From a virus, in the IMG/VR virus record IMGVR_UViG_3300046740_000639, positions 1 to 37,665 of that record: a stretch of DNA of 37,665 nt; one strand, written 5' to 3'. Shown here one piece after another: positions 1 to 37,665 of the stretch. Numbering within the stretch: the stretch's first letter is position 1; each line of letters opens with the position of its first letter. The notes beneath the pieces are model-generated. The model ran no database searches. It was not told the origin of the DNA and was given only the letters and a program-made list of their open reading frames with translations. The translations under genes and the position numbers were made by a program.

Positions 1-125
1 AATGTGCAGCCAGTAAGTGTCCACGTCAGATCGTCGGGATCGTCGAACTGGTAGGCGTCGCTCCAACTGCCGTTGTTGTCGACGACCATGGGCTCATATG
101 CCGAAGTAACGCTATGCTTGTTCAT
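1..125 (-). CDS. Late structural protein, 5' end only
   Basis: Only the first 41 codons are in the window; the gene runs off the left edge. It starts MNKHSVTSAYEPMVVDNN at the ATG read from 125, just after the stop of the preceding gene at 130. The visible part is acidic and aromatic (SDAYQFDDPDDLTWTLTG). Its place downstream of the coat, adaptor and 217-aa genes in the same direction suggests a tail or head-completion protein. The family is not recognised. Confidence 0.6.
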   Translation of the reverse strand, partial: MNKHSVTSAYEPMVVDNNGSWSDAYQFDDPDDLTWTLTGCT

Positions 126-129
126 GGCG

Positions 130-783
130 CTATCTCAACGGCGTTGGTGTCGGATTGACGTTGTACGTGCTCATGCCGCGCTTCTGACCCGTCACCCGGA
201 ACTGCTGCGGATAGGCCCAGGCCTGCGAGCCAACGGTATTCGCCCGCATCATCGCCACCCGCGCCCGCGCGATCTTATCGCGGAACCTGGTCAGATGGAA
301 TTGCGCCAACGTAGGGTTGGAATAGCTCTGCCCCGGCTGCAGCATCATGTTGCCGAGAATGCCGTTGAGAATCGCCTGACCGTGCGCTGGCAGCACCCAA
401 TCCGGAATATGCGGCGGCACGCATTCCAGCGGATCGGTCACGTTCTTGACGACGATGGCCGTCATCGGCTGTGTGTTCGTATACGGATAAAGAAAATGCA
501 CCGTCCCGATCACCGGCATGACCGCAGATTGCGGTACGTTGTTCTGATCCAGTACACCGTACAGCCGCAATATCCGGCCAGTCGACGGATGCAGCGGATA
601 GTCCAGCAACTCCGGTATCACCGTTATGCCGATGTTCTCCTGCCAGCAATTCGAGTCATTGAAAAATTCATCCAGCACATCGAACAGCTGCGCCTGCATG
701 GCAGCCTGCGAAGCCCCCATCAACGCAGTGTCCGCCTGTCCGAGAATTTTAACCCAGTAGCCCGCAAGGTTGGATTTGCTCAT
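130..783 (-). CDS. Late structural protein, 217 aa
   Basis: The frame is open further upstream, but the likely start is MSKSNLAGYWVKILGQ at 783, because that ATG overlaps the stop of the adaptor gene as ATGA (780-783). The protein is rich in Q, N, P and aromatic residues and has no signal peptide or membrane segment. It follows the adaptor gene in the late operon, so a tail or head-tail connector role is likely. This is inference from position; no family was identified. Confidence 0.65.
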   Translation of the reverse strand: MSKSNLAGYWVKILGQADTALMGASQAAMQAQLFDVLDEFFNDSNCWQENIGITVIPELLDYPLHPSTGRILRLYGVLDQNNVPQSAVMPVIGTVHFLYPYTNTQPMTAIVVKNVTDPLECVPPHIPDWVLPAHGQAILNGILGNMMLQPGQSYSNPTLAQFHLTRFRDKIARARVAMMRANTVGSQAWAYPQQFRVTGQKRGMSTYNVNPTPTPLR

Positions 784-1232
784 TGTCCTTGTTGTCCTCT
801 GCCTGGCCCTGAACCACCGGCCACGCCAGGCAGCGCACGGCCGACCAGTCCGGCGCTGAACAGCGCGAAATACGAAGTCGCCCGGCTGTCCTGGACGTCC
901 TCTTGATCGCGTTCCAGCGCGTGCGCGCACAGCCCGTGCAGGATCGCCAACCGGAACTGCGGCTCCATCTCGACATAGGTGTCATCCACCTCAGTGAACG
1001 CCTGCGTCTGCCCGCGCGTCCGCATGTTAAAGATGAACAGATCAGTGCGCAGCCGCCGCGCTTCCAGCAGAGTGACATTTAGAGACGTCAGCAAGGAAGC
1101 GTCGTCATACCGATAAGGCGGAACGACATCCTGCAACAGCGTGCGCGCGTCGGCAACGTAATCAGCGACAGTGGCAAGCGTCGGCTGATCGCGGTCGCTG
1201 AAATTGCCGAAATAGGACGGAGACGTGGTCAT
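780..1232 (-). CDS. Probable head-tail adaptor protein
   Basis: 150 aa. The N-terminal half (about 22-66) reads VADYVADARTLLQD, then PYRYDDASLLTSLNVTLLEARRLRTDLF. This resembles the small helical phage adaptor proteins that bind under the portal (I think of the DUF6682 type, from memory). The C-terminus is G/Q-rich. The gene is coupled by ATGA overlaps to the GIY-YIG gene upstream and to the 217-aa gene downstream. Its ribosome site GGGAG lies in a small hairpin. Position after the coat gene supports the adaptor call; the exact family is uncertain. Confidence 0.6.
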   Translation of the reverse strand: MTTSPSYFGNFSDRDQPTLATVADYVADARTLLQDVVPPYRYDDASLLTSLNVTLLEARRLRTDLFIFNMRTRGQTQAFTEVDDTYVEMEPQFRLAILHGLCAHALERDQEDVQDSRATSYFALFSAGLVGRALPGVAGGSGPGRGQQGQ

Positions 1233-2065
1233 CGGGAGTAGCTCCCTTTAGGGCGCCCAGCCTGCTTCACAGAAGATCGTTCGAACCCACAATACCGGCA
1301 CCCTTGCCCCCGGTACATAAGCCTCTGAACAGTAGGTTTCCCAATATAATCATGCTTAGAACAATAGATGGTAACCCGACCATCAACGGCACCAGGCTTA
1401 CTTGGTGGTCCGATCTCCCTGCACTCCCAGCCTAATTCAGTTGTCTTAGCTTTAATCGCTTCCGGTGTGTTCTTACGACCGCGGCGATCCCATATTTGAT
1501 TCGTAAGTTCACTTTGTCGCTCACCAGCACCCGGTCTGCTCCAGCGAGCAATGCGAGCAGCTTCGCCGTTATCGATACCTTTCTGTTTTAGCGAAACTCC
1601 AGCTCGCTTCTCGGGCGTCCAAGCAGCTATCATGGCAGCAACACGAGCAGCCTTCTTCTCAGGGTTCGCCCAGTTCAACTCATTTTGCTCGATAAGATGC
1701 TCGCGAAAATCCGGGTTGTTCGCAATCATACGTTTTAAATGACCGGAATGGGCCGCACGCTCTGCCTCCGTCATCCTCAAGCCCCTATTGGAATCCGCCC
1801 GCAAGCGCGAATTATACCGTGGCTTCAACTTGTCGATCCAAAACTGCTCCCGTTCCTCAAGCTGCTCTGGAAGACATTCTTCAAGGAGGCCGAATTCAAA
1901 GCCTTCACCACGATATTTCACAAATGCCTTTGACAGCCGACGCGAAGGGTGCCGATTGCTACGCAAATCACTCAAATGCTGGATACAGCGCTTCTCGGCT
2001 CGTATCGAGGAACCAACATACATTTTGCCGCTCTGGCTTTTGAGGAAGTAAATTCCACACGTCAT
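1229..2065 (-). CDS. GIY-YIG homing endonuclease
   Basis: 278 aa. The N-terminal GIY-YIG nuclease domain (1-90) has GIY at 4-6, YVG at 16-18, R26, E73 in an EREQFWID motif, and N85. These line up with the catalytic Tyr, Tyr, Arg, Glu and Asn of I-TevI-like enzymes. A basic middle (about 95-200) is followed by CSKHDY and GCRYCGF (about 230-260), a possible zinc-binding DNA-recognition module. It lies between the coat gene and the adaptor rather than inside an intron, and its stop overlaps the adaptor start. Such enzymes nick or cut near their insertion site to spread their own gene. Its ribosome site is buried in a 12-bp stem. Confidence 0.93.
   Translation of the reverse strand: MTCGIYFLKSQSGKMYVGSSIRAEKRCIQHLSDLRSNRHPSRRLSKAFVKYRGEGFEFGLLEECLPEQLEEREQFWIDKLKPRYNSRLRADSNRGLRMTEAERAAHSGHLKRMIANNPDFREHLIEQNELNWANPEKKAARVAAMIAAWTPEKRAGVSLKQKGIDNGEAARIARWSRPGAGERQSELTNQIWDRRGRKNTPEAIKAKTTELGWECREIGPPSKPGAVDGRVTIYCSKHDYIGKPTVQRLMYRGQGCRYCGFERSSVKQAGRPKGSYSR
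1234..1246 (-). promoter_or_regulatory. Hairpin over the adaptor ribosome binding site
   Basis: In the minus-strand RNA the Shine-Dalgarno GGGAG pairs with CUCCC across a CUA loop, two bases before the AUG at 1232. This could hold down initiation unless ribosomes finishing the GIY-YIG frame, which ends inside the start codon, melt the stem. Confidence 0.45.
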
Positions 2066-2066
2066 A

Positions 2067-2109
2067 TTCTGGCCTCCCGTTTGTGTGCAACAGCACTGGA
2101 AGGCCAGAA
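2067..2109 (-). promoter_or_regulatory. RNA hairpin masking the GIY-YIG ribosome binding site
   Basis: In the minus-strand RNA, UUCUGGCCUUCC (2109-2098) pairs with GGGAGGCCAGAA (2078-2067): 12 base pairs including one U-G. The 3' arm contains the Shine-Dalgarno GGGAGG and ends one base before the AUG. A small inner GUGC/GCAC stem sits in the loop. This resembles the known masking of the I-TevI ribosome site in phage T4 transcripts, which restricts when the endonuclease is made. Confidence 0.7.
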
Positions 2110-2124
2110 GATGTTACCTAATGT

Positions 2125-2158
2125 TCAAGCTGTCAAGATTGCTTCGCTAACAGCTTGA
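2125..2158 (-). other. Hairpin after the coat gene
   Basis: A 9-bp perfect inverted repeat (TCAAGCTGT / ACAGCTTGA, 16-nt loop) lies between the coat stop codon at 2169 and the GIY-YIG leader. No U-run follows, so it is not a classical intrinsic terminator. It could mark or stabilise the 3' end of the coat message. Confidence 0.4.
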
Positions 2159-2168
2159 TTATACCAGA

Positions 2169-4567
2169 CTATCCGCCAGAGATGACCTGAGCTTGGCACA
2201 AGGCCGTGCCGTCGATCACTTGATAGCCGTACACCTGCACGTTGTGTTTCACAACCAGTACACCCTGATTGATCGGTCGGCTCTTTATCCGACCACCTGC
2301 AACTTTCGCTGCAGACCAGACTATATCTTCCTGCTTGCACAGGCTCCGCGCTCGTGGGCCTTTCATCCGGTCTGGATTACTCGACCTAGTCGTTGGACCT
2401 TCTCCCTGTTCCCAGGGAGCTTGGCTGCTGATTGCCCAATCCGAAGTGTTTTCAAACCGTCGCATCTACCGTTACCAGTTATGCTGTGGTCACTTCGGCT
2501 CTCAGGGGTTCCCAGACAAATTCACGGAGTTTAACGAGAGCTAATTTTAACCCTCTGAGGATCTGGCCGAAGGTCAGCTCACTCCTCAACGTTTCCAATT
2601 TTGAAATCTGGCTTGCGAACGTAATCCCGTGCGCATGCCCAGCGAAGATCGGAAACTCGCCCGCTGCGAAGTTGGTTGAATCGCTCGTGTTGGTCGGCAG
2701 CAGGTTCGAGATATACAACGTGAATCGATCAATCATTCCGAGCCGGCCATTGCGCAGCATGGAGACCGGATCGCCCGACAGATAGGCCTGGCGCAGTTCC
2801 GACTGCTTGATCTGCCGCCCGGCCCACGCCGGCATCACCACCCAGCGGCCAATCTCCGGGATGTTCTGCTCGTCGAGGCACTCCCCCATGCGCAGAAGCA
2901 GATCGATCAGATTGGATTGACCGGCCGTCGCACCCTGCCCAACCACCGTGATCGGCGTGCCCTTGATCCCGAGGTTGAGATTGGCGTACTTCCCGGCCGT
3001 CGCGCCGCGGTTGGTCGCCGCGCATTGCCCGACGATGCCGTCGAGCACTTCCGTGTCGACCGCGATTTTGAGCTGCTGAGCTGCCCAACGAACGTTTACG
3101 CGTTCGTTCCGACTATCGCTTCAACCACTGGAGCTATTATCTGCTTACGCCTGTATCCGCGCGTAGGCCGCTTGAGCCTATGATAGCGCTCAAGCTGCCA
3201 GCAATTCTTGCATAAGCCTTTAGCGTAAGGCTTACCGCCGCACTGACAGAGAACGCCTTCCGCGTGCCTATAGCGAGATTGCGGATCAGGCACGTCGCGC
3301 ACCAACACAAGTTCAGCAGACACATCCACAGTAGCCGCTAGGTCATTTAGTCTGTGCGGGTGGGTCTTCATGGCCTTGAGCGTATCCTCGATCACCTCGC
3401 CATCGCGAAAATGTCCCATCTTCGCACAGCCAAGAATGAAGTACGCTTGTTCCCGTTTAACAGTCAGATGCTTCGCGATCGGATCAAAGAACTTGCGAAC
3501 CATTGCTGCGTCCGCTCGAAGTTCCCATCGCCAGCAATTACCTGTCGCACCTCGCTGTCGAATGGCTCCGCCAAATGCCTTTTGCACCAGGACGAGCCCA
3601 TCCTTTTCTAAACCATCGGAATCAATCGATAACTTGACGGTTGCTGTCCCACCATGCCGATTTGCATGAGCATAAACACAACCATCAGCATCGAAATATC
3701 CCGCCAGCCAGTTGCGAGACGGATAAACAGGAATGCTGTCCGTTCCAACCCGTTCGGTGAACCCAAGTTCACGCAGGATACGATTGGCACGAACACGCTT
3801 GGCCACAAGATACGGCTTCAGCCGGCACAGCAGATCAACCGCTTTCTGTCCGGTAAACCGCAAGCGAGAACCATGCGTAATGGTCCCGCGACGGCGCCCG
3901 GAACGGTTGTCCCGTGTTCCACCTGAAAACCGCTGAGTAAGGAGATCGATGACTCCGCTATTGGATTCCTTCTGATGGAAACCGAGTTCAAGCCGTTTTA
4001 CAGGAACTGGGTTAGTGGTCAGCCCAACGAAGAGCGAACCATCTCCATCAAGAAAACCAGCAGCGTATTTGTCACTCAGGATCAACTTACTATCCCTTCC
4101 CTCTGGTTGCCTTTTACAAGGTTCCCAGTTTTTTAGACCTAGTTTACCGACGACACAACGTCTTTATCGTCGCTCCATATAGACAGGACATTCAGATCGC
4201 TCTGCACCTCCATCACGTCGTCGAGGATCAGAGAGAAGTAAAAGCCGTTGCCGATGTAGAGTTCGACTGAGCCTCCAGTTGGTCGATCAAGACCGAGCAA
4301 ACCGTCGGCCTGATACTTGCGGATCGTGATCGTAGGCTTTGTGCGAATCTTGACCCTGTCGCCTTGGTTGGCGATTTCGCCTTCGTAGTCTGTGTTTGAT
4401 ATGGCCGACAAAACGGTCGACGCATAAAATTTCTCAACGAGTTTAGCACTCCAGATCTCGGGAATAAATCCGGTCGATTGGAGTAGGTTTCCGGTAGACC
4501 CTACGGGGGTCAGGGGCGGGACTGAGCCTGACGTTGCGCCAGGAAAACCCGCACTCGGGATAGGCAT
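2169..4567 (-). CDS. Major capsid (coat) protein, split by two group I introns
   Basis: Three exons on the minus strand: 4567-4166, 3084-2550 and 2239-2169. Joined, they give 335 aa in one frame. Exon 1 ends at IWSDD, exon 2 begins AAQQLKIAVDTEVLDG, and exon 2 joins exon 3 as RGLQVYGYQVIDG, restoring an uninterrupted coat-like sequence. Unspliced, exon 1 reads into stop codons after DVVSSVN. The start MPIPSAGF at 4567 has a GGAG site. The gene follows the scaffold-like gene, the usual head order. An HK97-type fold is inferred from the family, not seen. Splice sites were placed by P1 pairing, frame and a terminal intron G. Confidence 0.88.
2240..2549 (-). ncRNA. Group I intron without an ORF (coat intron 2)
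   Basis: 310 nt. The conserved core strings are present in RNA order. A Q-like GGCAATCAGCAGCC is at 2436-2423. An R-like string at 2399-2381 contains CAACGACTAG. An S-like AAGATATAGTCTGG is at 2329-2316. R and S can form P7 (GACUA with UAGUC). P1 is exon GAGGGU paired with the internal guide GCUCUC, with the obligatory U-G at the splice site. The last intron base is G at 2240. No protein is needed from within; any maturation or mobility would depend on neighbours. Confidence 0.9.
3085..4165 (-). ncRNA. Group I intron carrying a LAGLIDADG gene (coat intron 1)
   Basis: 1081 nt. P1 is a perfect 7-bp pairing of exon CGACGAU (4172-4166) with guide GUCGUCG (4154-4148), ending in the expected U-G pair. 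An S-like AAGCGATAGTC lies at 3121-3111. An 8-bp hairpin AACGAACG/CGTTCGTT lies just before the terminal G at 3085, in the P9 position. The endonuclease frame fills most of the intron, so part of the catalytic core must overlap coding sequence. A possible R-like CACAGACTAAATG is near 3350, but I could not fix P3, P4 and P6 by eye, so the subgroup is open. Confidence 0.85.
3096..4085 (-). CDS. LAGLIDADG homing endonuclease (intron-encoded)
   Basis: 329 aa with two LAGLIDADG-type helices: YAAGFLDGDGSLFVG at about residues 8-22 and WLAGYFDADGCVYAH at about 125-139. The acidic residue ending each motif is the metal-binding catalytic one, so this should act as a single-chain, two-repeat enzyme that cuts an intron-less coat allele. 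The C-terminal 45 residues have CQCGGKPYAKGLCKNC, a likely zinc knuckle. The frame stops 11 nt before the 3' splice site, so this tail overlaps ribozyme sequence. A maturase role is possible for the family but cannot be judged here. Confidence 0.93.
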   Translation of the reverse strand: MILSDKYAAGFLDGDGSLFVGLTTNPVPVKRLELGFHQKESNSGVIDLLTQRFSGGTRDNRSGRRRGTITHGSRLRFTGQKAVDLLCRLKPYLVAKRVRANRILRELGFTERVGTDSIPVYPSRNWLAGYFDADGCVYAHANRHGGTATVKLSIDSDGLEKDGLVLVQKAFGGAIRQRGATGNCWRWELRADAAMVRKFFDPIAKHLTVKREQAYFILGCAKMGHFRDGEVIEDTLKAMKTHPHRLNDLAATVDVSAELVLVRDVPDPQSRYRHAEGVLCQCGGKPYAKGLCKNCWQLERYHRLKRPTRGYRRKQIIAPVVEAIVGTNA

Positions 4568-4570
4568 GAG

Positions 4571-4596
4571 GGTAGCTCCATCGCTTGGGAGCTACC
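4571..4596 (-). promoter_or_regulatory. Hairpin in the coat gene leader covering its ribosome site
   Basis: A perfect 9-bp stem, GGUAGCUCC / GGAGCUACC with an 8-nt loop, ends three bases before the coat AUG. The Shine-Dalgarno GGAG is in the 3' arm. It may time coat synthesis or protect the 5' end of the message. The string GGAGCTAC is shared with the adaptor leader at 1239-1246. Confidence 0.55.
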
Positions 4597-4626
4597 GGTC
4601 CTTATAGGATACGGGCGGCCCCCGGT

Positions 4627-5730
4627 TTATCGGTAGCGCCCCTCGCGCTGGGCTGCGAACATATCGGCCTCCAGCCGAGCCCACTCGGCTTCGCGACCGA
4701 CATACGCACCTTTACGGTGCTGTTCGTACAGCTGCTTGACTTGGGCGCGTGTGTAGATGGGTTTGTCGGGCGGCACCGAGGCATCGCCTCCGGTTGCCGG
4801 CCTGGCCCTGCCAGGGGCTGCCAGGGAGCCTAGATCGACGGCCGGGGTTCGAGGAGGCGGGGCCTGCTGAACGGCGGGCGAAGGCTCGATGTGACCCGTG
4901 GCTTGCTCTTCCTGTAGAAAACCTCTGAAGAACGAGATGACTCTAGGGGCGTCGGCCGCTGAAATCGCTTCGTTCAACAATTGCTGTCTAACACGGCCCG
5001 AAAGCATGTCAAGCGAGAGCAGCCACCTGTGCCAGCGGGGATCGCGGTCGACGTCGCGGAAGTTCGGCACCGCGAGCTCGAGGCGCTGGTCCAGGTTCCG
5101 CCGCGCCTCGATCGCGAGGCGCCGCTGCATCTCGGCGTTCTGCTGCTTGATCTCCTGCAGCTCGGGGCTTAGCGCCTGCGCGGCGGCGCGCTGGGTGAAG
5201 TTGATCAGGTCGCTGCCGTAGTTCTGGACGTCCTGCTCCGTCACGTAAGCCGGTGGCGGCGGCAGCGAAGACGGTGCGGTGCGCCCATTGTGATAAACCG
5301 TCTGCTGGGTCTGTAACAGTTCGTTACCGAGCTGGGTCATCTGCTCCTGCATCTCGGCGAGCGTCTTCTGCGACGCGTCATAGCGCCCCTTCATCGCCAG
5401 ATAGCGATGCTCCCAATTGTCCGGCTTGGGCTCGGAGGTAGGAGCGGATTCCGCGGGCGCCGGCTCGGCCGGTGGGGTGGCGTGGTCGGGGGGAGCCGAC
5501 GCCTGCGAAGCCGGAGCTTCCGGGGGGGCCGAGGGTTGCTCTGGCTTAGGCCCGCTTGCGGGCGGCTTCGGGACTACGTCCCCGCTCTCCTGTTGAGCCG
5601 AAGCAAGCTGGCCTTTCTTATTGTAAAGCGCATCGACCGCCGCGGCACGCTTTTTCACGGCGTCGGGGATCGAGTTCGGGTCGATCGGCAGCTTTGCCAT
5701 CGGCTTTTCGTCGACGGTCACGTCAGCCAT
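4627..5730 (-). CDS. Scaffold-like head assembly protein
   Basis: 367 aa. It has a short N-terminal head, a long P/A/E-rich low-complexity segment (about 45-105), a heptad-rich coiled coil starting WEHRYLAMKGRYDAS (about 105-200), an R/E-rich helical part, and a basic C-terminus. This build and the position directly upstream of the coat gene fit a scaffolding protein that guides procapsid assembly and then leaves. The start has AGGAG upstream and overlaps the previous gene by 8 nt. No motif proves the call. Confidence 0.7.
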   Translation of the reverse strand: MADVTVDEKPMAKLPIDPNSIPDAVKKRAAAVDALYNKKGQLASAQQESGDVVPKPPASGPKPEQPSAPPEAPASQASAPPDHATPPAEPAPAESAPTSEPKPDNWEHRYLAMKGRYDASQKTLAEMQEQMTQLGNELLQTQQTVYHNGRTAPSSLPPPPAYVTEQDVQNYGSDLINFTQRAAAQALSPELQEIKQQNAEMQRRLAIEARRNLDQRLELAVPNFRDVDRDPRWHRWLLSLDMLSGRVRQQLLNEAISAADAPRVISFFRGFLQEEQATGHIEPSPAVQQAPPPRTPAVDLGSLAAPGRARPATGGDASVPPDKPIYTRAQVKQLYEQHRKGAYVGREAEWARLEADMFAAQREGRYR

Positions 5731-5938
5731 GTTTTATCTCCTCTAGAATGCGCAGCAACTTCTTGCATTGCTGGGCGTGGCCCTGCATGACCGGCAGATC
5801 GCCAGTTGCTTGCACCATCAGGTCGGTGGTTTGGGCCGAATAATTGGCAAAAGCAGCGACAAATTTCTCGTACTGCTGCGGCGCCGCGTTCCGCAGGAAC
5901 CGGGTCGCTTCAGTAATTTCCTTGGTCGATGCGCTCAT
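5723..5938 (-). CDS. Small phage protein, 71 aa
   Basis: MSASTKEITEATRFLRNA starts at 5938 and overlaps the scaffold start by 8 nt. The protein is predicted helical and has no membrane segment. It sits between a P/G-rich small protein and the scaffold in a tightly packed head cluster. The function is unknown; a small head assembly or completion factor is a guess from position. Confidence 0.6.
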   Translation of the reverse strand: MSASTKEITEATRFLRNAAPQQYEKFVAAFANYSAQTTDLMVQATGDLPVMQGHAQQCKKLLRILEEIKHG

Positions 5939-6225
5939 TGCCCACTAGTGTCGTCCGGAAGCGGTGGCCCGGCTCCTGGCCCCATGGCGGCGGGCGGGCT
6001 CGAGCCCAGCGGCGGCCCGCCCATCGGCGGGGCCGGCATCTGCGACTGATCGGCGGTCGGCTGCGGCTGGGCTGGATACTGGTTTTGCATCTGCGCCAGC
6101 GGGTCGCCGCCCGTCAGCGAGCTGCGGCCACCGGAAGGAATGCGTTGCTGGACCGAGCCTTTGCCGACGTGCTTGACCACGCGGCCGTGCTTCGAAAGGG
6201 GAGTCAAATGCTTTTTAAAGACCAT
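5935..6225 (-). CDS. Small basic/proline-rich head-region protein, 96 aa
   Basis: The frame is open to 6312, but MVFKKHLTPLSKHGRVVKH at 6225 is the likely start, because GGAGG lies at a good distance. The basic N-terminus is followed by a Q/P/G/M-rich disordered C-terminus ending PPLPDDTSGQ. Its stop overlaps the next start as ATGA. It belongs to a run of four small translationally coupled genes. The function is unknown. Confidence 0.65.
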   Translation of the reverse strand: MVFKKHLTPLSKHGRVVKHVGKGSVQQRIPSGGRSSLTGGDPLAQMQNQYPAQPQPTADQSQMPAPPMGGPPLGSSPPAAMGPGAGPPLPDDTSGQ

Positions 6226-6427
6226 ATTTCGGGCCTCCGTAGCCGATGCCGGCGCCCTGGACGCCGAAGTTAGGCGCTCCCGACAGCGGCGTTGAGCCCT
6301 TGCCGTAATCACGGGTGGAGATGGGCTTGAGCCGCGGCGGTGCCGTCACGGCTTTGGCAGGGTCGACCGGCTTGGGCGCCTTCGGCATCGGCACCTTGGG
6401 CATCCGCGGTCCAATTCCTCGTGCCAT
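6215..6427 (-). CDS. Small proline-rich protein, 70 aa
   Basis: MARGIGPRMPKVPMPKAPKP starts at 6427, where the upstream stop and this ATG overlap as TGATG. It is rich in P, K and G, probably disordered, and ends GIGYGGPKYGL. It overlaps the next gene by 11 nt, with that gene's GGAGG site inside its last codons. The function is unknown. Confidence 0.6.
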   Translation of the reverse strand: MARGIGPRMPKVPMPKAPKPVDPAKAVTAPPRLKPISTRDYGKGSTPLSGAPNFGVQGAGIGYGGPKYGL

Positions 6428-6651
6428 CAGCGGGCACCTGTTTGCCCAGCTGTCGCCGGCACGCTCGGATTAAATCCGAACATCTTGCCTGATCCGCCGG
6501 AGGCGAATTTCGCGCCTGGAGCGCTGCTCTGATCCTTGCCGGTGTTGCCGGGCTTGTCCGGAGTGGCGGCCTGCTCACCGAACATGTGCGTATCTCCACC
6601 TTTGGCGAATTCGACATTCTTTTCGGATTCCACTTTCGACTTCTCGGCCAT
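6427..6651 (-). CDS. Small glycine-rich protein, 74 aa
   Basis: The start MAEKSKVESEKNVEFAKGG at 6651 is chosen for the AGGAGG site upstream; an open extension to 6816 has no such support. It contains two short G-rich repeats, FAKGGDTHMFGEQA and FASGGSGKMFGFN, spaced about 30 residues apart, which suggests an internal duplication. It is likely a small virion or assembly protein; function is not established. Confidence 0.65.
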   Translation of the reverse strand: MAEKSKVESEKNVEFAKGGDTHMFGEQAATPDKPGNTGKDQSSAPGAKFASGGSGKMFGFNPSVPATAGQTGAR

Positions 6652-6694
6652 GATCTGCCTCCTGCTGGTTTCCACGCATTCTACCGTAACCCCA

Positions 6695-7003
6695 TCAATC
6701 GAACAACAGATCGAGAATGACCTCGTGTCTCGATCCGGCCGGCTGTACCGGCACGTTGATCGTGACAACCGGACTGACGAGGGACGCCGAATCGGCTCCA
6801 GCGATCGCCACGACACCTGTCGGAGGCGGAATCTTGCTGCCAGGAGACGCCCCGCCGAACCAATTGACGATAGCGCCTCCCTGACCCGCAGGACTGTTGG
6901 TCCCGACCCAGTACGGGCTGATGTTCAAATCGAAAGTAAACGACGTCGACACCCCATCAGCTATGGCCCACACCATGACCCGGACAACTTTTTGAATCGC
7001 CAT
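6695..7003 (-). CDS. Small beta-rich structural protein, 102 aa
   Basis: MAIQKVVRVMVWAIADGVSTSFTFDLN is followed by alternating hydrophobic strands and ends EVILDLLFD. Its start overlaps the stop of the collagen-like gene by one base at 7003. The pairing with that gene suggests a virion decoration or fibre accessory protein. The family is not recognised. Confidence 0.6.
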   Translation of the reverse strand: MAIQKVVRVMVWAIADGVSTSFTFDLNISPYWVGTNSPAGQGGAIVNWFGGASPGSKIPPPTGVVAIAGADSASLVSPVVTINVPVQPAGSRHEVILDLLFD

Positions 7004-8052
7004 CAGCGGATTCTCCTGGCTGAAATGTATCCAGCCGCTCCCATGGTTCCGCCAGAGAAAATCCCCTGACCCACCAAATAGACATTGGTCGGCGCGTTAA
7101 CGTTAACGCGGCAGATCCCGGTCTGCATGTACTGATCCACGCCCTTAGTGAACGGCAAGGCATACTGCGTCATGTTGCCGATGCCGGATGCGACCTGCGC
7201 CAGCGTCGGCAATGTCGCCGAGACAGTAGAAACCGATGCCGCCAACGCCGTGACGGTCGTCGCCGTCACCGGATCGAACACGATCGCTCCGGACACCGCC
7301 CAATCGCCCGGTGTCAGGGCCAAGGTAGCGATGTTCGCCGTCACCCCCGTCGTCAGGGCGACCTCGACGGTGGTGCTCGTCGCAATGACTTCTCCGATGT
7401 TGCCCGCCGCCGCATTGTCGGCCGCAATGGTGCCTTTCAAATTGAACGTGCCGGTCGGCCCGGTGGCGCCCGCAATTCCAGCCGCGCCGGTCGGTCCTTG
7501 CGGCCCGACGATCCCAACTGCGCCCGACGGCCCGGCCGCGCCCACGGGACCGGGTACGCCCTGCAAGCCGGTCGGCCCTGTTGGTCCGGCATCTCCCTGC
7601 GGCCCCGTTCCCCCTGCTCCGGTTCCGGTTCCGGTTGGGCCGGTTGGGCCGGTCGGGCCCGCCGAGCCTGCTCCCCCGGTGCCGGCATCCGGCATGTCCA
7701 ACACGACCTGGAAGGTCCTGTCGGCGTCCTGCTTGATCTGGGTCGTGAACGTGCCCGAGCGGAACCGCAGCCAGGAAATGCCATAGCCGGTATTGGGCGG
7801 CATGGTGATGACGGACCCCGCCACCACGACCGGTATGGTCGCCGGATAGGTCGAGAAATCCCCGATATCGGTCGTAAGATGCAGATTATTGTAGGTCACA
7901 CCGCCATCTGCAGAAACTTGAAACGTCAGCGGCGCTGCGTTCCAATCCGGCGGCATGACGATGCGCAGGATCCTGGTGCTGCCCGAGCAATCGACCCCGC
8001 TCGACATCGTGTGTCCGGCGGGGATCGTCAGCGGCAGGGTCTTTAGCGACAT
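7003..8052 (-). CDS. Collagen-like fibre or decoration protein
   Basis: 349 aa in three parts. A beta-rich N-terminal domain (about 1-120) contains FQVSADGGVTYNNLHL. A Gly-X-Y collagen-like segment (about 122-203) has many GPTGPTG and GPQG units. A C-terminal beta domain (about 204-349) ends AAGYISARRIR. Such proteins form trimers through the Gly-X-Y part and often serve as tail fibres or capsid decoration. The Gly-Pro codons make the region GC-rich and repetitive. Whether it is a receptor-binding fibre cannot be decided here. Confidence 0.85.
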   Translation of the reverse strand: MSLKTLPLTIPAGHTMSSGVDCSGSTRILRIVMPPDWNAAPLTFQVSADGGVTYNNLHLTTDIGDFSTYPATIPVVVAGSVITMPPNTGYGISWLRFRSGTFTTQIKQDADRTFQVVLDMPDAGTGGAGSAGPTGPTGPTGTGTGAGGTGPQGDAGPTGPTGLQGVPGPVGAAGPSGAVGIVGPQGPTGAAGIAGATGPTGTFNLKGTIAADNAAAGNIGEVIATSTTVEVALTTGVTANIATLALTPGDWAVSGAIVFDPVTATTVTALAASVSTVSATLPTLAQVASGIGNMTQYALPFTKGVDQYMQTGICRVNVNAPTNVYLVGQGIFSGGTMGAAGYISARRIR

Positions 8053-8061
8053 TATCCCCTC

Positions 8062-8262
8062 CTATTGCAGCCTAGGTATGTGCAAAGCACCACCACCAGT
8101 AAACTGCAACAACAAACCGATCAACACGATCACACCGATCGCCACCATCACGATCATCGCAATTTTCCGCAACGGCTCCGGCAAGGCGACTTGCTGCAAC
8201 AGCCACCACAGGAAGATGCAGACGATGACGATGATGACGAGATAGACCAGCAATGCGACCAT
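8062..8262 (-). CDS. Two-span membrane protein, holin candidate
   Basis: 66 aa with two hydrophobic segments: LLVYLVIIVIVCIFLWWLL (about 4-22) and IAMIVMVAIGVIVLIGLLL (about 34-52), separated by a short polar turn with LPEPLRK. Next to a GH24 lysozyme and another tiny membrane protein it is the best holin candidate in the window. Small two-span proteins of this look also occur in bacterial genomes without lysis roles, so the call rests on context. Confidence 0.65.
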   Translation of the reverse strand: MVALLVYLVIIVIVCIFLWWLLQQVALPEPLRKIAMIVMVAIGVIVLIGLLLQFTGGGALHIPRLQ

Positions 8263-8271
8263 GTCAGTCTC

Positions 8272-8382
8272 CTATTCGCCTATCGGTGGGGGCACGTCGC
8301 TGAAAAAATAGAGCGCAAGCACCGCGATCACGAGGGCCACGAATATCGCAGCGGCACCGTACATCGCACGATCATACCGCAT
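8272..8382 (-). CDS. Tiny one-span membrane protein, 36 aa
   Basis: MRYDRAMYGAAAIFVALVIA continues to a stop at 8272. One transmembrane helix (about 9-27) is flanked by a basic N-terminus and an acidic PPPIGE tail. It lies between the lysozyme stop (8385) and the two-span protein, 2 and 9 nt away. It could be a holin partner, pinholin or antiholin. The tight packing supports it as real despite its length. Confidence 0.6.
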   Translation of the reverse strand: MRYDRAMYGAAAIFVALVIAVLALYFFSDVPPPIGE

Positions 8383-8384
8383 GG

Positions 8385-8942
8385 CTAACCCTCTGGATCA
8401 TCGACCGCCTGCGGCATCGGCTCCGGGATCGGCACGATGACCTTGTCCGGCTTGCCGTCGTAATCGGCATCCGTGATGTTCTGGAACAACAGTGACTCGC
8501 TGGCCCGCCGACGCGTCAAGCCAGCCAGGACCTTGCCGCCGCCCTTGTTCCATTTGTGGAACTCGAGGGCGGCACCCTCGAAATCGCCTGCGTTTACTTT
8601 TTTGAGGAGAGTGCTTTTGGCGAGATTTCCTTCTCCGCAGTTGTAGCAGAAGGAGACGAGGGCGTCGAACTGCCATGGCTCGAGAGGCACTTTGACAAGT
8701 TTACGTACAGCTCGCTCAAACGTCCCCATGTCTTCCAGAAACGCTTGATCGCACTCCTCCATCGTCCATCGAGAGTCGGCATTGAACTCTCTCCCGTGAT
8801 GATGAGTATGGCCCCAACAAATCGTGAGAACTCCAGCAGGGCAATGGTACGGTTGATAATAATCGCCAACTTTCTTCAAACAGCCTTCGTAGTGCTTGAT
8901 TAAATTAGCACCCGCAGAACTCAGGCTGCGATCCTCGTTCAT
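8385..8942 (-). CDS. Endolysin, GH24 lysozyme
   Basis: 185 aa. The glycoside hydrolase family 24 signature is clear: KHYEGCLKK with catalytic E19, then CPAGVLTICWGHT (C34 to T46), matching the D/C-5aa-T part of the family motif with C34 and T40. The spacing E19 to C34 is longer than usual, with an insert around GDYYQPYH. The segment SFCYNCGEGNLAKSTLLKKVN and the LTRRRASE motif are typical. It cleaves peptidoglycan glycan strands at lysis. No signal peptide is present, so release needs the holin. The start overlaps the preceding stop as ATGA. Confidence 0.93.
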   Translation of the reverse strand: MNEDRSLSSAGANLIKHYEGCLKKVGDYYQPYHCPAGVLTICWGHTHHHGREFNADSRWTMEECDQAFLEDMGTFERAVRKLVKVPLEPWQFDALVSFCYNCGEGNLAKSTLLKKVNAGDFEGAALEFHKWNKGGGKVLAGLTRRRASESLLFQNITDADYDGKPDKVIVPIPEPMPQAVDDPEG

Positions 8943-9214
8943 GGATTGATGTTCAACCTCTTGGTCATCACGTCAACGATCCTATCGATGCTTCCCTTGT
9001 TAGCCTTGGTCTGACTCTCCAATACCGTCAACCGGCTATCGACCGTCACCAAGTGCGGCGAACCGCGAATCTCCAGCGTGCTCACCCGCGTCTCCAGCTT
9101 GACCATGTAGGCCGTGATCGACAGGACCGCAGCGCCGATCGCGATGCCCTGCGCCACCAGGAAATAAACCAGCGCCTGGTTGTCTGCGAACCATGAGCGG
9201 ACGCTCGTCATCAT
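8939..9214 (-). CDS. Membrane-anchored coiled-coil protein of the lysis region
   Basis: 91 aa. One transmembrane helix (about 14-37, ALVYFLVAQGIAIGAAVLSITAYM) precedes a heptad-rich coiled coil (about 39-88). The layout of an N-terminal anchor plus helical external part resembles inner-membrane spanins or phage accessory membrane proteins. It is coupled to the lysozyme by an ATGA overlap. No outer-membrane spanin partner was seen, so the spanin idea is weak. Confidence 0.6.
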   Translation of the reverse strand: MMTSVRSWFADNQALVYFLVAQGIAIGAAVLSITAYMVKLETRVSTLEIRGSPHLVTVDSRLTVLESQTKANKGSIDRIVDVMTKRLNINP

Positions 9215-9217
9215 GGC

Positions 9218-9379
9218 TCACTTCTTGCGACCCAGCTTGGCCTGGCCGCGCTTGTCCTCGGCCTTGTCCTGTGCGGAAGTCTCGTAGTTCTTGAGCGACA
9301 TGCCCTTGCGCTTGGCGCCGCGCTTGTCCTCGGCCAGGTCAGCCTTGGACCCCTCGTAACCCTTGCGCTTTCCAGCCAT
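9218..9379 (-). CDS. Small highly charged protein, 53 aa
   Basis: The sequence starts MAGKRKGYEGSKADLAEDKR and contains a repeated AEDKRG block, suggesting internal duplication. It is very rich in K, E, D and G. The reading frame overlaps the end of the previous gene by 41 nt and stops 3 nt before the next start. It is a short lysine-rich phage protein of unknown function, perhaps DNA- or virion-associated. Confidence 0.6.
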   Translation of the reverse strand: MAGKRKGYEGSKADLAEDKRGAKRKGMSLKNYETSAQDKAEDKRGQAKLGRKK

Positions 9380-10049
9380 CGGCGTGCTCCGTTGCCTGAT
9401 AATTAGTAAACATACTGGAATTATGATCGGCTTTATACCACCGGATCGGCAAATCGGGGTACCGCTGCTCCACCCGCGCCAGGGTGTTCACCTCCCAGCT
9501 CAGGTTGCCTGTCTCCCGCAGATGGCGCTTGCACTCGTCCCTCATCACGGCGGCGAGCGCGGCGGCGTGCTCGCGCGGCACGACCAGGAGGCCCCCGCAG
9601 AATCTCCACATCGGGTAGCGATCGTCGTATTGGTAGTTCCTCTCCCAGCAGCCCGGGATGGCGATGGCTTCTTCGGCCGCAGCGCGGGCCATGAAATCCT
9701 CGATCACGCCGGCGGTCATTCCCGGCAGGTGGAAGATGCCGAGATCGATCCAGACGATGACGTCAGCGCCGGGAACCAGCTCGGCGGCGTCCGCGATGAG
9801 CTCGGACTTCTCCGCCTGTACGATGTGGTACGCGAGCGAGTTCTTGGCCGGGTTGTCGGCGGTCGAGTGGGTCACCGGCCCGTGCCGTTGCAGATGCCGG
9901 TAGAGCCAGCACGCCTCGAGCTCGGTGTCGAGGCGCAGGAGCGCGGTGATGTCGGCTGCGGCCAGTTGCGCGCCGAGCCTTTCGTAGTCCTGCGCCGGGC
10001 GGGGATGGCCGGGGATTGGGATAAAGCCGGTGACGGCCACCACGCTCAT
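9339..10049 (-). CDS. Putative glycosyltransferase-like protein, 236 aa
   Basis: Features suggestive of a GT-A type sugar transferase are ADVIVWIDLGIFHLPG (a strand ending in an acidic pair, about 94-109), MWRFCGGLLVVPREHAAAL (about 148-166) and a late LSWEVNTLARVE segment. The general plan recalls HtrL/YibB-type proteins, but I cannot confirm this. A second, much larger glycosyltransferase gene is 390 nt upstream, supporting a role in modifying a glycan or virion protein. The start at 10049 has only a weak ribosome site. Confidence 0.5.
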   Translation of the reverse strand: MSVVAVTGFIPIPGHPRPAQDYERLGAQLAAADITALLRLDTELEACWLYRHLQRHGPVTHSTADNPAKNSLAYHIVQAEKSELIADAAELVPGADVIVWIDLGIFHLPGMTAGVIEDFMARAAAEEAIAIPGCWERNYQYDDRYPMWRFCGGLLVVPREHAAALAAVMRDECKRHLRETGNLSWEVNTLARVEQRYPDLPIRWYKADHNSSMFTNYQATEHADGWKAQGLRGVQG

Positions 10050-10232
10050 CGGAGCACACTGTATTCATCGGATATCGGAAAATAACAGCACATCACGCAT
10101 CCGATGTTGCCCTTCATCGCCGCTGTCTTCCCGTGTCAATGGCGGCAACCATCGTTTTGCCTCAGATAGGCGTTGACACCAGTATTTTCCGTATCATGCT
10201 GGAGATAGATCATCTTTTAGGGCGGTGAGCCT
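10050..10232. promoter_or_regulatory. Divergent intergenic region with a promoter-like box
   Basis: 183 nt separate the minus-strand glycosyltransferase-like gene from the plus-strand HTH gene. A TTGACA box is at 10173-10178. No convincing -10 lies 16-18 nt further on (TATCAT is too close). The plus gene has an AGGGCGG ribosome site at about 10219. Nothing else clear was seen. Confidence 0.35.
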
Positions 10233-10436
10233 ATGAGCGATTCTGCGTCCAAACCGAAAAAGCGGCGGCGCACTGGCGCCGCTTTCTCCATCCCCGGCGC
10301 GGCCGAGGAAATCGGCGTCTCGTACAAAACCATGCGCGACGCGATCGAGATGAATCAGGTGCGCACCATCAAGTTCGGCCGCATCACCCGCGTGCCGAAA
10401 GCCGAGGTCGCGCGTCTCAAAGAAATCTTTGCATAG
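10233..10436 (+). CDS. Small helix-turn-helix DNA-binding protein, 67 aa
   Basis: After a basic head (KPKKRRR), the segment AAFSIPGAAEEIGVSYKTMRDAIEMNQVRTIKFGRITRVPKAEVARL is a MerR/excisionase-like helix-turn-helix with wing. It is the only plus-strand gene inside the minus-strand late block and sits alone between two glycosyltransferase genes. This is typical of an inserted moron or a local regulator. A similar fold occurs in the 89-aa gene at 17840. Confidence 0.75.
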   Translation: MSDSASKPKKRRRTGAAFSIPGAAEEIGVSYKTMRDAIEMNQVRTIKFGRITRVPKAEVARLKEIFA

Positions 10437-10438
10437 GA

Positions 10439-12406
10439 TCATCGCGGCTCCTCGATGAACCGCAGCACGTCATCTAGATCCATCCTCGCCACCCACGCCT
10501 CGCAATCCCGCACGCCGTAGCTTGCCATCAGCTGCCGCCGCTCGGGAAAGTACGCCAGGCCGGCGGCGAATTCGATCTGCTTGTCATGGAAATAGAACGG
10601 CATGGACATGCCGGTAACCGCTCCGTCAACGGCGTAGCGTACGAACCTATGTGCATAATAGCGGTTCGGCCGCCCTGGGATCGTGCGCGCCTCATGCACT
10701 AGCGATAAGTACACACCGTCAGCTTCTATAACCTGCGAGCCGCCGCTGATCTGGCTGGCATCGAAACCGGAATCACTTTCGAAAACCACATTACCATCGT
10801 CGTCGACCAGGGTCCCCTGCCGGTAGACGAACCGCAACTCGTTGTTCTTCACCCAGGGCTGCCAGTTTTTCTCGTGGTAGCGCTTCTTGGGCAAAATCCG
10901 CATCCAAGGCTGGCCGCGCGCATTGAGCGGGACCAGGATTTGCTCGCACCAGCCTTCCGCGTTGAGCTCGCGCACGTTTGAGATCGTCCACAGGGTGCCC
11001 TGCCATTCGAACAACCGGCTATCTTCCAGACCGCGTACCGGATGAAACTTCGGTTCCGGCCAATTCTCCGGTAATGGCAGCTCGTCGGCTGTGGCGGCAT
11101 CCAGGTCGCGCACCAGATAATTACGCGTATGAATGAAATTGACGTTCCAGTCGGCACTCAGAGAGCTATCCTTCCCCCGGATCGCATAGACCCCCTCCGT
11201 CGTGATCGTGTAGTTGACGGTACGTAAAACAAGGATAGGCCTTCCCTGATAGTTGATGACCGACGGGTTGGTGGCGGCCCAGCCGTCGTCCAGATCAAAT
11301 TTCAACCATGTAGGCTTGAACGACGGCACATGCTCGGCCAACGGCCGCAGGTACCAGAACATATTGCCGCGGGCCTGCTCGCTGCCTTCGAGCGCCAGTT
11401 CGTTGCAGACCTGCGCGCCGCGGTCGCGGATTTTACCGCCTGCGTAATAGGCGCAGATCGCGAAATCCTCGCGTATGCCGGTGCTGGCGGCGTATTTGTT
11501 CACGAACAGCTGGTCGGCGTGCGGCTGCGGATCCATGCCGGCCTCGGAAAACAGTAGGCTAGAGTGGTTTTCTCCGCGCTCGCGGAAATATCTGGCCAGG
11601 TCGTACAGCGTCTCGGCCCGGTGTGGCCGCAGCTCGTAGGCGCGCAGCATCTCCCAGACGAAGCCCGGTCTGTCGCCGGAATTCTCTAAACAATGCGCGT
11701 AATGAAGCTGGGCGTTCCAGCGTTCTTCGGCGAAGCCACCGAGCCCGGCGCGGATCTTGTAGTGCTCCGCAGCCTTGGCCCAATCGCGCTTATCAAAGTA
11801 TGATTGCCCGAGATAGAAGTGAGCCCGCTGGATCAAGCCTTCGTTGGTCTCGGTCTTCAGCATCTCTTCGAGCAGATTGATATCCCGCTCGAACTTCTCC
11901 GGCCTGTTAGACCCATCTGCAAAGTCCTGGAACCAGATGCCGTCCAAGTTGCCCGCCGTTGGCACATCTAAAAATTCGTGCGTGGGGCACTTATAGTCAC
12001 CGGTAGCATTGCGGCTCAGTATGCGCCGGTTCCAGTAGTTCAGTGTTCCGGCCACCTGCCGCACGTCGTAGGCAAGACCGCCGTTGAGCTGCCGCTTCCA
12101 GTCGGGATCGTCGACGACCAGGGCCATGTCGGCGTCCGAGAGCACCAAGTAGTCCCACGGCAGATGGCTCGCACGCGCAGCCAGCAGCGCAAGGTTACGG
12201 GCATCCGAGAAGTTGACGAATTCGGCTGCACCGAGCTCCAGCGGCTTGCTGGCTTTTTCGAACGCCGCGCGCACCATGGCGACGGTCGAGTCGGTCGAGC
12301 CGGTGTCGACCACAATGCCGTAGTCGACGTGCGGAATGATGCTGTCGAGGCAGCGCGATATAATCGCTGCCTCGTTACGCAGTATGCAGTTCCACCCCAG
12401 CTTCAC
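10439..12406 (-). CDS. Fusion: GT2 glycosyltransferase, TPR, GH130-like propeller
   Basis: 655 aa. The start is GTG at 12406 (VKLGWNCILRNEAA), which overlaps the upstream stop as GTGA; an open extension to 12457 lacks support. Domain 1 (about 1-200) is a GT-A family 2 transferase with VVDTGSTDST and the metal-binding LSDADMAL. Domain 2 (about 200-320) has TPR-like helices (AHFYLGQSYFDKRDWAKAAEHY). Domain 3 (about 360-655) resembles the five-bladed propeller of GH130 phosphorylases: GLEDSRLFEWQGTLW, then GGSQVIEADGVYLSLVHEA. It may build or trim a sugar on the virion or the host surface. Sugar and acceptor are unknown. Confidence 0.8.
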   Translation of the reverse strand: MKLGWNCILRNEAAIISRCLDSIIPHVDYGIVVDTGSTDSTVAMVRAAFEKASKPLELGAAEFVNFSDARNLALLAARASHLPWDYLVLSDADMALVVDDPDWKRQLNGGLAYDVRQVAGTLNYWNRRILSRNATGDYKCPTHEFLDVPTAGNLDGIWFQDFADGSNRPEKFERDINLLEEMLKTETNEGLIQRAHFYLGQSYFDKRDWAKAAEHYKIRAGLGGFAEERWNAQLHYAHCLENSGDRPGFVWEMLRAYELRPHRAETLYDLARYFRERGENHSSLLFSEAGMDPQPHADQLFVNKYAASTGIREDFAICAYYAGGKIRDRGAQVCNELALEGSEQARGNMFWYLRPLAEHVPSFKPTWLKFDLDDGWAATNPSVINYQGRPILVLRTVNYTITTEGVYAIRGKDSSLSADWNVNFIHTRNYLVRDLDAATADELPLPENWPEPKFHPVRGLEDSRLFEWQGTLWTISNVRELNAEGWCEQILVPLNARGQPWMRILPKKRYHEKNWQPWVKNNELRFVYRQGTLVDDDGNVVFESDSGFDASQISGGSQVIEADGVYLSLVHEARTIPGRPNRYYAHRFVRYAVDGAVTGMSMPFYFHDKQIEFAAGLAYFPERRQLMASYGVRDCEAWVARMDLDDVLRFIEEPR

Positions 12407-12765
12407 GCGCGCTTGCGATGCTTGACGATGGCGTCGATGATATCGCCCTTGTTCCAATGCTCGCTGACCTCGGCACCCTCGCTGGCAGCCACGCTCAGCA
12501 GCTCCTCCTTGGTCATGTCGTTGAGCTGCGCCTTGGTCGACCTGGTTTCACCCACACCGAACATGCCGCCGGTGGCGCCGGTCGCGCCCTCGCCGCCGCC
12601 GGACGTGCCGGGCAGCTCGGTGACGGTCAAAACGTCGATCTCGTCGCCGGGAGTAGCGGTGGCGTTGGCCACGACCTGATGAACCGCATCCTCGCGGTGC
12701 AGCGCCTCGATGGTCTCGACGGTGGCGGCGTGGGTAACACGGGATTTAACCTCATAGGACGGCAT
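12403..12765 (-). CDS. Head-region protein with a SAP/HeH-like C-terminus, 120 aa
   Basis: MPSYEVKSRVTHAATVETIEA starts after AGAGGAG. A beta-rich N-terminus is followed by a G/T-rich linker (about 52-75) and then LNDMTKEELLSVAASEGAEV and KGDIIDAIVKHRKRA. This matches the short helix-extended-helix (SAP/HeH/Rho-N like) module often seen at the ends of phage head proteins. It could bind nucleic acid or tether to the head. The stop overlaps the GT fusion start. Confidence 0.65.
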   Translation of the reverse strand: MPSYEVKSRVTHAATVETIEALHREDAVHQVVANATATPGDEIDVLTVTELPGTSGGGEGATGATGGMFGVGETRSTKAQLNDMTKEELLSVAASEGAEVSEHWNKGDIIDAIVKHRKRA

Positions 12766-12792
12766 CGGACGTACTCCTCTCTGGTTGAACGG

Positions 12793-13002
12793 TTAGCGCC
12801 CCTTCATCACGACTGTGCGCTGATACTCCATTGCGGTGCCGTGATCGAGGCCATCCTGCCAAGCGCGATGCAGCGACCAGCGCCCGGTAACGATCCACCA
12901 CGCTTCCAACCAACGCTGGTACCAGCACGGCGAACCCCGGCTGTTGCGGTGGATAACCCACCTGCGCGGATCGGGTTCACGGGCCTGCGTTGCCATGAGC
13001 AT
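12793..13002 (-). CDS. Small tryptophan-rich basic protein, 69 aa
   Basis: The start at 13002 (MLMATQAREPDPRRWVIHRN) overlaps the portal stop as TGATG; an internal ATG at 12996 is equally possible. The protein has seven Trp and many Arg residues and no membrane segment. It is a short gene just after the portal in the late operon, of unknown function, perhaps a head-completion factor. Confidence 0.6.
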   Translation of the reverse strand: MLMATQAREPDPRRWVIHRNSRGSPCWYQRWLEAWWIVTGRWSLHRAWQDGLDHGTAMEYQRTVVMKGR

Positions 13003-15320
13003 CACCCCGGTGGCCCTCCCATCGGCACCGGCGGTCGCGCGCCAGGGCCTGGAGGCGCGGGCTGATTTCCAACCAGACTAGTCGGCATGGTATTGCCTTG
13101 CGACAATGGTGACGGCTGGTTGCCCTGGGCCGCCCGCGCCATCTGGTCCATGCCGCCGCCCAGAGCGCCAGACCCGGGAGCGCCGAGCGGACCCAACGGC
13201 GCGCCACCGGTCAGGGCTGGAAGGATGCCGCGCTGGCCGGCCGGGACGCCGGCTTGGCTTGCCAGGAGCCCGGCGGTCAAGTCGGAGGCGATTTTCTGGA
13301 CGCCCATTTGCACGCCTTGCTGCACGCCGGCCTCGACCTTCTGGGCGAGCGCCTGCTGCTCGCCGCCGCCTTGCTGCTGTTGCTGGAGTTTTTCGAGATC
13401 GTCGTCGGACGGTACGATTTCGTCGCCGTCGAGCCCGATGGTCTGAGCGACGCTGCGAAGCACCGCGCCACGGCCCTTGATTCCGATGATCCCCATATCA
13501 ATTGGATTCGCCGTGCTTTGAAGAAACTCAACCTGACGCTGTCGTTGGGTTTCACGCTGAATAGCAACGCTCACTCCTTGCACCGAAACATTTTCCTCGC
13601 CTGTCAAAAGCCCGGTCGTATCACTGAGCAACACCAAGTCTACAAGCTGTTGTAGCGCAGGCTCGAACAGCTCGCGGTCTAAGTTCGCTGCAACGGTTTG
13701 AAGCACTTTGCTCGCATTGTTCATGAGCATGGCCAAACCGGATGCGGTGCGTCCTGCGCCGCCACCGGGCTGGCCGCCGATGTATTTGGGGATTGCTGAG
13801 ATGTCGTCCGCTAGATCGACAAAGGCCCTGAACACGGTCAGCAGGTCTTGCGAATTGCTCTGCGGTTGGAAAAATTCAACGGGAGGTTTCGAGTTGTTGC
13901 CAACTGGGTCGGAGGACGCGTGAAATCTCTTCCAAGGATACAGTTCCTCAACATTATCCTCGGGCCGGACGCGATCGTCATTTATGACCACCATCGGTCC
14001 GGAGGAAATGGAGAGATTGTTGACCAGCGAGCGCAGCGTGGCGTTAGCAACGTCTTGTAGATCGGCGATCATGTCGACGAGGCCGTTGCCGACGGGGGTG
14101 CCGGGGACTTTCTCGAAGCTGGTTATGTAATAGGAATGCCTTGCTCGCGGCGAGGGGGAGAGGTTGGCCTTGATGATGTGGCTGCCGATGACGTAGGCGT
14201 CGACGTGGTAGTCGCGCAATTCGTCGGCGATGCCGGGCATGCCGTAGTCCTGCAGGAGGCGGCCCTGGATGTTGCCGTGGAATTCCATCTGGGTGATGAG
14301 GCCGGAGCGGTTCCAGGCCGGGTTCTCGCGGCTTTCCAGGACGGAGCGTTCGGCGTCGGTGGTGTCCCAGTTGTCGTAGAGGCCGCCGCGGCCGTATTCG
14401 TCGAGGACAGCACGGACCTCGTCCTGGTCGAAGCCGGGCAGGTCGAGGAGGTCGTTGAGCTCGGCGCGGGTGAGGCGTGATTTCTCGATGACGTTGGCGT
14501 TGGCGATGTCCGCCACGCCCGGCGTAAACCAGATATCGAACGGGGATATCCGGCTCCAGACCATTTTCGGGATCTGGCGCACCAGCGGCTGCCCGTTGTT
14601 CCACTTGACCTCGGGGGCGATGCGGACGGTGGGGCCCTTGATGCAGGCGAACGGGAAGATGGGGAGATCCACGATGAATTCGGCCAGGGCGTGATAAAAT
14701 CCACCCTCGCGCAGGATCTCCTCGATCCTGTCCTCGGCGACCTGGGCCTGGTCGGCGGCTTTCTTCTTGGCGGCGTCGGAGGCCGACTCCATGAGGGCGG
14801 TGCGGCGCATCTGGACGTCCTGCGGGGACGGGGCCTGGCCGGTCGTCTGCATGATCATCTGCTGCTCGTGGGCCATGAGCGCATCGATCTTCTGGACGAT
14901 ATCGGGTGGCACGTCGGGATCGGCCGGCGGGCGAATCGACCAGGGCCGGTCGGAGCCGAGATAGATATCGCGCAGGAGCGAGGAGGCGGCGCGGCACTTC
15001 TGGGCGGACAAACGCGCAAAAACCTCCGAGCCCCCAAACTTCTTGACCTCCTGGAACTTGGTTGGCGAATATTGGCCGTTGAAGGTGCGCAACGCCTCGA
15101 GCAAGCGATTGGACCAGCCGGCGGCGGTATTGCGGTGGTTGCGGAAGATTTCGAATTGTGAACGTACCCAACCAACTAAAGCTGGCGGCGCTGGTTCTGG
15201 CGGTGCAGCGGCTTGAGCGCGAGCAAGTTGCTGAGCTTGTAGGTGAGCCTCAAGCGCCGCTGGCGGCACGACACTTAGAACGCCTTGCTGGCCGAGTGGG
15301 TTGGTTGCCATGGGCGCCAT
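13002..15320 (-). CDS. Portal protein
   Basis: 772 aa, the size of P22-type portals. Recognisable parts are the N-terminal wing (FGGSEVFARLSAQKCRAASSL), the central PFDIWFTPGV and VPGTPVGNGLVDMIADLQDV segments, GQPGGGAGRTASGLAMLMN (a common portal string), and a long Q/G/P-rich C-terminal tail (about 640-772). It forms the dodecameric vertex through which DNA is packaged. It is divergent from the terminase genes, with only 37 nt between the start codons. Confidence 0.92.
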   Translation of the reverse strand: MAPMATNPLGQQGVLSVVPPAALEAHLQAQQLARAQAAAPPEPAPPALVGWVRSQFEIFRNHRNTAAGWSNRLLEALRTFNGQYSPTKFQEVKKFGGSEVFARLSAQKCRAASSLLRDIYLGSDRPWSIRPPADPDVPPDIVQKIDALMAHEQQMIMQTTGQAPSPQDVQMRRTALMESASDAAKKKAADQAQVAEDRIEEILREGGFYHALAEFIVDLPIFPFACIKGPTVRIAPEVKWNNGQPLVRQIPKMVWSRISPFDIWFTPGVADIANANVIEKSRLTRAELNDLLDLPGFDQDEVRAVLDEYGRGGLYDNWDTTDAERSVLESRENPAWNRSGLITQMEFHGNIQGRLLQDYGMPGIADELRDYHVDAYVIGSHIIKANLSPSPRARHSYYITSFEKVPGTPVGNGLVDMIADLQDVANATLRSLVNNLSISSGPMVVINDDRVRPEDNVEELYPWKRFHASSDPVGNNSKPPVEFFQPQSNSQDLLTVFRAFVDLADDISAIPKYIGGQPGGGAGRTASGLAMLMNNASKVLQTVAANLDRELFEPALQQLVDLVLLSDTTGLLTGEENVSVQGVSVAIQRETQRQRQVEFLQSTANPIDMGIIGIKGRGAVLRSVAQTIGLDGDEIVPSDDDLEKLQQQQQGGGEQQALAQKVEAGVQQGVQMGVQKIASDLTAGLLASQAGVPAGQRGILPALTGGAPLGPLGAPGSGALGGGMDQMARAAQGNQPSPLSQGNTMPTSLVGNQPAPPGPGARPPVPMGGPPG

Positions 15321-15323
15321 GCT

Positions 15324-15351
15324 ACCCTATTGGCGGGAAATGTTATAGGGT
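15324..15351. promoter_or_regulatory. Inverted repeat in the portal/terminase divergent gap
   Basis: ACCCTAT (15324-15330) and ATAGGGT (15345-15351) are perfect inverted repeats. Each arm supplies the AGGG ribosome site of one divergent gene. The symmetry may therefore reflect two ribosome sites rather than an operator. No good -35/-10 pair was seen in the 37-nt gap. Confidence 0.35.
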
Positions 15352-15357
15352 GCGCGG

Positions 15358-15927
15358 ATGTCCGAGCCCACTGAGCCGCCCGATCAAAATTTAGACGAAA
15401 CTGCGCTTGCAAAGCTCGCCATGGAGATGGCGATGGCGATCCGCAAGGCGGAAGTGATCTTCGCGGACTACGGCATTGGTCCGGAGGATTTCTACGAGAT
15501 ATCCAAACTTCCGTACTACAAGCGCGCGTTCGAGCAGTTCACGCTGGAATGGAATTCGGCGCTGTCCACCAACGAGCGGATCAAGCTGACAAGCGCGGCT
15601 TATCTGGAGCAGGCGCTGCCGCGGCTGGGCGCGCGGATGATGAGCGACGAGTCGCTGTCGGCGGCGACCGAGGTGGCCAAGCTGTTTTCGCGCAATGCGG
15701 GGCTGGGGGGCGACCCCAAGGAGGCCAAGAGCAACGAAAGATTCGTCATTACCATAAATCTTGGCGAGGACGGCGAGGGCAAGCCGGTGGTCGAGAAGTA
15801 CGACAAGCCGATCGAGAGGATGGGCCCCAAGGACATCGACCTGATTGCCGCCGAGCCTGCCGCCGAGGTGGTGGTGAAGCGCGGGCCCGGGCGGCCGCGG
15901 AAAACCCCGAGGCAGGAGGAGGACTAG
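15358..15927 (+). CDS. Probable small terminase subunit, 189 aa
   Basis: The central helical part reads YGIGPEDFYEISKLPYYKRA and continues through ALSTNERIKLTSAAYLEQALP, in the style of small terminase subunits. The C-terminus carries a clear AT-hook-like KRGPGRPRKTP (about 174-184) for DNA binding. It heads the plus-strand cluster with the large terminase subunit 1 kb on. The start has AGGGTG upstream. The small-subunit identity is inferred from context and the AT-hook. Confidence 0.65.
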   Translation: MSEPTEPPDQNLDETALAKLAMEMAMAIRKAEVIFADYGIGPEDFYEISKLPYYKRAFEQFTLEWNSALSTNERIKLTSAAYLEQALPRLGARMMSDESLSAATEVAKLFSRNAGLGGDPKEAKSNERFVITINLGEDGEGKPVVEKYDKPIERMGPKDIDLIAAEPAAEVVVKRGPGRPRKTPRQEED

Positions 15928-16155
15928 ATGGCCAAGTTGACCGCAGGCGATCGGAAGAAACTGCCCTCGAGCTCGTTCGCGCTACCTGGCAAGGGCGAAG
16001 GCCCGCAGGGTAAGGGCAGCGGCAGCTATCCGGTGCCCGACAAAAATCACGCCAGGCTAGCCTTGGCGATGGTCAGTAAGCACGGCTCGAGCGCGCAGAA
16101 GGCCAGGGTGCGGGCCAAGGTGAAGGCCAAGTTCCCCGGCATCGGCAAGGAATGA
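15928..16155 (+). CDS. Small basic protein, 75 aa
   Basis: MAKLTAGDRKKLPSSSFALPG begins directly after the previous stop codon. It has a glycine/lysine linker, then SYPVPDKNHARLALAMVSKHGSSAQ and a basic end VRAKVKAKFPGIGKE. This pattern, a proline-rich head plus a short helical basic tail, is common in small phage and bacterial proteins of unknown function (DUF6582-like, from memory). It is coupled to the next gene by an ATGA overlap. Confidence 0.7.
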   Translation: MAKLTAGDRKKLPSSSFALPGKGEGPQGKGSGSYPVPDKNHARLALAMVSKHGSSAQKARVRAKVKAKFPGIGKE

Positions 16156-16355
16156 GCTTGGACCTGACTGTCGAAGCGATTGCTGAAATTCTGGCGTATG
16201 AAATGCGCCGGGTAGAGGCCATCAAAGCCATCGGCGGCATTCCGCTATATGAGGTCGTCGGCGAAGGCCGCGCAGTACCGGAAGGCTGGGTACTGGACCA
16301 GGCAACGTGTTTCTTCGTGCCAGCAGGTTTCCAGTTTCACGGAACGATGCAATGA
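16152..16355 (+). CDS. Small protein of unknown function, 67 aa
   Basis: MSLDLTVEAIAEILAYEMRR starts in an ATGA overlap with the previous stop and ends in an ATGA overlap with the terminase. The N-terminal part is one helix and the rest is short strands (WVLDQATCFFVPAGFQFHG). Its coupling inside the packaging cluster supports a real gene; there is no evidence for function. Confidence 0.65.
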   Translation: MSLDLTVEAIAEILAYEMRRVEAIKAIGGIPLYEVVGEGRAVPEGWVLDQATCFFVPAGFQFHGTMQ

Positions 16356-17809
16356 GCCTGACCTACATGGCGCCGCCGACGCTCTCCCGGTTCATGAAGT
16401 CCAACGCTTTCGGCCGTATCGCCGCCGGCCCTGTGGGCAGTGGAAAGACGACCGCTTGCGTCATAGAACTGCTGCGCCGATGCATGGCGCAAGCCAAGGC
16501 CCCGGACGGGTGTCGGTATTCTCGCGTCGCTATAGTGAGACAGACGCTTCGACAGCTCAAAGATACTGTACTCAAGGATTGCGTGACCTGGTTGGCGGGG
16601 CTTGGGGAATTTAAGGTGAGCGAGAACACGTTCTACCTGGACTTCGGCGACGTAAAGAGCGAGTGGATTTTGATCCCGCTGGAAGATGCGGCAGACCAGG
16701 CGCGACTGCTCAGCATGCAGCTCACGATGTGTTGGATCAGCGAAGCAATTGAGTGCGATGTTAATGTGATTGCCCCAATCTCCGGACGCATCGGGCGCTA
16801 TCCTTCCGGCAACCGAGGTTCACCGACCTTCTATGGAATAATTGCTGACACCAACATGCCGCAGCTTCTGACAGATTGGCACAAGTTGATGGTTGATCCG
16901 CCGGCGGACTTTCAGATTTTCCGCCAACCGTCCGGGATGGCGCCCAACGCGGAAAATCTAAATCATTTGCTGCAGACCGAGGAGACGTCGAAGCTACCGA
17001 TCAACCATCCCGACCGGCTGGCGCAGGGGCGCAGGTATTACGAGCGGTTCCTCGAGCTTTACGGCTCCGACCACCCTTGGGTTCGGCGCTACGTCTATGC
17101 CGAATATGCCGATGACCCCAGCGGGGAGGCGGTGTTCAAGGCGACGTTCCGGACTTCTTTCCACGTGGTGGACGATACTTTTTGCATACCAGGTTACAGC
17201 CTCCTTGTAGGGATAGACTTCGGACGCAATCCTTGGAGCCTGGTCTGCCAGGTCGATCATCAGGGGCGGCTGCTGGTTCACGAGGAAATTCCGGCAATCA
17301 ATATCGGCCTGGAAAAGCAGGTCGAGGAAAGAATACGGCCACGACTGTTCAGCAACAAGTTTGCCGGCGCGAAGGTGATGATTGTTGGCGATCCGGCGGG
17401 TGTGGCCAAGGGAACCATCGCGGAAGAAACCAGCTTTGATGCCTTGAAGCGCATGGGTTTGCCGGCTTTTCCGGCTCCCACCAACGACATTGACGCTCGG
17501 TTGCGCGCTGTGGAGACTATGCTTGGGCGGCAAACCAATGGCGGCCCATCGCTGGTGATCAACGGGCGCGGCTGCCCTATGCTGGTCCGCGCCATGAGCG
17601 GCGGCTATCGTTTCAAGCGCCACCGGGAAGGGAGCTTGCGGGCAATCCCGGAGAAGTTCGACGCCGAGGGCTACTCGCACGTGGTCGATTGCTTGCAATA
17701 TGTGTGTTTGGTGGCCCAGAATAGGAACCTTGTGCAAGAATATGCCCGCCGACTGGTGCCACGCAAGCGGCCCGTTGAGCGGCAGGTATCGGCGGCTGGG
17801 TGGACCTGA
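16352..17809 (+). CDS. Terminase large subunit
   Basis: 485 aa from the ATG at 16352, which overlaps the previous stop; an upstream extension to 16307 is unlikely. The ATPase has Walker A GPVGSGKTT (about 26-34) and a Walker B-like TMCWISEAIE (about 115-124). The RNase H-like nuclease domain has LLVGIDFGRNP (D279), MIVGDPAG and HVVDCLQYVCL near the C-terminus, which supply the metal-binding acidic residues. It drives DNA into the procapsid through the portal and cuts the concatemer. Confidence 0.94.
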   Translation: MSLTYMAPPTLSRFMKSNAFGRIAAGPVGSGKTTACVIELLRRCMAQAKAPDGCRYSRVAIVRQTLRQLKDTVLKDCVTWLAGLGEFKVSENTFYLDFGDVKSEWILIPLEDAADQARLLSMQLTMCWISEAIECDVNVIAPISGRIGRYPSGNRGSPTFYGIIADTNMPQLLTDWHKLMVDPPADFQIFRQPSGMAPNAENLNHLLQTEETSKLPINHPDRLAQGRRYYERFLELYGSDHPWVRRYVYAEYADDPSGEAVFKATFRTSFHVVDDTFCIPGYSLLVGIDFGRNPWSLVCQVDHQGRLLVHEEIPAINIGLEKQVEERIRPRLFSNKFAGAKVMIVGDPAGVAKGTIAEETSFDALKRMGLPAFPAPTNDIDARLRAVETMLGRQTNGGPSLVINGRGCPMLVRAMSGGYRFKRHREGSLRAIPEKFDAEGYSHVVDCLQYVCLVAQNRNLVQEYARRLVPRKRPVERQVSAAGWT

Positions 17810-17839
17810 GTCAACGGCTAACTGAGCGAGGAGGCGGCA

Positions 17840-18109
17840 ATGCGACCGCGCAAACGTCGGCCCCCCCGGCGGCCCGGCTACACGATCTCTCAGTTCGCCC
17901 GCGAGGTAGATCAGACGTCGAGCGGGATCCGCAACGCGGTCAGAAACGGCGAAATCCGCGCGGTTCCCTACAACAATGTTTTGGTTATCCCGCCGTCCGA
18001 GCTGGACCGTTATCTAGCGACGTGGGGCACAGCGGGCTCGAACGAACGCGTCGAGCCCGCGCCGGGGGATGAGCACCGCGACAAATGGCATCAACTATTC
18101 AGGTTGTGA
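17840..18109 (+). CDS. Small helix-turn-helix protein, 89 aa
   Basis: It starts after GAGGAGG. A very basic head (RPRKRRPPRRPG) leads into YTISQFAREVDQTSSGIRNAVRNGEIRAVPYNNVLVIPPSELDRYL, an excisionase/MerR-like helix-turn-helix with wing (about 14-58). It lies 30 nt after the terminase and 3 nt before the next DNA-binding gene. Possible roles are regulation of the late genes or a packaging accessory. Confidence 0.7.
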   Translation: MRPRKRRPPRRPGYTISQFAREVDQTSSGIRNAVRNGEIRAVPYNNVLVIPPSELDRYLATWGTAGSNERVEPAPGDEHRDKWHQLFRL

Positions 18110-18112
18110 CTA

Positions 18113-18883
18113 ATGAGCGATGCACAGCAAGGCGACGACCTAGTCCCGAACTTTCCGTTGTCGTGGCTGGAGCGGCTTGATTCCGAGAAGGTGCGGCTGG
18201 AGAACCGCAACGCCGACGTCTGGGTGCCGATCCTCGAGCGGGCCAAGGGGGTGGTCGATCATGACGGGATCGAGCGGGTCACGGCGCAGTCGTTGCTCGA
18301 CATCCTCAAGGTGCCGATGGGCAAGCGCAAGAACGAGCACTACCAGCGGCTGACCAAGATCATGATCGAGCTCGGGTGGTCGTCGCACCGCATCCACGGC
18401 ATAACGGCGGGCGGCTACCGCGAGCAGGTGCATGGCTTCTGCCGCGATGCCCGGCACAAGAAGCCGCCGACCGCCGACGAGAAAAGACGGGCCGAGCTGG
18501 GGGTGCGGCAGGTGCGGCGGCCGAAGATCGGCTGGCCGGCATTCAAGCGGCAAGTCGTGGAATTGGTCCGCTCCGGGAAGCATCCGGCCGAGCTTGCGGA
18601 TCAATTCGGGATACCGAAGCAGACGATCCGCAATTGGGTCGGCCGGCATAACGAACTTAACCCCGAGGCGCCGGTAGTCATACCGCAGCACAAGCGGGGG
18701 AGCCCGGTTCGCAATCCCAATCCGCTCAACATCCCGGTCACCCAGGTCACCCCGGTGGCCATGGCGCCAGCCGAGAAGCCGAGGCCGCAACTGCCACCCG
18801 AGCCAGCCGCGAAGCCCTCCAAGGCGGCTGTCGCTCCGTTCGAGCTGCCGGACATACCGGCATTCCTGCGCCGGGAGAAGTAA
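18113..18883 (+). CDS. DNA-binding protein with helix-turn-helix, 256 aa
   Basis: The N-terminal part has LDILKVPMGKRKNEHYQRLT and GWSSHRIHGITAGGYREQVH (about 62-108). This resembles the C-terminal DNA-recognition segments of phage replication proteins of the VapE/D5 type, where a domain reads the template. From about 142 to 176, FKRQVVELVRSGKHPAELAD and IPKQTIRNWVGRH form a transposase-like helix-turn-helix. The P/A/K-rich tail is disordered. It is likely a sequence-specific binding protein, and its role is undetermined. It ends 2 nt from the convergent minus-strand operon. Confidence 0.6.
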   Translation: MSDAQQGDDLVPNFPLSWLERLDSEKVRLENRNADVWVPILERAKGVVDHDGIERVTAQSLLDILKVPMGKRKNEHYQRLTKIMIELGWSSHRIHGITAGGYREQVHGFCRDARHKKPPTADEKRRAELGVRQVRRPKIGWPAFKRQVVELVRSGKHPAELADQFGIPKQTIRNWVGRHNELNPEAPVVIPQHKRGSPVRNPNPLNIPVTQVTPVAMAPAEKPRPQLPPEPAAKPSKAAVAPFELPDIPAFLRREK

Positions 18884-18885
18884 GT

Positions 18886-19248
18886 CTAGGGTGGGGATTT
18901 CTGCTCAAGGGTGTATTTTACGAAGCCCTTGATCACCGCCCACAGCTGCCTGATCTCGGCCTTCAACTCTTGTGCTTTGAACTCCGCATCGATAATGCGG
19001 TTTTCGGTCGCCTCTGTTTCTTTGCTATAGGTGGCCAAGTCGATCCGCAGCCGTTCGATCTCGGCCTCCAGCGCAGCAATATCACGCTCGTAAGCGGCAT
19101 TGCGCTCCTGCGAGTAGTGGAGCACGTCTTTGTCAGTCTTAAGCCGTTCGATCTCGGCCTCGCGGTTGCCGATCAGCGCGTGCAACAGCGCGTTGGCCTT
19201 CATCAGGTCATCGCGTTCGGCGCGCAGCCGCTCGATTTCGGCGGTCAT
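18886..19248 (-). CDS. Coiled-coil protein, 120 aa
   Basis: The chosen start MTAEIERLRAERDDLMK at 19248 overlaps the upstream stop as ATGA; the frame is open further to 19323. Almost the whole protein is heptad-repeat coiled coil with recurring AEIERLR blocks, which suggests internal duplication. It is the last gene of the long minus-strand early operon. The function is unknown. Confidence 0.6.
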   Translation of the reverse strand: MTAEIERLRAERDDLMKANALLHALIGNREAEIERLKTDKDVLHYSQERNAAYERDIAALEAEIERLRIDLATYSKETEATENRIIDAEFKAQELKAEIRQLWAVIKGFVKYTLEQKSPP

Positions 19249-19469
19249 TTGATCGAGGTTCTTCGCGATGACGCGATCATGCAGCCGACAAATGCAATCG
19301 GTGCAATAACGGGCCATGCCCACAGCAAGAGCGGCGACAAGAGCAGCAGAAGCACGGTGAGAACTGCATACAGATTGGTGCGGTTGCGTTCATGCTCTTC
19401 TGCCGCATACGCTTGCGAGAGCTCTAATTCAAAGAGTTCAACTTCCGAGAGGTCGTCCTCGTATTTCAT
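19245..19469 (-). CDS. Two-span membrane protein, 74 aa
   Basis: MKYEDDLSEVELFELELSQA begins an acidic helical head. Two adjoining hydrophobic stretches follow, LYAVLTVLLLLLSPLLLW and VIAPIAFVGCMIAS, then a basic end. The start at 19469 is supported by the 3-nt gap to the preceding stop codon. It sits in a run of small membrane and coiled-coil genes. A host-membrane role such as exclusion is possible but only inferred. Confidence 0.55.
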   Translation of the reverse strand: MKYEDDLSEVELFELELSQAYAAEEHERNRTNLYAVLTVLLLLLSPLLLWAWPVIAPIAFVGCMIASSRRTSIK

Positions 19470-19474
19470 TTCGG

Positions 19475-19705
19475 TCACCCAAACAGTTTTACGATTGTGG
19501 CGCCGAGCGCGACGCCGGCCGCCAACAGCGCGGCGCCTGCGGTCATGCCGGCAAATGCGGGGACATAGTCCCGAACTTGCCACGGCGCATGGCGCATTTC
19601 CTGGTGTCGGCGATCCGATTCGGCAAAGTTGCGATGGATCTCCGTCAGCATCTTGTCGATGCGAACGGTCTGCTCGCGCGCGTCAATTGGATCGATGTCT
19701 GGCAT
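19475..19705 (-). CDS. Tail-anchored membrane protein, 76 aa
   Basis: A charged helical N-terminus (MPDIDPIDAREQTVRIDKML) is followed by one C-terminal transmembrane segment (about 50-74, FAGMTAGAALLAAGVALGAT) ending LFG. The layout is that of a tail-anchored protein with a cytosolic coiled coil. Its neighbour at 19724 has the same plan. The function is unknown. Confidence 0.6.
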   Translation of the reverse strand: MPDIDPIDAREQTVRIDKMLTEIHRNFAESDRRHQEMRHAPWQVRDYVPAFAGMTAGAALLAAGVALGATIVKLFG

Positions 19706-19723
19706 TTGGTCCTCTGGGCACTT

Positions 19724-19924
19724 TCAAGCAAACATCTTGAACAGGATTGCGCTTGTCATCGCCATGTTGGTGCCGACCATCCATTTCAAGACCGTCAGAT
19801 CAGTTTCGATCTTGCCGGCCCGGTTTTCATAGCCGGCGGCCTCTTCGGCAGCGGCGCGCGCTATCTCGTCCGGCACGTTGCCGGCCCGCAATGCAGCGTA
19901 GAGCTTTGCCATCATGACGGTCAT
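19724..19924 (-). CDS. Helical protein with C-terminal hydrophobic segment, 66 aa
   Basis: The likely start is MTVMMAKLYAALRAG at 19924; ATGs at 19915 and 19912 are alternatives, and the frame is open to 19990. The helical region IARAAAEEAAGYENRAGKIE precedes a weakly hydrophobic end (WMVGTNMAMTSAILFKMFA). The plan recalls small CCDC90/DUF1640-like anchored coiled coils in bacteria and phages. The function is unknown. Confidence 0.55.
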   Translation of the reverse strand: MTVMMAKLYAALRAGNVPDEIARAAAEEAAGYENRAGKIETDLTVLKWMVGTNMAMTSAILFKMFA

Positions 19925-19990
19925 TCGAGTTAGTGCTCCTTGGCGTTTCGTGCCGCGCACCCCGGAGGATGCGCGGAGGCGAAACGTCAA

Positions 19991-20110
19991 TCAGCGGCAG
20001 ATTTGCTGCCAGCCATTGCCGTTCCATTCCCAGCGGCAATCGGCGTGCGCCGGCGCCGTAGCCGCAGCAAGACCAGCAACAATCGACAGCACGGTAAGGA
20101 TAGTTCTCAT
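19991..20110 (-). CDS. Secreted mini-peptide precursor, 39 aa
   Basis: The start at 20110 follows the recurring leader site AGCGAGGACGAAACC. Residues 1-23 are a textbook signal peptide (MRTILTVLSIVAGLAA, then APAHA). Cleavage would leave the 16-residue DCRWEWNGNGWQQICR with one cysteine near each end, which could form a disulfide loop. The open frame extends to 20185, but that part is ribozyme and leader sequence. The role is unknown; the gene sits just downstream of hammerhead copy 1. Confidence 0.6.
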   Translation of the reverse strand: MRTILTVLSIVAGLAAATAPAHADCRWEWNGNGWQQICR

Positions 20111-20129
20111 GGTTTCGTCCTCGCTTGTG

Positions 20130-20147
20130 CGCCGCGCCAATGCGGCG
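20130..20147 (-). repeat. Leader hairpin 1 (UUGGC-type loop)
   Basis: The RNA CGCCGC-AUUGGC-GCGGCG lies 6 nt before AGCGAGGACGA and the start of the 39-aa gene. It is one member of the recurring leader-hairpin set at 20.1-23.6 kb. Confidence 0.65.
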
Positions 20148-20165
20148 TTCGTTAGAGTCGGAACT

Positions 20166-20228
20166 GGACTCGTCAGGCACCGCATTCACGGTGCGACCGG
20201 CAAGGCCTAGTAGCCGCCGGTTTCGTCC
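20166..20228 (-). ncRNA. Type II hammerhead ribozyme, copy 1
   Basis: The RNA starts one base after the upstream TGA. Stem II is GGAC with GUCC, open at the ends. The core GAA is present. Stem III is ACCGGC with GCCGGU, plus an inner GGC/GCC. C17 is at 20195. Stem I is GCACCG with CGGUGC, closed by UGAAUG. The core CUGACGA is complete. Self-cleavage is expected between 20195 and 20194. All invariant bases of the hammerhead core are present. Confidence 0.9.
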
Positions 20229-20229
20229 T

Positions 20230-20466
20230 TCAAGGCGCCGTCGCCGTCTCCAAGCGCGCGAGCCGGTTGTCCAGGCGGCCCAGCATGTCCTTCATCTGCA
20301 CCATGTCGCGGGCGAGCCGCAACACCATCTCGGTCAGCACCGTCTGTCCATAGGAAAGCTCGCGCACATTGTGTTCGATGCTGTCCATCCGTTTTTCAAT
20401 GTCGTCGAATCGCCTATCCACACGCGCAAATCGTTCGCGCAAGAAGTCCAGGACATCATCAGTCAT
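20230..20466 (-). CDS. Coiled-coil protein, 78 aa
   Basis: MTDDVLDFLRERFARVDRRF starts at 20466, just after the recurring leader AGCGAGGACGATAAAACA; the open extension to 20550 is leader RNA. Heptads run through most of the protein (RRFDDIEKRMDSIEHNVREL, MLGRLDNRLARLE). It resembles small trimeric or tetrameric coiled-coil phage proteins. The function is unknown. Its stop codon abuts hammerhead copy 1. Confidence 0.65.
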   Translation of the reverse strand: MTDDVLDFLRERFARVDRRFDDIEKRMDSIEHNVRELSYGQTVLTEMVLRLARDMVQMKDMLGRLDNRLARLETATAP

Positions 20467-20490
20467 TGTTTTATCGTCCTCGCTTGTTGC

Positions 20491-20511
20491 GGGCGCCCGC
20501 CAAGGCCGCCC
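20491..20511 (-). repeat. Leader hairpin 2 (UUGGCG loop)
   Basis: The RNA stem GGGC/GCCC plus GCC/GGC, with one bulged G and the loop UUGGCG, lies before AGCGAGGACGA and the 78-aa coiled-coil gene. Confidence 0.6.
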
Positions 20512-20561
20512 CGGTTCCGGTAATATTGCGCACAGCGCCATATGGCGCAAGAGCGGCGGCC

Positions 20562-20678
20562 TCTGTTAATGTTTAATCATTCCGTCCGCCGGGCCGGCTG
20601 CTTCGGTCCTCGCGGCAGCCTAGCCCGCGGAAGGATAGGGCCGGCCGGGACGCCAATCCCGCCGGCCCGCCCCGCCGT
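20562..20678 (-). pseudogene. Remnant of a lost gene cassette
   Basis: The interval after the stop at 20679 holds a leader-type hairpin with UUGGCG loop (20668-20638; 12 bp with one bulged C) and a ribosome-site-like GCGAGGACCGAAG. What follows has no gene, only ATG ATT AAA CAT TAA. This looks like a cassette leader that kept its RNA signals but lost its coding part. No hammerhead core is present here. Confidence 0.45.
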
Positions 20679-20993
20679 TTACCAGACTTGCCACCAATTT
20701 TTGTCGGATACGGGTGGCTTCAGGCAATCCGCTATTGATGGCTTGGCAACGCGCTCGACGTAATCGGCCGGAAGTTTTCCGTTTGCGATGAAGTATGTGC
20801 CGTCCTCCATCGTGCTCCGGTTGGCGGCGGCGAGGACGTAACAACTGCAATAAGCGTTGTTGTTGTTCATTCCCGCCAGACAAGTTGCCATTGCCTCCTT
20901 TATAAAGGCGAGCGTGTTCGCCTGGTCCAGCGGGGTCGCATGCGCCGCAACAGGCAACAGCAGCGTGCTTGCAAGCAATAATCGTTTCATCAT
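20679..20993 (-). CDS. Exported cysteine-containing protein, 104 aa
   Basis: A signal peptide (MMKRLLLASTLLLPVAAHAT, cleavage about residue 19) precedes a mature part with four cysteines (CLAG, CSCY, DCLKPP), likely paired in the periplasm, and a Trp-rich end NWWQVW. The start at 20993 or 20990 follows AGCAAGGACCAACGAAC, a variant of the shared leader. The sequence resembles small Rap1a/Tai-like or other periplasmic proteins only in outline; function unknown. Confidence 0.7.
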   Translation of the reverse strand: MMKRLLLASTLLLPVAAHATPLDQANTLAFIKEAMATCLAGMNNNNAYCSCYVLAAANRSTMEDGTYFIANGKLPADYVERVAKPSIADCLKPPVSDKNWWQVW

Positions 20994-21014
20994 GTTCGTT
21001 GGTCCTTGCTATGT

Positions 21015-21029
21015 GCCGCGCCATGCGGC
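21015..21029 (-). repeat. Leader hairpin 3 (AUGGC loop)
   Basis: The RNA GCCGC-AUGGC-GCGGC precedes AGCAAGGACCAACG and the exported cysteine protein. Confidence 0.6.
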
Positions 21030-21042
21030 GGTTGGGTCTACT

Positions 21043-21099
21043 GGACTCATCAGCTGCCGCGTCACGGCAGGACGGGGAGATCAGTTCCCCGTTTCGTCC
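21043..21099 (-). ncRNA. Type II hammerhead ribozyme, copy 2
   Basis: Stem II is GGAC with GUCC. Stem III is ACGGGGA with UCCCCGU. C17 is at 21071. Stem I is CUGCCG with CGGCAG, closed by UGACG. The core is CUGAUGA, the exact consensus. Cleavage is expected between 21071 and 21070. The 5' half overlaps the last six codons (KDETGN) and stop of the upstream gene; the stop codon lies in the stem III loop. Confidence 0.93.
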
Positions 21100-21266
21100 T
21101 TGTGGTCGCGAGCCTCCAGCCAGGCCCGCTCGAGCCGCGCGATCATGACAGCGGCGCGGTGGCATAGGTCGGCGGTGGTGGAAGAGCGTCCCGGGTGCGC
21201 CTCGGTCAGCTCGCGCGAGATGGCCTCAACCTCGGCCTGCGTCGGTGGGCCTTGATCTGTTTTCAT
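21081..21266 (-). CDS. Small helical protein, 61 aa
   Basis: The start MKTDQGPPTQAEVEAISREL at 21266 overlaps the upstream stop as ATGA; the longer frame to 21317 is not needed. It is predicted helical (AAVMIARLERAWLEARDHK). Its C-terminal codons and stop are part of hammerhead copy 2, so translation termination and ribozyme folding compete for the same RNA. The function is unknown. Confidence 0.65.
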   Translation of the reverse strand: MKTDQGPPTQAEVEAISRELTEAHPGRSSTTADLCHRAAVMIARLERAWLEARDHKDETGN

Positions 21267-21466
21267 GATCGCACCGCCATCAACAGCACAAGCGGCCCGG
21301 CGCCACCGCCAACCCAATAGCGGCCGGCCTTGGTCAACTCAGAAAGAGCATGGAAGTATTCAGGGTCACGATGCTCTGCAGCGTCTGGGAAGCAGTCGCG
21401 CAAATCACATTGACCGCGCAATGTTTCGTTGTCGTTGTTGTCGTAATCGTAAATCTTTACCATCAT
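21263..21466 (-). CDS. Small protein of unknown function, 67 aa
   Basis: MMVKIYDYDNNDNETLRGQC starts in an ATGA overlap with the previous stop and ends in another. An acidic N-terminus is followed by CFPDAAEHRDPEYFHALSEL and a hydrophobic end (GPLVLLMAVRS). The family is not recognised. Confidence 0.6.
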   Translation of the reverse strand: MMVKIYDYDNNDNETLRGQCDLRDCFPDAAEHRDPEYFHALSELTKAGRYWVGGGAGPLVLLMAVRS

Positions 21467-21690
21467 GACACACCTCCCGGCGTCACCACGCGCACAAGCT
21501 CGCGGCTGTTGGCGCCGGCAACCGTAAAATTGCGGATGACGTACAGCGGCGAGTAGGGGTTGAGATTGAATATCAGTAGCGTCTTGCCGGTGCGGTCCGC
21601 GTCTTGCTGCGCCAGCGCAATGATTCGATCGAGCTTGGTTACTTTGTCGTGCGCGCGGTCTATGTGCTTCAATTCAGATTTGCTAGGCAT
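21463..21690 (-). CDS. Small protein of unknown function, 75 aa
   Basis: MPSKSELKHIDRAHDKVTKL at 21690 follows the shared site GCGAGGACGAGGACA; the frame is open to 21720 without support. A helical N-terminal half is followed by strands (TLLIFNLNPYSPLYVIRNFT). It lies directly downstream of hammerhead copy 3. This leader lacks the usual UUGGCG hairpin. Confidence 0.65.
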   Translation of the reverse strand: MPSKSELKHIDRAHDKVTKLDRIIALAQQDADRTGKTLLIFNLNPYSPLYVIRNFTVAGANSRELVRVVTPGGVS

Positions 21691-21722
21691 TGTCCTCGTC
21701 CTCGCATTGAGCTGGGTCATCT

Positions 21723-21782
21723 GGACTCGTCAGGCGCCGCATCACGGCGCGACCGGGCACAACAAAGTGCCCGGTTTCGTCC
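21723..21782 (-). ncRNA. Type II hammerhead ribozyme, copy 3
   Basis: The RNA begins immediately after the upstream TAA. Stem II is GGAC with GUCC. Stem III is ACCGGGCAC with GUGCCCGGU and loop UUUGUU. C17 is at 21751. Stem I is GCGCCG with CGGCGC, closed by UGAUG. The core CUGACGA is complete. Cleavage is expected between 21751 and 21750. Stems I and III are perfectly paired and differ in sequence from copies 1, 2 and 4. Confidence 0.93.
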
Positions 21783-22244
21783 TTATGCCGCCGATCGACC
21801 GCGATCTATCCCCCAGGGCGCGGTCTCGTAATCGGGCAAGCCGCGGATTGCCGCCGCGCGGATTGCCGCAATTATCCGGTGCGCGACCGTCTGCCTATAA
21901 TCGTCGGTCTCGCAAGCCTGATAGTCGAAGCAATCGCAATTCTTGATTACCCAAACGCAGCGCTTCGTGTGCTGCATGTGGACGAACGGCTCGAAATACC
22001 GGAACGCATAGGCGCTCGCGTCCTCACCGATCTTGCCCGGCATGTTGCCAGGCCCACAATCCGGGTAACGATGGCAGACCGAGCGCTCGTTCTCCGCTAG
22101 TAGAACGCGGCCGATGTCGGTCCAATCAAACAATCCAGCCTTGCTAGGCTGGATAAAATAGCCGAGCTGGTCTTTCATCCGCTTGTCCTTAGCAAACGAA
22201 AGCAGCGCGTCGATATGGTCGTGGGAGACTACGAAAGCAGACAT
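21783..22244 (-). CDS. Phage protein of unknown function, 153 aa
   Basis: MSAFVVSHDHIDALLSFAKD starts after AGCGAGGACGAAGAACC. It contains several cysteines (CHRYPDCG, CDCFDYQACE) and a helical end, TVAHRIIAAIRAAAIRGLP. The segment CFDYQACETDDYRQTVAHRI could bind metal. It is the largest but one of the cassette genes. No family was recognised with certainty. Confidence 0.7.
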   Translation of the reverse strand: MSAFVVSHDHIDALLSFAKDKRMKDQLGYFIQPSKAGLFDWTDIGRVLLAENERSVCHRYPDCGPGNMPGKIGEDASAYAFRYFEPFVHMQHTKRCVWVIKNCDCFDYQACETDDYRQTVAHRIIAAIRAAAIRGLPDYETAPWGIDRGRSAA

Positions 22245-22267
22245 GGTTCTTCGTCCTCGCTGTGTTT

Positions 22268-22285
22268 CCCTCTCGCCAAAGAGGG
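22268..22285 (-). repeat. Leader hairpin 4 (UUGGCG loop)
   Basis: The RNA CCCUCU-UUGGCG-AGAGGG, a perfect 6-bp stem, lies before AGCGAGGACGA and the 153-aa gene. Confidence 0.7.
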
Positions 22286-22345
22286 CCGGCTTGATTGCCG
22301 CCGATAGGCGCCCGCAATGGAGCGCCCATCAACTGCAATCACGCC
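22286..22345 (-). ncRNA. Structured intergenic RNA element, copy A
   Basis: It begins directly after the upstream TAA. P1a is GGC/GCC. P1 is UGAUUGC (22341-22335) with GCAAUCA (22298-22292). P2 is GAUGGGCGC with GCGCCUAUC (9 bp, one G-U), closed by the loop UCCAUUGCGG. An internal loop AGUU/GGCG separates P1 and P2. Copy B at 22917-22973 has the same plan with different, still paired stems. It is not a hammerhead; no known class is recognised. Confidence 0.7.
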
Positions 22346-22873
22346 TTACGCTACCTGCCGTGCTTCGCTGGCATCGCGCGCATAGCTCTCAGCATTTGGA
22401 ACCCCGCGACACATGCGAGCGGAATTGGCCGGCGTGATCGATATATCCAGTTCCCAGCGCGCAATGACCTTGCCCTCGCGCCGAACGTCCAAGTAGAGCG
22501 CATCGGCATGTAACCCGCCCATCGCGACATATCCGTTCGTGTGGGCGTCCGGATAAAATCGGAATGTGATCTCGTCATCGGCGCGCAATGTCTTGAGGAT
22601 GCACGACGCGCTAGTATGCTGCGAGTGATAGACACCGATCATCGCAAAGCATTGCACGTCGCCGGCTTTCATCGCTTCGCGCCCGCGCGAGGTATCAATC
22701 TCCACCTTAGCCGTGACATTGTGCTCTATGTCCGTCGCAAACGGATCGGGGTTGCCATAACCCTTGCGCTTGATCGCGCGCACCAGGCCGTCCGGGCTCT
22801 TGCTGTTCAGATGCACGCAAATGTCGTCGCACTTGCGCAATGCAGTAATGTCGAGCTTCGTTAAGGTAGTCAT
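22346..22873 (-). CDS. Phage protein of unknown function, 175 aa
   Basis: MTTLTKLDITALRKCDDICV starts at 22873 after AGCGAGGACGAACG; the open extension to 22969 is leader RNA. It appears to be a beta-rich globular protein (DEITFRFYPDAHTNGYV, ADALYLDVRREGKVIARWEL) with a helical N-terminus. It has no membrane or signal segments. The family is not recognised. Confidence 0.7.
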   Translation of the reverse strand: MTTLTKLDITALRKCDDICVHLNSKSPDGLVRAIKRKGYGNPDPFATDIEHNVTAKVEIDTSRGREAMKAGDVQCFAMIGVYHSQHTSASCILKTLRADDEITFRFYPDAHTNGYVAMGGLHADALYLDVRREGKVIARWELDISITPANSARMCRGVPNAESYARDASEARQVA

Positions 22874-22896
22874 CGTTCGTCCTCGCTTATGTTGTT

Positions 22897-22916
22897 GGAC
22901 ATCCGCCAAGATGTCC
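22897..22916 (-). repeat. Leader hairpin 5 (UUGGCG loop)
   Basis: The RNA GGACAUC-UUGGCG-GAUGUCC, a perfect 7-bp stem, lies before AGCGAGGACGA and the 175-aa gene. Confidence 0.7.
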
Positions 22917-22973
22917 CGGCATGATCGCCGACCATGCCGCCCCCATGGAGCGGCATGCGCTGCAATCAATCCG
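22917..22973 (-). ncRNA. Structured intergenic RNA element, copy B
   Basis: It begins directly after the upstream TAA. P1a is CGG/CCG. P1 is UGAUUGC with GCGAUCA (one U-G where copy A has U-A). P2 is CAUGCCGC with GCGGCAUG, closed by UCCAUGGGG. The internal loop is AGCG/GUCG. The loop start UCCAU, the P1 5' strand and the 3' GCCGG are shared with copy A while P2 has changed on both sides. That is the mark of a conserved fold. Confidence 0.7.
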
Positions 22974-23138
22974 TTATTTGAAATCCGCCATAATTGCGGT
23001 AATGGCGTCGTTTATTCGATACATAAGAGCCGATAATTTTTCGTCTTTTGGCAATAGCGGCAGCCATTCAAATGCCGCTATGACAGCATGTGTTGCATCG
23101 TCGCAAGCATCATCAAATTTGTCTTCTTGATTAATCAT
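22974..23138 (-). CDS. Small acidic protein, 54 aa
   Basis: MINQEDKFDDACDDATHAVI starts at 23138 after AGCGAGGACGAAGACT; the longer frame to 23168 is leader. It is acidic and helical with a Trp and a short hydrophobic end (INDAITAIMADFK). It is a small acidic cassette gene of unknown function; proteins of this type sometimes act as inhibitors or DNA mimics, which is speculation here. Confidence 0.6.
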   Translation of the reverse strand: MINQEDKFDDACDDATHAVIAAFEWLPLLPKDEKLSALMYRINDAITAIMADFK

Positions 23139-23162
23139 AGTCTTCGTCCTCGCTATGTTGTC

Positions 23163-23182
23163 GGACACTCGCCAAAGCGCCC
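23163..23182 (-). repeat. Leader hairpin 6 (UUGGCG loop)
   Basis: The RNA GGGCGCU-UUGGCG-AGUGUCC, seven pairs with two G-U, lies before AGCGAGGACGA and the 54-aa gene. Confidence 0.65.
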
Positions 23183-23196
23183 TGGTTCGTTCGTCT

Positions 23197-23248
23197 GGTC
23201 TCGTCAGTGACGGCCTAACCGCCAGACGGCCCTGGGGCCGTTTCGACC
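23197..23248 (-). ncRNA. Type II hammerhead ribozyme, copy 4
   Basis: Stem II here is GGUC with GACC, a two-sided change from GGAC/GUCC in the other copies. Stem III is ACGGCC with GGCCGU and a short CCAG loop. C17 is at 23225. Stem I is UGGCGG with CCGUCA (one G-U), closed by UUAGG. The core CUGACGA and GAA are intact. Cleavage is expected between 23225 and 23224. The RNA begins three bases after the upstream TGA. Confidence 0.9.
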
Positions 23249-23251
23249 TGT

Positions 23252-23440
23252 TCAGTAGTTGGTGACCCAGTCGCAGCCGTGAAGCTTGGCGAGCACCTCT
23301 GCGCGACGCTCCGCTTTGACCCTGCGGCCTTTGCCAGAGAAATGGCTGTCCGCTTCCAAGCTGTCATCCTCGAAGAGGACATCAACCGTGAAATCATCGC
23401 CATTGTCAGAACATTGAATGGTGCGGGCCTTGCTGATCAT
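23252..23440 (-). CDS. Small protein of unknown function, 62 aa
   Basis: MISKARTIQCSDNGDDFTVD starts at 23440 after GAGGTGCAATC, with its ATG overlapping the upstream TGA; the frame is open to 23509. An acidic middle (VLFEDDSLEADSHF) is followed by a basic helix (GRRVKAERRAEVLAKLH). It ends just upstream of hammerhead copy 4. Confidence 0.6.
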   Translation of the reverse strand: MISKARTIQCSDNGDDFTVDVLFEDDSLEADSHFSGKGRRVKAERRAEVLAKLHGCDWVTNY

Positions 23441-23607
23441 GATTGCACCTCGCAAGCGCATGCGAGAGTGTAGAGCAAACCCTTGCTGCAGTAGTTGACG
23501 AGAAACCATTGCTCGGCATCAAAGCTCGATGAGCATCCTCGCGGTGCCAGCATGTAACCTTCATGGTAGTCCCGGCCGTGGTAACAAAAAGCTATCCTAA
23601 AGCGCAT
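23437..23607 (-). CDS. Small cysteine-rich protein, 56 aa
   Basis: MRFRIAFCYHGRDYHEGYML starts at 23607 after AGCGAGGATCAGGACA, a variant of the shared leader. It has five cysteines (C8, C25, C40, C50, C52) and ends LYTLACACEVQS. Its stop overlaps the next ATG as ATGA. The gene was found by reading the gap between neighbours; leader and coupling make it credible. The function is unknown. Confidence 0.6.
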   Translation of the reverse strand: MRFRIAFCYHGRDYHEGYMLAPRGCSSSFDAEQWFLVNYCSKGLLYTLACACEVQS

Positions 23608-23627
23608 TGTCCTGATCCTCGCTTTGC

Positions 23628-23644
23628 GCCCGAGCCATTCGGGC
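23628..23644 (-). repeat. Leader hairpin 7 (AUGGC loop)
   Basis: The RNA GCCCGA-AUGGC-UCGGGC, extended by UUGC/GCAA across an AA bulge, lies before AGCGAGGAUCA and the 56-aa gene. Confidence 0.6.
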
Positions 23645-23701
23645 TTGCAATCAACAATCTATCAAACAAACACAAATGCACAACCGTAAAGATTGGCACA
23701 T

Positions 23702-23714
23702 ATCCGCACATTTC
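23702..23714. repeat. 13-bp direct repeat, copy 1 (3' side of HNH gene)
   Basis: ATCCGCACATTTC on the plus strand begins this pair; an identical copy is at 24137-24149. Together they closely bracket the HNH gene (23716-24105), lying 1 and 31 nt from its ends. Confidence 0.6.
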
Positions 23715-23715
23715 G

Positions 23716-24105
23716 TCATTTTGGACGCGCTGCGAATTTGCCACTCGCGCGGGGCTGCCCAATGTAGCCATGAGCGGATTTATTCACACAGTTCTGTGAA
23801 TGATTACACTCTCGTAGGTTACTCCATCGATTGTCATCACGAATCCGGTTGATGTGATCTAGTTCAGGATCAGGGTCGCGCCCGGTTACCATTTTCCAGA
23901 TGATGCGATGTACGCGATATTCCTCATATTCAATTGTAACGCTGCGATAGCCCCAACGCTTGCTACGCCACCCAGCTTCCATGCCAGGCCGAATGCGAGG
24001 CCCGCGGATTCTCCAGGTGAGCAAGCCGGTTTCCTTGTCATAGTCGAATAGAATTCGCAGCAAGGAAGCCGGCGGCAAAGGAAGCATCTTCCCATTCCAT
24101 GTCAT
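23716..24105 (-). CDS. HNH endonuclease, possibly with truncated AP2 tail
   Basis: The start at 24105 (MTWNGKMLPLPPASLL) is chosen because the conserved part begins here; the frame is open to 24438. ILFDYDKETGLLTWRI, the basic middle and YRVHRIIWKMVTGRDP lead to the HNH core ELDHINRIRDDNRWSNLREC, with the metal-binding His of DH and Asn of RWSNLRE. It then reaches HGYIGQPRASGKFAARPK and stops. In relatives an AP2 DNA-binding domain usually continues, so this copy looks shortened. It is a free-standing homing-type nuclease within the small-gene operon. Confidence 0.85.
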   Translation of the reverse strand: MTWNGKMLPLPPASLLRILFDYDKETGLLTWRIRGPRIRPGMEAGWRSKRWGYRSVTIEYEEYRVHRIIWKMVTGRDPDPELDHINRIRDDNRWSNLRECNHSQNCVNKSAHGYIGQPRASGKFAARPK

Positions 24106-24136
24106 GATCAGATTATATCCCAGATTAACCGGAAAG

Positions 24137-24149
24137 ATCCGCACATTTC
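24137..24149. repeat. 13-bp direct repeat, copy 2 (5' side of HNH gene)
   Basis: ATCCGCACATTTC is identical to 23702-23714. A partial third repeat (CCGCACA) follows at once. Confidence 0.6.
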
Positions 24150-24434
24150 CGCACACGAACAAGAAAGATTGTTGCGTAGGGCCGCTCTCGATTTGTGCCA
24201 TCGCGCCGGCGGGCCGGGAAAAGTCCGTGGTTCCGGGTGGGCTACGGAGGAGGGATTTGCTTAATATGAGCAAAAGTCCGTTCCGCCTTGGCGAAGGACA
24301 ATCCGCGCGGTGCGCACTGCACGCGTGAGGGCCGCGAGCACCTAAGCCGCTGATATCATTACGTTGTGGTAGTGGGGTGCGCTGGGATCGAGGTTTGGAG
24401 TATGGTTCCGGACCGTCTACGACTGCGGCGAGGT
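24150..24434. other. Non-coding gap upstream of the HNH gene
   Basis: Between the HNH start and the next gene stop (24106-24434) no gene with clear support is seen. It holds a -10-like TATAAT read on the minus strand at about 24119-24114, without a good -35. There is also a 20-codon plus-strand frame at 24266-24328 behind a GGAGGAGGG. The HNH reading frame is open through here but has no matching start. Confidence 0.4.
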
Positions 24435-24764
24435 TCAATCTCCCCCGTCTTTAACAGGAGTTTTTCGGATGAATGCTCCGGGGGCTACTTCCTTGCCCCG
24501 GGCGCCGTGAAATGGATTTGTCCCCATCCTATACGGCCATAACGGGCAGTGGACAGCCGTGCAGCGCCGGACCTCGGATTGCTGGTAGCAGCAGCAGTCT
24601 AGGCATTTCGCCCGGATAACTGCCATGATCGAGCGTTTTTGATGCGCTTGCCCTAGGACTTCAAGCGCCAGGTCGTCCGGATGCCGGCCTTCCGTCGAGC
24701 CGTCCGAATGCCGGACGATGAAGGCTTCTGATAACGAATTCGGTCCAATATCATCGATGGGCAT
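24435..24764 (-). CDS. Cysteine-motif phage protein, 109 aa
   Basis: MPIDDIGPNSLSEAFIVRHS starts after GGAGGTCACC at 24764; the longer frame to 24980 is not supported. The core MAVIRAKCLDCCCYQQSEVR and CTAVHCPLWPYRMGTNPF has CxxCC and CxxxxC groups with the CPLWPYRMG string seen in many small proteins of alphaproteobacterial prophages. It probably binds zinc. The N-terminal part refers to a separate region, HPDDLALEVLGQAHQKR. Function unknown. Confidence 0.7.
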   Translation of the reverse strand: MPIDDIGPNSLSEAFIVRHSDGSTEGRHPDDLALEVLGQAHQKRSIMAVIRAKCLDCCCYQQSEVRRCTAVHCPLWPYRMGTNPFHGARGKEVAPGAFIRKTPVKDGGD

Positions 24765-25079
24765 GGTGACCTCCAATCCAGGTTGCTTTGCCAAGTGGCC
24801 GGGCGGCGCCTTCAACGCCGCTCGGCTGCGCCTATGGTAGCACAGCTCGCGCCAACGAACATCCTCGCACCCCCACGCGCAATTTTGTTGCGGAGAGCTG
24901 CGCTTTCCTTCCAGCTCGATCCCGATCGCCGCCGCCCCGGTACACCCCCCGCCGCCCCGGGGGGACGCTGGCCAGGCCACCCCCCTCGATCGTCTATCTC
25001 AGTGCCCTTTTCATATCTGGCCCCCGAAAACCCTTATGCTGCACTGCACAAAATACAACTGGATTGGTTGGGGCGCTTG

Positions 25080-25213
25080 CGCGGTTATTTTCCTCGTATT
25101 CCCCCTGGCACGGCCCGCCGCACTTTTTTCGCCTTAGTGAAACGGCGGCGGAAAAATGCGGCGCCGCCTTTTCGCCGATTTTCCCGTAGGGGAATACGAG
25201 GAAAAAAAGCGCG
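25080..25213. repeat. Long inverted repeat in the gap next to the helicase gene
   Basis: The arms TTTTCCTCGTATTCCCC (25088-25104) and GGGGAATACGAGGAAAA (25189-25205) match over 17 bp. They extend outward with two mismatches to about 25 bp. Inside, GGCGGCG and CGCCGCC form a second stem with A/T runs. The gap 24765-25446 contains no convincing gene. Cruciform-forming structure beside a RepA-like helicase fits an origin or a strong RNA stem, but neither is shown. Confidence 0.6.
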
Positions 25214-25387
25214 GGTGTTTCGCCGCCGAATTTGGCCCCACCCGCTATTTGACCGCCGATTTCAAAATCAAAACTACGGCGGTGTTTTTGCCCACAACTG
25301 AAGAATGCATTTTCACCTCGATCGGTTGCAATCCGGTGACCTCGGGTGGGATCCTGTCGAACATTTCGTGCATAAAAAATGGAGAGC

Positions 25388-25439
25388 GGAGCGTAATGGA
25401 GCGTAATGGAGCATAATTAATTGCGCTCCATTATGCTCC
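25388..25439. repeat. Iteron-like cluster of GGAGCRTAAT units
   Basis: There are three direct 10-bp units (25388, 25398, 25408: GGAGCGTAAT twice, GGAGCATAAT once) and two inverted ones (TTGCGCTCC at 25421, ATTATGCTCC at 25430). In the minus-strand RNA they form a 15-bp stem with one mismatch, right after the helicase stop codon. They could be origin iterons, an operator, or a 3' RNA stem. Confidence 0.6.
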
Positions 25440-25446
25440 GGGGTTG

Positions 25447-26970
25447 TCATACGCCCACCTCGATCAGGTCGCCCGGCCTCGCCTTGACGTGTAGGCCGAC
25501 GCGCCGCTTTTTTGCTGACTTGACGTAGGTATCCGCCTCCTCCAGCACGCCGTTCTTGATCCATTTGTCGAGGATCTTGCGGCCATCCTGTTCGGAGCAT
25601 TGCAGGTATTGCTGCAGCACCGGGACCGCCCAACGCTTGGTCTTGCGCAGCGTGAAGGGCTCGCCGGTCGACCCGCCATCGTCGTCTTTGCCGCCGGCCT
25701 CGAGCTCGTCGAGGATGGCCTTGGCCACGTCGGTGGTCATGGCGTCGAAGATGTTGGGGGGCAGGAATGGCACCAGCACGCCGACCTCGTCGGCCGGCTC
25801 GCCATCGCCGGCATTGTTGAGGGTGCGGGACTGTTTCTGGAACCAGCGGGCGGCCGCGCTCATCAGGCTGAGATTGGCCTTGGCGTCGTCGAAGCGCAGG
25901 TAGTGATTGTGGGTGTCGGGATCGATCTCGAAGGCGGTCGCCTCCTCGCGTGTCATCGGGAACAGCGTGGCGACGATGCGCGCCACCCCGGCCAGGGAAC
26001 CGCCGCCGCGGCTGGCGTCGGGATCGCCGGCCATGTTCTGCGCGTATTTCTTGGTGTGGTGGACCAGCATCACGGCCGCGTTGGTGCGCCGCGCCACCTC
26101 CCGCCACAGCACTGCCGCCCACTTCAATTCGGAATTGGAGTTCTCGTCGCCGGCGAACGTCTCCGCAAACGGGTCGACCACCACGATGTCGATCTGCAGG
26201 GTCATCAGCGCGCGCACGACCCGCTCCAGCATCGGTGTCGCGGTGACGGTCTTGGTGCGGCTGTCGGCGATGGCGACCACGATCGACGCCGCCTTCGCCA
26301 GCACCACACGGCCCTGCAAATCCACCTGGTCCAACCCCATCACCTCCGCCGCGGCGCACAGCCGCCGGCTCATTTCCTCCGCGTCCTCCTCGACATTGAT
26401 GATCAGCACCCGGTAGCGGCCGCGCGGCCGCCAGCCCGCCCAGCTGGTCATTCCGGACACGCACAGCATCGCCAGTTGCAGCGTCAGCAGGCTCTTGCCG
26501 CTGCCCGGCGGCGCCACCATCAGGGTGACCTGGCGCCGCAGCAGCAGGCCCGGCACCAGCCACGGCCGCCGCGGCAGCTTCGTGCCGTCGATCGGAAACG
26601 GGAACACCACCGGCAGATCGGTCGCCACCGGCCCGTTGGGCTTGTGGGCGGGGCCGGCCGGGCCATTGCTCCCCGCGGCGGGTCCGTTGGGTGGCATCCC
26701 GGGCGGCCGCGGGACCTCGGCGAAGGCGGCCGCGATCCGGGTCTGCAGCCCGTCCTCGCCCAACGCAGCGACCAGCCCGTGGGCCTGCGCCATCTCGTAG
26801 AGGGCATCGATTGCGGTGGCCATGGGGAGCCCGCCCGCGACGTAGCCGGCGGCATCCTTGGCGGCCTCGTCGAACGCCTTGGCGCAGGCCTCGATGTCGC
26901 CCTCGCCCAGGCTGGCCAGCACCGCCCGCCAGTTCGCCAAGCCTTCCCGGAAGCGGTCCTCGATGGTCAT
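25447..26970 (-). CDS. RepA-like replicative helicase (AAA/RecA fold)
   Basis: 507 aa. The N-terminal helical domain (about 1-90) is joined by a P/G/N-rich linker (91-120) to a RecA-type ATPase with Walker A APPGSGKS (153-160), the INVEEDAEEM segment and Walker B DIVVVDPF (about 270). It continues with VMLVHHTKK and SRGGGSLAGVARIV motifs typical of RSF1010 RepA/DnaB-like hexameric helicases. The C-terminal winged-helix-like part has VLQQYLQCSEQDGRKILDKW. It should unwind phage DNA at the fork. Its start overlaps the 70-aa gene by ATGA. Confidence 0.85.
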   Translation of the reverse strand: MTIEDRFREGLANWRAVLASLGEGDIEACAKAFDEAAKDAAGYVAGGLPMATAIDALYEMAQAHGLVAALGEDGLQTRIAAAFAEVPRPPGMPPNGPAAGSNGPAGPAHKPNGPVATDLPVVFPFPIDGTKLPRRPWLVPGLLLRRQVTLMVAPPGSGKSLLTLQLAMLCVSGMTSWAGWRPRGRYRVLIINVEEDAEEMSRRLCAAAEVMGLDQVDLQGRVVLAKAASIVVAIADSRTKTVTATPMLERVVRALMTLQIDIVVVDPFAETFAGDENSNSELKWAAVLWREVARRTNAAVMLVHHTKKYAQNMAGDPDASRGGGSLAGVARIVATLFPMTREEATAFEIDPDTHNHYLRFDDAKANLSLMSAAARWFQKQSRTLNNAGDGEPADEVGVLVPFLPPNIFDAMTTDVAKAILDELEAGGKDDDGGSTGEPFTLRKTKRWAVPVLQQYLQCSEQDGRKILDKWIKNGVLEEADTYVKSAKKRRVGLHVKARPGDLIEVGV

Positions 26971-27179
26971 ACGGGGAAATACCTAGCGAACGGATTGCAG
27001 ATGATGGCCTCGCAGGCCGAGATGCCCAGCAGGTCGATGAGCCCGGCCTTGAACGCGTATTGCAGCAGCGGATCGGTCGCCGCGCCGTAGTCGAATTCAT
27101 TGCAGCCGTAGAGCAGGGCGCGCGCTTCCGCCCGCGCGCGCAGGACCAGGATCGGTGCCACTTTTTGCCGGCCCGACAT
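26967..27179 (-). CDS. Small protein of unknown function, 70 aa
   Basis: MSGRQKVAPILVLRARAEAR starts at 27179 and its stop overlaps the helicase start as ATGA. It is mainly helical (ARALLYGCNEFDYGAATDPL, LIDLLGISACEAIICNPF). Coupling to the helicase suggests a role in replication, perhaps a loader or regulator. The family is not recognised. Confidence 0.65.
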   Translation of the reverse strand: MSGRQKVAPILVLRARAEARALLYGCNEFDYGAATDPLLQYAFKAGLIDLLGISACEAIICNPFARYFPV

Positions 27180-27197
27180 AGCGTCTCCAGCCCACGG

Positions 27198-27491
27198 TCA
27201 GTTGGCCTCGATCAGGGCAACCGCGCGATCCAGAACCTCGATCTGCGCATCGAGCGCGTTGACGACGTGCTGCACCTGCGCCCGCCGCTCGGCCAGGATG
27301 CCGCGCTGCAGGCGCAGCTTATCCCCAAGCGACCGCAGTTCCTCGCCGCTCTGGTCCGCGATGATGTCGATCGCGTCGGGGGTGCCCTTTTGATTGAAGG
27401 CGACGTGGACCGCCTCATTGACCGCGCTCGCCGAGGGACTTGTCCCCACATCCTTCCGGGCCGGCTTCTCGAGACTGGGTTTCTTCGACAC
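27198..27491 (-). CDS. Coiled-coil protein, 97 aa
   Basis: MSKKPSLEKPARKDVGTSPS forms a basic disordered head. A helical core LRSLGDKLRLQRGILAERRA and VVNALDAQIEVLDRAVALIE follows. It lies between the nuclease genes and the helicase. The function is unknown. Confidence 0.65.
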   Translation of the reverse strand: MSKKPSLEKPARKDVGTSPSASAVNEAVHVAFNQKGTPDAIDIIADQSGEELRSLGDKLRLQRGILAERRAQVQHVVNALDAQIEVLDRAVALIEAN

Positions 27492-27501
27492 TGGTTGCGC
27501 C

Positions 27502-27741
27502 TCATCTTTTTGCCCCGGGAATTAAGTCCCTCCCGGCGCGAAACAGCTTTTTCAACGTTTCCAAAGCTCGCTCATCGGACAATGGAACAACAACAAACCC
27601 CTGGTCCCACAGCCATGCCAACAGGTGCGTCACGGCGTCATCGGTGTCTTCGGCCGTGTCAAAATGCGAGGCAAAATATCGCTGCAACGCTTCCTTGGCG
27701 CCGTTGCCGTCTTCGATCGGTTCTGGTGGCTTAAACATCAT
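27502..27741 (-). CDS. Small acidic-to-basic protein, 79 aa
   Basis: MMFKPPEPIEDGNGAKEALQ starts at 27741 in an ATGA overlap with the VRR-NUC stop. An acidic helical middle (YFASHFDTAEDTDDAVTHLL) leads to a basic end. The longer frame to 27846 has no support. Position in the nuclease/helicase cluster is the only hint at function. Confidence 0.65.
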   Translation of the reverse strand: MMFKPPEPIEDGNGAKEALQRYFASHFDTAEDTDDAVTHLLAWLWDQGFVVVPLSDERALETLKKLFRAGRDLIPGAKR

Positions 27742-28262
27742 TGCACCTCCGGCTTGAGGCGCCACACGTCCCACCGCTCGAGCACCGCGACGGCAGCCGC
27801 GACGTTGTCCACGACGGCGTGCGGAATGCCGTTGAGCATGCACCACAGCGCGAAGCCGGCCTGATGCTCCGACATGCGCCCGCGCTTGCGCTTGAGCTCG
27901 AGGAAGTGGACCGGATGATCAGCGTCCTTCGGCGCCAGGAAAATGAAATCCGGCCACCCCGGCCGCACGCCCATCCGCTTCAGCCGCTCGCCCGCGTAAC
28001 TCACCCGCACCCCGTTGCGGAATTCCGCCGGCCGCGCCTCGCCGAAAGGAAGGTGGGTCCACAGCCACGTCGGTTTGGCGCAGCGCCGCAGCAGATCCGC
28101 CACCTCGCATTGCAGTTGGAATTCAGACGGCGAGACGTCGACCCGCTCGCCGCGCTGACGCTTGCCACGGAACAGATTGAGTTGCCGCGCGCTGGCTTCG
28201 CCGCGTGCGATGACGAGAGCTTCATCTGCGGCCTTGATCAGCCGCTTGCCGAGCTTGGTCAT
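27738..28262 (-). CDS. VRR-NUC family nuclease
   Basis: 174 aa from MTKLGKRLIKAADEALVIAR at 28262, whose ATG overlaps the upstream stop; the frame is open to 28340. The C-terminal half has the VRR-NUC PD-(D/E)XK core: GVRPGWPDFIFLA, FLELKRKRGRMSEHQAGFAL and a late HAVVDNV strand. D of PDF and E/K of ELK are the metal ligands. VRR-NUC domains act on branched DNA, suggesting junction resolution or a replication nuclease. Confidence 0.88.
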   Translation of the reverse strand: MTKLGKRLIKAADEALVIARGEASARQLNLFRGKRQRGERVDVSPSEFQLQCEVADLLRRCAKPTWLWTHLPFGEARPAEFRNGVRVSYAGERLKRMGVRPGWPDFIFLAPKDADHPVHFLELKRKRGRMSEHQAGFALWCMLNGIPHAVVDNVAAAVAVLERWDVWRLKPEVQ

Positions 28263-28381
28263 GAGCGCGCCTCGTTCCGCTCGGCCTTGCGATGACGCTT
28301 CCAGAACACGCGCTTCCACTTGCGCAGGTGCTTCCACCATTGCGGGGCAGGAACCAGGATTCCCTTTTTTATGGTTGCCAT
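28259..28381 (-). CDS. Small basic protein, 40 aa
   Basis: MATIKKGILVPAPQWWKHLR and KWKRVFWKRHRKAERNEARS make a very basic, Trp-rich protein of a type often seen near replication genes in alphaproteobacterial phages. It starts at 28381, ends in an ATGA overlap with the nuclease gene, and may bind nucleic acid. The frame is open further to 28480. Confidence 0.65.
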   Translation of the reverse strand: MATIKKGILVPAPQWWKHLRKWKRVFWKRHRKAERNEARS

Positions 28382-28391
28382 TTGTCGTCGC

Positions 28392-29168
28392 TCATAGCAA
28401 TCGCCCTTGTCCAATCTCTTGTTCCCGCGCATCGGGCATGCGCCGTAATCGGAAGGTTTTCGTGAACTGCCATTTGGCAAGGACTAGTGGTGATGTGATG
28501 AATGCTGTTCCCCCGGATGCAATCCCATTCGTAATATCGATGGAATAAACAACACCCAACCAATAATTTGTTGGGTTGAGAGCCATCACGGTCACCTCGT
28601 TTGGCGTCACAGAAAAATCCCCATCGGCTAGACGTGTTCCTTTGCATTCCATGATTTGTGGCGAATGAAAACGGTTGCGGCCACAGAAGGTGAAATCGTA
28701 TGAACGACCAGTTGATGTGTCCTTCGTTTCGTAATCTCTGCTTTGCATCAGTGCCATGATCTTCTGGTGCGCGTAGACGCCGATCGAATGGCTCGTCGGC
28801 TCGCCGGCAACATCATCGGCCTCGATCGGTAGAACGAGCACGTTCTGACATGTGAATAGATTTGCGCGTTCGTTTGCGGCTTGGATTAGCTTCGGCCTGA
28901 CTTCATCACGGAAACAATACTTACCAGATCCGACGCGCGTTATTAGATCAACCCGCCGCCCCTCCTGGTGAAATCGCGAGAAGCCGCTGCCGAGCCGCTG
29001 CAACTCGTTGCTGATGCCCTGCTTCCAATGTTGCGGCAATTGGCCATCGCGAGCGAGCCGAGCCCTTCCATATTCCTCGGCAAGATCGGCACGAGTGAAC
29101 CGCCGCGAGAGCTTCAAGCCCGCAGCAACAATATCCGTGCCACGCTTACTAAGAGTCGCGAGCTTCAT
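28392..29168 (-). CDS. DUF3883-like nuclease candidate, 258 aa
   Basis: The start MKLATLSKRGTDIVAAGLKL at 29168 overlaps the methyltransferase stop as ATGA. The N-terminal half (about 1-95) contains a winged-helix-like DNA-binding region, SRRFTRADLAEEYGRARLAR to HQEGRRVDLITRVG. The C-terminal half has SYDFTFCGRNRF and HSPQIMECKGTRLADGDFSV, then TPNEVTVMALNPTNYWLGVV. This is the D...ExK layout of the DUF3883 (NO VEIN C-terminal) PD-(D/E)XK fold, with E and K of MECKG as candidates. Next to a DNA methyltransferase it could be a restriction enzyme. Confidence 0.65.
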   Translation of the reverse strand: MKLATLSKRGTDIVAAGLKLSRRFTRADLAEEYGRARLARDGQLPQHWKQGISNELQRLGSGFSRFHQEGRRVDLITRVGSGKYCFRDEVRPKLIQAANERANLFTCQNVLVLPIEADDVAGEPTSHSIGVYAHQKIMALMQSRDYETKDTSTGRSYDFTFCGRNRFHSPQIMECKGTRLADGDFSVTPNEVTVMALNPTNYWLGVVYSIDITNGIASGGTAFITSPLVLAKWQFTKTFRLRRMPDAREQEIGQGRLL

Positions 29169-30094
29169 TCCGCGGCCTCGTCGTTCAATTCGGCCACATG
29201 ACCGTAGACGTCCCATCCGTCACGTTTGCGGCGCGTAAACATTTCGAGCTTTCGGCCATGCGTGTAGAGCGTCTCGATGATGTCGTAGAATTCGACTGGC
29301 TTCTGGCTATGCTTGTCGCTGCGCTCGATGCTCTGCACGCTGTCGAAGAGCTGTTGCTTGTCTGGCTGGCAGGAGCCGCGCGTGCAGACCAAAAGCACCT
29401 CGTGGCGCACCGAATTGTAGTGCCCCATGTTGTGCTTGATCTTGTCCCACACGAATGACGCCTTGTATTCGAAGCCCCAGGCATTCACGACCTGGAGTGC
29501 TTCCTGCAGCATCGGCGACGTCGCCCAGAGGAAAAGCACCGCATTGTCTTCTACCCAATGGTTGACGGGCAACGCGCAGATTGCGGAAAGCTCCATTGTC
29601 GGGTAGTGCTCGCGCGCATCGCCAGCCGGCAACCCCATCCGATGCGGCACCAGAGTCGTGTCGCCATAAGACCAGGGCGGATCGGCATAGATGATGCGGT
29701 ATTTTTCCTGCGGTTCCGGTGTCACTCCCTCGCCCTCGACCTCCGCCGCGACTTCTGCCGCTCGCTCATCATTGCGGGCACGAGCGGTGGGAGAGCCGGC
29801 GCTCGTGCTGTCAGACTTCTGACGGTTTTCGTCAGATTTCTGACGAGGGCGTAGATCAGCGGCAATCGTCTCATGCGACCAGCCCGTCAGGTCTGCAATC
29901 TGGCGAGTGGTTAGGCCTTTCGCGGCCAGCATCTTCGCAAGTGCTTTACGTTCGTCGGCGCTTTTGATTTTCGTTACAGCATTTCCTATTTGTTCTAATT
30001 CTTTCGGCGTAATGCCAGCCAGTTCGGCGTATTCGCTCGTGAGTTCCTTGGTCGCGCCAAGGAAATTCGCGAGCAGCTTTGCTTGTTTTCTCAT
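29165..30094 (-). CDS. MT-A70 family DNA adenine methyltransferase
   Basis: 309 aa. The N-terminal part has a helix-turn-helix, AAKGLTTRQIADLTGWSHET (about 58-77), then a charged linker. The catalytic domain has YRIIYADPPWSYGD, where DPPW is the signature of N6-adenine methyltransferases of the MT-A70 class. It also has FLWATSPMLQEALQVVNAWG and the closing KPVEFYDIIETLYTHGRK. It transfers a methyl group from SAM to adenine in DNA. It may protect phage DNA from host restriction, and is coupled to a nuclease candidate. Confidence 0.92.
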   Translation of the reverse strand: MRKQAKLLANFLGATKELTSEYAELAGITPKELEQIGNAVTKIKSADERKALAKMLAAKGLTTRQIADLTGWSHETIAADLRPRQKSDENRQKSDSTSAGSPTARARNDERAAEVAAEVEGEGVTPEPQEKYRIIYADPPWSYGDTTLVPHRMGLPAGDAREHYPTMELSAICALPVNHWVEDNAVLFLWATSPMLQEALQVVNAWGFEYKASFVWDKIKHNMGHYNSVRHEVLLVCTRGSCQPDKQQLFDSVQSIERSDKHSQKPVEFYDIIETLYTHGRKLEMFTRRKRDGWDVYGHVAELNDEAAE

Positions 30095-30393
30095 GCCGCT
30101 GCCCTCTTGCTGCGCGTGATGACGTAATGCCCCGGCTGGTACCGGCAGCCCTCGCGGCTTATCCGCACGCCGCTGCCAGCGAGCAGCTCGTTGAGTTGCT
30201 GGATGTGCGACTTGACGGTGTTGCGGTTGCTGCCGCCCGTGCCCCAGACGGTCGCGATCAGGTCGTCGACGCCGATCCCGATGTCGCCGGCCGCCGCGAT
30301 CGCGTCGACGATGCGGCCCTTGAGCTCAGGCAGATAGACGCCGAACCGCTCACGGCGGATCGGTTGGCGGCACCGCGGGCAGCGCATTTCCAT
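30091..30393 (-). CDS. Zinc-knuckle plus winged-helix DNA-binding protein, 100 aa
   Basis: The CPRCRQPI start gives one CxxC pair. GIGVDDLIATVWGTGGSNRNTVKSHIQQLNELL is a winged-helix of the response-regulator type, and VRISREGCRYQPGHYVITRS looks like the wing. It overlaps the methyltransferase start by ATGA. It is probably a transcription factor for the early operon. Confidence 0.7.
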   Translation of the reverse strand: MEMRCPRCRQPIRRERFGVYLPELKGRIVDAIAAAGDIGIGVDDLIATVWGTGGSNRNTVKSHIQQLNELLAGSGVRISREGCRYQPGHYVITRSKRAAA

Positions 30394-30421
30394 GGCGCGT
30401 CCTCATCGTCGATGCAGGCTG

Positions 30422-30787
30422 TCATCGTTTCCGAGCCAGGGGGCGATCACTACGGCCCATGTCGCGCAGCGCTTCCCGAGTTTGATCAATAGTCGGGCGA
30501 TGAAAGTCCGGGTCCGTCTGAATGAGTAGGGACTCGAGCCGGAGGAGCCGCGTGCGGAGTTCATGAAGTTCATTGCGGGCGTGCTCATCGGATTTGCGCT
30601 GGAGCGCGGCTGCGATGCGGGCGGCTTCGGCTGGCTCGATCCGGCGGGCCTTGCCGTACCAAATGTCGAATGCGCGCCAGTACGAAAGGCCGGCGGCACG
30701 GGCCGCTCTGGCGATCGCCGCCTTGATCTTGTCGCCACGCGCCCATGGCTCCGATAACTCGCGCAGAGATGCGGAAACGTCGGTCAA
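30422..30787 (-). CDS. DNA-binding-like protein, 121 aa, TTG start
   Basis: The only available start is TTG at 30787 (TTGACCGAC), preceded by GGGAGG. The segment KIKAAIARAARAAGLSYWRA and FDIWYGKARRIEPAEAARIA has the look of a helix-turn-helix. A helical tail, RTRLLRLESLLIQTDPDFH, follows. A 20-codon frame starting ATG CGC AGA ends as TTGA over this start and may couple translation. It is the second gene of the left early operon. Confidence 0.6.
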   Translation of the reverse strand: MTDVSASLRELSEPWARGDKIKAAIARAARAAGLSYWRAFDIWYGKARRIEPAEAARIAAALQRKSDEHARNELHELRTRLLRLESLLIQTDPDFHRPTIDQTREALRDMGRSDRPLARKR

Positions 30788-30882
30788 TTAGGCCTCCCAA
30801 GGAAATTGGGAAAACTCCCAACGTCGCGCTGCAATGCTCTGCGCATGGAAAATCAGTGCCTCTCGTTAAAGAGTTTGTCGGC

Positions 30883-31119
30883 TCAGTTGAGCGATGCAGG
30901 GATGCGCAACAATTCAGCCAAATCCGGTCGAAGCACGCTCGCCGGAATGCCTGTCTTTTTCACAATCCGCAGAAGCACTTCCTCGTCCGGCTTCCGCTCG
31001 CCTGCTTCCCATCTGGATACGGATGCAGTCGATACGCCCAACAAGTCCGCAAGCTGACGGCGATTCAGCGGAGGGTCTTGCCGTTCCCGGTAAGCCCGAA
31101 GGGGATGTACTTGTTTCAT
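30883..31119 (-). CDS. Cro/CI-type transcriptional regulator, left operon
   Basis: 78 aa from MKQVHPLRAYRERQDPPLNR at 31119; the open extension to 31221 covers promoter DNA. RRQLADLLGVSTASVSRWEAGERKPDEE (about 19-46) is a classical XRE-family helix-turn-helix with the SVSRWE recognition helix. There is no dimerisation or LexA-like peptidase domain, so it resembles Cro. It is the first gene of the left early operon and lies downstream of a promoter bearing two of the four 15-bp operator sites. Confidence 0.85.
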   Translation of the reverse strand: MKQVHPLRAYRERQDPPLNRRQLADLLGVSTASVSRWEAGERKPDEEVLLRIVKKTGIPASVLRPDLAELLRIPASLN

Positions 31120-31129
31120 TGGCACAAAA

Positions 31130-31178
31130 TTACCGAGTCGGTAATTGGCCGTCAAGCGTTTTCTTACCGAGTTGGTGA
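31130..31178 (-). promoter_or_regulatory. Left early promoter with two operator sites
   Basis: On the minus strand, TTGACG (31155-31150) is followed after 17 nt by TAATTT (31132-31127). Operator 1, TTACCGAGTCGGTAA (31130-31144), is a perfect palindrome apart from its centre and lies in the spacer up to the -10. Operator 2, TTACCGAGTTGGTGA (31164-31178), lies upstream of the -35. Spacing and layout mirror the right promoter at 31512-31559. Confidence 0.8.
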
Positions 31179-31180
31179 AA

Positions 31181-31214
31181 GCCGGCAATGGTCGTGGGAG
31201 GCATAATTGCCGGC
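31181..31214 (+). promoter_or_regulatory. Hairpin presenting the ribosome site of the right regulator
   Basis: GCCGGCAAT (31181-31189) and ATTGCCGGC (31206-31214) form a 9-bp stem ending at the ATG at 31215. GGGAGG (31196-31201) is in the 16-nt loop. The stem brings the otherwise distant site (13 nt) close to the start codon. Confidence 0.5.
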
Positions 31215-31508
31215 ATGGCAAAGAAACGAAAAACCCAATCGGCAGCTCGCTCTACGGGCCCGCTATTTCTGGCCGAGTGGATGGAAGAACTAAAAGTCGA
31301 CGGTAATGAATTGGCTAGGCGGCTCGGGGTTTCATACACAACTGTGTGGCGATGGCAGGAATCACCGACCCGCCTCAATCCATTGAAACAAGCCCAGGTC
31401 GCTAAGGCGTTAGGAATATGGCCAGGATGCCTATGGATGCATCCGGCCACCAAGGCTATGCGCTTGATTCGATTAATTCTTGAGGAAGAGACATCGACCG
31501 AAAAATAG
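31215..31508 (+). CDS. Cro/CI-type transcriptional regulator, right side
   Basis: 97 aa from MAKKRKTQSAARSTGPLFLA; an upstream in-frame ATG at 31188 lacks a ribosome site. The HTH is LKVDGNELARRLGVSYTTVWRWQESPTRLNP (about 26-56), with TVWRWQ as recognition helix. It then runs KQAQVAKALGIWPGCLWMHP. It is divergent from the left regulator, forming a two-regulator switch. Which one is the lysogeny repressor cannot be decided. Confidence 0.85.
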   Translation: MAKKRKTQSAARSTGPLFLAEWMEELKVDGNELARRLGVSYTTVWRWQESPTRLNPLKQAQVAKALGIWPGCLWMHPATKAMRLIRLILEEETSTEK

Positions 31509-31511
31509 TAT

Positions 31512-31559
31512 TTACCGCATTGGTAAGATAACAGTTGACGGCAATTACCGATTTGGTAA
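31512..31559 (+). promoter_or_regulatory. Right early promoter with two operator sites
   Basis: TTGACG (31534-31539) is followed after 16 nt by TAATGT (31556-31561). Operator 4, TTACCGATTTGGTAA (31545-31559), fills the spacer and the -10. Operator 3, TTACCGCATTGGTAA (31512-31526), is upstream of the -35. The pair sits 33 nt apart, as in the left promoter (34 nt). Next is the YqaJ gene. Confidence 0.8.
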
Positions 31560-31587
31560 TGTGCTCCCCTACCACACGGGGAGCCTG

Positions 31588-32544
31588 ATGAAACCGATCG
31601 AGCGCGTCGAGATCACCGCCGACTACGACTGGCTCGAGGCCCGCCGCCAGTACATCGGTGCCAGCGAAGTCGCCACCGTCTGCGGCGTCGCGGCTTACGG
31701 CTCGCTGGCCGAGCTCTACGCGGAAAAGAAGGGCCTGCGCCCGCCGATGGTTGATAGCGGCGTGCTGCGCCGCGGCCGTTGGGGAGAATCGGCGGTGTTC
31801 CAGGCGCTCGCCGACGAGCGGCCCGAATGGGACGTGCAGCGCGCCCGCATCCATGTGGTCGATCGCGACGCGCGGATCGCCTGCACACCGGACGGCTTCG
31901 CGACCGCGCCCGATCGGGAAGGCTTCGGCCTCGTCCAGGCCAAGGTCGTGTCGCGCTCGGTCTATCGGCAGAAATGGCTCGAAGATCCCGACGGACCATT
32001 CGACGGGCCAGCGTCGCCGCCGGCGCATTTCCGGCTACAGACCGTATGCGAGCGCATGCTCAACGCGGATCGCTGCCCGTGGGCCGTGCTCGCGGTGCTG
32101 GTAAACGGCGAATACGACTGGTCGTTTCGCTTATTCGACATCGAGCCTGACCCAATCCTCGAGGATCGCATCCGCTATGACGTTGCCGCCTTCTGGCGCG
32201 ACCATCTCGATCCCGGAATCATGCCCGACTTCGAGCCGCAGCGCGACGAGGCGCTGATCAAGCAACTCTTTCCGCAGGACGACGGCAGCGAGATCGATCT
32301 GACGACCGACAACCGCGCGTTCGTCGCGGTCGACGAACTGATCGAAACCCAGGCAGCGCTCGGCCGGCTCGAAAAGACCGAGAAGGCCCTCAAGACCGAA
32401 CTGACCGGCAAACTCGGCGAGGCGACGTTTGGCCGCCTCGCTGACGGTCGCCGGCTGTCGTGGAAGCAACAACAGCGCAAAGGGTACGTTGTCGAGCCCT
32501 CCAGCTATCGCGTTTTTCGCATCCTCAAGGAGGCGCGCTCGTGA
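31588..32544 (+). CDS. YqaJ/lambda-type exonuclease for recombination
   Basis: 318 aa from MKPIERVEITADYDWLEARR after GGGGAG; the longer frame to 31480 is promoter DNA. The motifs are RQYIGASEVATVCGVAAYGS (N-terminal), LRRGRWGESAVFQALADE (E of GE), ACTPDGFA (D), LVQAKVVS (in place of ExK, with Q-K) and HFRLQTVCERML. This is the PD-(D/E)XK fold of phage recombination exonucleases. It resects DNA ends to give 3' overhangs for its annealing partner. Confidence 0.88.
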   Translation: MKPIERVEITADYDWLEARRQYIGASEVATVCGVAAYGSLAELYAEKKGLRPPMVDSGVLRRGRWGESAVFQALADERPEWDVQRARIHVVDRDARIACTPDGFATAPDREGFGLVQAKVVSRSVYRQKWLEDPDGPFDGPASPPAHFRLQTVCERMLNADRCPWAVLAVLVNGEYDWSFRLFDIEPDPILEDRIRYDVAAFWRDHLDPGIMPDFEPQRDEALIKQLFPQDDGSEIDLTTDNRAFVAVDELIETQAALGRLEKTEKALKTELTGKLGEATFGRLADGRRLSWKQQQRKGYVVEPSSYRVFRILKEARS

Positions 32545-32606
32545 ATTCCGAAAGCGGTCGCAACGTTACCGATGAGTATCTCGGGTCCGCTGCAATGCGA
32601 CCGCCT

Positions 32607-32647
32607 GCGCGCCCGGCCTGTTTCGCCAGTGTTTGGGTCGGGCGCGC
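32607..32647 (+). other. Strong hairpin between YqaJ and its partner gene
   Basis: GCGCGCCCGGCC (32607-32618) and GGTCGGGCGCGC (32636-32647) pair over 12 bp with one G-U and a 17-nt loop. It sits 130 nt after the YqaJ start of the gap and 16 nt before the AAAGGAGA site of the next gene. A 45-codon GTG frame (32541-32678) crosses it but is doubtful. It may set relative expression of the two genes. Confidence 0.5.
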
Positions 32648-32674
32648 ACTCTTAACCCAAAGGAGATTTGTTAG

Positions 32675-33763
32675 ATGACCAACCCCGACATCGAAGACCG
32701 CCGCGGCGCGCTTGCGCAATTCGCCAATGCCGGCGGCCAACTCCAGCAGCCCATCCCGTCCGGCCACAGCCTGGTGCGGCCGACCACCGGGCTTGCCGAT
32801 CGCGTCATCGGCGCGCAACACGTCGCGGTCTACCGTGACGACGCGAAAATATTGCAGAAGCTCTCCGCGCTCGCCGCGGCAGCCGGCACGGACTGGTTTT
32901 ACCGCTTCCCGGTCAAGTCGAAGGACGGCCGCACTGATTACATCGAAGGGCCGAGCATCAAGCTCGCTAATGACGTGGCGCGCATCTTCGGCAACAACGT
33001 CAACGAAGTCCGCGAGATCGACAACGGCGACAGTTGGACGTTCTACGCCCGCTTCACCGACATCGAGACCGGCTTTTCGATGGAGCGCGCCTACCGGCAG
33101 CGCAAGTCGCAGACTTCGATCAAGACCAAGGACGCCGATCGCAGTCTCGATCAGACCTACCAAATCGGGCAATCGAAGGCGATCCGCAACTGCATCGTCA
33201 ACAGCCTGCAGATTTACGCTGACTATGCTTTCGAGCACGCGCGCAATTCGCTGGTCGATAAGATTGGCAAAGACTTGGCCGGCTACCGCCAACGCGTCGT
33301 CGACGGCCTCGCGCGCATCCCGGTCGAGCTGAACCGCGTCGAGCGCGTCATCGGCCGTGCCGCCAAGGATTGGCTCGCGCCGGACATCGCCCAGGTGATT
33401 GCGATGATGAAAAGCGTTGCGGACGGCATGGCGTCTGTCGAAGAAACCTTCCCGCCGATCGAGCAAGCGCCGCCGGCTGCATCGACAGCAAGCGCTACGC
33501 CGCCGCCCATGGAGTCAGGACCGGAGGCGGCCGGCGAGGCGCAGGGCGAGGCCACACCCAATCCACCTCGCCCTGCGCCGACCGCCCGCGGTGGCGTTGT
33601 CGAGGTTGCCTATAAGCGCGGCGTGGCCTGGCGCGAGCTCGCCCGCCCGCGCAAAGGCATGCCGCCCGAATACCGCGACCCGGAGCATTCGCGCGAGGCA
33701 AGCGCCTGGGAAGCCGGTTTCGACGGCGCGCCAATGCCGACGTTCCCGGAGGAATCGAAATGA
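32675..33763 (+). CDS. Probable single-strand annealing partner of YqaJ, 362 aa
   Basis: It starts after AAAGGAGA. The central block has WFYRFPVKSKDGRTDYIEGP, SIKLANDVARIFGNNVNEVR and SFDIETGFSMERAYRQRKSQ-like segments (about 72-150). These are followed by ADRSLDQTYQIGQSKAIRNC and IVNSLQIYADYAFEHARNSL. The overall plan, GPSIKLA plus a beta core, recalls phage annealing proteins. The P/A-rich linker (about 245-300) and a C-terminal piece (VAYKRGVAWRELARPRKGM) resemble tails that bind ssDNA-binding protein or the exonuclease. The call rests mostly on adjacency to YqaJ. Confidence 0.6.
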   Translation: MTNPDIEDRRGALAQFANAGGQLQQPIPSGHSLVRPTTGLADRVIGAQHVAVYRDDAKILQKLSALAAAAGTDWFYRFPVKSKDGRTDYIEGPSIKLANDVARIFGNNVNEVREIDNGDSWTFYARFTDIETGFSMERAYRQRKSQTSIKTKDADRSLDQTYQIGQSKAIRNCIVNSLQIYADYAFEHARNSLVDKIGKDLAGYRQRVVDGLARIPVELNRVERVIGRAAKDWLAPDIAQVIAMMKSVADGMASVEETFPPIEQAPPAASTASATPPPMESGPEAAGEAQGEATPNPPRPAPTARGGVVEVAYKRGVAWRELARPRKGMPPEYRDPEHSREASAWEAGFDGAPMPTFPEESK

Positions 33764-34089
33764 CTGCGTTCAAGGACGCATTTGCCAAAGCCGGAATGGA
33801 TACGAACCAACTCGATCTACGCATGACGAACTACGACAAATGGAAGACGACCGAGCCAGAGCTACAGGGTGAGCCCATGCCGCAGAGAAAACCTGATGCT
33901 GACGATGAACCGCGTTTCACCGACGAGGAAAAGGCCAAGTGCGCGCTGCGCGAGGCGGCTTGGCGGCGAAGGGTCTACCCCAACAGCATCGCCAAGGGGC
34001 GCATGACGCAGGAGCAGGCCAATCGCGAGATTGCCATGATGGACGAGATAGCCGCGGAATACGCCGCCCACACGGAGCTGCCGCTATGA
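33760..34089 (+). CDS. Phage protein of unknown function, 109 aa
   Basis: The start overlaps the previous stop as ATGA. An acidic first half is followed by EEKAKCALREAAWRRRVYPN and SIAKGRMTQEQANREIAMMD. This helical C-terminal pattern (xRRxVYPxRVxxGRMTxxxAxxEIxxM) is frequent in phage proteins of the recombination/replication region. The function is unknown. Confidence 0.7.
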   Translation: MTAFKDAFAKAGMDTNQLDLRMTNYDKWKTTEPELQGEPMPQRKPDADDEPRFTDEEKAKCALREAAWRRRVYPNSIAKGRMTQEQANREIAMMDEIAAEYAAHTELPL

Positions 34090-34430
34090 GGGCGATCTAT
34101 GCCGTGACCGTCGCCGCCATCGCGGTGTTGTTGGTGACGGTGTCGCTGCGCGGATATGCGGCAAAGCCATCCGCCGCCAAGCCGGCGCCGGTGTCGTTGC
34201 TCGTCGAGCAGCCGCTGGTGAAGTCCGATCGGCTTTCGGTGCCGAAGCCGCCGCCGCCTCCGCCGAAGCCGGTGCCCCCGCCGCCTCCGGTCGCCGAACT
34301 GATCGAACCGCTGGCCGCAGTTGCTGAGGCGCCGCCGCCCAAGCCACACGCCGATCCGGTCTGCGGCCCGCGCGGACGCACTTGGTACACGCGCGAGAAC
34401 GGATGGAAGTCCTGGAGATGTAATCGATGA
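34086..34430 (+). CDS. Membrane-anchored proline-rich protein, 114 aa
   Basis: MRAIYAVTVAAIAVLLVTVS is an N-terminal anchor or signal peptide. A P/K-rich arm (PKPPPPPPKPVPPPPP, about 55-70) and a short C-terminal part with two cysteines (CGPRGRTWYTRENGW, CNR) follow. The plan resembles TonB-like periplasm-spanning linkers but without a TonB domain. It starts in an ATGA overlap and could reach into the periplasm. No function is assigned. Confidence 0.65.
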   Translation: MRAIYAVTVAAIAVLLVTVSLRGYAAKPSAAKPAPVSLLVEQPLVKSDRLSVPKPPPPPPKPVPPPPPVAELIEPLAAVAEAPPPKPHADPVCGPRGRTWYTRENGWKSWRCNR

Positions 34431-34741
34431 GGACGATCTCGGCGGCGCGGATGAAGGGCAACGGCATGGGGCATACGAACCGCATTCCGCGTGAGGGCAC
34501 CCATCTGCGCAAGATATGGGACCTGTTCCAGTCCGCGCCAGGAGTTGTCATACCCATGGTCCTTCTCGGCAAGAACAAGAACACCTTGTTTCAGCTCCGC
34601 GATTTCTACGGATTGGACATCCGCTGCATCAGGTACGGCAAATGGTGCCTGTGCGGCGAATGGGTTGCTGGCGGCGGCTACATCGATTACGTGGCTGCGC
34701 GCCATCAGGACGCGGTGGATGGGCACAAAGGAGGGCGATGA
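34427..34741 (+). CDS. Small protein of unknown function, 104 aa
   Basis: MRTISAARMKGNGMGHTNRI starts in an ATGA overlap. The segment LRKIWDLFQSAPGVVIPMVL and TLFQLRDFYGLDIRCIRYGK has a helical, possibly DNA-binding, look. A C-terminal IDYVAARHQDAVDGHK part follows. The family is not recognised. Confidence 0.65.
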   Translation: MRTISAARMKGNGMGHTNRIPREGTHLRKIWDLFQSAPGVVIPMVLLGKNKNTLFQLRDFYGLDIRCIRYGKWCLCGEWVAGGGYIDYVAARHQDAVDGHKGGR

Positions 34742-35559
34742 ACAAACAACCAACTAGGCTGGGAATCAAACCACTTTTTCAACGAGGAAAGCAAATGAAG
34801 CGACTACTAGCTACGTCCGCCATCCTGGCGGCGCTTGCGGTGCCGGCTGCGGCCAGCACCGTCACACTAGGTGGCCAGACCTGGGACACCACCAACTCCG
34901 GCAGCCTAAGCCTCGGCAACGTAGTGCCCGCCGGGAATCAGCCGCAGAACGCCCCGTGCGTCATCTGCGGTGCCAACCAGCCGCAGCAGCCGGCCAATTT
35001 CGGCTACAACGACTACCAGAACGGCGGCAATCTGACGGCGGCCACCGCCTTCTCCGACCAAGGCAATGGAGCCAGGAATACGCTGACCAACAACACCGTC
35101 GGTGACGGCTACCAAGTCGGCATCGGAAGTGCTTTTCTAGCCTATCTGCTTGGTGTCGGTGACACCAGCCTCGGCTTTAGCATCGGCGTCGACGTCAACG
35201 ACAGCAACACGGCGCAGACGCTCAACGCCTTCTACTTCCTCGACTACACCACCCACACCGTGTTGGCCTCCTTCACTGGCGGTTTGCCCGGCAACGTGCC
35301 GTCGGTTCACAACGGCACTGGCATCCCGGACTACAGCATCACCGGGAGCCTGCTCAACCTCAACGATGTCCACCTGGGCGACACGATTGGCTTCGTGGCG
35401 ATCATGACTGGACTAAACGACGGGCCCGACTCGTTCTTCATCGAGGCGGCACCGGCGGTGGCGCAGACCCCGCTGCCGGCCTCGGCCTTCCTGTTCGGCA
35501 TCGGCCTCGTCGGCCTCGCCGGGCTTGTGCGTAAGCGTCAGAGTAATCGTCTTGCGTAA
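34738..35559 (+). CDS. Exported protein with VPLPA-CTERM-like sorting signal
   Basis: The mature part is N, G and T-rich and beta-type, with CVIC near residue 60 of the mature region. The C-terminus is TPLPASAFLFGIGLVG, a hydrophobic stretch and RKRQSNRLA. This is the PEP-CTERM/VPLPA-CTERM tripartite signal recognised by exosortase systems in bacteria. Two in-frame starts exist: ATG at 34738, in an ATGA overlap behind AAAGGAGGG, and ATG at 34795 behind GAGGAAAG. The latter gives a clean signal peptide (MKRLLATSAILAALAVPAAA). The gene implies export and anchoring by a host exosortase, unusual for a phage. Confidence 0.78.
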   Translation: MNKQPTRLGIKPLFQRGKQMKRLLATSAILAALAVPAAASTVTLGGQTWDTTNSGSLSLGNVVPAGNQPQNAPCVICGANQPQQPANFGYNDYQNGGNLTAATAFSDQGNGARNTLTNNTVGDGYQVGIGSAFLAYLLGVGDTSLGFSIGVDVNDSNTAQTLNAFYFLDYTTHTVLASFTGGLPGNVPSVHNGTGIPDYSITGSLLNLNDVHLGDTIGFVAIMTGLNDGPDSFFIEAAPAVAQTPLPASAFLFGIGLVGLAGLVRKRQSNRLA

Positions 35560-35570
35560 TAGCGCGTAGG

Positions 35571-35595
35571 CTGACGTTGCTTCCCGCTCCGTCAG
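35571..35595 (+). other. Hairpin after the VPLPA-CTERM gene
   Basis: CTGACG and CGTCAG pair over 6 bp with a 13-nt loop, about 10 nt past the stop. No U-run follows, so a factor-independent terminator is not supported. Confidence 0.3.
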
Positions 35596-35653
35596 TGTAC
35601 AGGACCGCCGGGATGATACCGCCATCCATCGGCATCCCGCCCGGCGGGCCACC

Positions 35654-35776
35654 ATGACGAGACACCGGCCCAGCAAGAAACGCCGCCACACGGTGGTCGC
35701 CCATTGGCGGGTCATCCGTAACAAGAACGGCAGCACCAGACGCATCCGCGTCCGAGGCTCTAAACGAGGCAAATGA
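35654..35776 (+). CDS. Small basic protein, 40 aa
   Basis: MTRHRPSKKRRHTVVAHWRV and IRNKNGSTRRIRVRGSKRGK make a strongly basic peptide, a pattern seen in small phage nucleic-acid-binding proteins. The ribosome site is weak (GGCGGG). It ends 1 nt before the next ATG. Codon pattern and density of basic residues support it, but it could be spurious. Confidence 0.5.
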   Translation: MTRHRPSKKRRHTVVAHWRVIRNKNGSTRRIRVRGSKRGK

Positions 35777-35777
35777 G

Positions 35778-35996
35778 ATGGTGCCACCCAACCCCGACGA
35801 GATCGCTGCGACCGTGGAGGATCGGCGCATCCAGCGCCTGCGGGACGAGCTGGACGTCATGGACCTCGCCGCGATGCTGGCCCAAGCATTCGGGGCCGGC
35901 CAGATGCAGATCGAGATCGCCGACGCGCTAAGGCAGCGGCGCTTGGAGGAGAAACTCAAAACGTGGAACTATGACGGAGAAGAAGCATATGAATAG
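35778..35996 (+). CDS. Small helical protein, 72 aa
   Basis: MVPPNPDEIAATVEDRRIQR begins an acidic helical protein with LRDELDVMDLAAMLAQAFGA and an amphipathic end, IEIADALRQRRLEEKLKTWN. No family is recognised. It overlaps the next gene by 8 nt. Confidence 0.6.
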   Translation: MVPPNPDEIAATVEDRRIQRLRDELDVMDLAAMLAQAFGAGQMQIEIADALRQRRLEEKLKTWNYDGEEAYE

Positions 35997-36414
35997 CGAG
36001 CACGTAAACGGCGTGATGGAGAGCGACGACATCCTCAAGCGCGGGCAGGATCTGGCGCAGGCCATCGTAGCTGCGGCAGAAAAGCATGTGACCAGGGCGC
36101 AGGCCAACCTCGACCGCGCCAAGTCGGTGGCCGATATCATTCTGGCCCAGACCAACGACGAGGTGCGGCGCATCAACACCAAGACCGCCAACGACAAGGC
36201 CGCCACCGAGAAGATCCTGGAGGGCTACCGCATCATCGAGGAGAGCGGCGAGGAGCCGACCAAGCCCGCTCGGGAGTTGGAGTCGACCGACGCTATCCTG
36301 GACGACTTCGCAAATGCTGACCGGATCATGGCCGACATGAACTACGGCAAGGAGATTCGCAAGCTCAACTCCACTTCACCATACGACGGCCGCAGGGGCG
36401 CAGACAGCAGGTGA
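35989..36414 (+). CDS. Coiled-coil/helical protein, 141 aa
   Basis: Start MNSEHVNGVMESDDILKRGQ at 35989, with GGAGAAG upstream; an in-frame ATG at 35971 (MTEKKH) is possible. Long helices with many A, K, D and E residues (AQAIVAAAEKHVTRAQANLD, IILAQTNDEVRRINTKTAND) suggest a coiled coil. The function is unknown. Confidence 0.65.
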   Translation: MNSEHVNGVMESDDILKRGQDLAQAIVAAAEKHVTRAQANLDRAKSVADIILAQTNDEVRRINTKTANDKAATEKILEGYRIIEESGEEPTKPARELESTDAILDDFANADRIMADMNYGKEIRKLNSTSPYDGRRGADSR

Positions 36415-36439
36415 GCAAACCGTTCATGGAGATGAACAA

Positions 36440-36625
36440 ATGATCCGAGGCGAAGGCCCTATTACAAATGACTACTTGCGGCAGACCCTTGAACAGTGCG
36501 CGGAGATCATCATTCGCGCTGACGGAGATCGAGACTACATGAACCACAGCGACCTCACCGTGCAGCAGACTACCTCGATGGCCGCTTTCATGCGGCTGGC
36601 TGCTGAGCGCATCCCGATCAGGTGA
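36440..36625 (+). CDS. Small helical protein, 61 aa
   Basis: MIRGEGPITNDYLRQTLEQC continues to an end RLAAERIPIR. It is predicted mostly helical, without motifs. Its place in a uniform run of short plus-strand genes supports it. Confidence 0.55.
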   Translation: MIRGEGPITNDYLRQTLEQCAEIIIRADGDRDYMNHSDLTVQQTTSMAAFMRLAAERIPIR

Positions 36626-36665
36626 CCCGCTCACGGGAATAGTGGAAACCAGAAAGGACCGATAG

Positions 36666-36875
36666 ATGACCGATCTTGAGATCGCAGAGTGGGTTGGTTT
36701 TTACTACGGGCTGCAGCGTGCCGGCGACATGCATGTCGCTCACACCACAGACGAGGCTGGTAGAACGCTCAATGCCCTGCGCCGGGTGATCCAAGCAGAA
36801 ATGGACAAGACCAAAGCAAAGCTGCCGCCTGGGGCCTTGGAGGAATGGCCAAGCGATACGAAAGGCGCAGACTGA
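36666..36875 (+). CDS. Small helical protein, 69 aa
   Basis: MTDLEIAEWVGFYYGLQRAG follows GAAAGGACCGATAG. It is helical throughout (AGRTLNALRRVIQAEMDKTK), with no recognised domain. Confidence 0.55.
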   Translation: MTDLEIAEWVGFYYGLQRAGDMHVAHTTDEAGRTLNALRRVIQAEMDKTKAKLPPGALEEWPSDTKGAD

Positions 36876-36913
36876 CCCGCACACGAGAGTTCTGCGCACC
36901 AGAGGGGATGAAG

Positions 36914-37144
36914 ATGTGCGAGAGATGCGAGGAGCTAGAGGACGCGCTGCATCGGATAGTGCGGTGGTCCGAAGCATATCCACCTGACGTTTTCCACGAA
37001 CCCTCGCCGGAACAAAGCCACCGAGCGCACTTGCTGCTGACGGCCAACGGAATGACCTTGGACGCATTTAGCGCAAGCATGGGACGGCATTGTCTCAAAG
37101 GCATTGGCGATATCGCGCGGGGCGCACTTACGGGAATGAGCTAA
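36914..37144 (+). CDS. Small protein with CxxC head, 76 aa
   Basis: The start is placed at ATG 36914 (MCERCEELEDALHRIVRWSE), about 6 nt after AGAGGGG; ATG at 36908 is an alternative and the frame is open to 36845. It has CERC near the N-terminus and a helical remainder, HRAHLLLTANGMTLDAFSAS. The function is unknown. Confidence 0.55.
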   Translation: MCERCEELEDALHRIVRWSEAYPPDVFHEPSPEQSHRAHLLLTANGMTLDAFSASMGRHCLKGIGDIARGALTGMS

Positions 37145-37148
37145 CCGG

Positions 37149-37388
37149 ATGACGGACGAGACCGGCGAGCGCGATACCCTGTACGTCACGGACGCGGAGC
37201 TGATCCGGCGCATGGGCGTGCCTGAGAAGATCGCGCGGGAGGCCATCCGGGCGCTTGACGCGAACCACCGGGTCAGCGGTTTTCCCCAGAAGCAAAAGCT
37301 ATTCGGGGACCGGAGATATTGGCCGGCGTGCAAGGCTTACTTTGATCGGGCGAGCGGACTTATCCCCCGGGAGCGCACATCGGCTTGA
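37149..37388 (+). CDS. Winged-helix-like small protein, 79 aa
   Basis: LYVTDAELIRRMGVPEKIAREAIRALDAN is a helix-turn-helix-like segment, and FPQKQKLFGDRRYWPACKAYFDR fits a wing plus helix. The layout is like phage excisionase-type or DUF4224-like proteins. It is a probable DNA-binding regulator near the right end of the operon. Confidence 0.65.
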   Translation: MTDETGERDTLYVTDAELIRRMGVPEKIAREAIRALDANHRVSGFPQKQKLFGDRRYWPACKAYFDRASGLIPRERTSA

Positions 37389-37420
37389 CATAAGCGTATG
37401 CGCTGATTACATTCGGCAGC

Positions 37421-37630
37421 ATGGCAATTTATATCCCCGATGAAGAAATTGTTGCGGTCGTAAAGAAGCAGATCGGCCATGGCTCCCAAAAGGAGTGGGC
37501 TGAAAAGCACGGGATATCGGCCGCCTACCTCTCTGACTTTCTGCTCGGCAGGCGCCGCCCCGGTCCGGCCATTCTTCGCGGCGCTGGGTTCTCGGTGACC
37601 CCCTATTATCGGAAGCTTTCCCATGACTGA
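37421..37630 (+). CDS. HTH-type small protein, 69 aa
   Basis: MAIYIPDEEIVAVVKKQIGH and GSQKEWAEKHGISAAYLSDF contain a clear helix-turn-helix of the phage regulator type (SQKEWAEKHGISAAYLSDFL). The end is LGRRRPGPAILRGAG. It is another candidate regulator in the right operon. Confidence 0.7.
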   Translation: MAIYIPDEEIVAVVKKQIGHGSQKEWAEKHGISAAYLSDFLLGRRRPGPAILRGAGFSVTPYYRKLSHD

Positions 37631-37657
37631 TCACGCCAAAGGACATCGAGGCATCCC

Positions 37658-37665
37658 ATGAGCGA
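37658..37665 (+). CDS. Start of a following gene, cut by the window edge
   Basis: ATGAGCGA at the edge follows a GAGG at 37648. Only two codons are visible. A 12-codon frame at 37623-37661 overlaps its start. Confidence 0.3.

Follow-up and report, generated by a model that had tools for sequence, protein, structure and literature searches.

The window, a 37,665-nucleotide stretch of viral DNA (IMG/VR record IMGVR_UViG_3300046740_000639), carries on its minus strand a series of small accessory genes, located downstream of phage helicase (25447–26970) and methyltransferase genes and interspersed with four RNA elements designated, in the order of transcription, D, B, C and A. Upstream of D lies a 62-residue frame (23252–23440) with no Pfam or PADLOC match. 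D is followed by a 54-residue frame (22974–23138, no PADLOC match), a 175-residue frame (F6, 22346–22873) that matches no family and is also found in relatives L141, L147 and L149, and, directly before B, a 153-residue frame (F3, 21783–22244) with one weak match to a PHROG of unknown function. Next come frames of 75 (21463–21690) and 67 residues (21263–21466), the latter overlapping its neighbours by 4 nt, and a 61-residue frame (21081–21266) ending inside C, whose C-terminus KDETGN and reading frame are conserved in L132 and L135, two of the relatives. C is followed first by a 104-residue frame (20679–20993); a 78-residue frame (20230–20466) with weak coiled-coil-like matches directly precedes A, and a 39-residue frame (19991–20110) is the first after it. 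Genes were called with a simple custom script rather than a standard gene finder, and the frames between the ribozymes are mostly without a family match. A PADLOC search of the ten small frames for defence genes gave one weak CorA-like match only, and a nucleotide search of window positions 18000–27000 against phages gave no match. Judging by their common strand and tight packing, the genes of the array probably form one operon.

Each of the four elements has the architecture of a type II hammerhead ribozyme. In minus-strand RNA the order is invariably GGAC (GGUC in D), GAAA, stem III, UC, stem I, CUGANGA and GUCC (GACC in D), and the catalytic core, comprising CUGANGA, GAAA and the UH at the cut site, is present in 4/4 copies. 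D (23197–23248) combines stem II GGUC/GACC with stem III CGGCC/GGCCG and stem I UGGCGG/CCGUCA, B (21723–21782) combines stem II GGAC/GUCC with an 8-bp stem III and stem I GCGCCG/CGGCGC, and C (21043–21099) and A (20166–20228) both have the GGAC/GUCC stem II. Predicted cut sites are 23225/23224 (D), 21751/21750 (B), 21071/21070 (C) and 20195/20194 (A). All three helices are present, stem II open and stems I and III closed, as seen by pattern scan, covariance model and folding, and by covariation in relatives. The original prediction had placed four minus-strand hammerheads at exactly these coordinates and cut sites, with this permutation, these stems I and III and a stem II that varies in one copy out of four, and the scan and the model, which finds precisely these four, bear it out in each respect. 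Its assignment of type II hammerheads to the spaces between phage genes is likewise supported by sequence, structure and covariation, several copies lying on one strand between co-directed phage genes. The ‘regular series’ it described is in fact an uneven one, with ribozyme starts spaced by 1466, 683 and 871 nt.

The covariance model (R1), which was trained on 47 hammerheads taken from other phages and genomes, returned exactly four matches in the window, with E-values of 1.7e-18 for D, 9.5e-18 for C, 4.8e-17 for B and 1.8e-14 for A, the next best match having an E-value of 0.41, and the pattern scan found no further complete type II copy on either strand. The scanner matched 226 times across 125 loci, with repeat counts where cuts of the window overlap, vs 0 times in the same sequences reversed. 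At least 120 viral DNA stretches contain the short pattern, and both stems were present in 151/159 bare pattern matches as opposed to 167/3340 with shuffled spacers. This stem test and the counts within the window family are less biased than the covariation counts of the set designated A1, which arise partly by construction because the scanner used to choose that set demands stems; the A1 loci have no 40-mer in common with either the window or loci L125–L231. The Rfam type II model (RF02276, Hammerhead_II), proposed as a check by the original prediction, matched D at 35.4 bits, below its gathering score of 37, and even when the search was confined to 3.6 kb it matched none of A, B and C at E ≤ 10, whereas the independent model matched all four. 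When 14 loci were compared, Rfam at its gathering score made 2 matches and R1 59 at E ≤ 0.01, the training of R1 having included some copies from 6 of the 14. As curated, RF02276 misses much of a simple type II subclass. A type I/III scan over all loci gave 6 candidates, none of them in the window or L125–L231, a figure that is no measure of frequency since most other loci were chosen by the type II pattern.

Folded alone, each of the four RNAs adopts the hammerhead as its minimum-energy secondary structure, with hairpin energies of −10.7 to −18.4 kcal/mol for stem III and −7.9 to −11.5 kcal/mol for stem I. With 50–150 nt of flanking sequence, equilibrium folding nearly always loses stem II (inner-pair probability 0.00–0.23 in 12/12 contexts); D then loses most of its fold (stem III 0.12–0.17, stem I 0.05), and stems III and I of B, C and A have probabilities anywhere between 0.03 and 0.99 depending on context. 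Loop I of this subclass is mostly a UNANG pentaloop. A loop I–tail pseudoknot is not supported as a general tertiary contact of the subclass, such pairing occurring in 12.5% of 343 copies vs 13.5% in shuffles. By eye, copy A has a possible loop I–tail pairing (GAAU/GUUC), and individual large-loop copies do seem pseudoknotted.

Among relatives R1 made 34 matches at E ≤ 0.01 in 14 of the 33 loci searched, 28 of them distinct. In these 28 family copies 420/420 cells are paired, two-sided changes occur at 11/15 pairs, and covariation is 0.596 vs 0.160 for shuffled sequences, the alignment being fitted to the model. GAAA and CUGANGA are intact in 26/28, a count from which worse-decayed copies would have escaped through the model; the two exceptions (GAGA in L149, CCGAUGA in L147), each at an orthologous site, have naturally mutated cores, so cleavage is dispensable for some sites at least. 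Gene content between the ribozymes varies among ten gene maps (L125, which is the window, and nine relatives), in which the distance between ribozyme and called gene end is −1 to 3 nt for 19/26 copies; the remaining 7 include C-type copies, which lie partly within a frame, and copies whose neighbouring gene the simple caller missed. The relatives keep the ribozymes, with fully paired and covarying stems, while the intervening genes change. Array size varies as well, any ribozyme being found in 15/79 portal-relative loci, many of which do not span the region. The best portal matches in named phages (58% identity) are to Rhizobium phage RHph_TM27A and three near-identical phages, and neither scanner nor covariance model found a hammerhead in RHph_TM27A. 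Leaders without a ribozyme are likewise common to relatives.

The contention that each ribozyme starts at, or 0–3 nt past, a stop holds for three copies, the gap being 3 nt for D, 0 nt for B, which directly adjoins TAA 21785–21783, and 1 nt for A, which begins past TGA 20232–20230, but not for the copy starting at 21099: there the 61-residue frame (21266–21081) reads through GGACGAAAC and stops at TGA 21083–21081 in loop III, the 5′ half of C doubling as coding sequence for the last residues KDETGN, and the stop still precedes the cut. All four upstream frames in the window end before the cut. In the wider collection, some counts of which contain two window copies in duplicate because cuts of the window overlap, the end of the longest upstream frame falls at −8 to +1 of stem II in 147/235 copies vs 92/2350 random places; the stop is farther upstream in 45/235, and in 31/235 copies elsewhere the longest open frame extends past the cut, 14 of these 31 also having an abutting frame. 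Stop and stem II are often fused, with 46 TAG sharing the first G and 35 TAA immediately preceding the stem, and in 57/83 copies from loci added later no open frame is longer than the TAG frame (p 5e-11, a nominal value, as are all p-values here, because copies from the same phage family lack independence). Stop and stem III are separated by 5–15 nt (6–10 nt in 145/168), and the gaps upstream and downstream are uncorrelated (195 copies, rho −0.08, p 0.25), evidence against simple compaction. From GUCC to the nearest downstream start that has a Shine-Dalgarno sequence the median distance is 26 nt (such a start was found for 208 copies, not for 26), and in 49/49 loci with at least two distinct copies, two of these loci being cuts of the window, all copies share a strand. 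Counts given as outside the family (stem II of neighbours, GGAC in the tail, stop distance) exclude L103 and L123 and include L079, L106 and L112, though these share DNA with the family. GGAC is present in the window’s leaders, an observation that prompted the idea of Shine-Dalgarno sequestration by the freed GUCC strand; it was rejected, GGAC occurring in the 45-nt tail of 19/174 GGAC-type copies outside the family vs 28.5 expected from shuffles.

The sequence, structure, covariation and position of the ribozymes, and their conservation under gene turnover, are direct observations, and we consider it probable that these four cis-acting type II hammerheads punctuate the phage accessory genes, giving shorter mRNAs with separate lifetimes. 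Against this reading stand the loss of structure in flanked folding, the open frames that extend past the cut in some copies elsewhere, the two family copies with altered cores and the variable array size. Each hammerhead would fold as RNA polymerase passes and then cut past the UC following stem III; no frame would be broken, because each cut would follow the upstream stop and precede the downstream Shine-Dalgarno. Of the two products, the upstream one would terminate in hairpin III, bearing a 2′,3′-cyclic phosphate, and the downstream one would begin with a 5′-OH on hairpin I, both new ends being hairpins because stems I and III are closed; by its topology type II is the sole permutation of the three classic ones with this property. 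Such arrays offer a sharp geometry to test, in which a cut would fall past an abutting stop and ahead of the following Shine-Dalgarno, leaving hairpin-capped ends. It is quite unlikely that cutting instead serves to lower expression, exposing ends to decay and tuning down distal accessory genes: 5′-OH and cyclic-phosphate RNA ends are unusual and the genes are small and mostly without family match, but both ends would be hairpins of the stability given above, and terminal hairpins usually protect RNA. The persistence of ribozymes while flanking genes change would also fit elements that delimit modules and are retained because recombination uses them as anchors when genes are exchanged, a reading that appears highly improbable given selection on structure, since compensated changes in stem sequence weaken the ribozymes as homology blocks, and ribozyme-free leaders are common to relatives too. 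Least probable is the formation of circles, in which an excised unit (5′ stem I–CUGANGA–GUCC, 3′ GGAC–GAAA–stem III) would close into a circular mRNA by ligation once its two ends had reconstituted a hammerhead. Compatible halves (GUCC/GGAC) occur in B, C and A, and stem II is identical in 45/100 neighbouring pairs, but the D-to-B unit is incompatible (GACC vs GGAC), and outside the family 42/86 neighbours share stem II vs 39.7 expected by random draw from multi-copy loci, so that neither compatible nor orthogonal stems appear selected; PMC3088659 reports having detected neither spliced nor circular products.

A more elaborate version of punctuation adds control over cutting. In 46/344 copies, all in other phages, a tail is complementary to the ribozyme’s own catalytic core and covaries with core position 7, and in its presence 0/46 uncut RNAs include stem II in their minimum-energy fold; this anti-core tail is possibly a latch. 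Phage type II hammerheads might be gated, the 5′ strand GGACGAAA being fused to the stop, where a terminating ribosome would cover it and thereby couple folding and cutting to termination, and in about 13% of copies an AUCAG/GUCAG tail pairing with the core and locking the ribozyme off, or the product after cutting, a proposal we regard as tentative and rather unlikely. If true, it would add a natural control layer to hammerheads. A shade more doubtful is that the terminating ribosome, or in some phages the tail, decides folding, making cleavage a report of translation or transcription speed. The fused stops, the narrow stop-to-stem III distance, the uncorrelated gaps and, in those 46 copies, the anti-core tail all favour such regulation; ribosome occlusion, however, is deduced from general footprint sizes, close packing alone could put a ribozyme right behind a stop, the stop is farther upstream in the 45 copies noted above, and 0 of 46 anti-core tails lie in the window or L125–L231.

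Punctuation by self-cleavage has a parallel in mitochondrial transcripts, where intergenic RNA elements, the tRNAs, divide a long transcript into messages; there protein enzymes cut at the tRNAs, whereas the window element would cut itself. Within hammerheads, RF02276 shares core and permutation with the window copies, as reflected in the score of D, and differs in leaving the other three unmatched. The closest precedent is the description of clustered hammerheads of types I–III, including type II, flanking prophage genes, for which a role in mRNA processing was proposed (Perreault et al. 2011, PMC3088659). The window array resembles these in its core, in the use of type II among the permutations, in copies flanking single genes or short blocks and in the proposed role, and it is a further example of this published kind, since both the clustering in prophages and the processing idea date from that work. 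Three tandem arrays cut during in vitro transcription and one array, that of Agrobacterium, cuts in E. coli, the relevant passages leaving the ribozyme types of the tested arrays unstated (PMC3088659). We infer that the window array is cut, and with it the timing, function and effect on stability of cutting, its ability to cut being taken by analogy from those other arrays; dedicated mRNA processing, as originally suggested, is consistent with its anatomy (one strand, between stop and start, frames ending before the cut, kept during gene turnover) and, by the same analogy, with the proposal and cleavage data of 2011 in those passages. Potential loop I–tail pseudoknots of at least 4 pairs are described there in a majority of that study’s type II motifs, unlike the subclass studied here with its mostly UNANG pentaloop and loop–tail pairing at shuffled levels; loop I–tail pseudoknots are put there at about 40% of all hammerheads, a common rather than defining feature. 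‘Stop codon’ has 0 occurrences in the main text of PMC3088659, and stop abutment is a finding of the present analysis, which further adds to the 2011 work the retention of ribozymes during gene turnover, their under-detection by Rfam and the covarying anti-core tail.

The window carries four minus-strand hammerheads of type II, D (23248–23197), B (21782–21723), C (21099–21043) and A (20228–20166), each with the whole core in type II order. All four are matched by R1, a covariance model trained on 47 hammerheads from loci without any 40-mer common to the window or its family of relatives (L125–L231), with E-values of 1.7e-18, 4.8e-17, 9.5e-18 and 1.8e-14, respectively, and the next best match in the window has an E-value of 0.41. 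A structure-aware scan agrees, finding no further complete type II copy in the window; applied to 125 loci, comprising the window, overlapping cuts of it and contigs chosen by pattern, the same scanner returned 226 matches, versus none in these sequences reversed. Each of the four RNAs, folded in isolation, is predicted to adopt the hammerhead. The original prediction of four such elements is true and well described, of a known kind and with one wrong detail. The Rfam model Hammerhead_II (RF02276) reaches only D, at 35.4 bits and under its gathering score of 37.

This gap extends to other loci: in one set of 14, Rfam at gathering score found two copies and the structure scanner 52, while R1 found 59 (E ≤ 0.01), six of the loci having contributed some copies to its training. 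Stem II measures 4 bp in the window copies and in most from other phages, and is GGAC/GUCC in 176 of 226, the pattern used for collecting having asked for this pair; an A precedes GGAC in 203/220 copies. Stem I has 6 bp and a UNANG loop (among the 156 copies whose stem I segment is 17 nt long, U occurs in 152, A in 119 and G in 116), stem III is variable across the subclass, and both stems are present in 151 of 159 bare pattern matches versus 167 of 3340 with shuffled spacers. The Microvirga lupini genome (L255) holds two R1 matches 1 kb apart and, near 1731, a type III candidate sharing its locus with a type II copy. Three copies, together with 10 nt of preceding and 45 nt of following sequence, are identical in L237 and L239, two contigs that bear the labels Phycicoccus jejuensis and Streptomyces iakyrus; either both carry the same phage or one assembly is contaminated.

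The window, an IMG/VR virus record, encodes portal, terminase, tail fibre, helicase, MT-A70 methyltransferase and YqaJ/RecE-like genes, and its ribozymes lie among the small genes that separate the helicase gene from the convergently oriented terminase genes. Further loci were collected through proteins of the region (17 by the helicase, 11 by a 153-aa gene, and 80 by the portal, the best 80 of 113), and R1 gave 34 matches (28 distinct) in 14 of 33 loci searched. Family copies are paired in 420/420 cells, with two-sided changes at 11 of 15 pairs. Comparison of ten ribozyme-bearing gene maps, those of L125 (identical here to the window) and of nine relatives, shows that gene content between the ribozymes varies and that the first ribozyme has GGUC/GACC in every map; of their 26 ribozymes, 19 are within −1 to 3 nt of a called gene end. 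L152 retains the 153-aa gene without any hammerhead. UUGGCG loops occur on the minus strand near 23175, 22909 and 22279, and in relatives L125–L149, in a leader hairpin of variable stem and fixed loop directly ahead of GCGAGGAC and a start codon; across ten family loci UUGGCG stands ≤32 nt upstream of GAGGA-N4-12-ATG in 33/75 cases on the operon strand versus 0/32 on the other. A Group I intron (2297–2614, minus; Rfam 57.8 bits) seems to interrupt a capsid-like gene, assigned by eye, and has homing endonuclease-like genes nearby (1229–2065, 3096–4085).

Each ribozyme had been placed at or just after a stop codon, which holds for D, B and A (gaps of 3, 0 and 1 nt) but not for C: here a 61-aa frame runs into the ribozyme, its last codons (KDETGN) forming part of the ribozyme sequence and its stop falling inside loop III. 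L132 and L135 keep this frame, with TAA replacing TGA, and L131 shares the KDETGN end; in 21043–21099 and these relatives the core doubles as coding sequence. The upstream frame ends ahead of the cut in all four copies. In a first set of 220 copies, 8 of them left out as too near a locus end, 143/212 have their longest upstream frame ending between −8 and +1 nt of stem II, versus 102/2120 random places. A wider set (more loci, wider search, 9 edge copies left out) gave 147/235 versus 92/2350; the remainder stop further upstream (45), inside before the cut (9), beyond the cut (31, of which 14 also have a second, abutting frame) or have no frame (3). With the family left out, 125/207 still abut, three related loci being included. 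Most often the stop is a TAG whose G opens GGAC (46) or a TAA immediately preceding GGAC (35); in loci collected later by a TAGGAC pattern, no open frame is longer than the TAG frame in 57/83 (88 distinct copies less 3 edge and 2 stemless ones). The lengths of the upstream and downstream gaps are not correlated.

A second feature, absent from the window's four copies and L125–L231, is a complement of the copy's own CUGAN within 14 nt after stem II, found in 46 of 344 distinct copies (38 loci) versus 3.4 on average and at most 10 in 500 shuffles of the tails. Apart from Shine-Dalgarno-like words, no word in the tails is more enriched than AUCAG (39 vs 6.0); copies tailed by AUCAG or GUCAG include those in L006, L010, L013, L015, L026, L074, L086, L270 and L280, among others. 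The base opposite position 7 covaries with it in 54 NUCAG copies (U7-A 35, C7-G 11, U7-G 4, other 4; Fisher test, U/C by A/G, 3e-7). In minimum-energy folds of uncut RNA with a 14-nt tail, this latch is predicted in 46/46 and stem II in 0/46, versus stem II in 193/298 copies lacking the complement; folded without the tail, 45/46 and 291/298, respectively, have stem II. Since the latch is also predicted in 46/46 downstream products, it may either limit the ribozyme's acting time or lock the product.

Punctuation of a long phage message is the most likely role: cuts would fall after a stop and ahead of a Shine-Dalgarno sequence, leaving genes intact, and hairpins would close both new ends. Against this, equilibrium folding predicts that the flanks compete with stem II, and the core is altered in some orthologous copies, to GAGA in L149:2781–2841 and CCGAUGA in L147:4627–4680, both useful natural negatives; a copy in L140 has U at H17, and worse-decayed copies would have escaped the R1 search. 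A specialist may not expect the stop-codon junction, the shortfall of Rfam or the anti-core tail. The words "stop codon" are absent from the main text of a 2011 paper on clustered prophage hammerheads (PMC3088659), and a limited search, largely of passages, found no mention of the tail in the hammerhead literature. That paper ascribes loop I–tail pairing potential to a majority of type II motifs; in the copies collected here such pairing is not in excess. It also reports that other tandem hammerhead arrays self-cleave in vitro and that one does so in E. coli (PMC3088659); that the window's copies would cut, at what time and for what purpose, is inferred.
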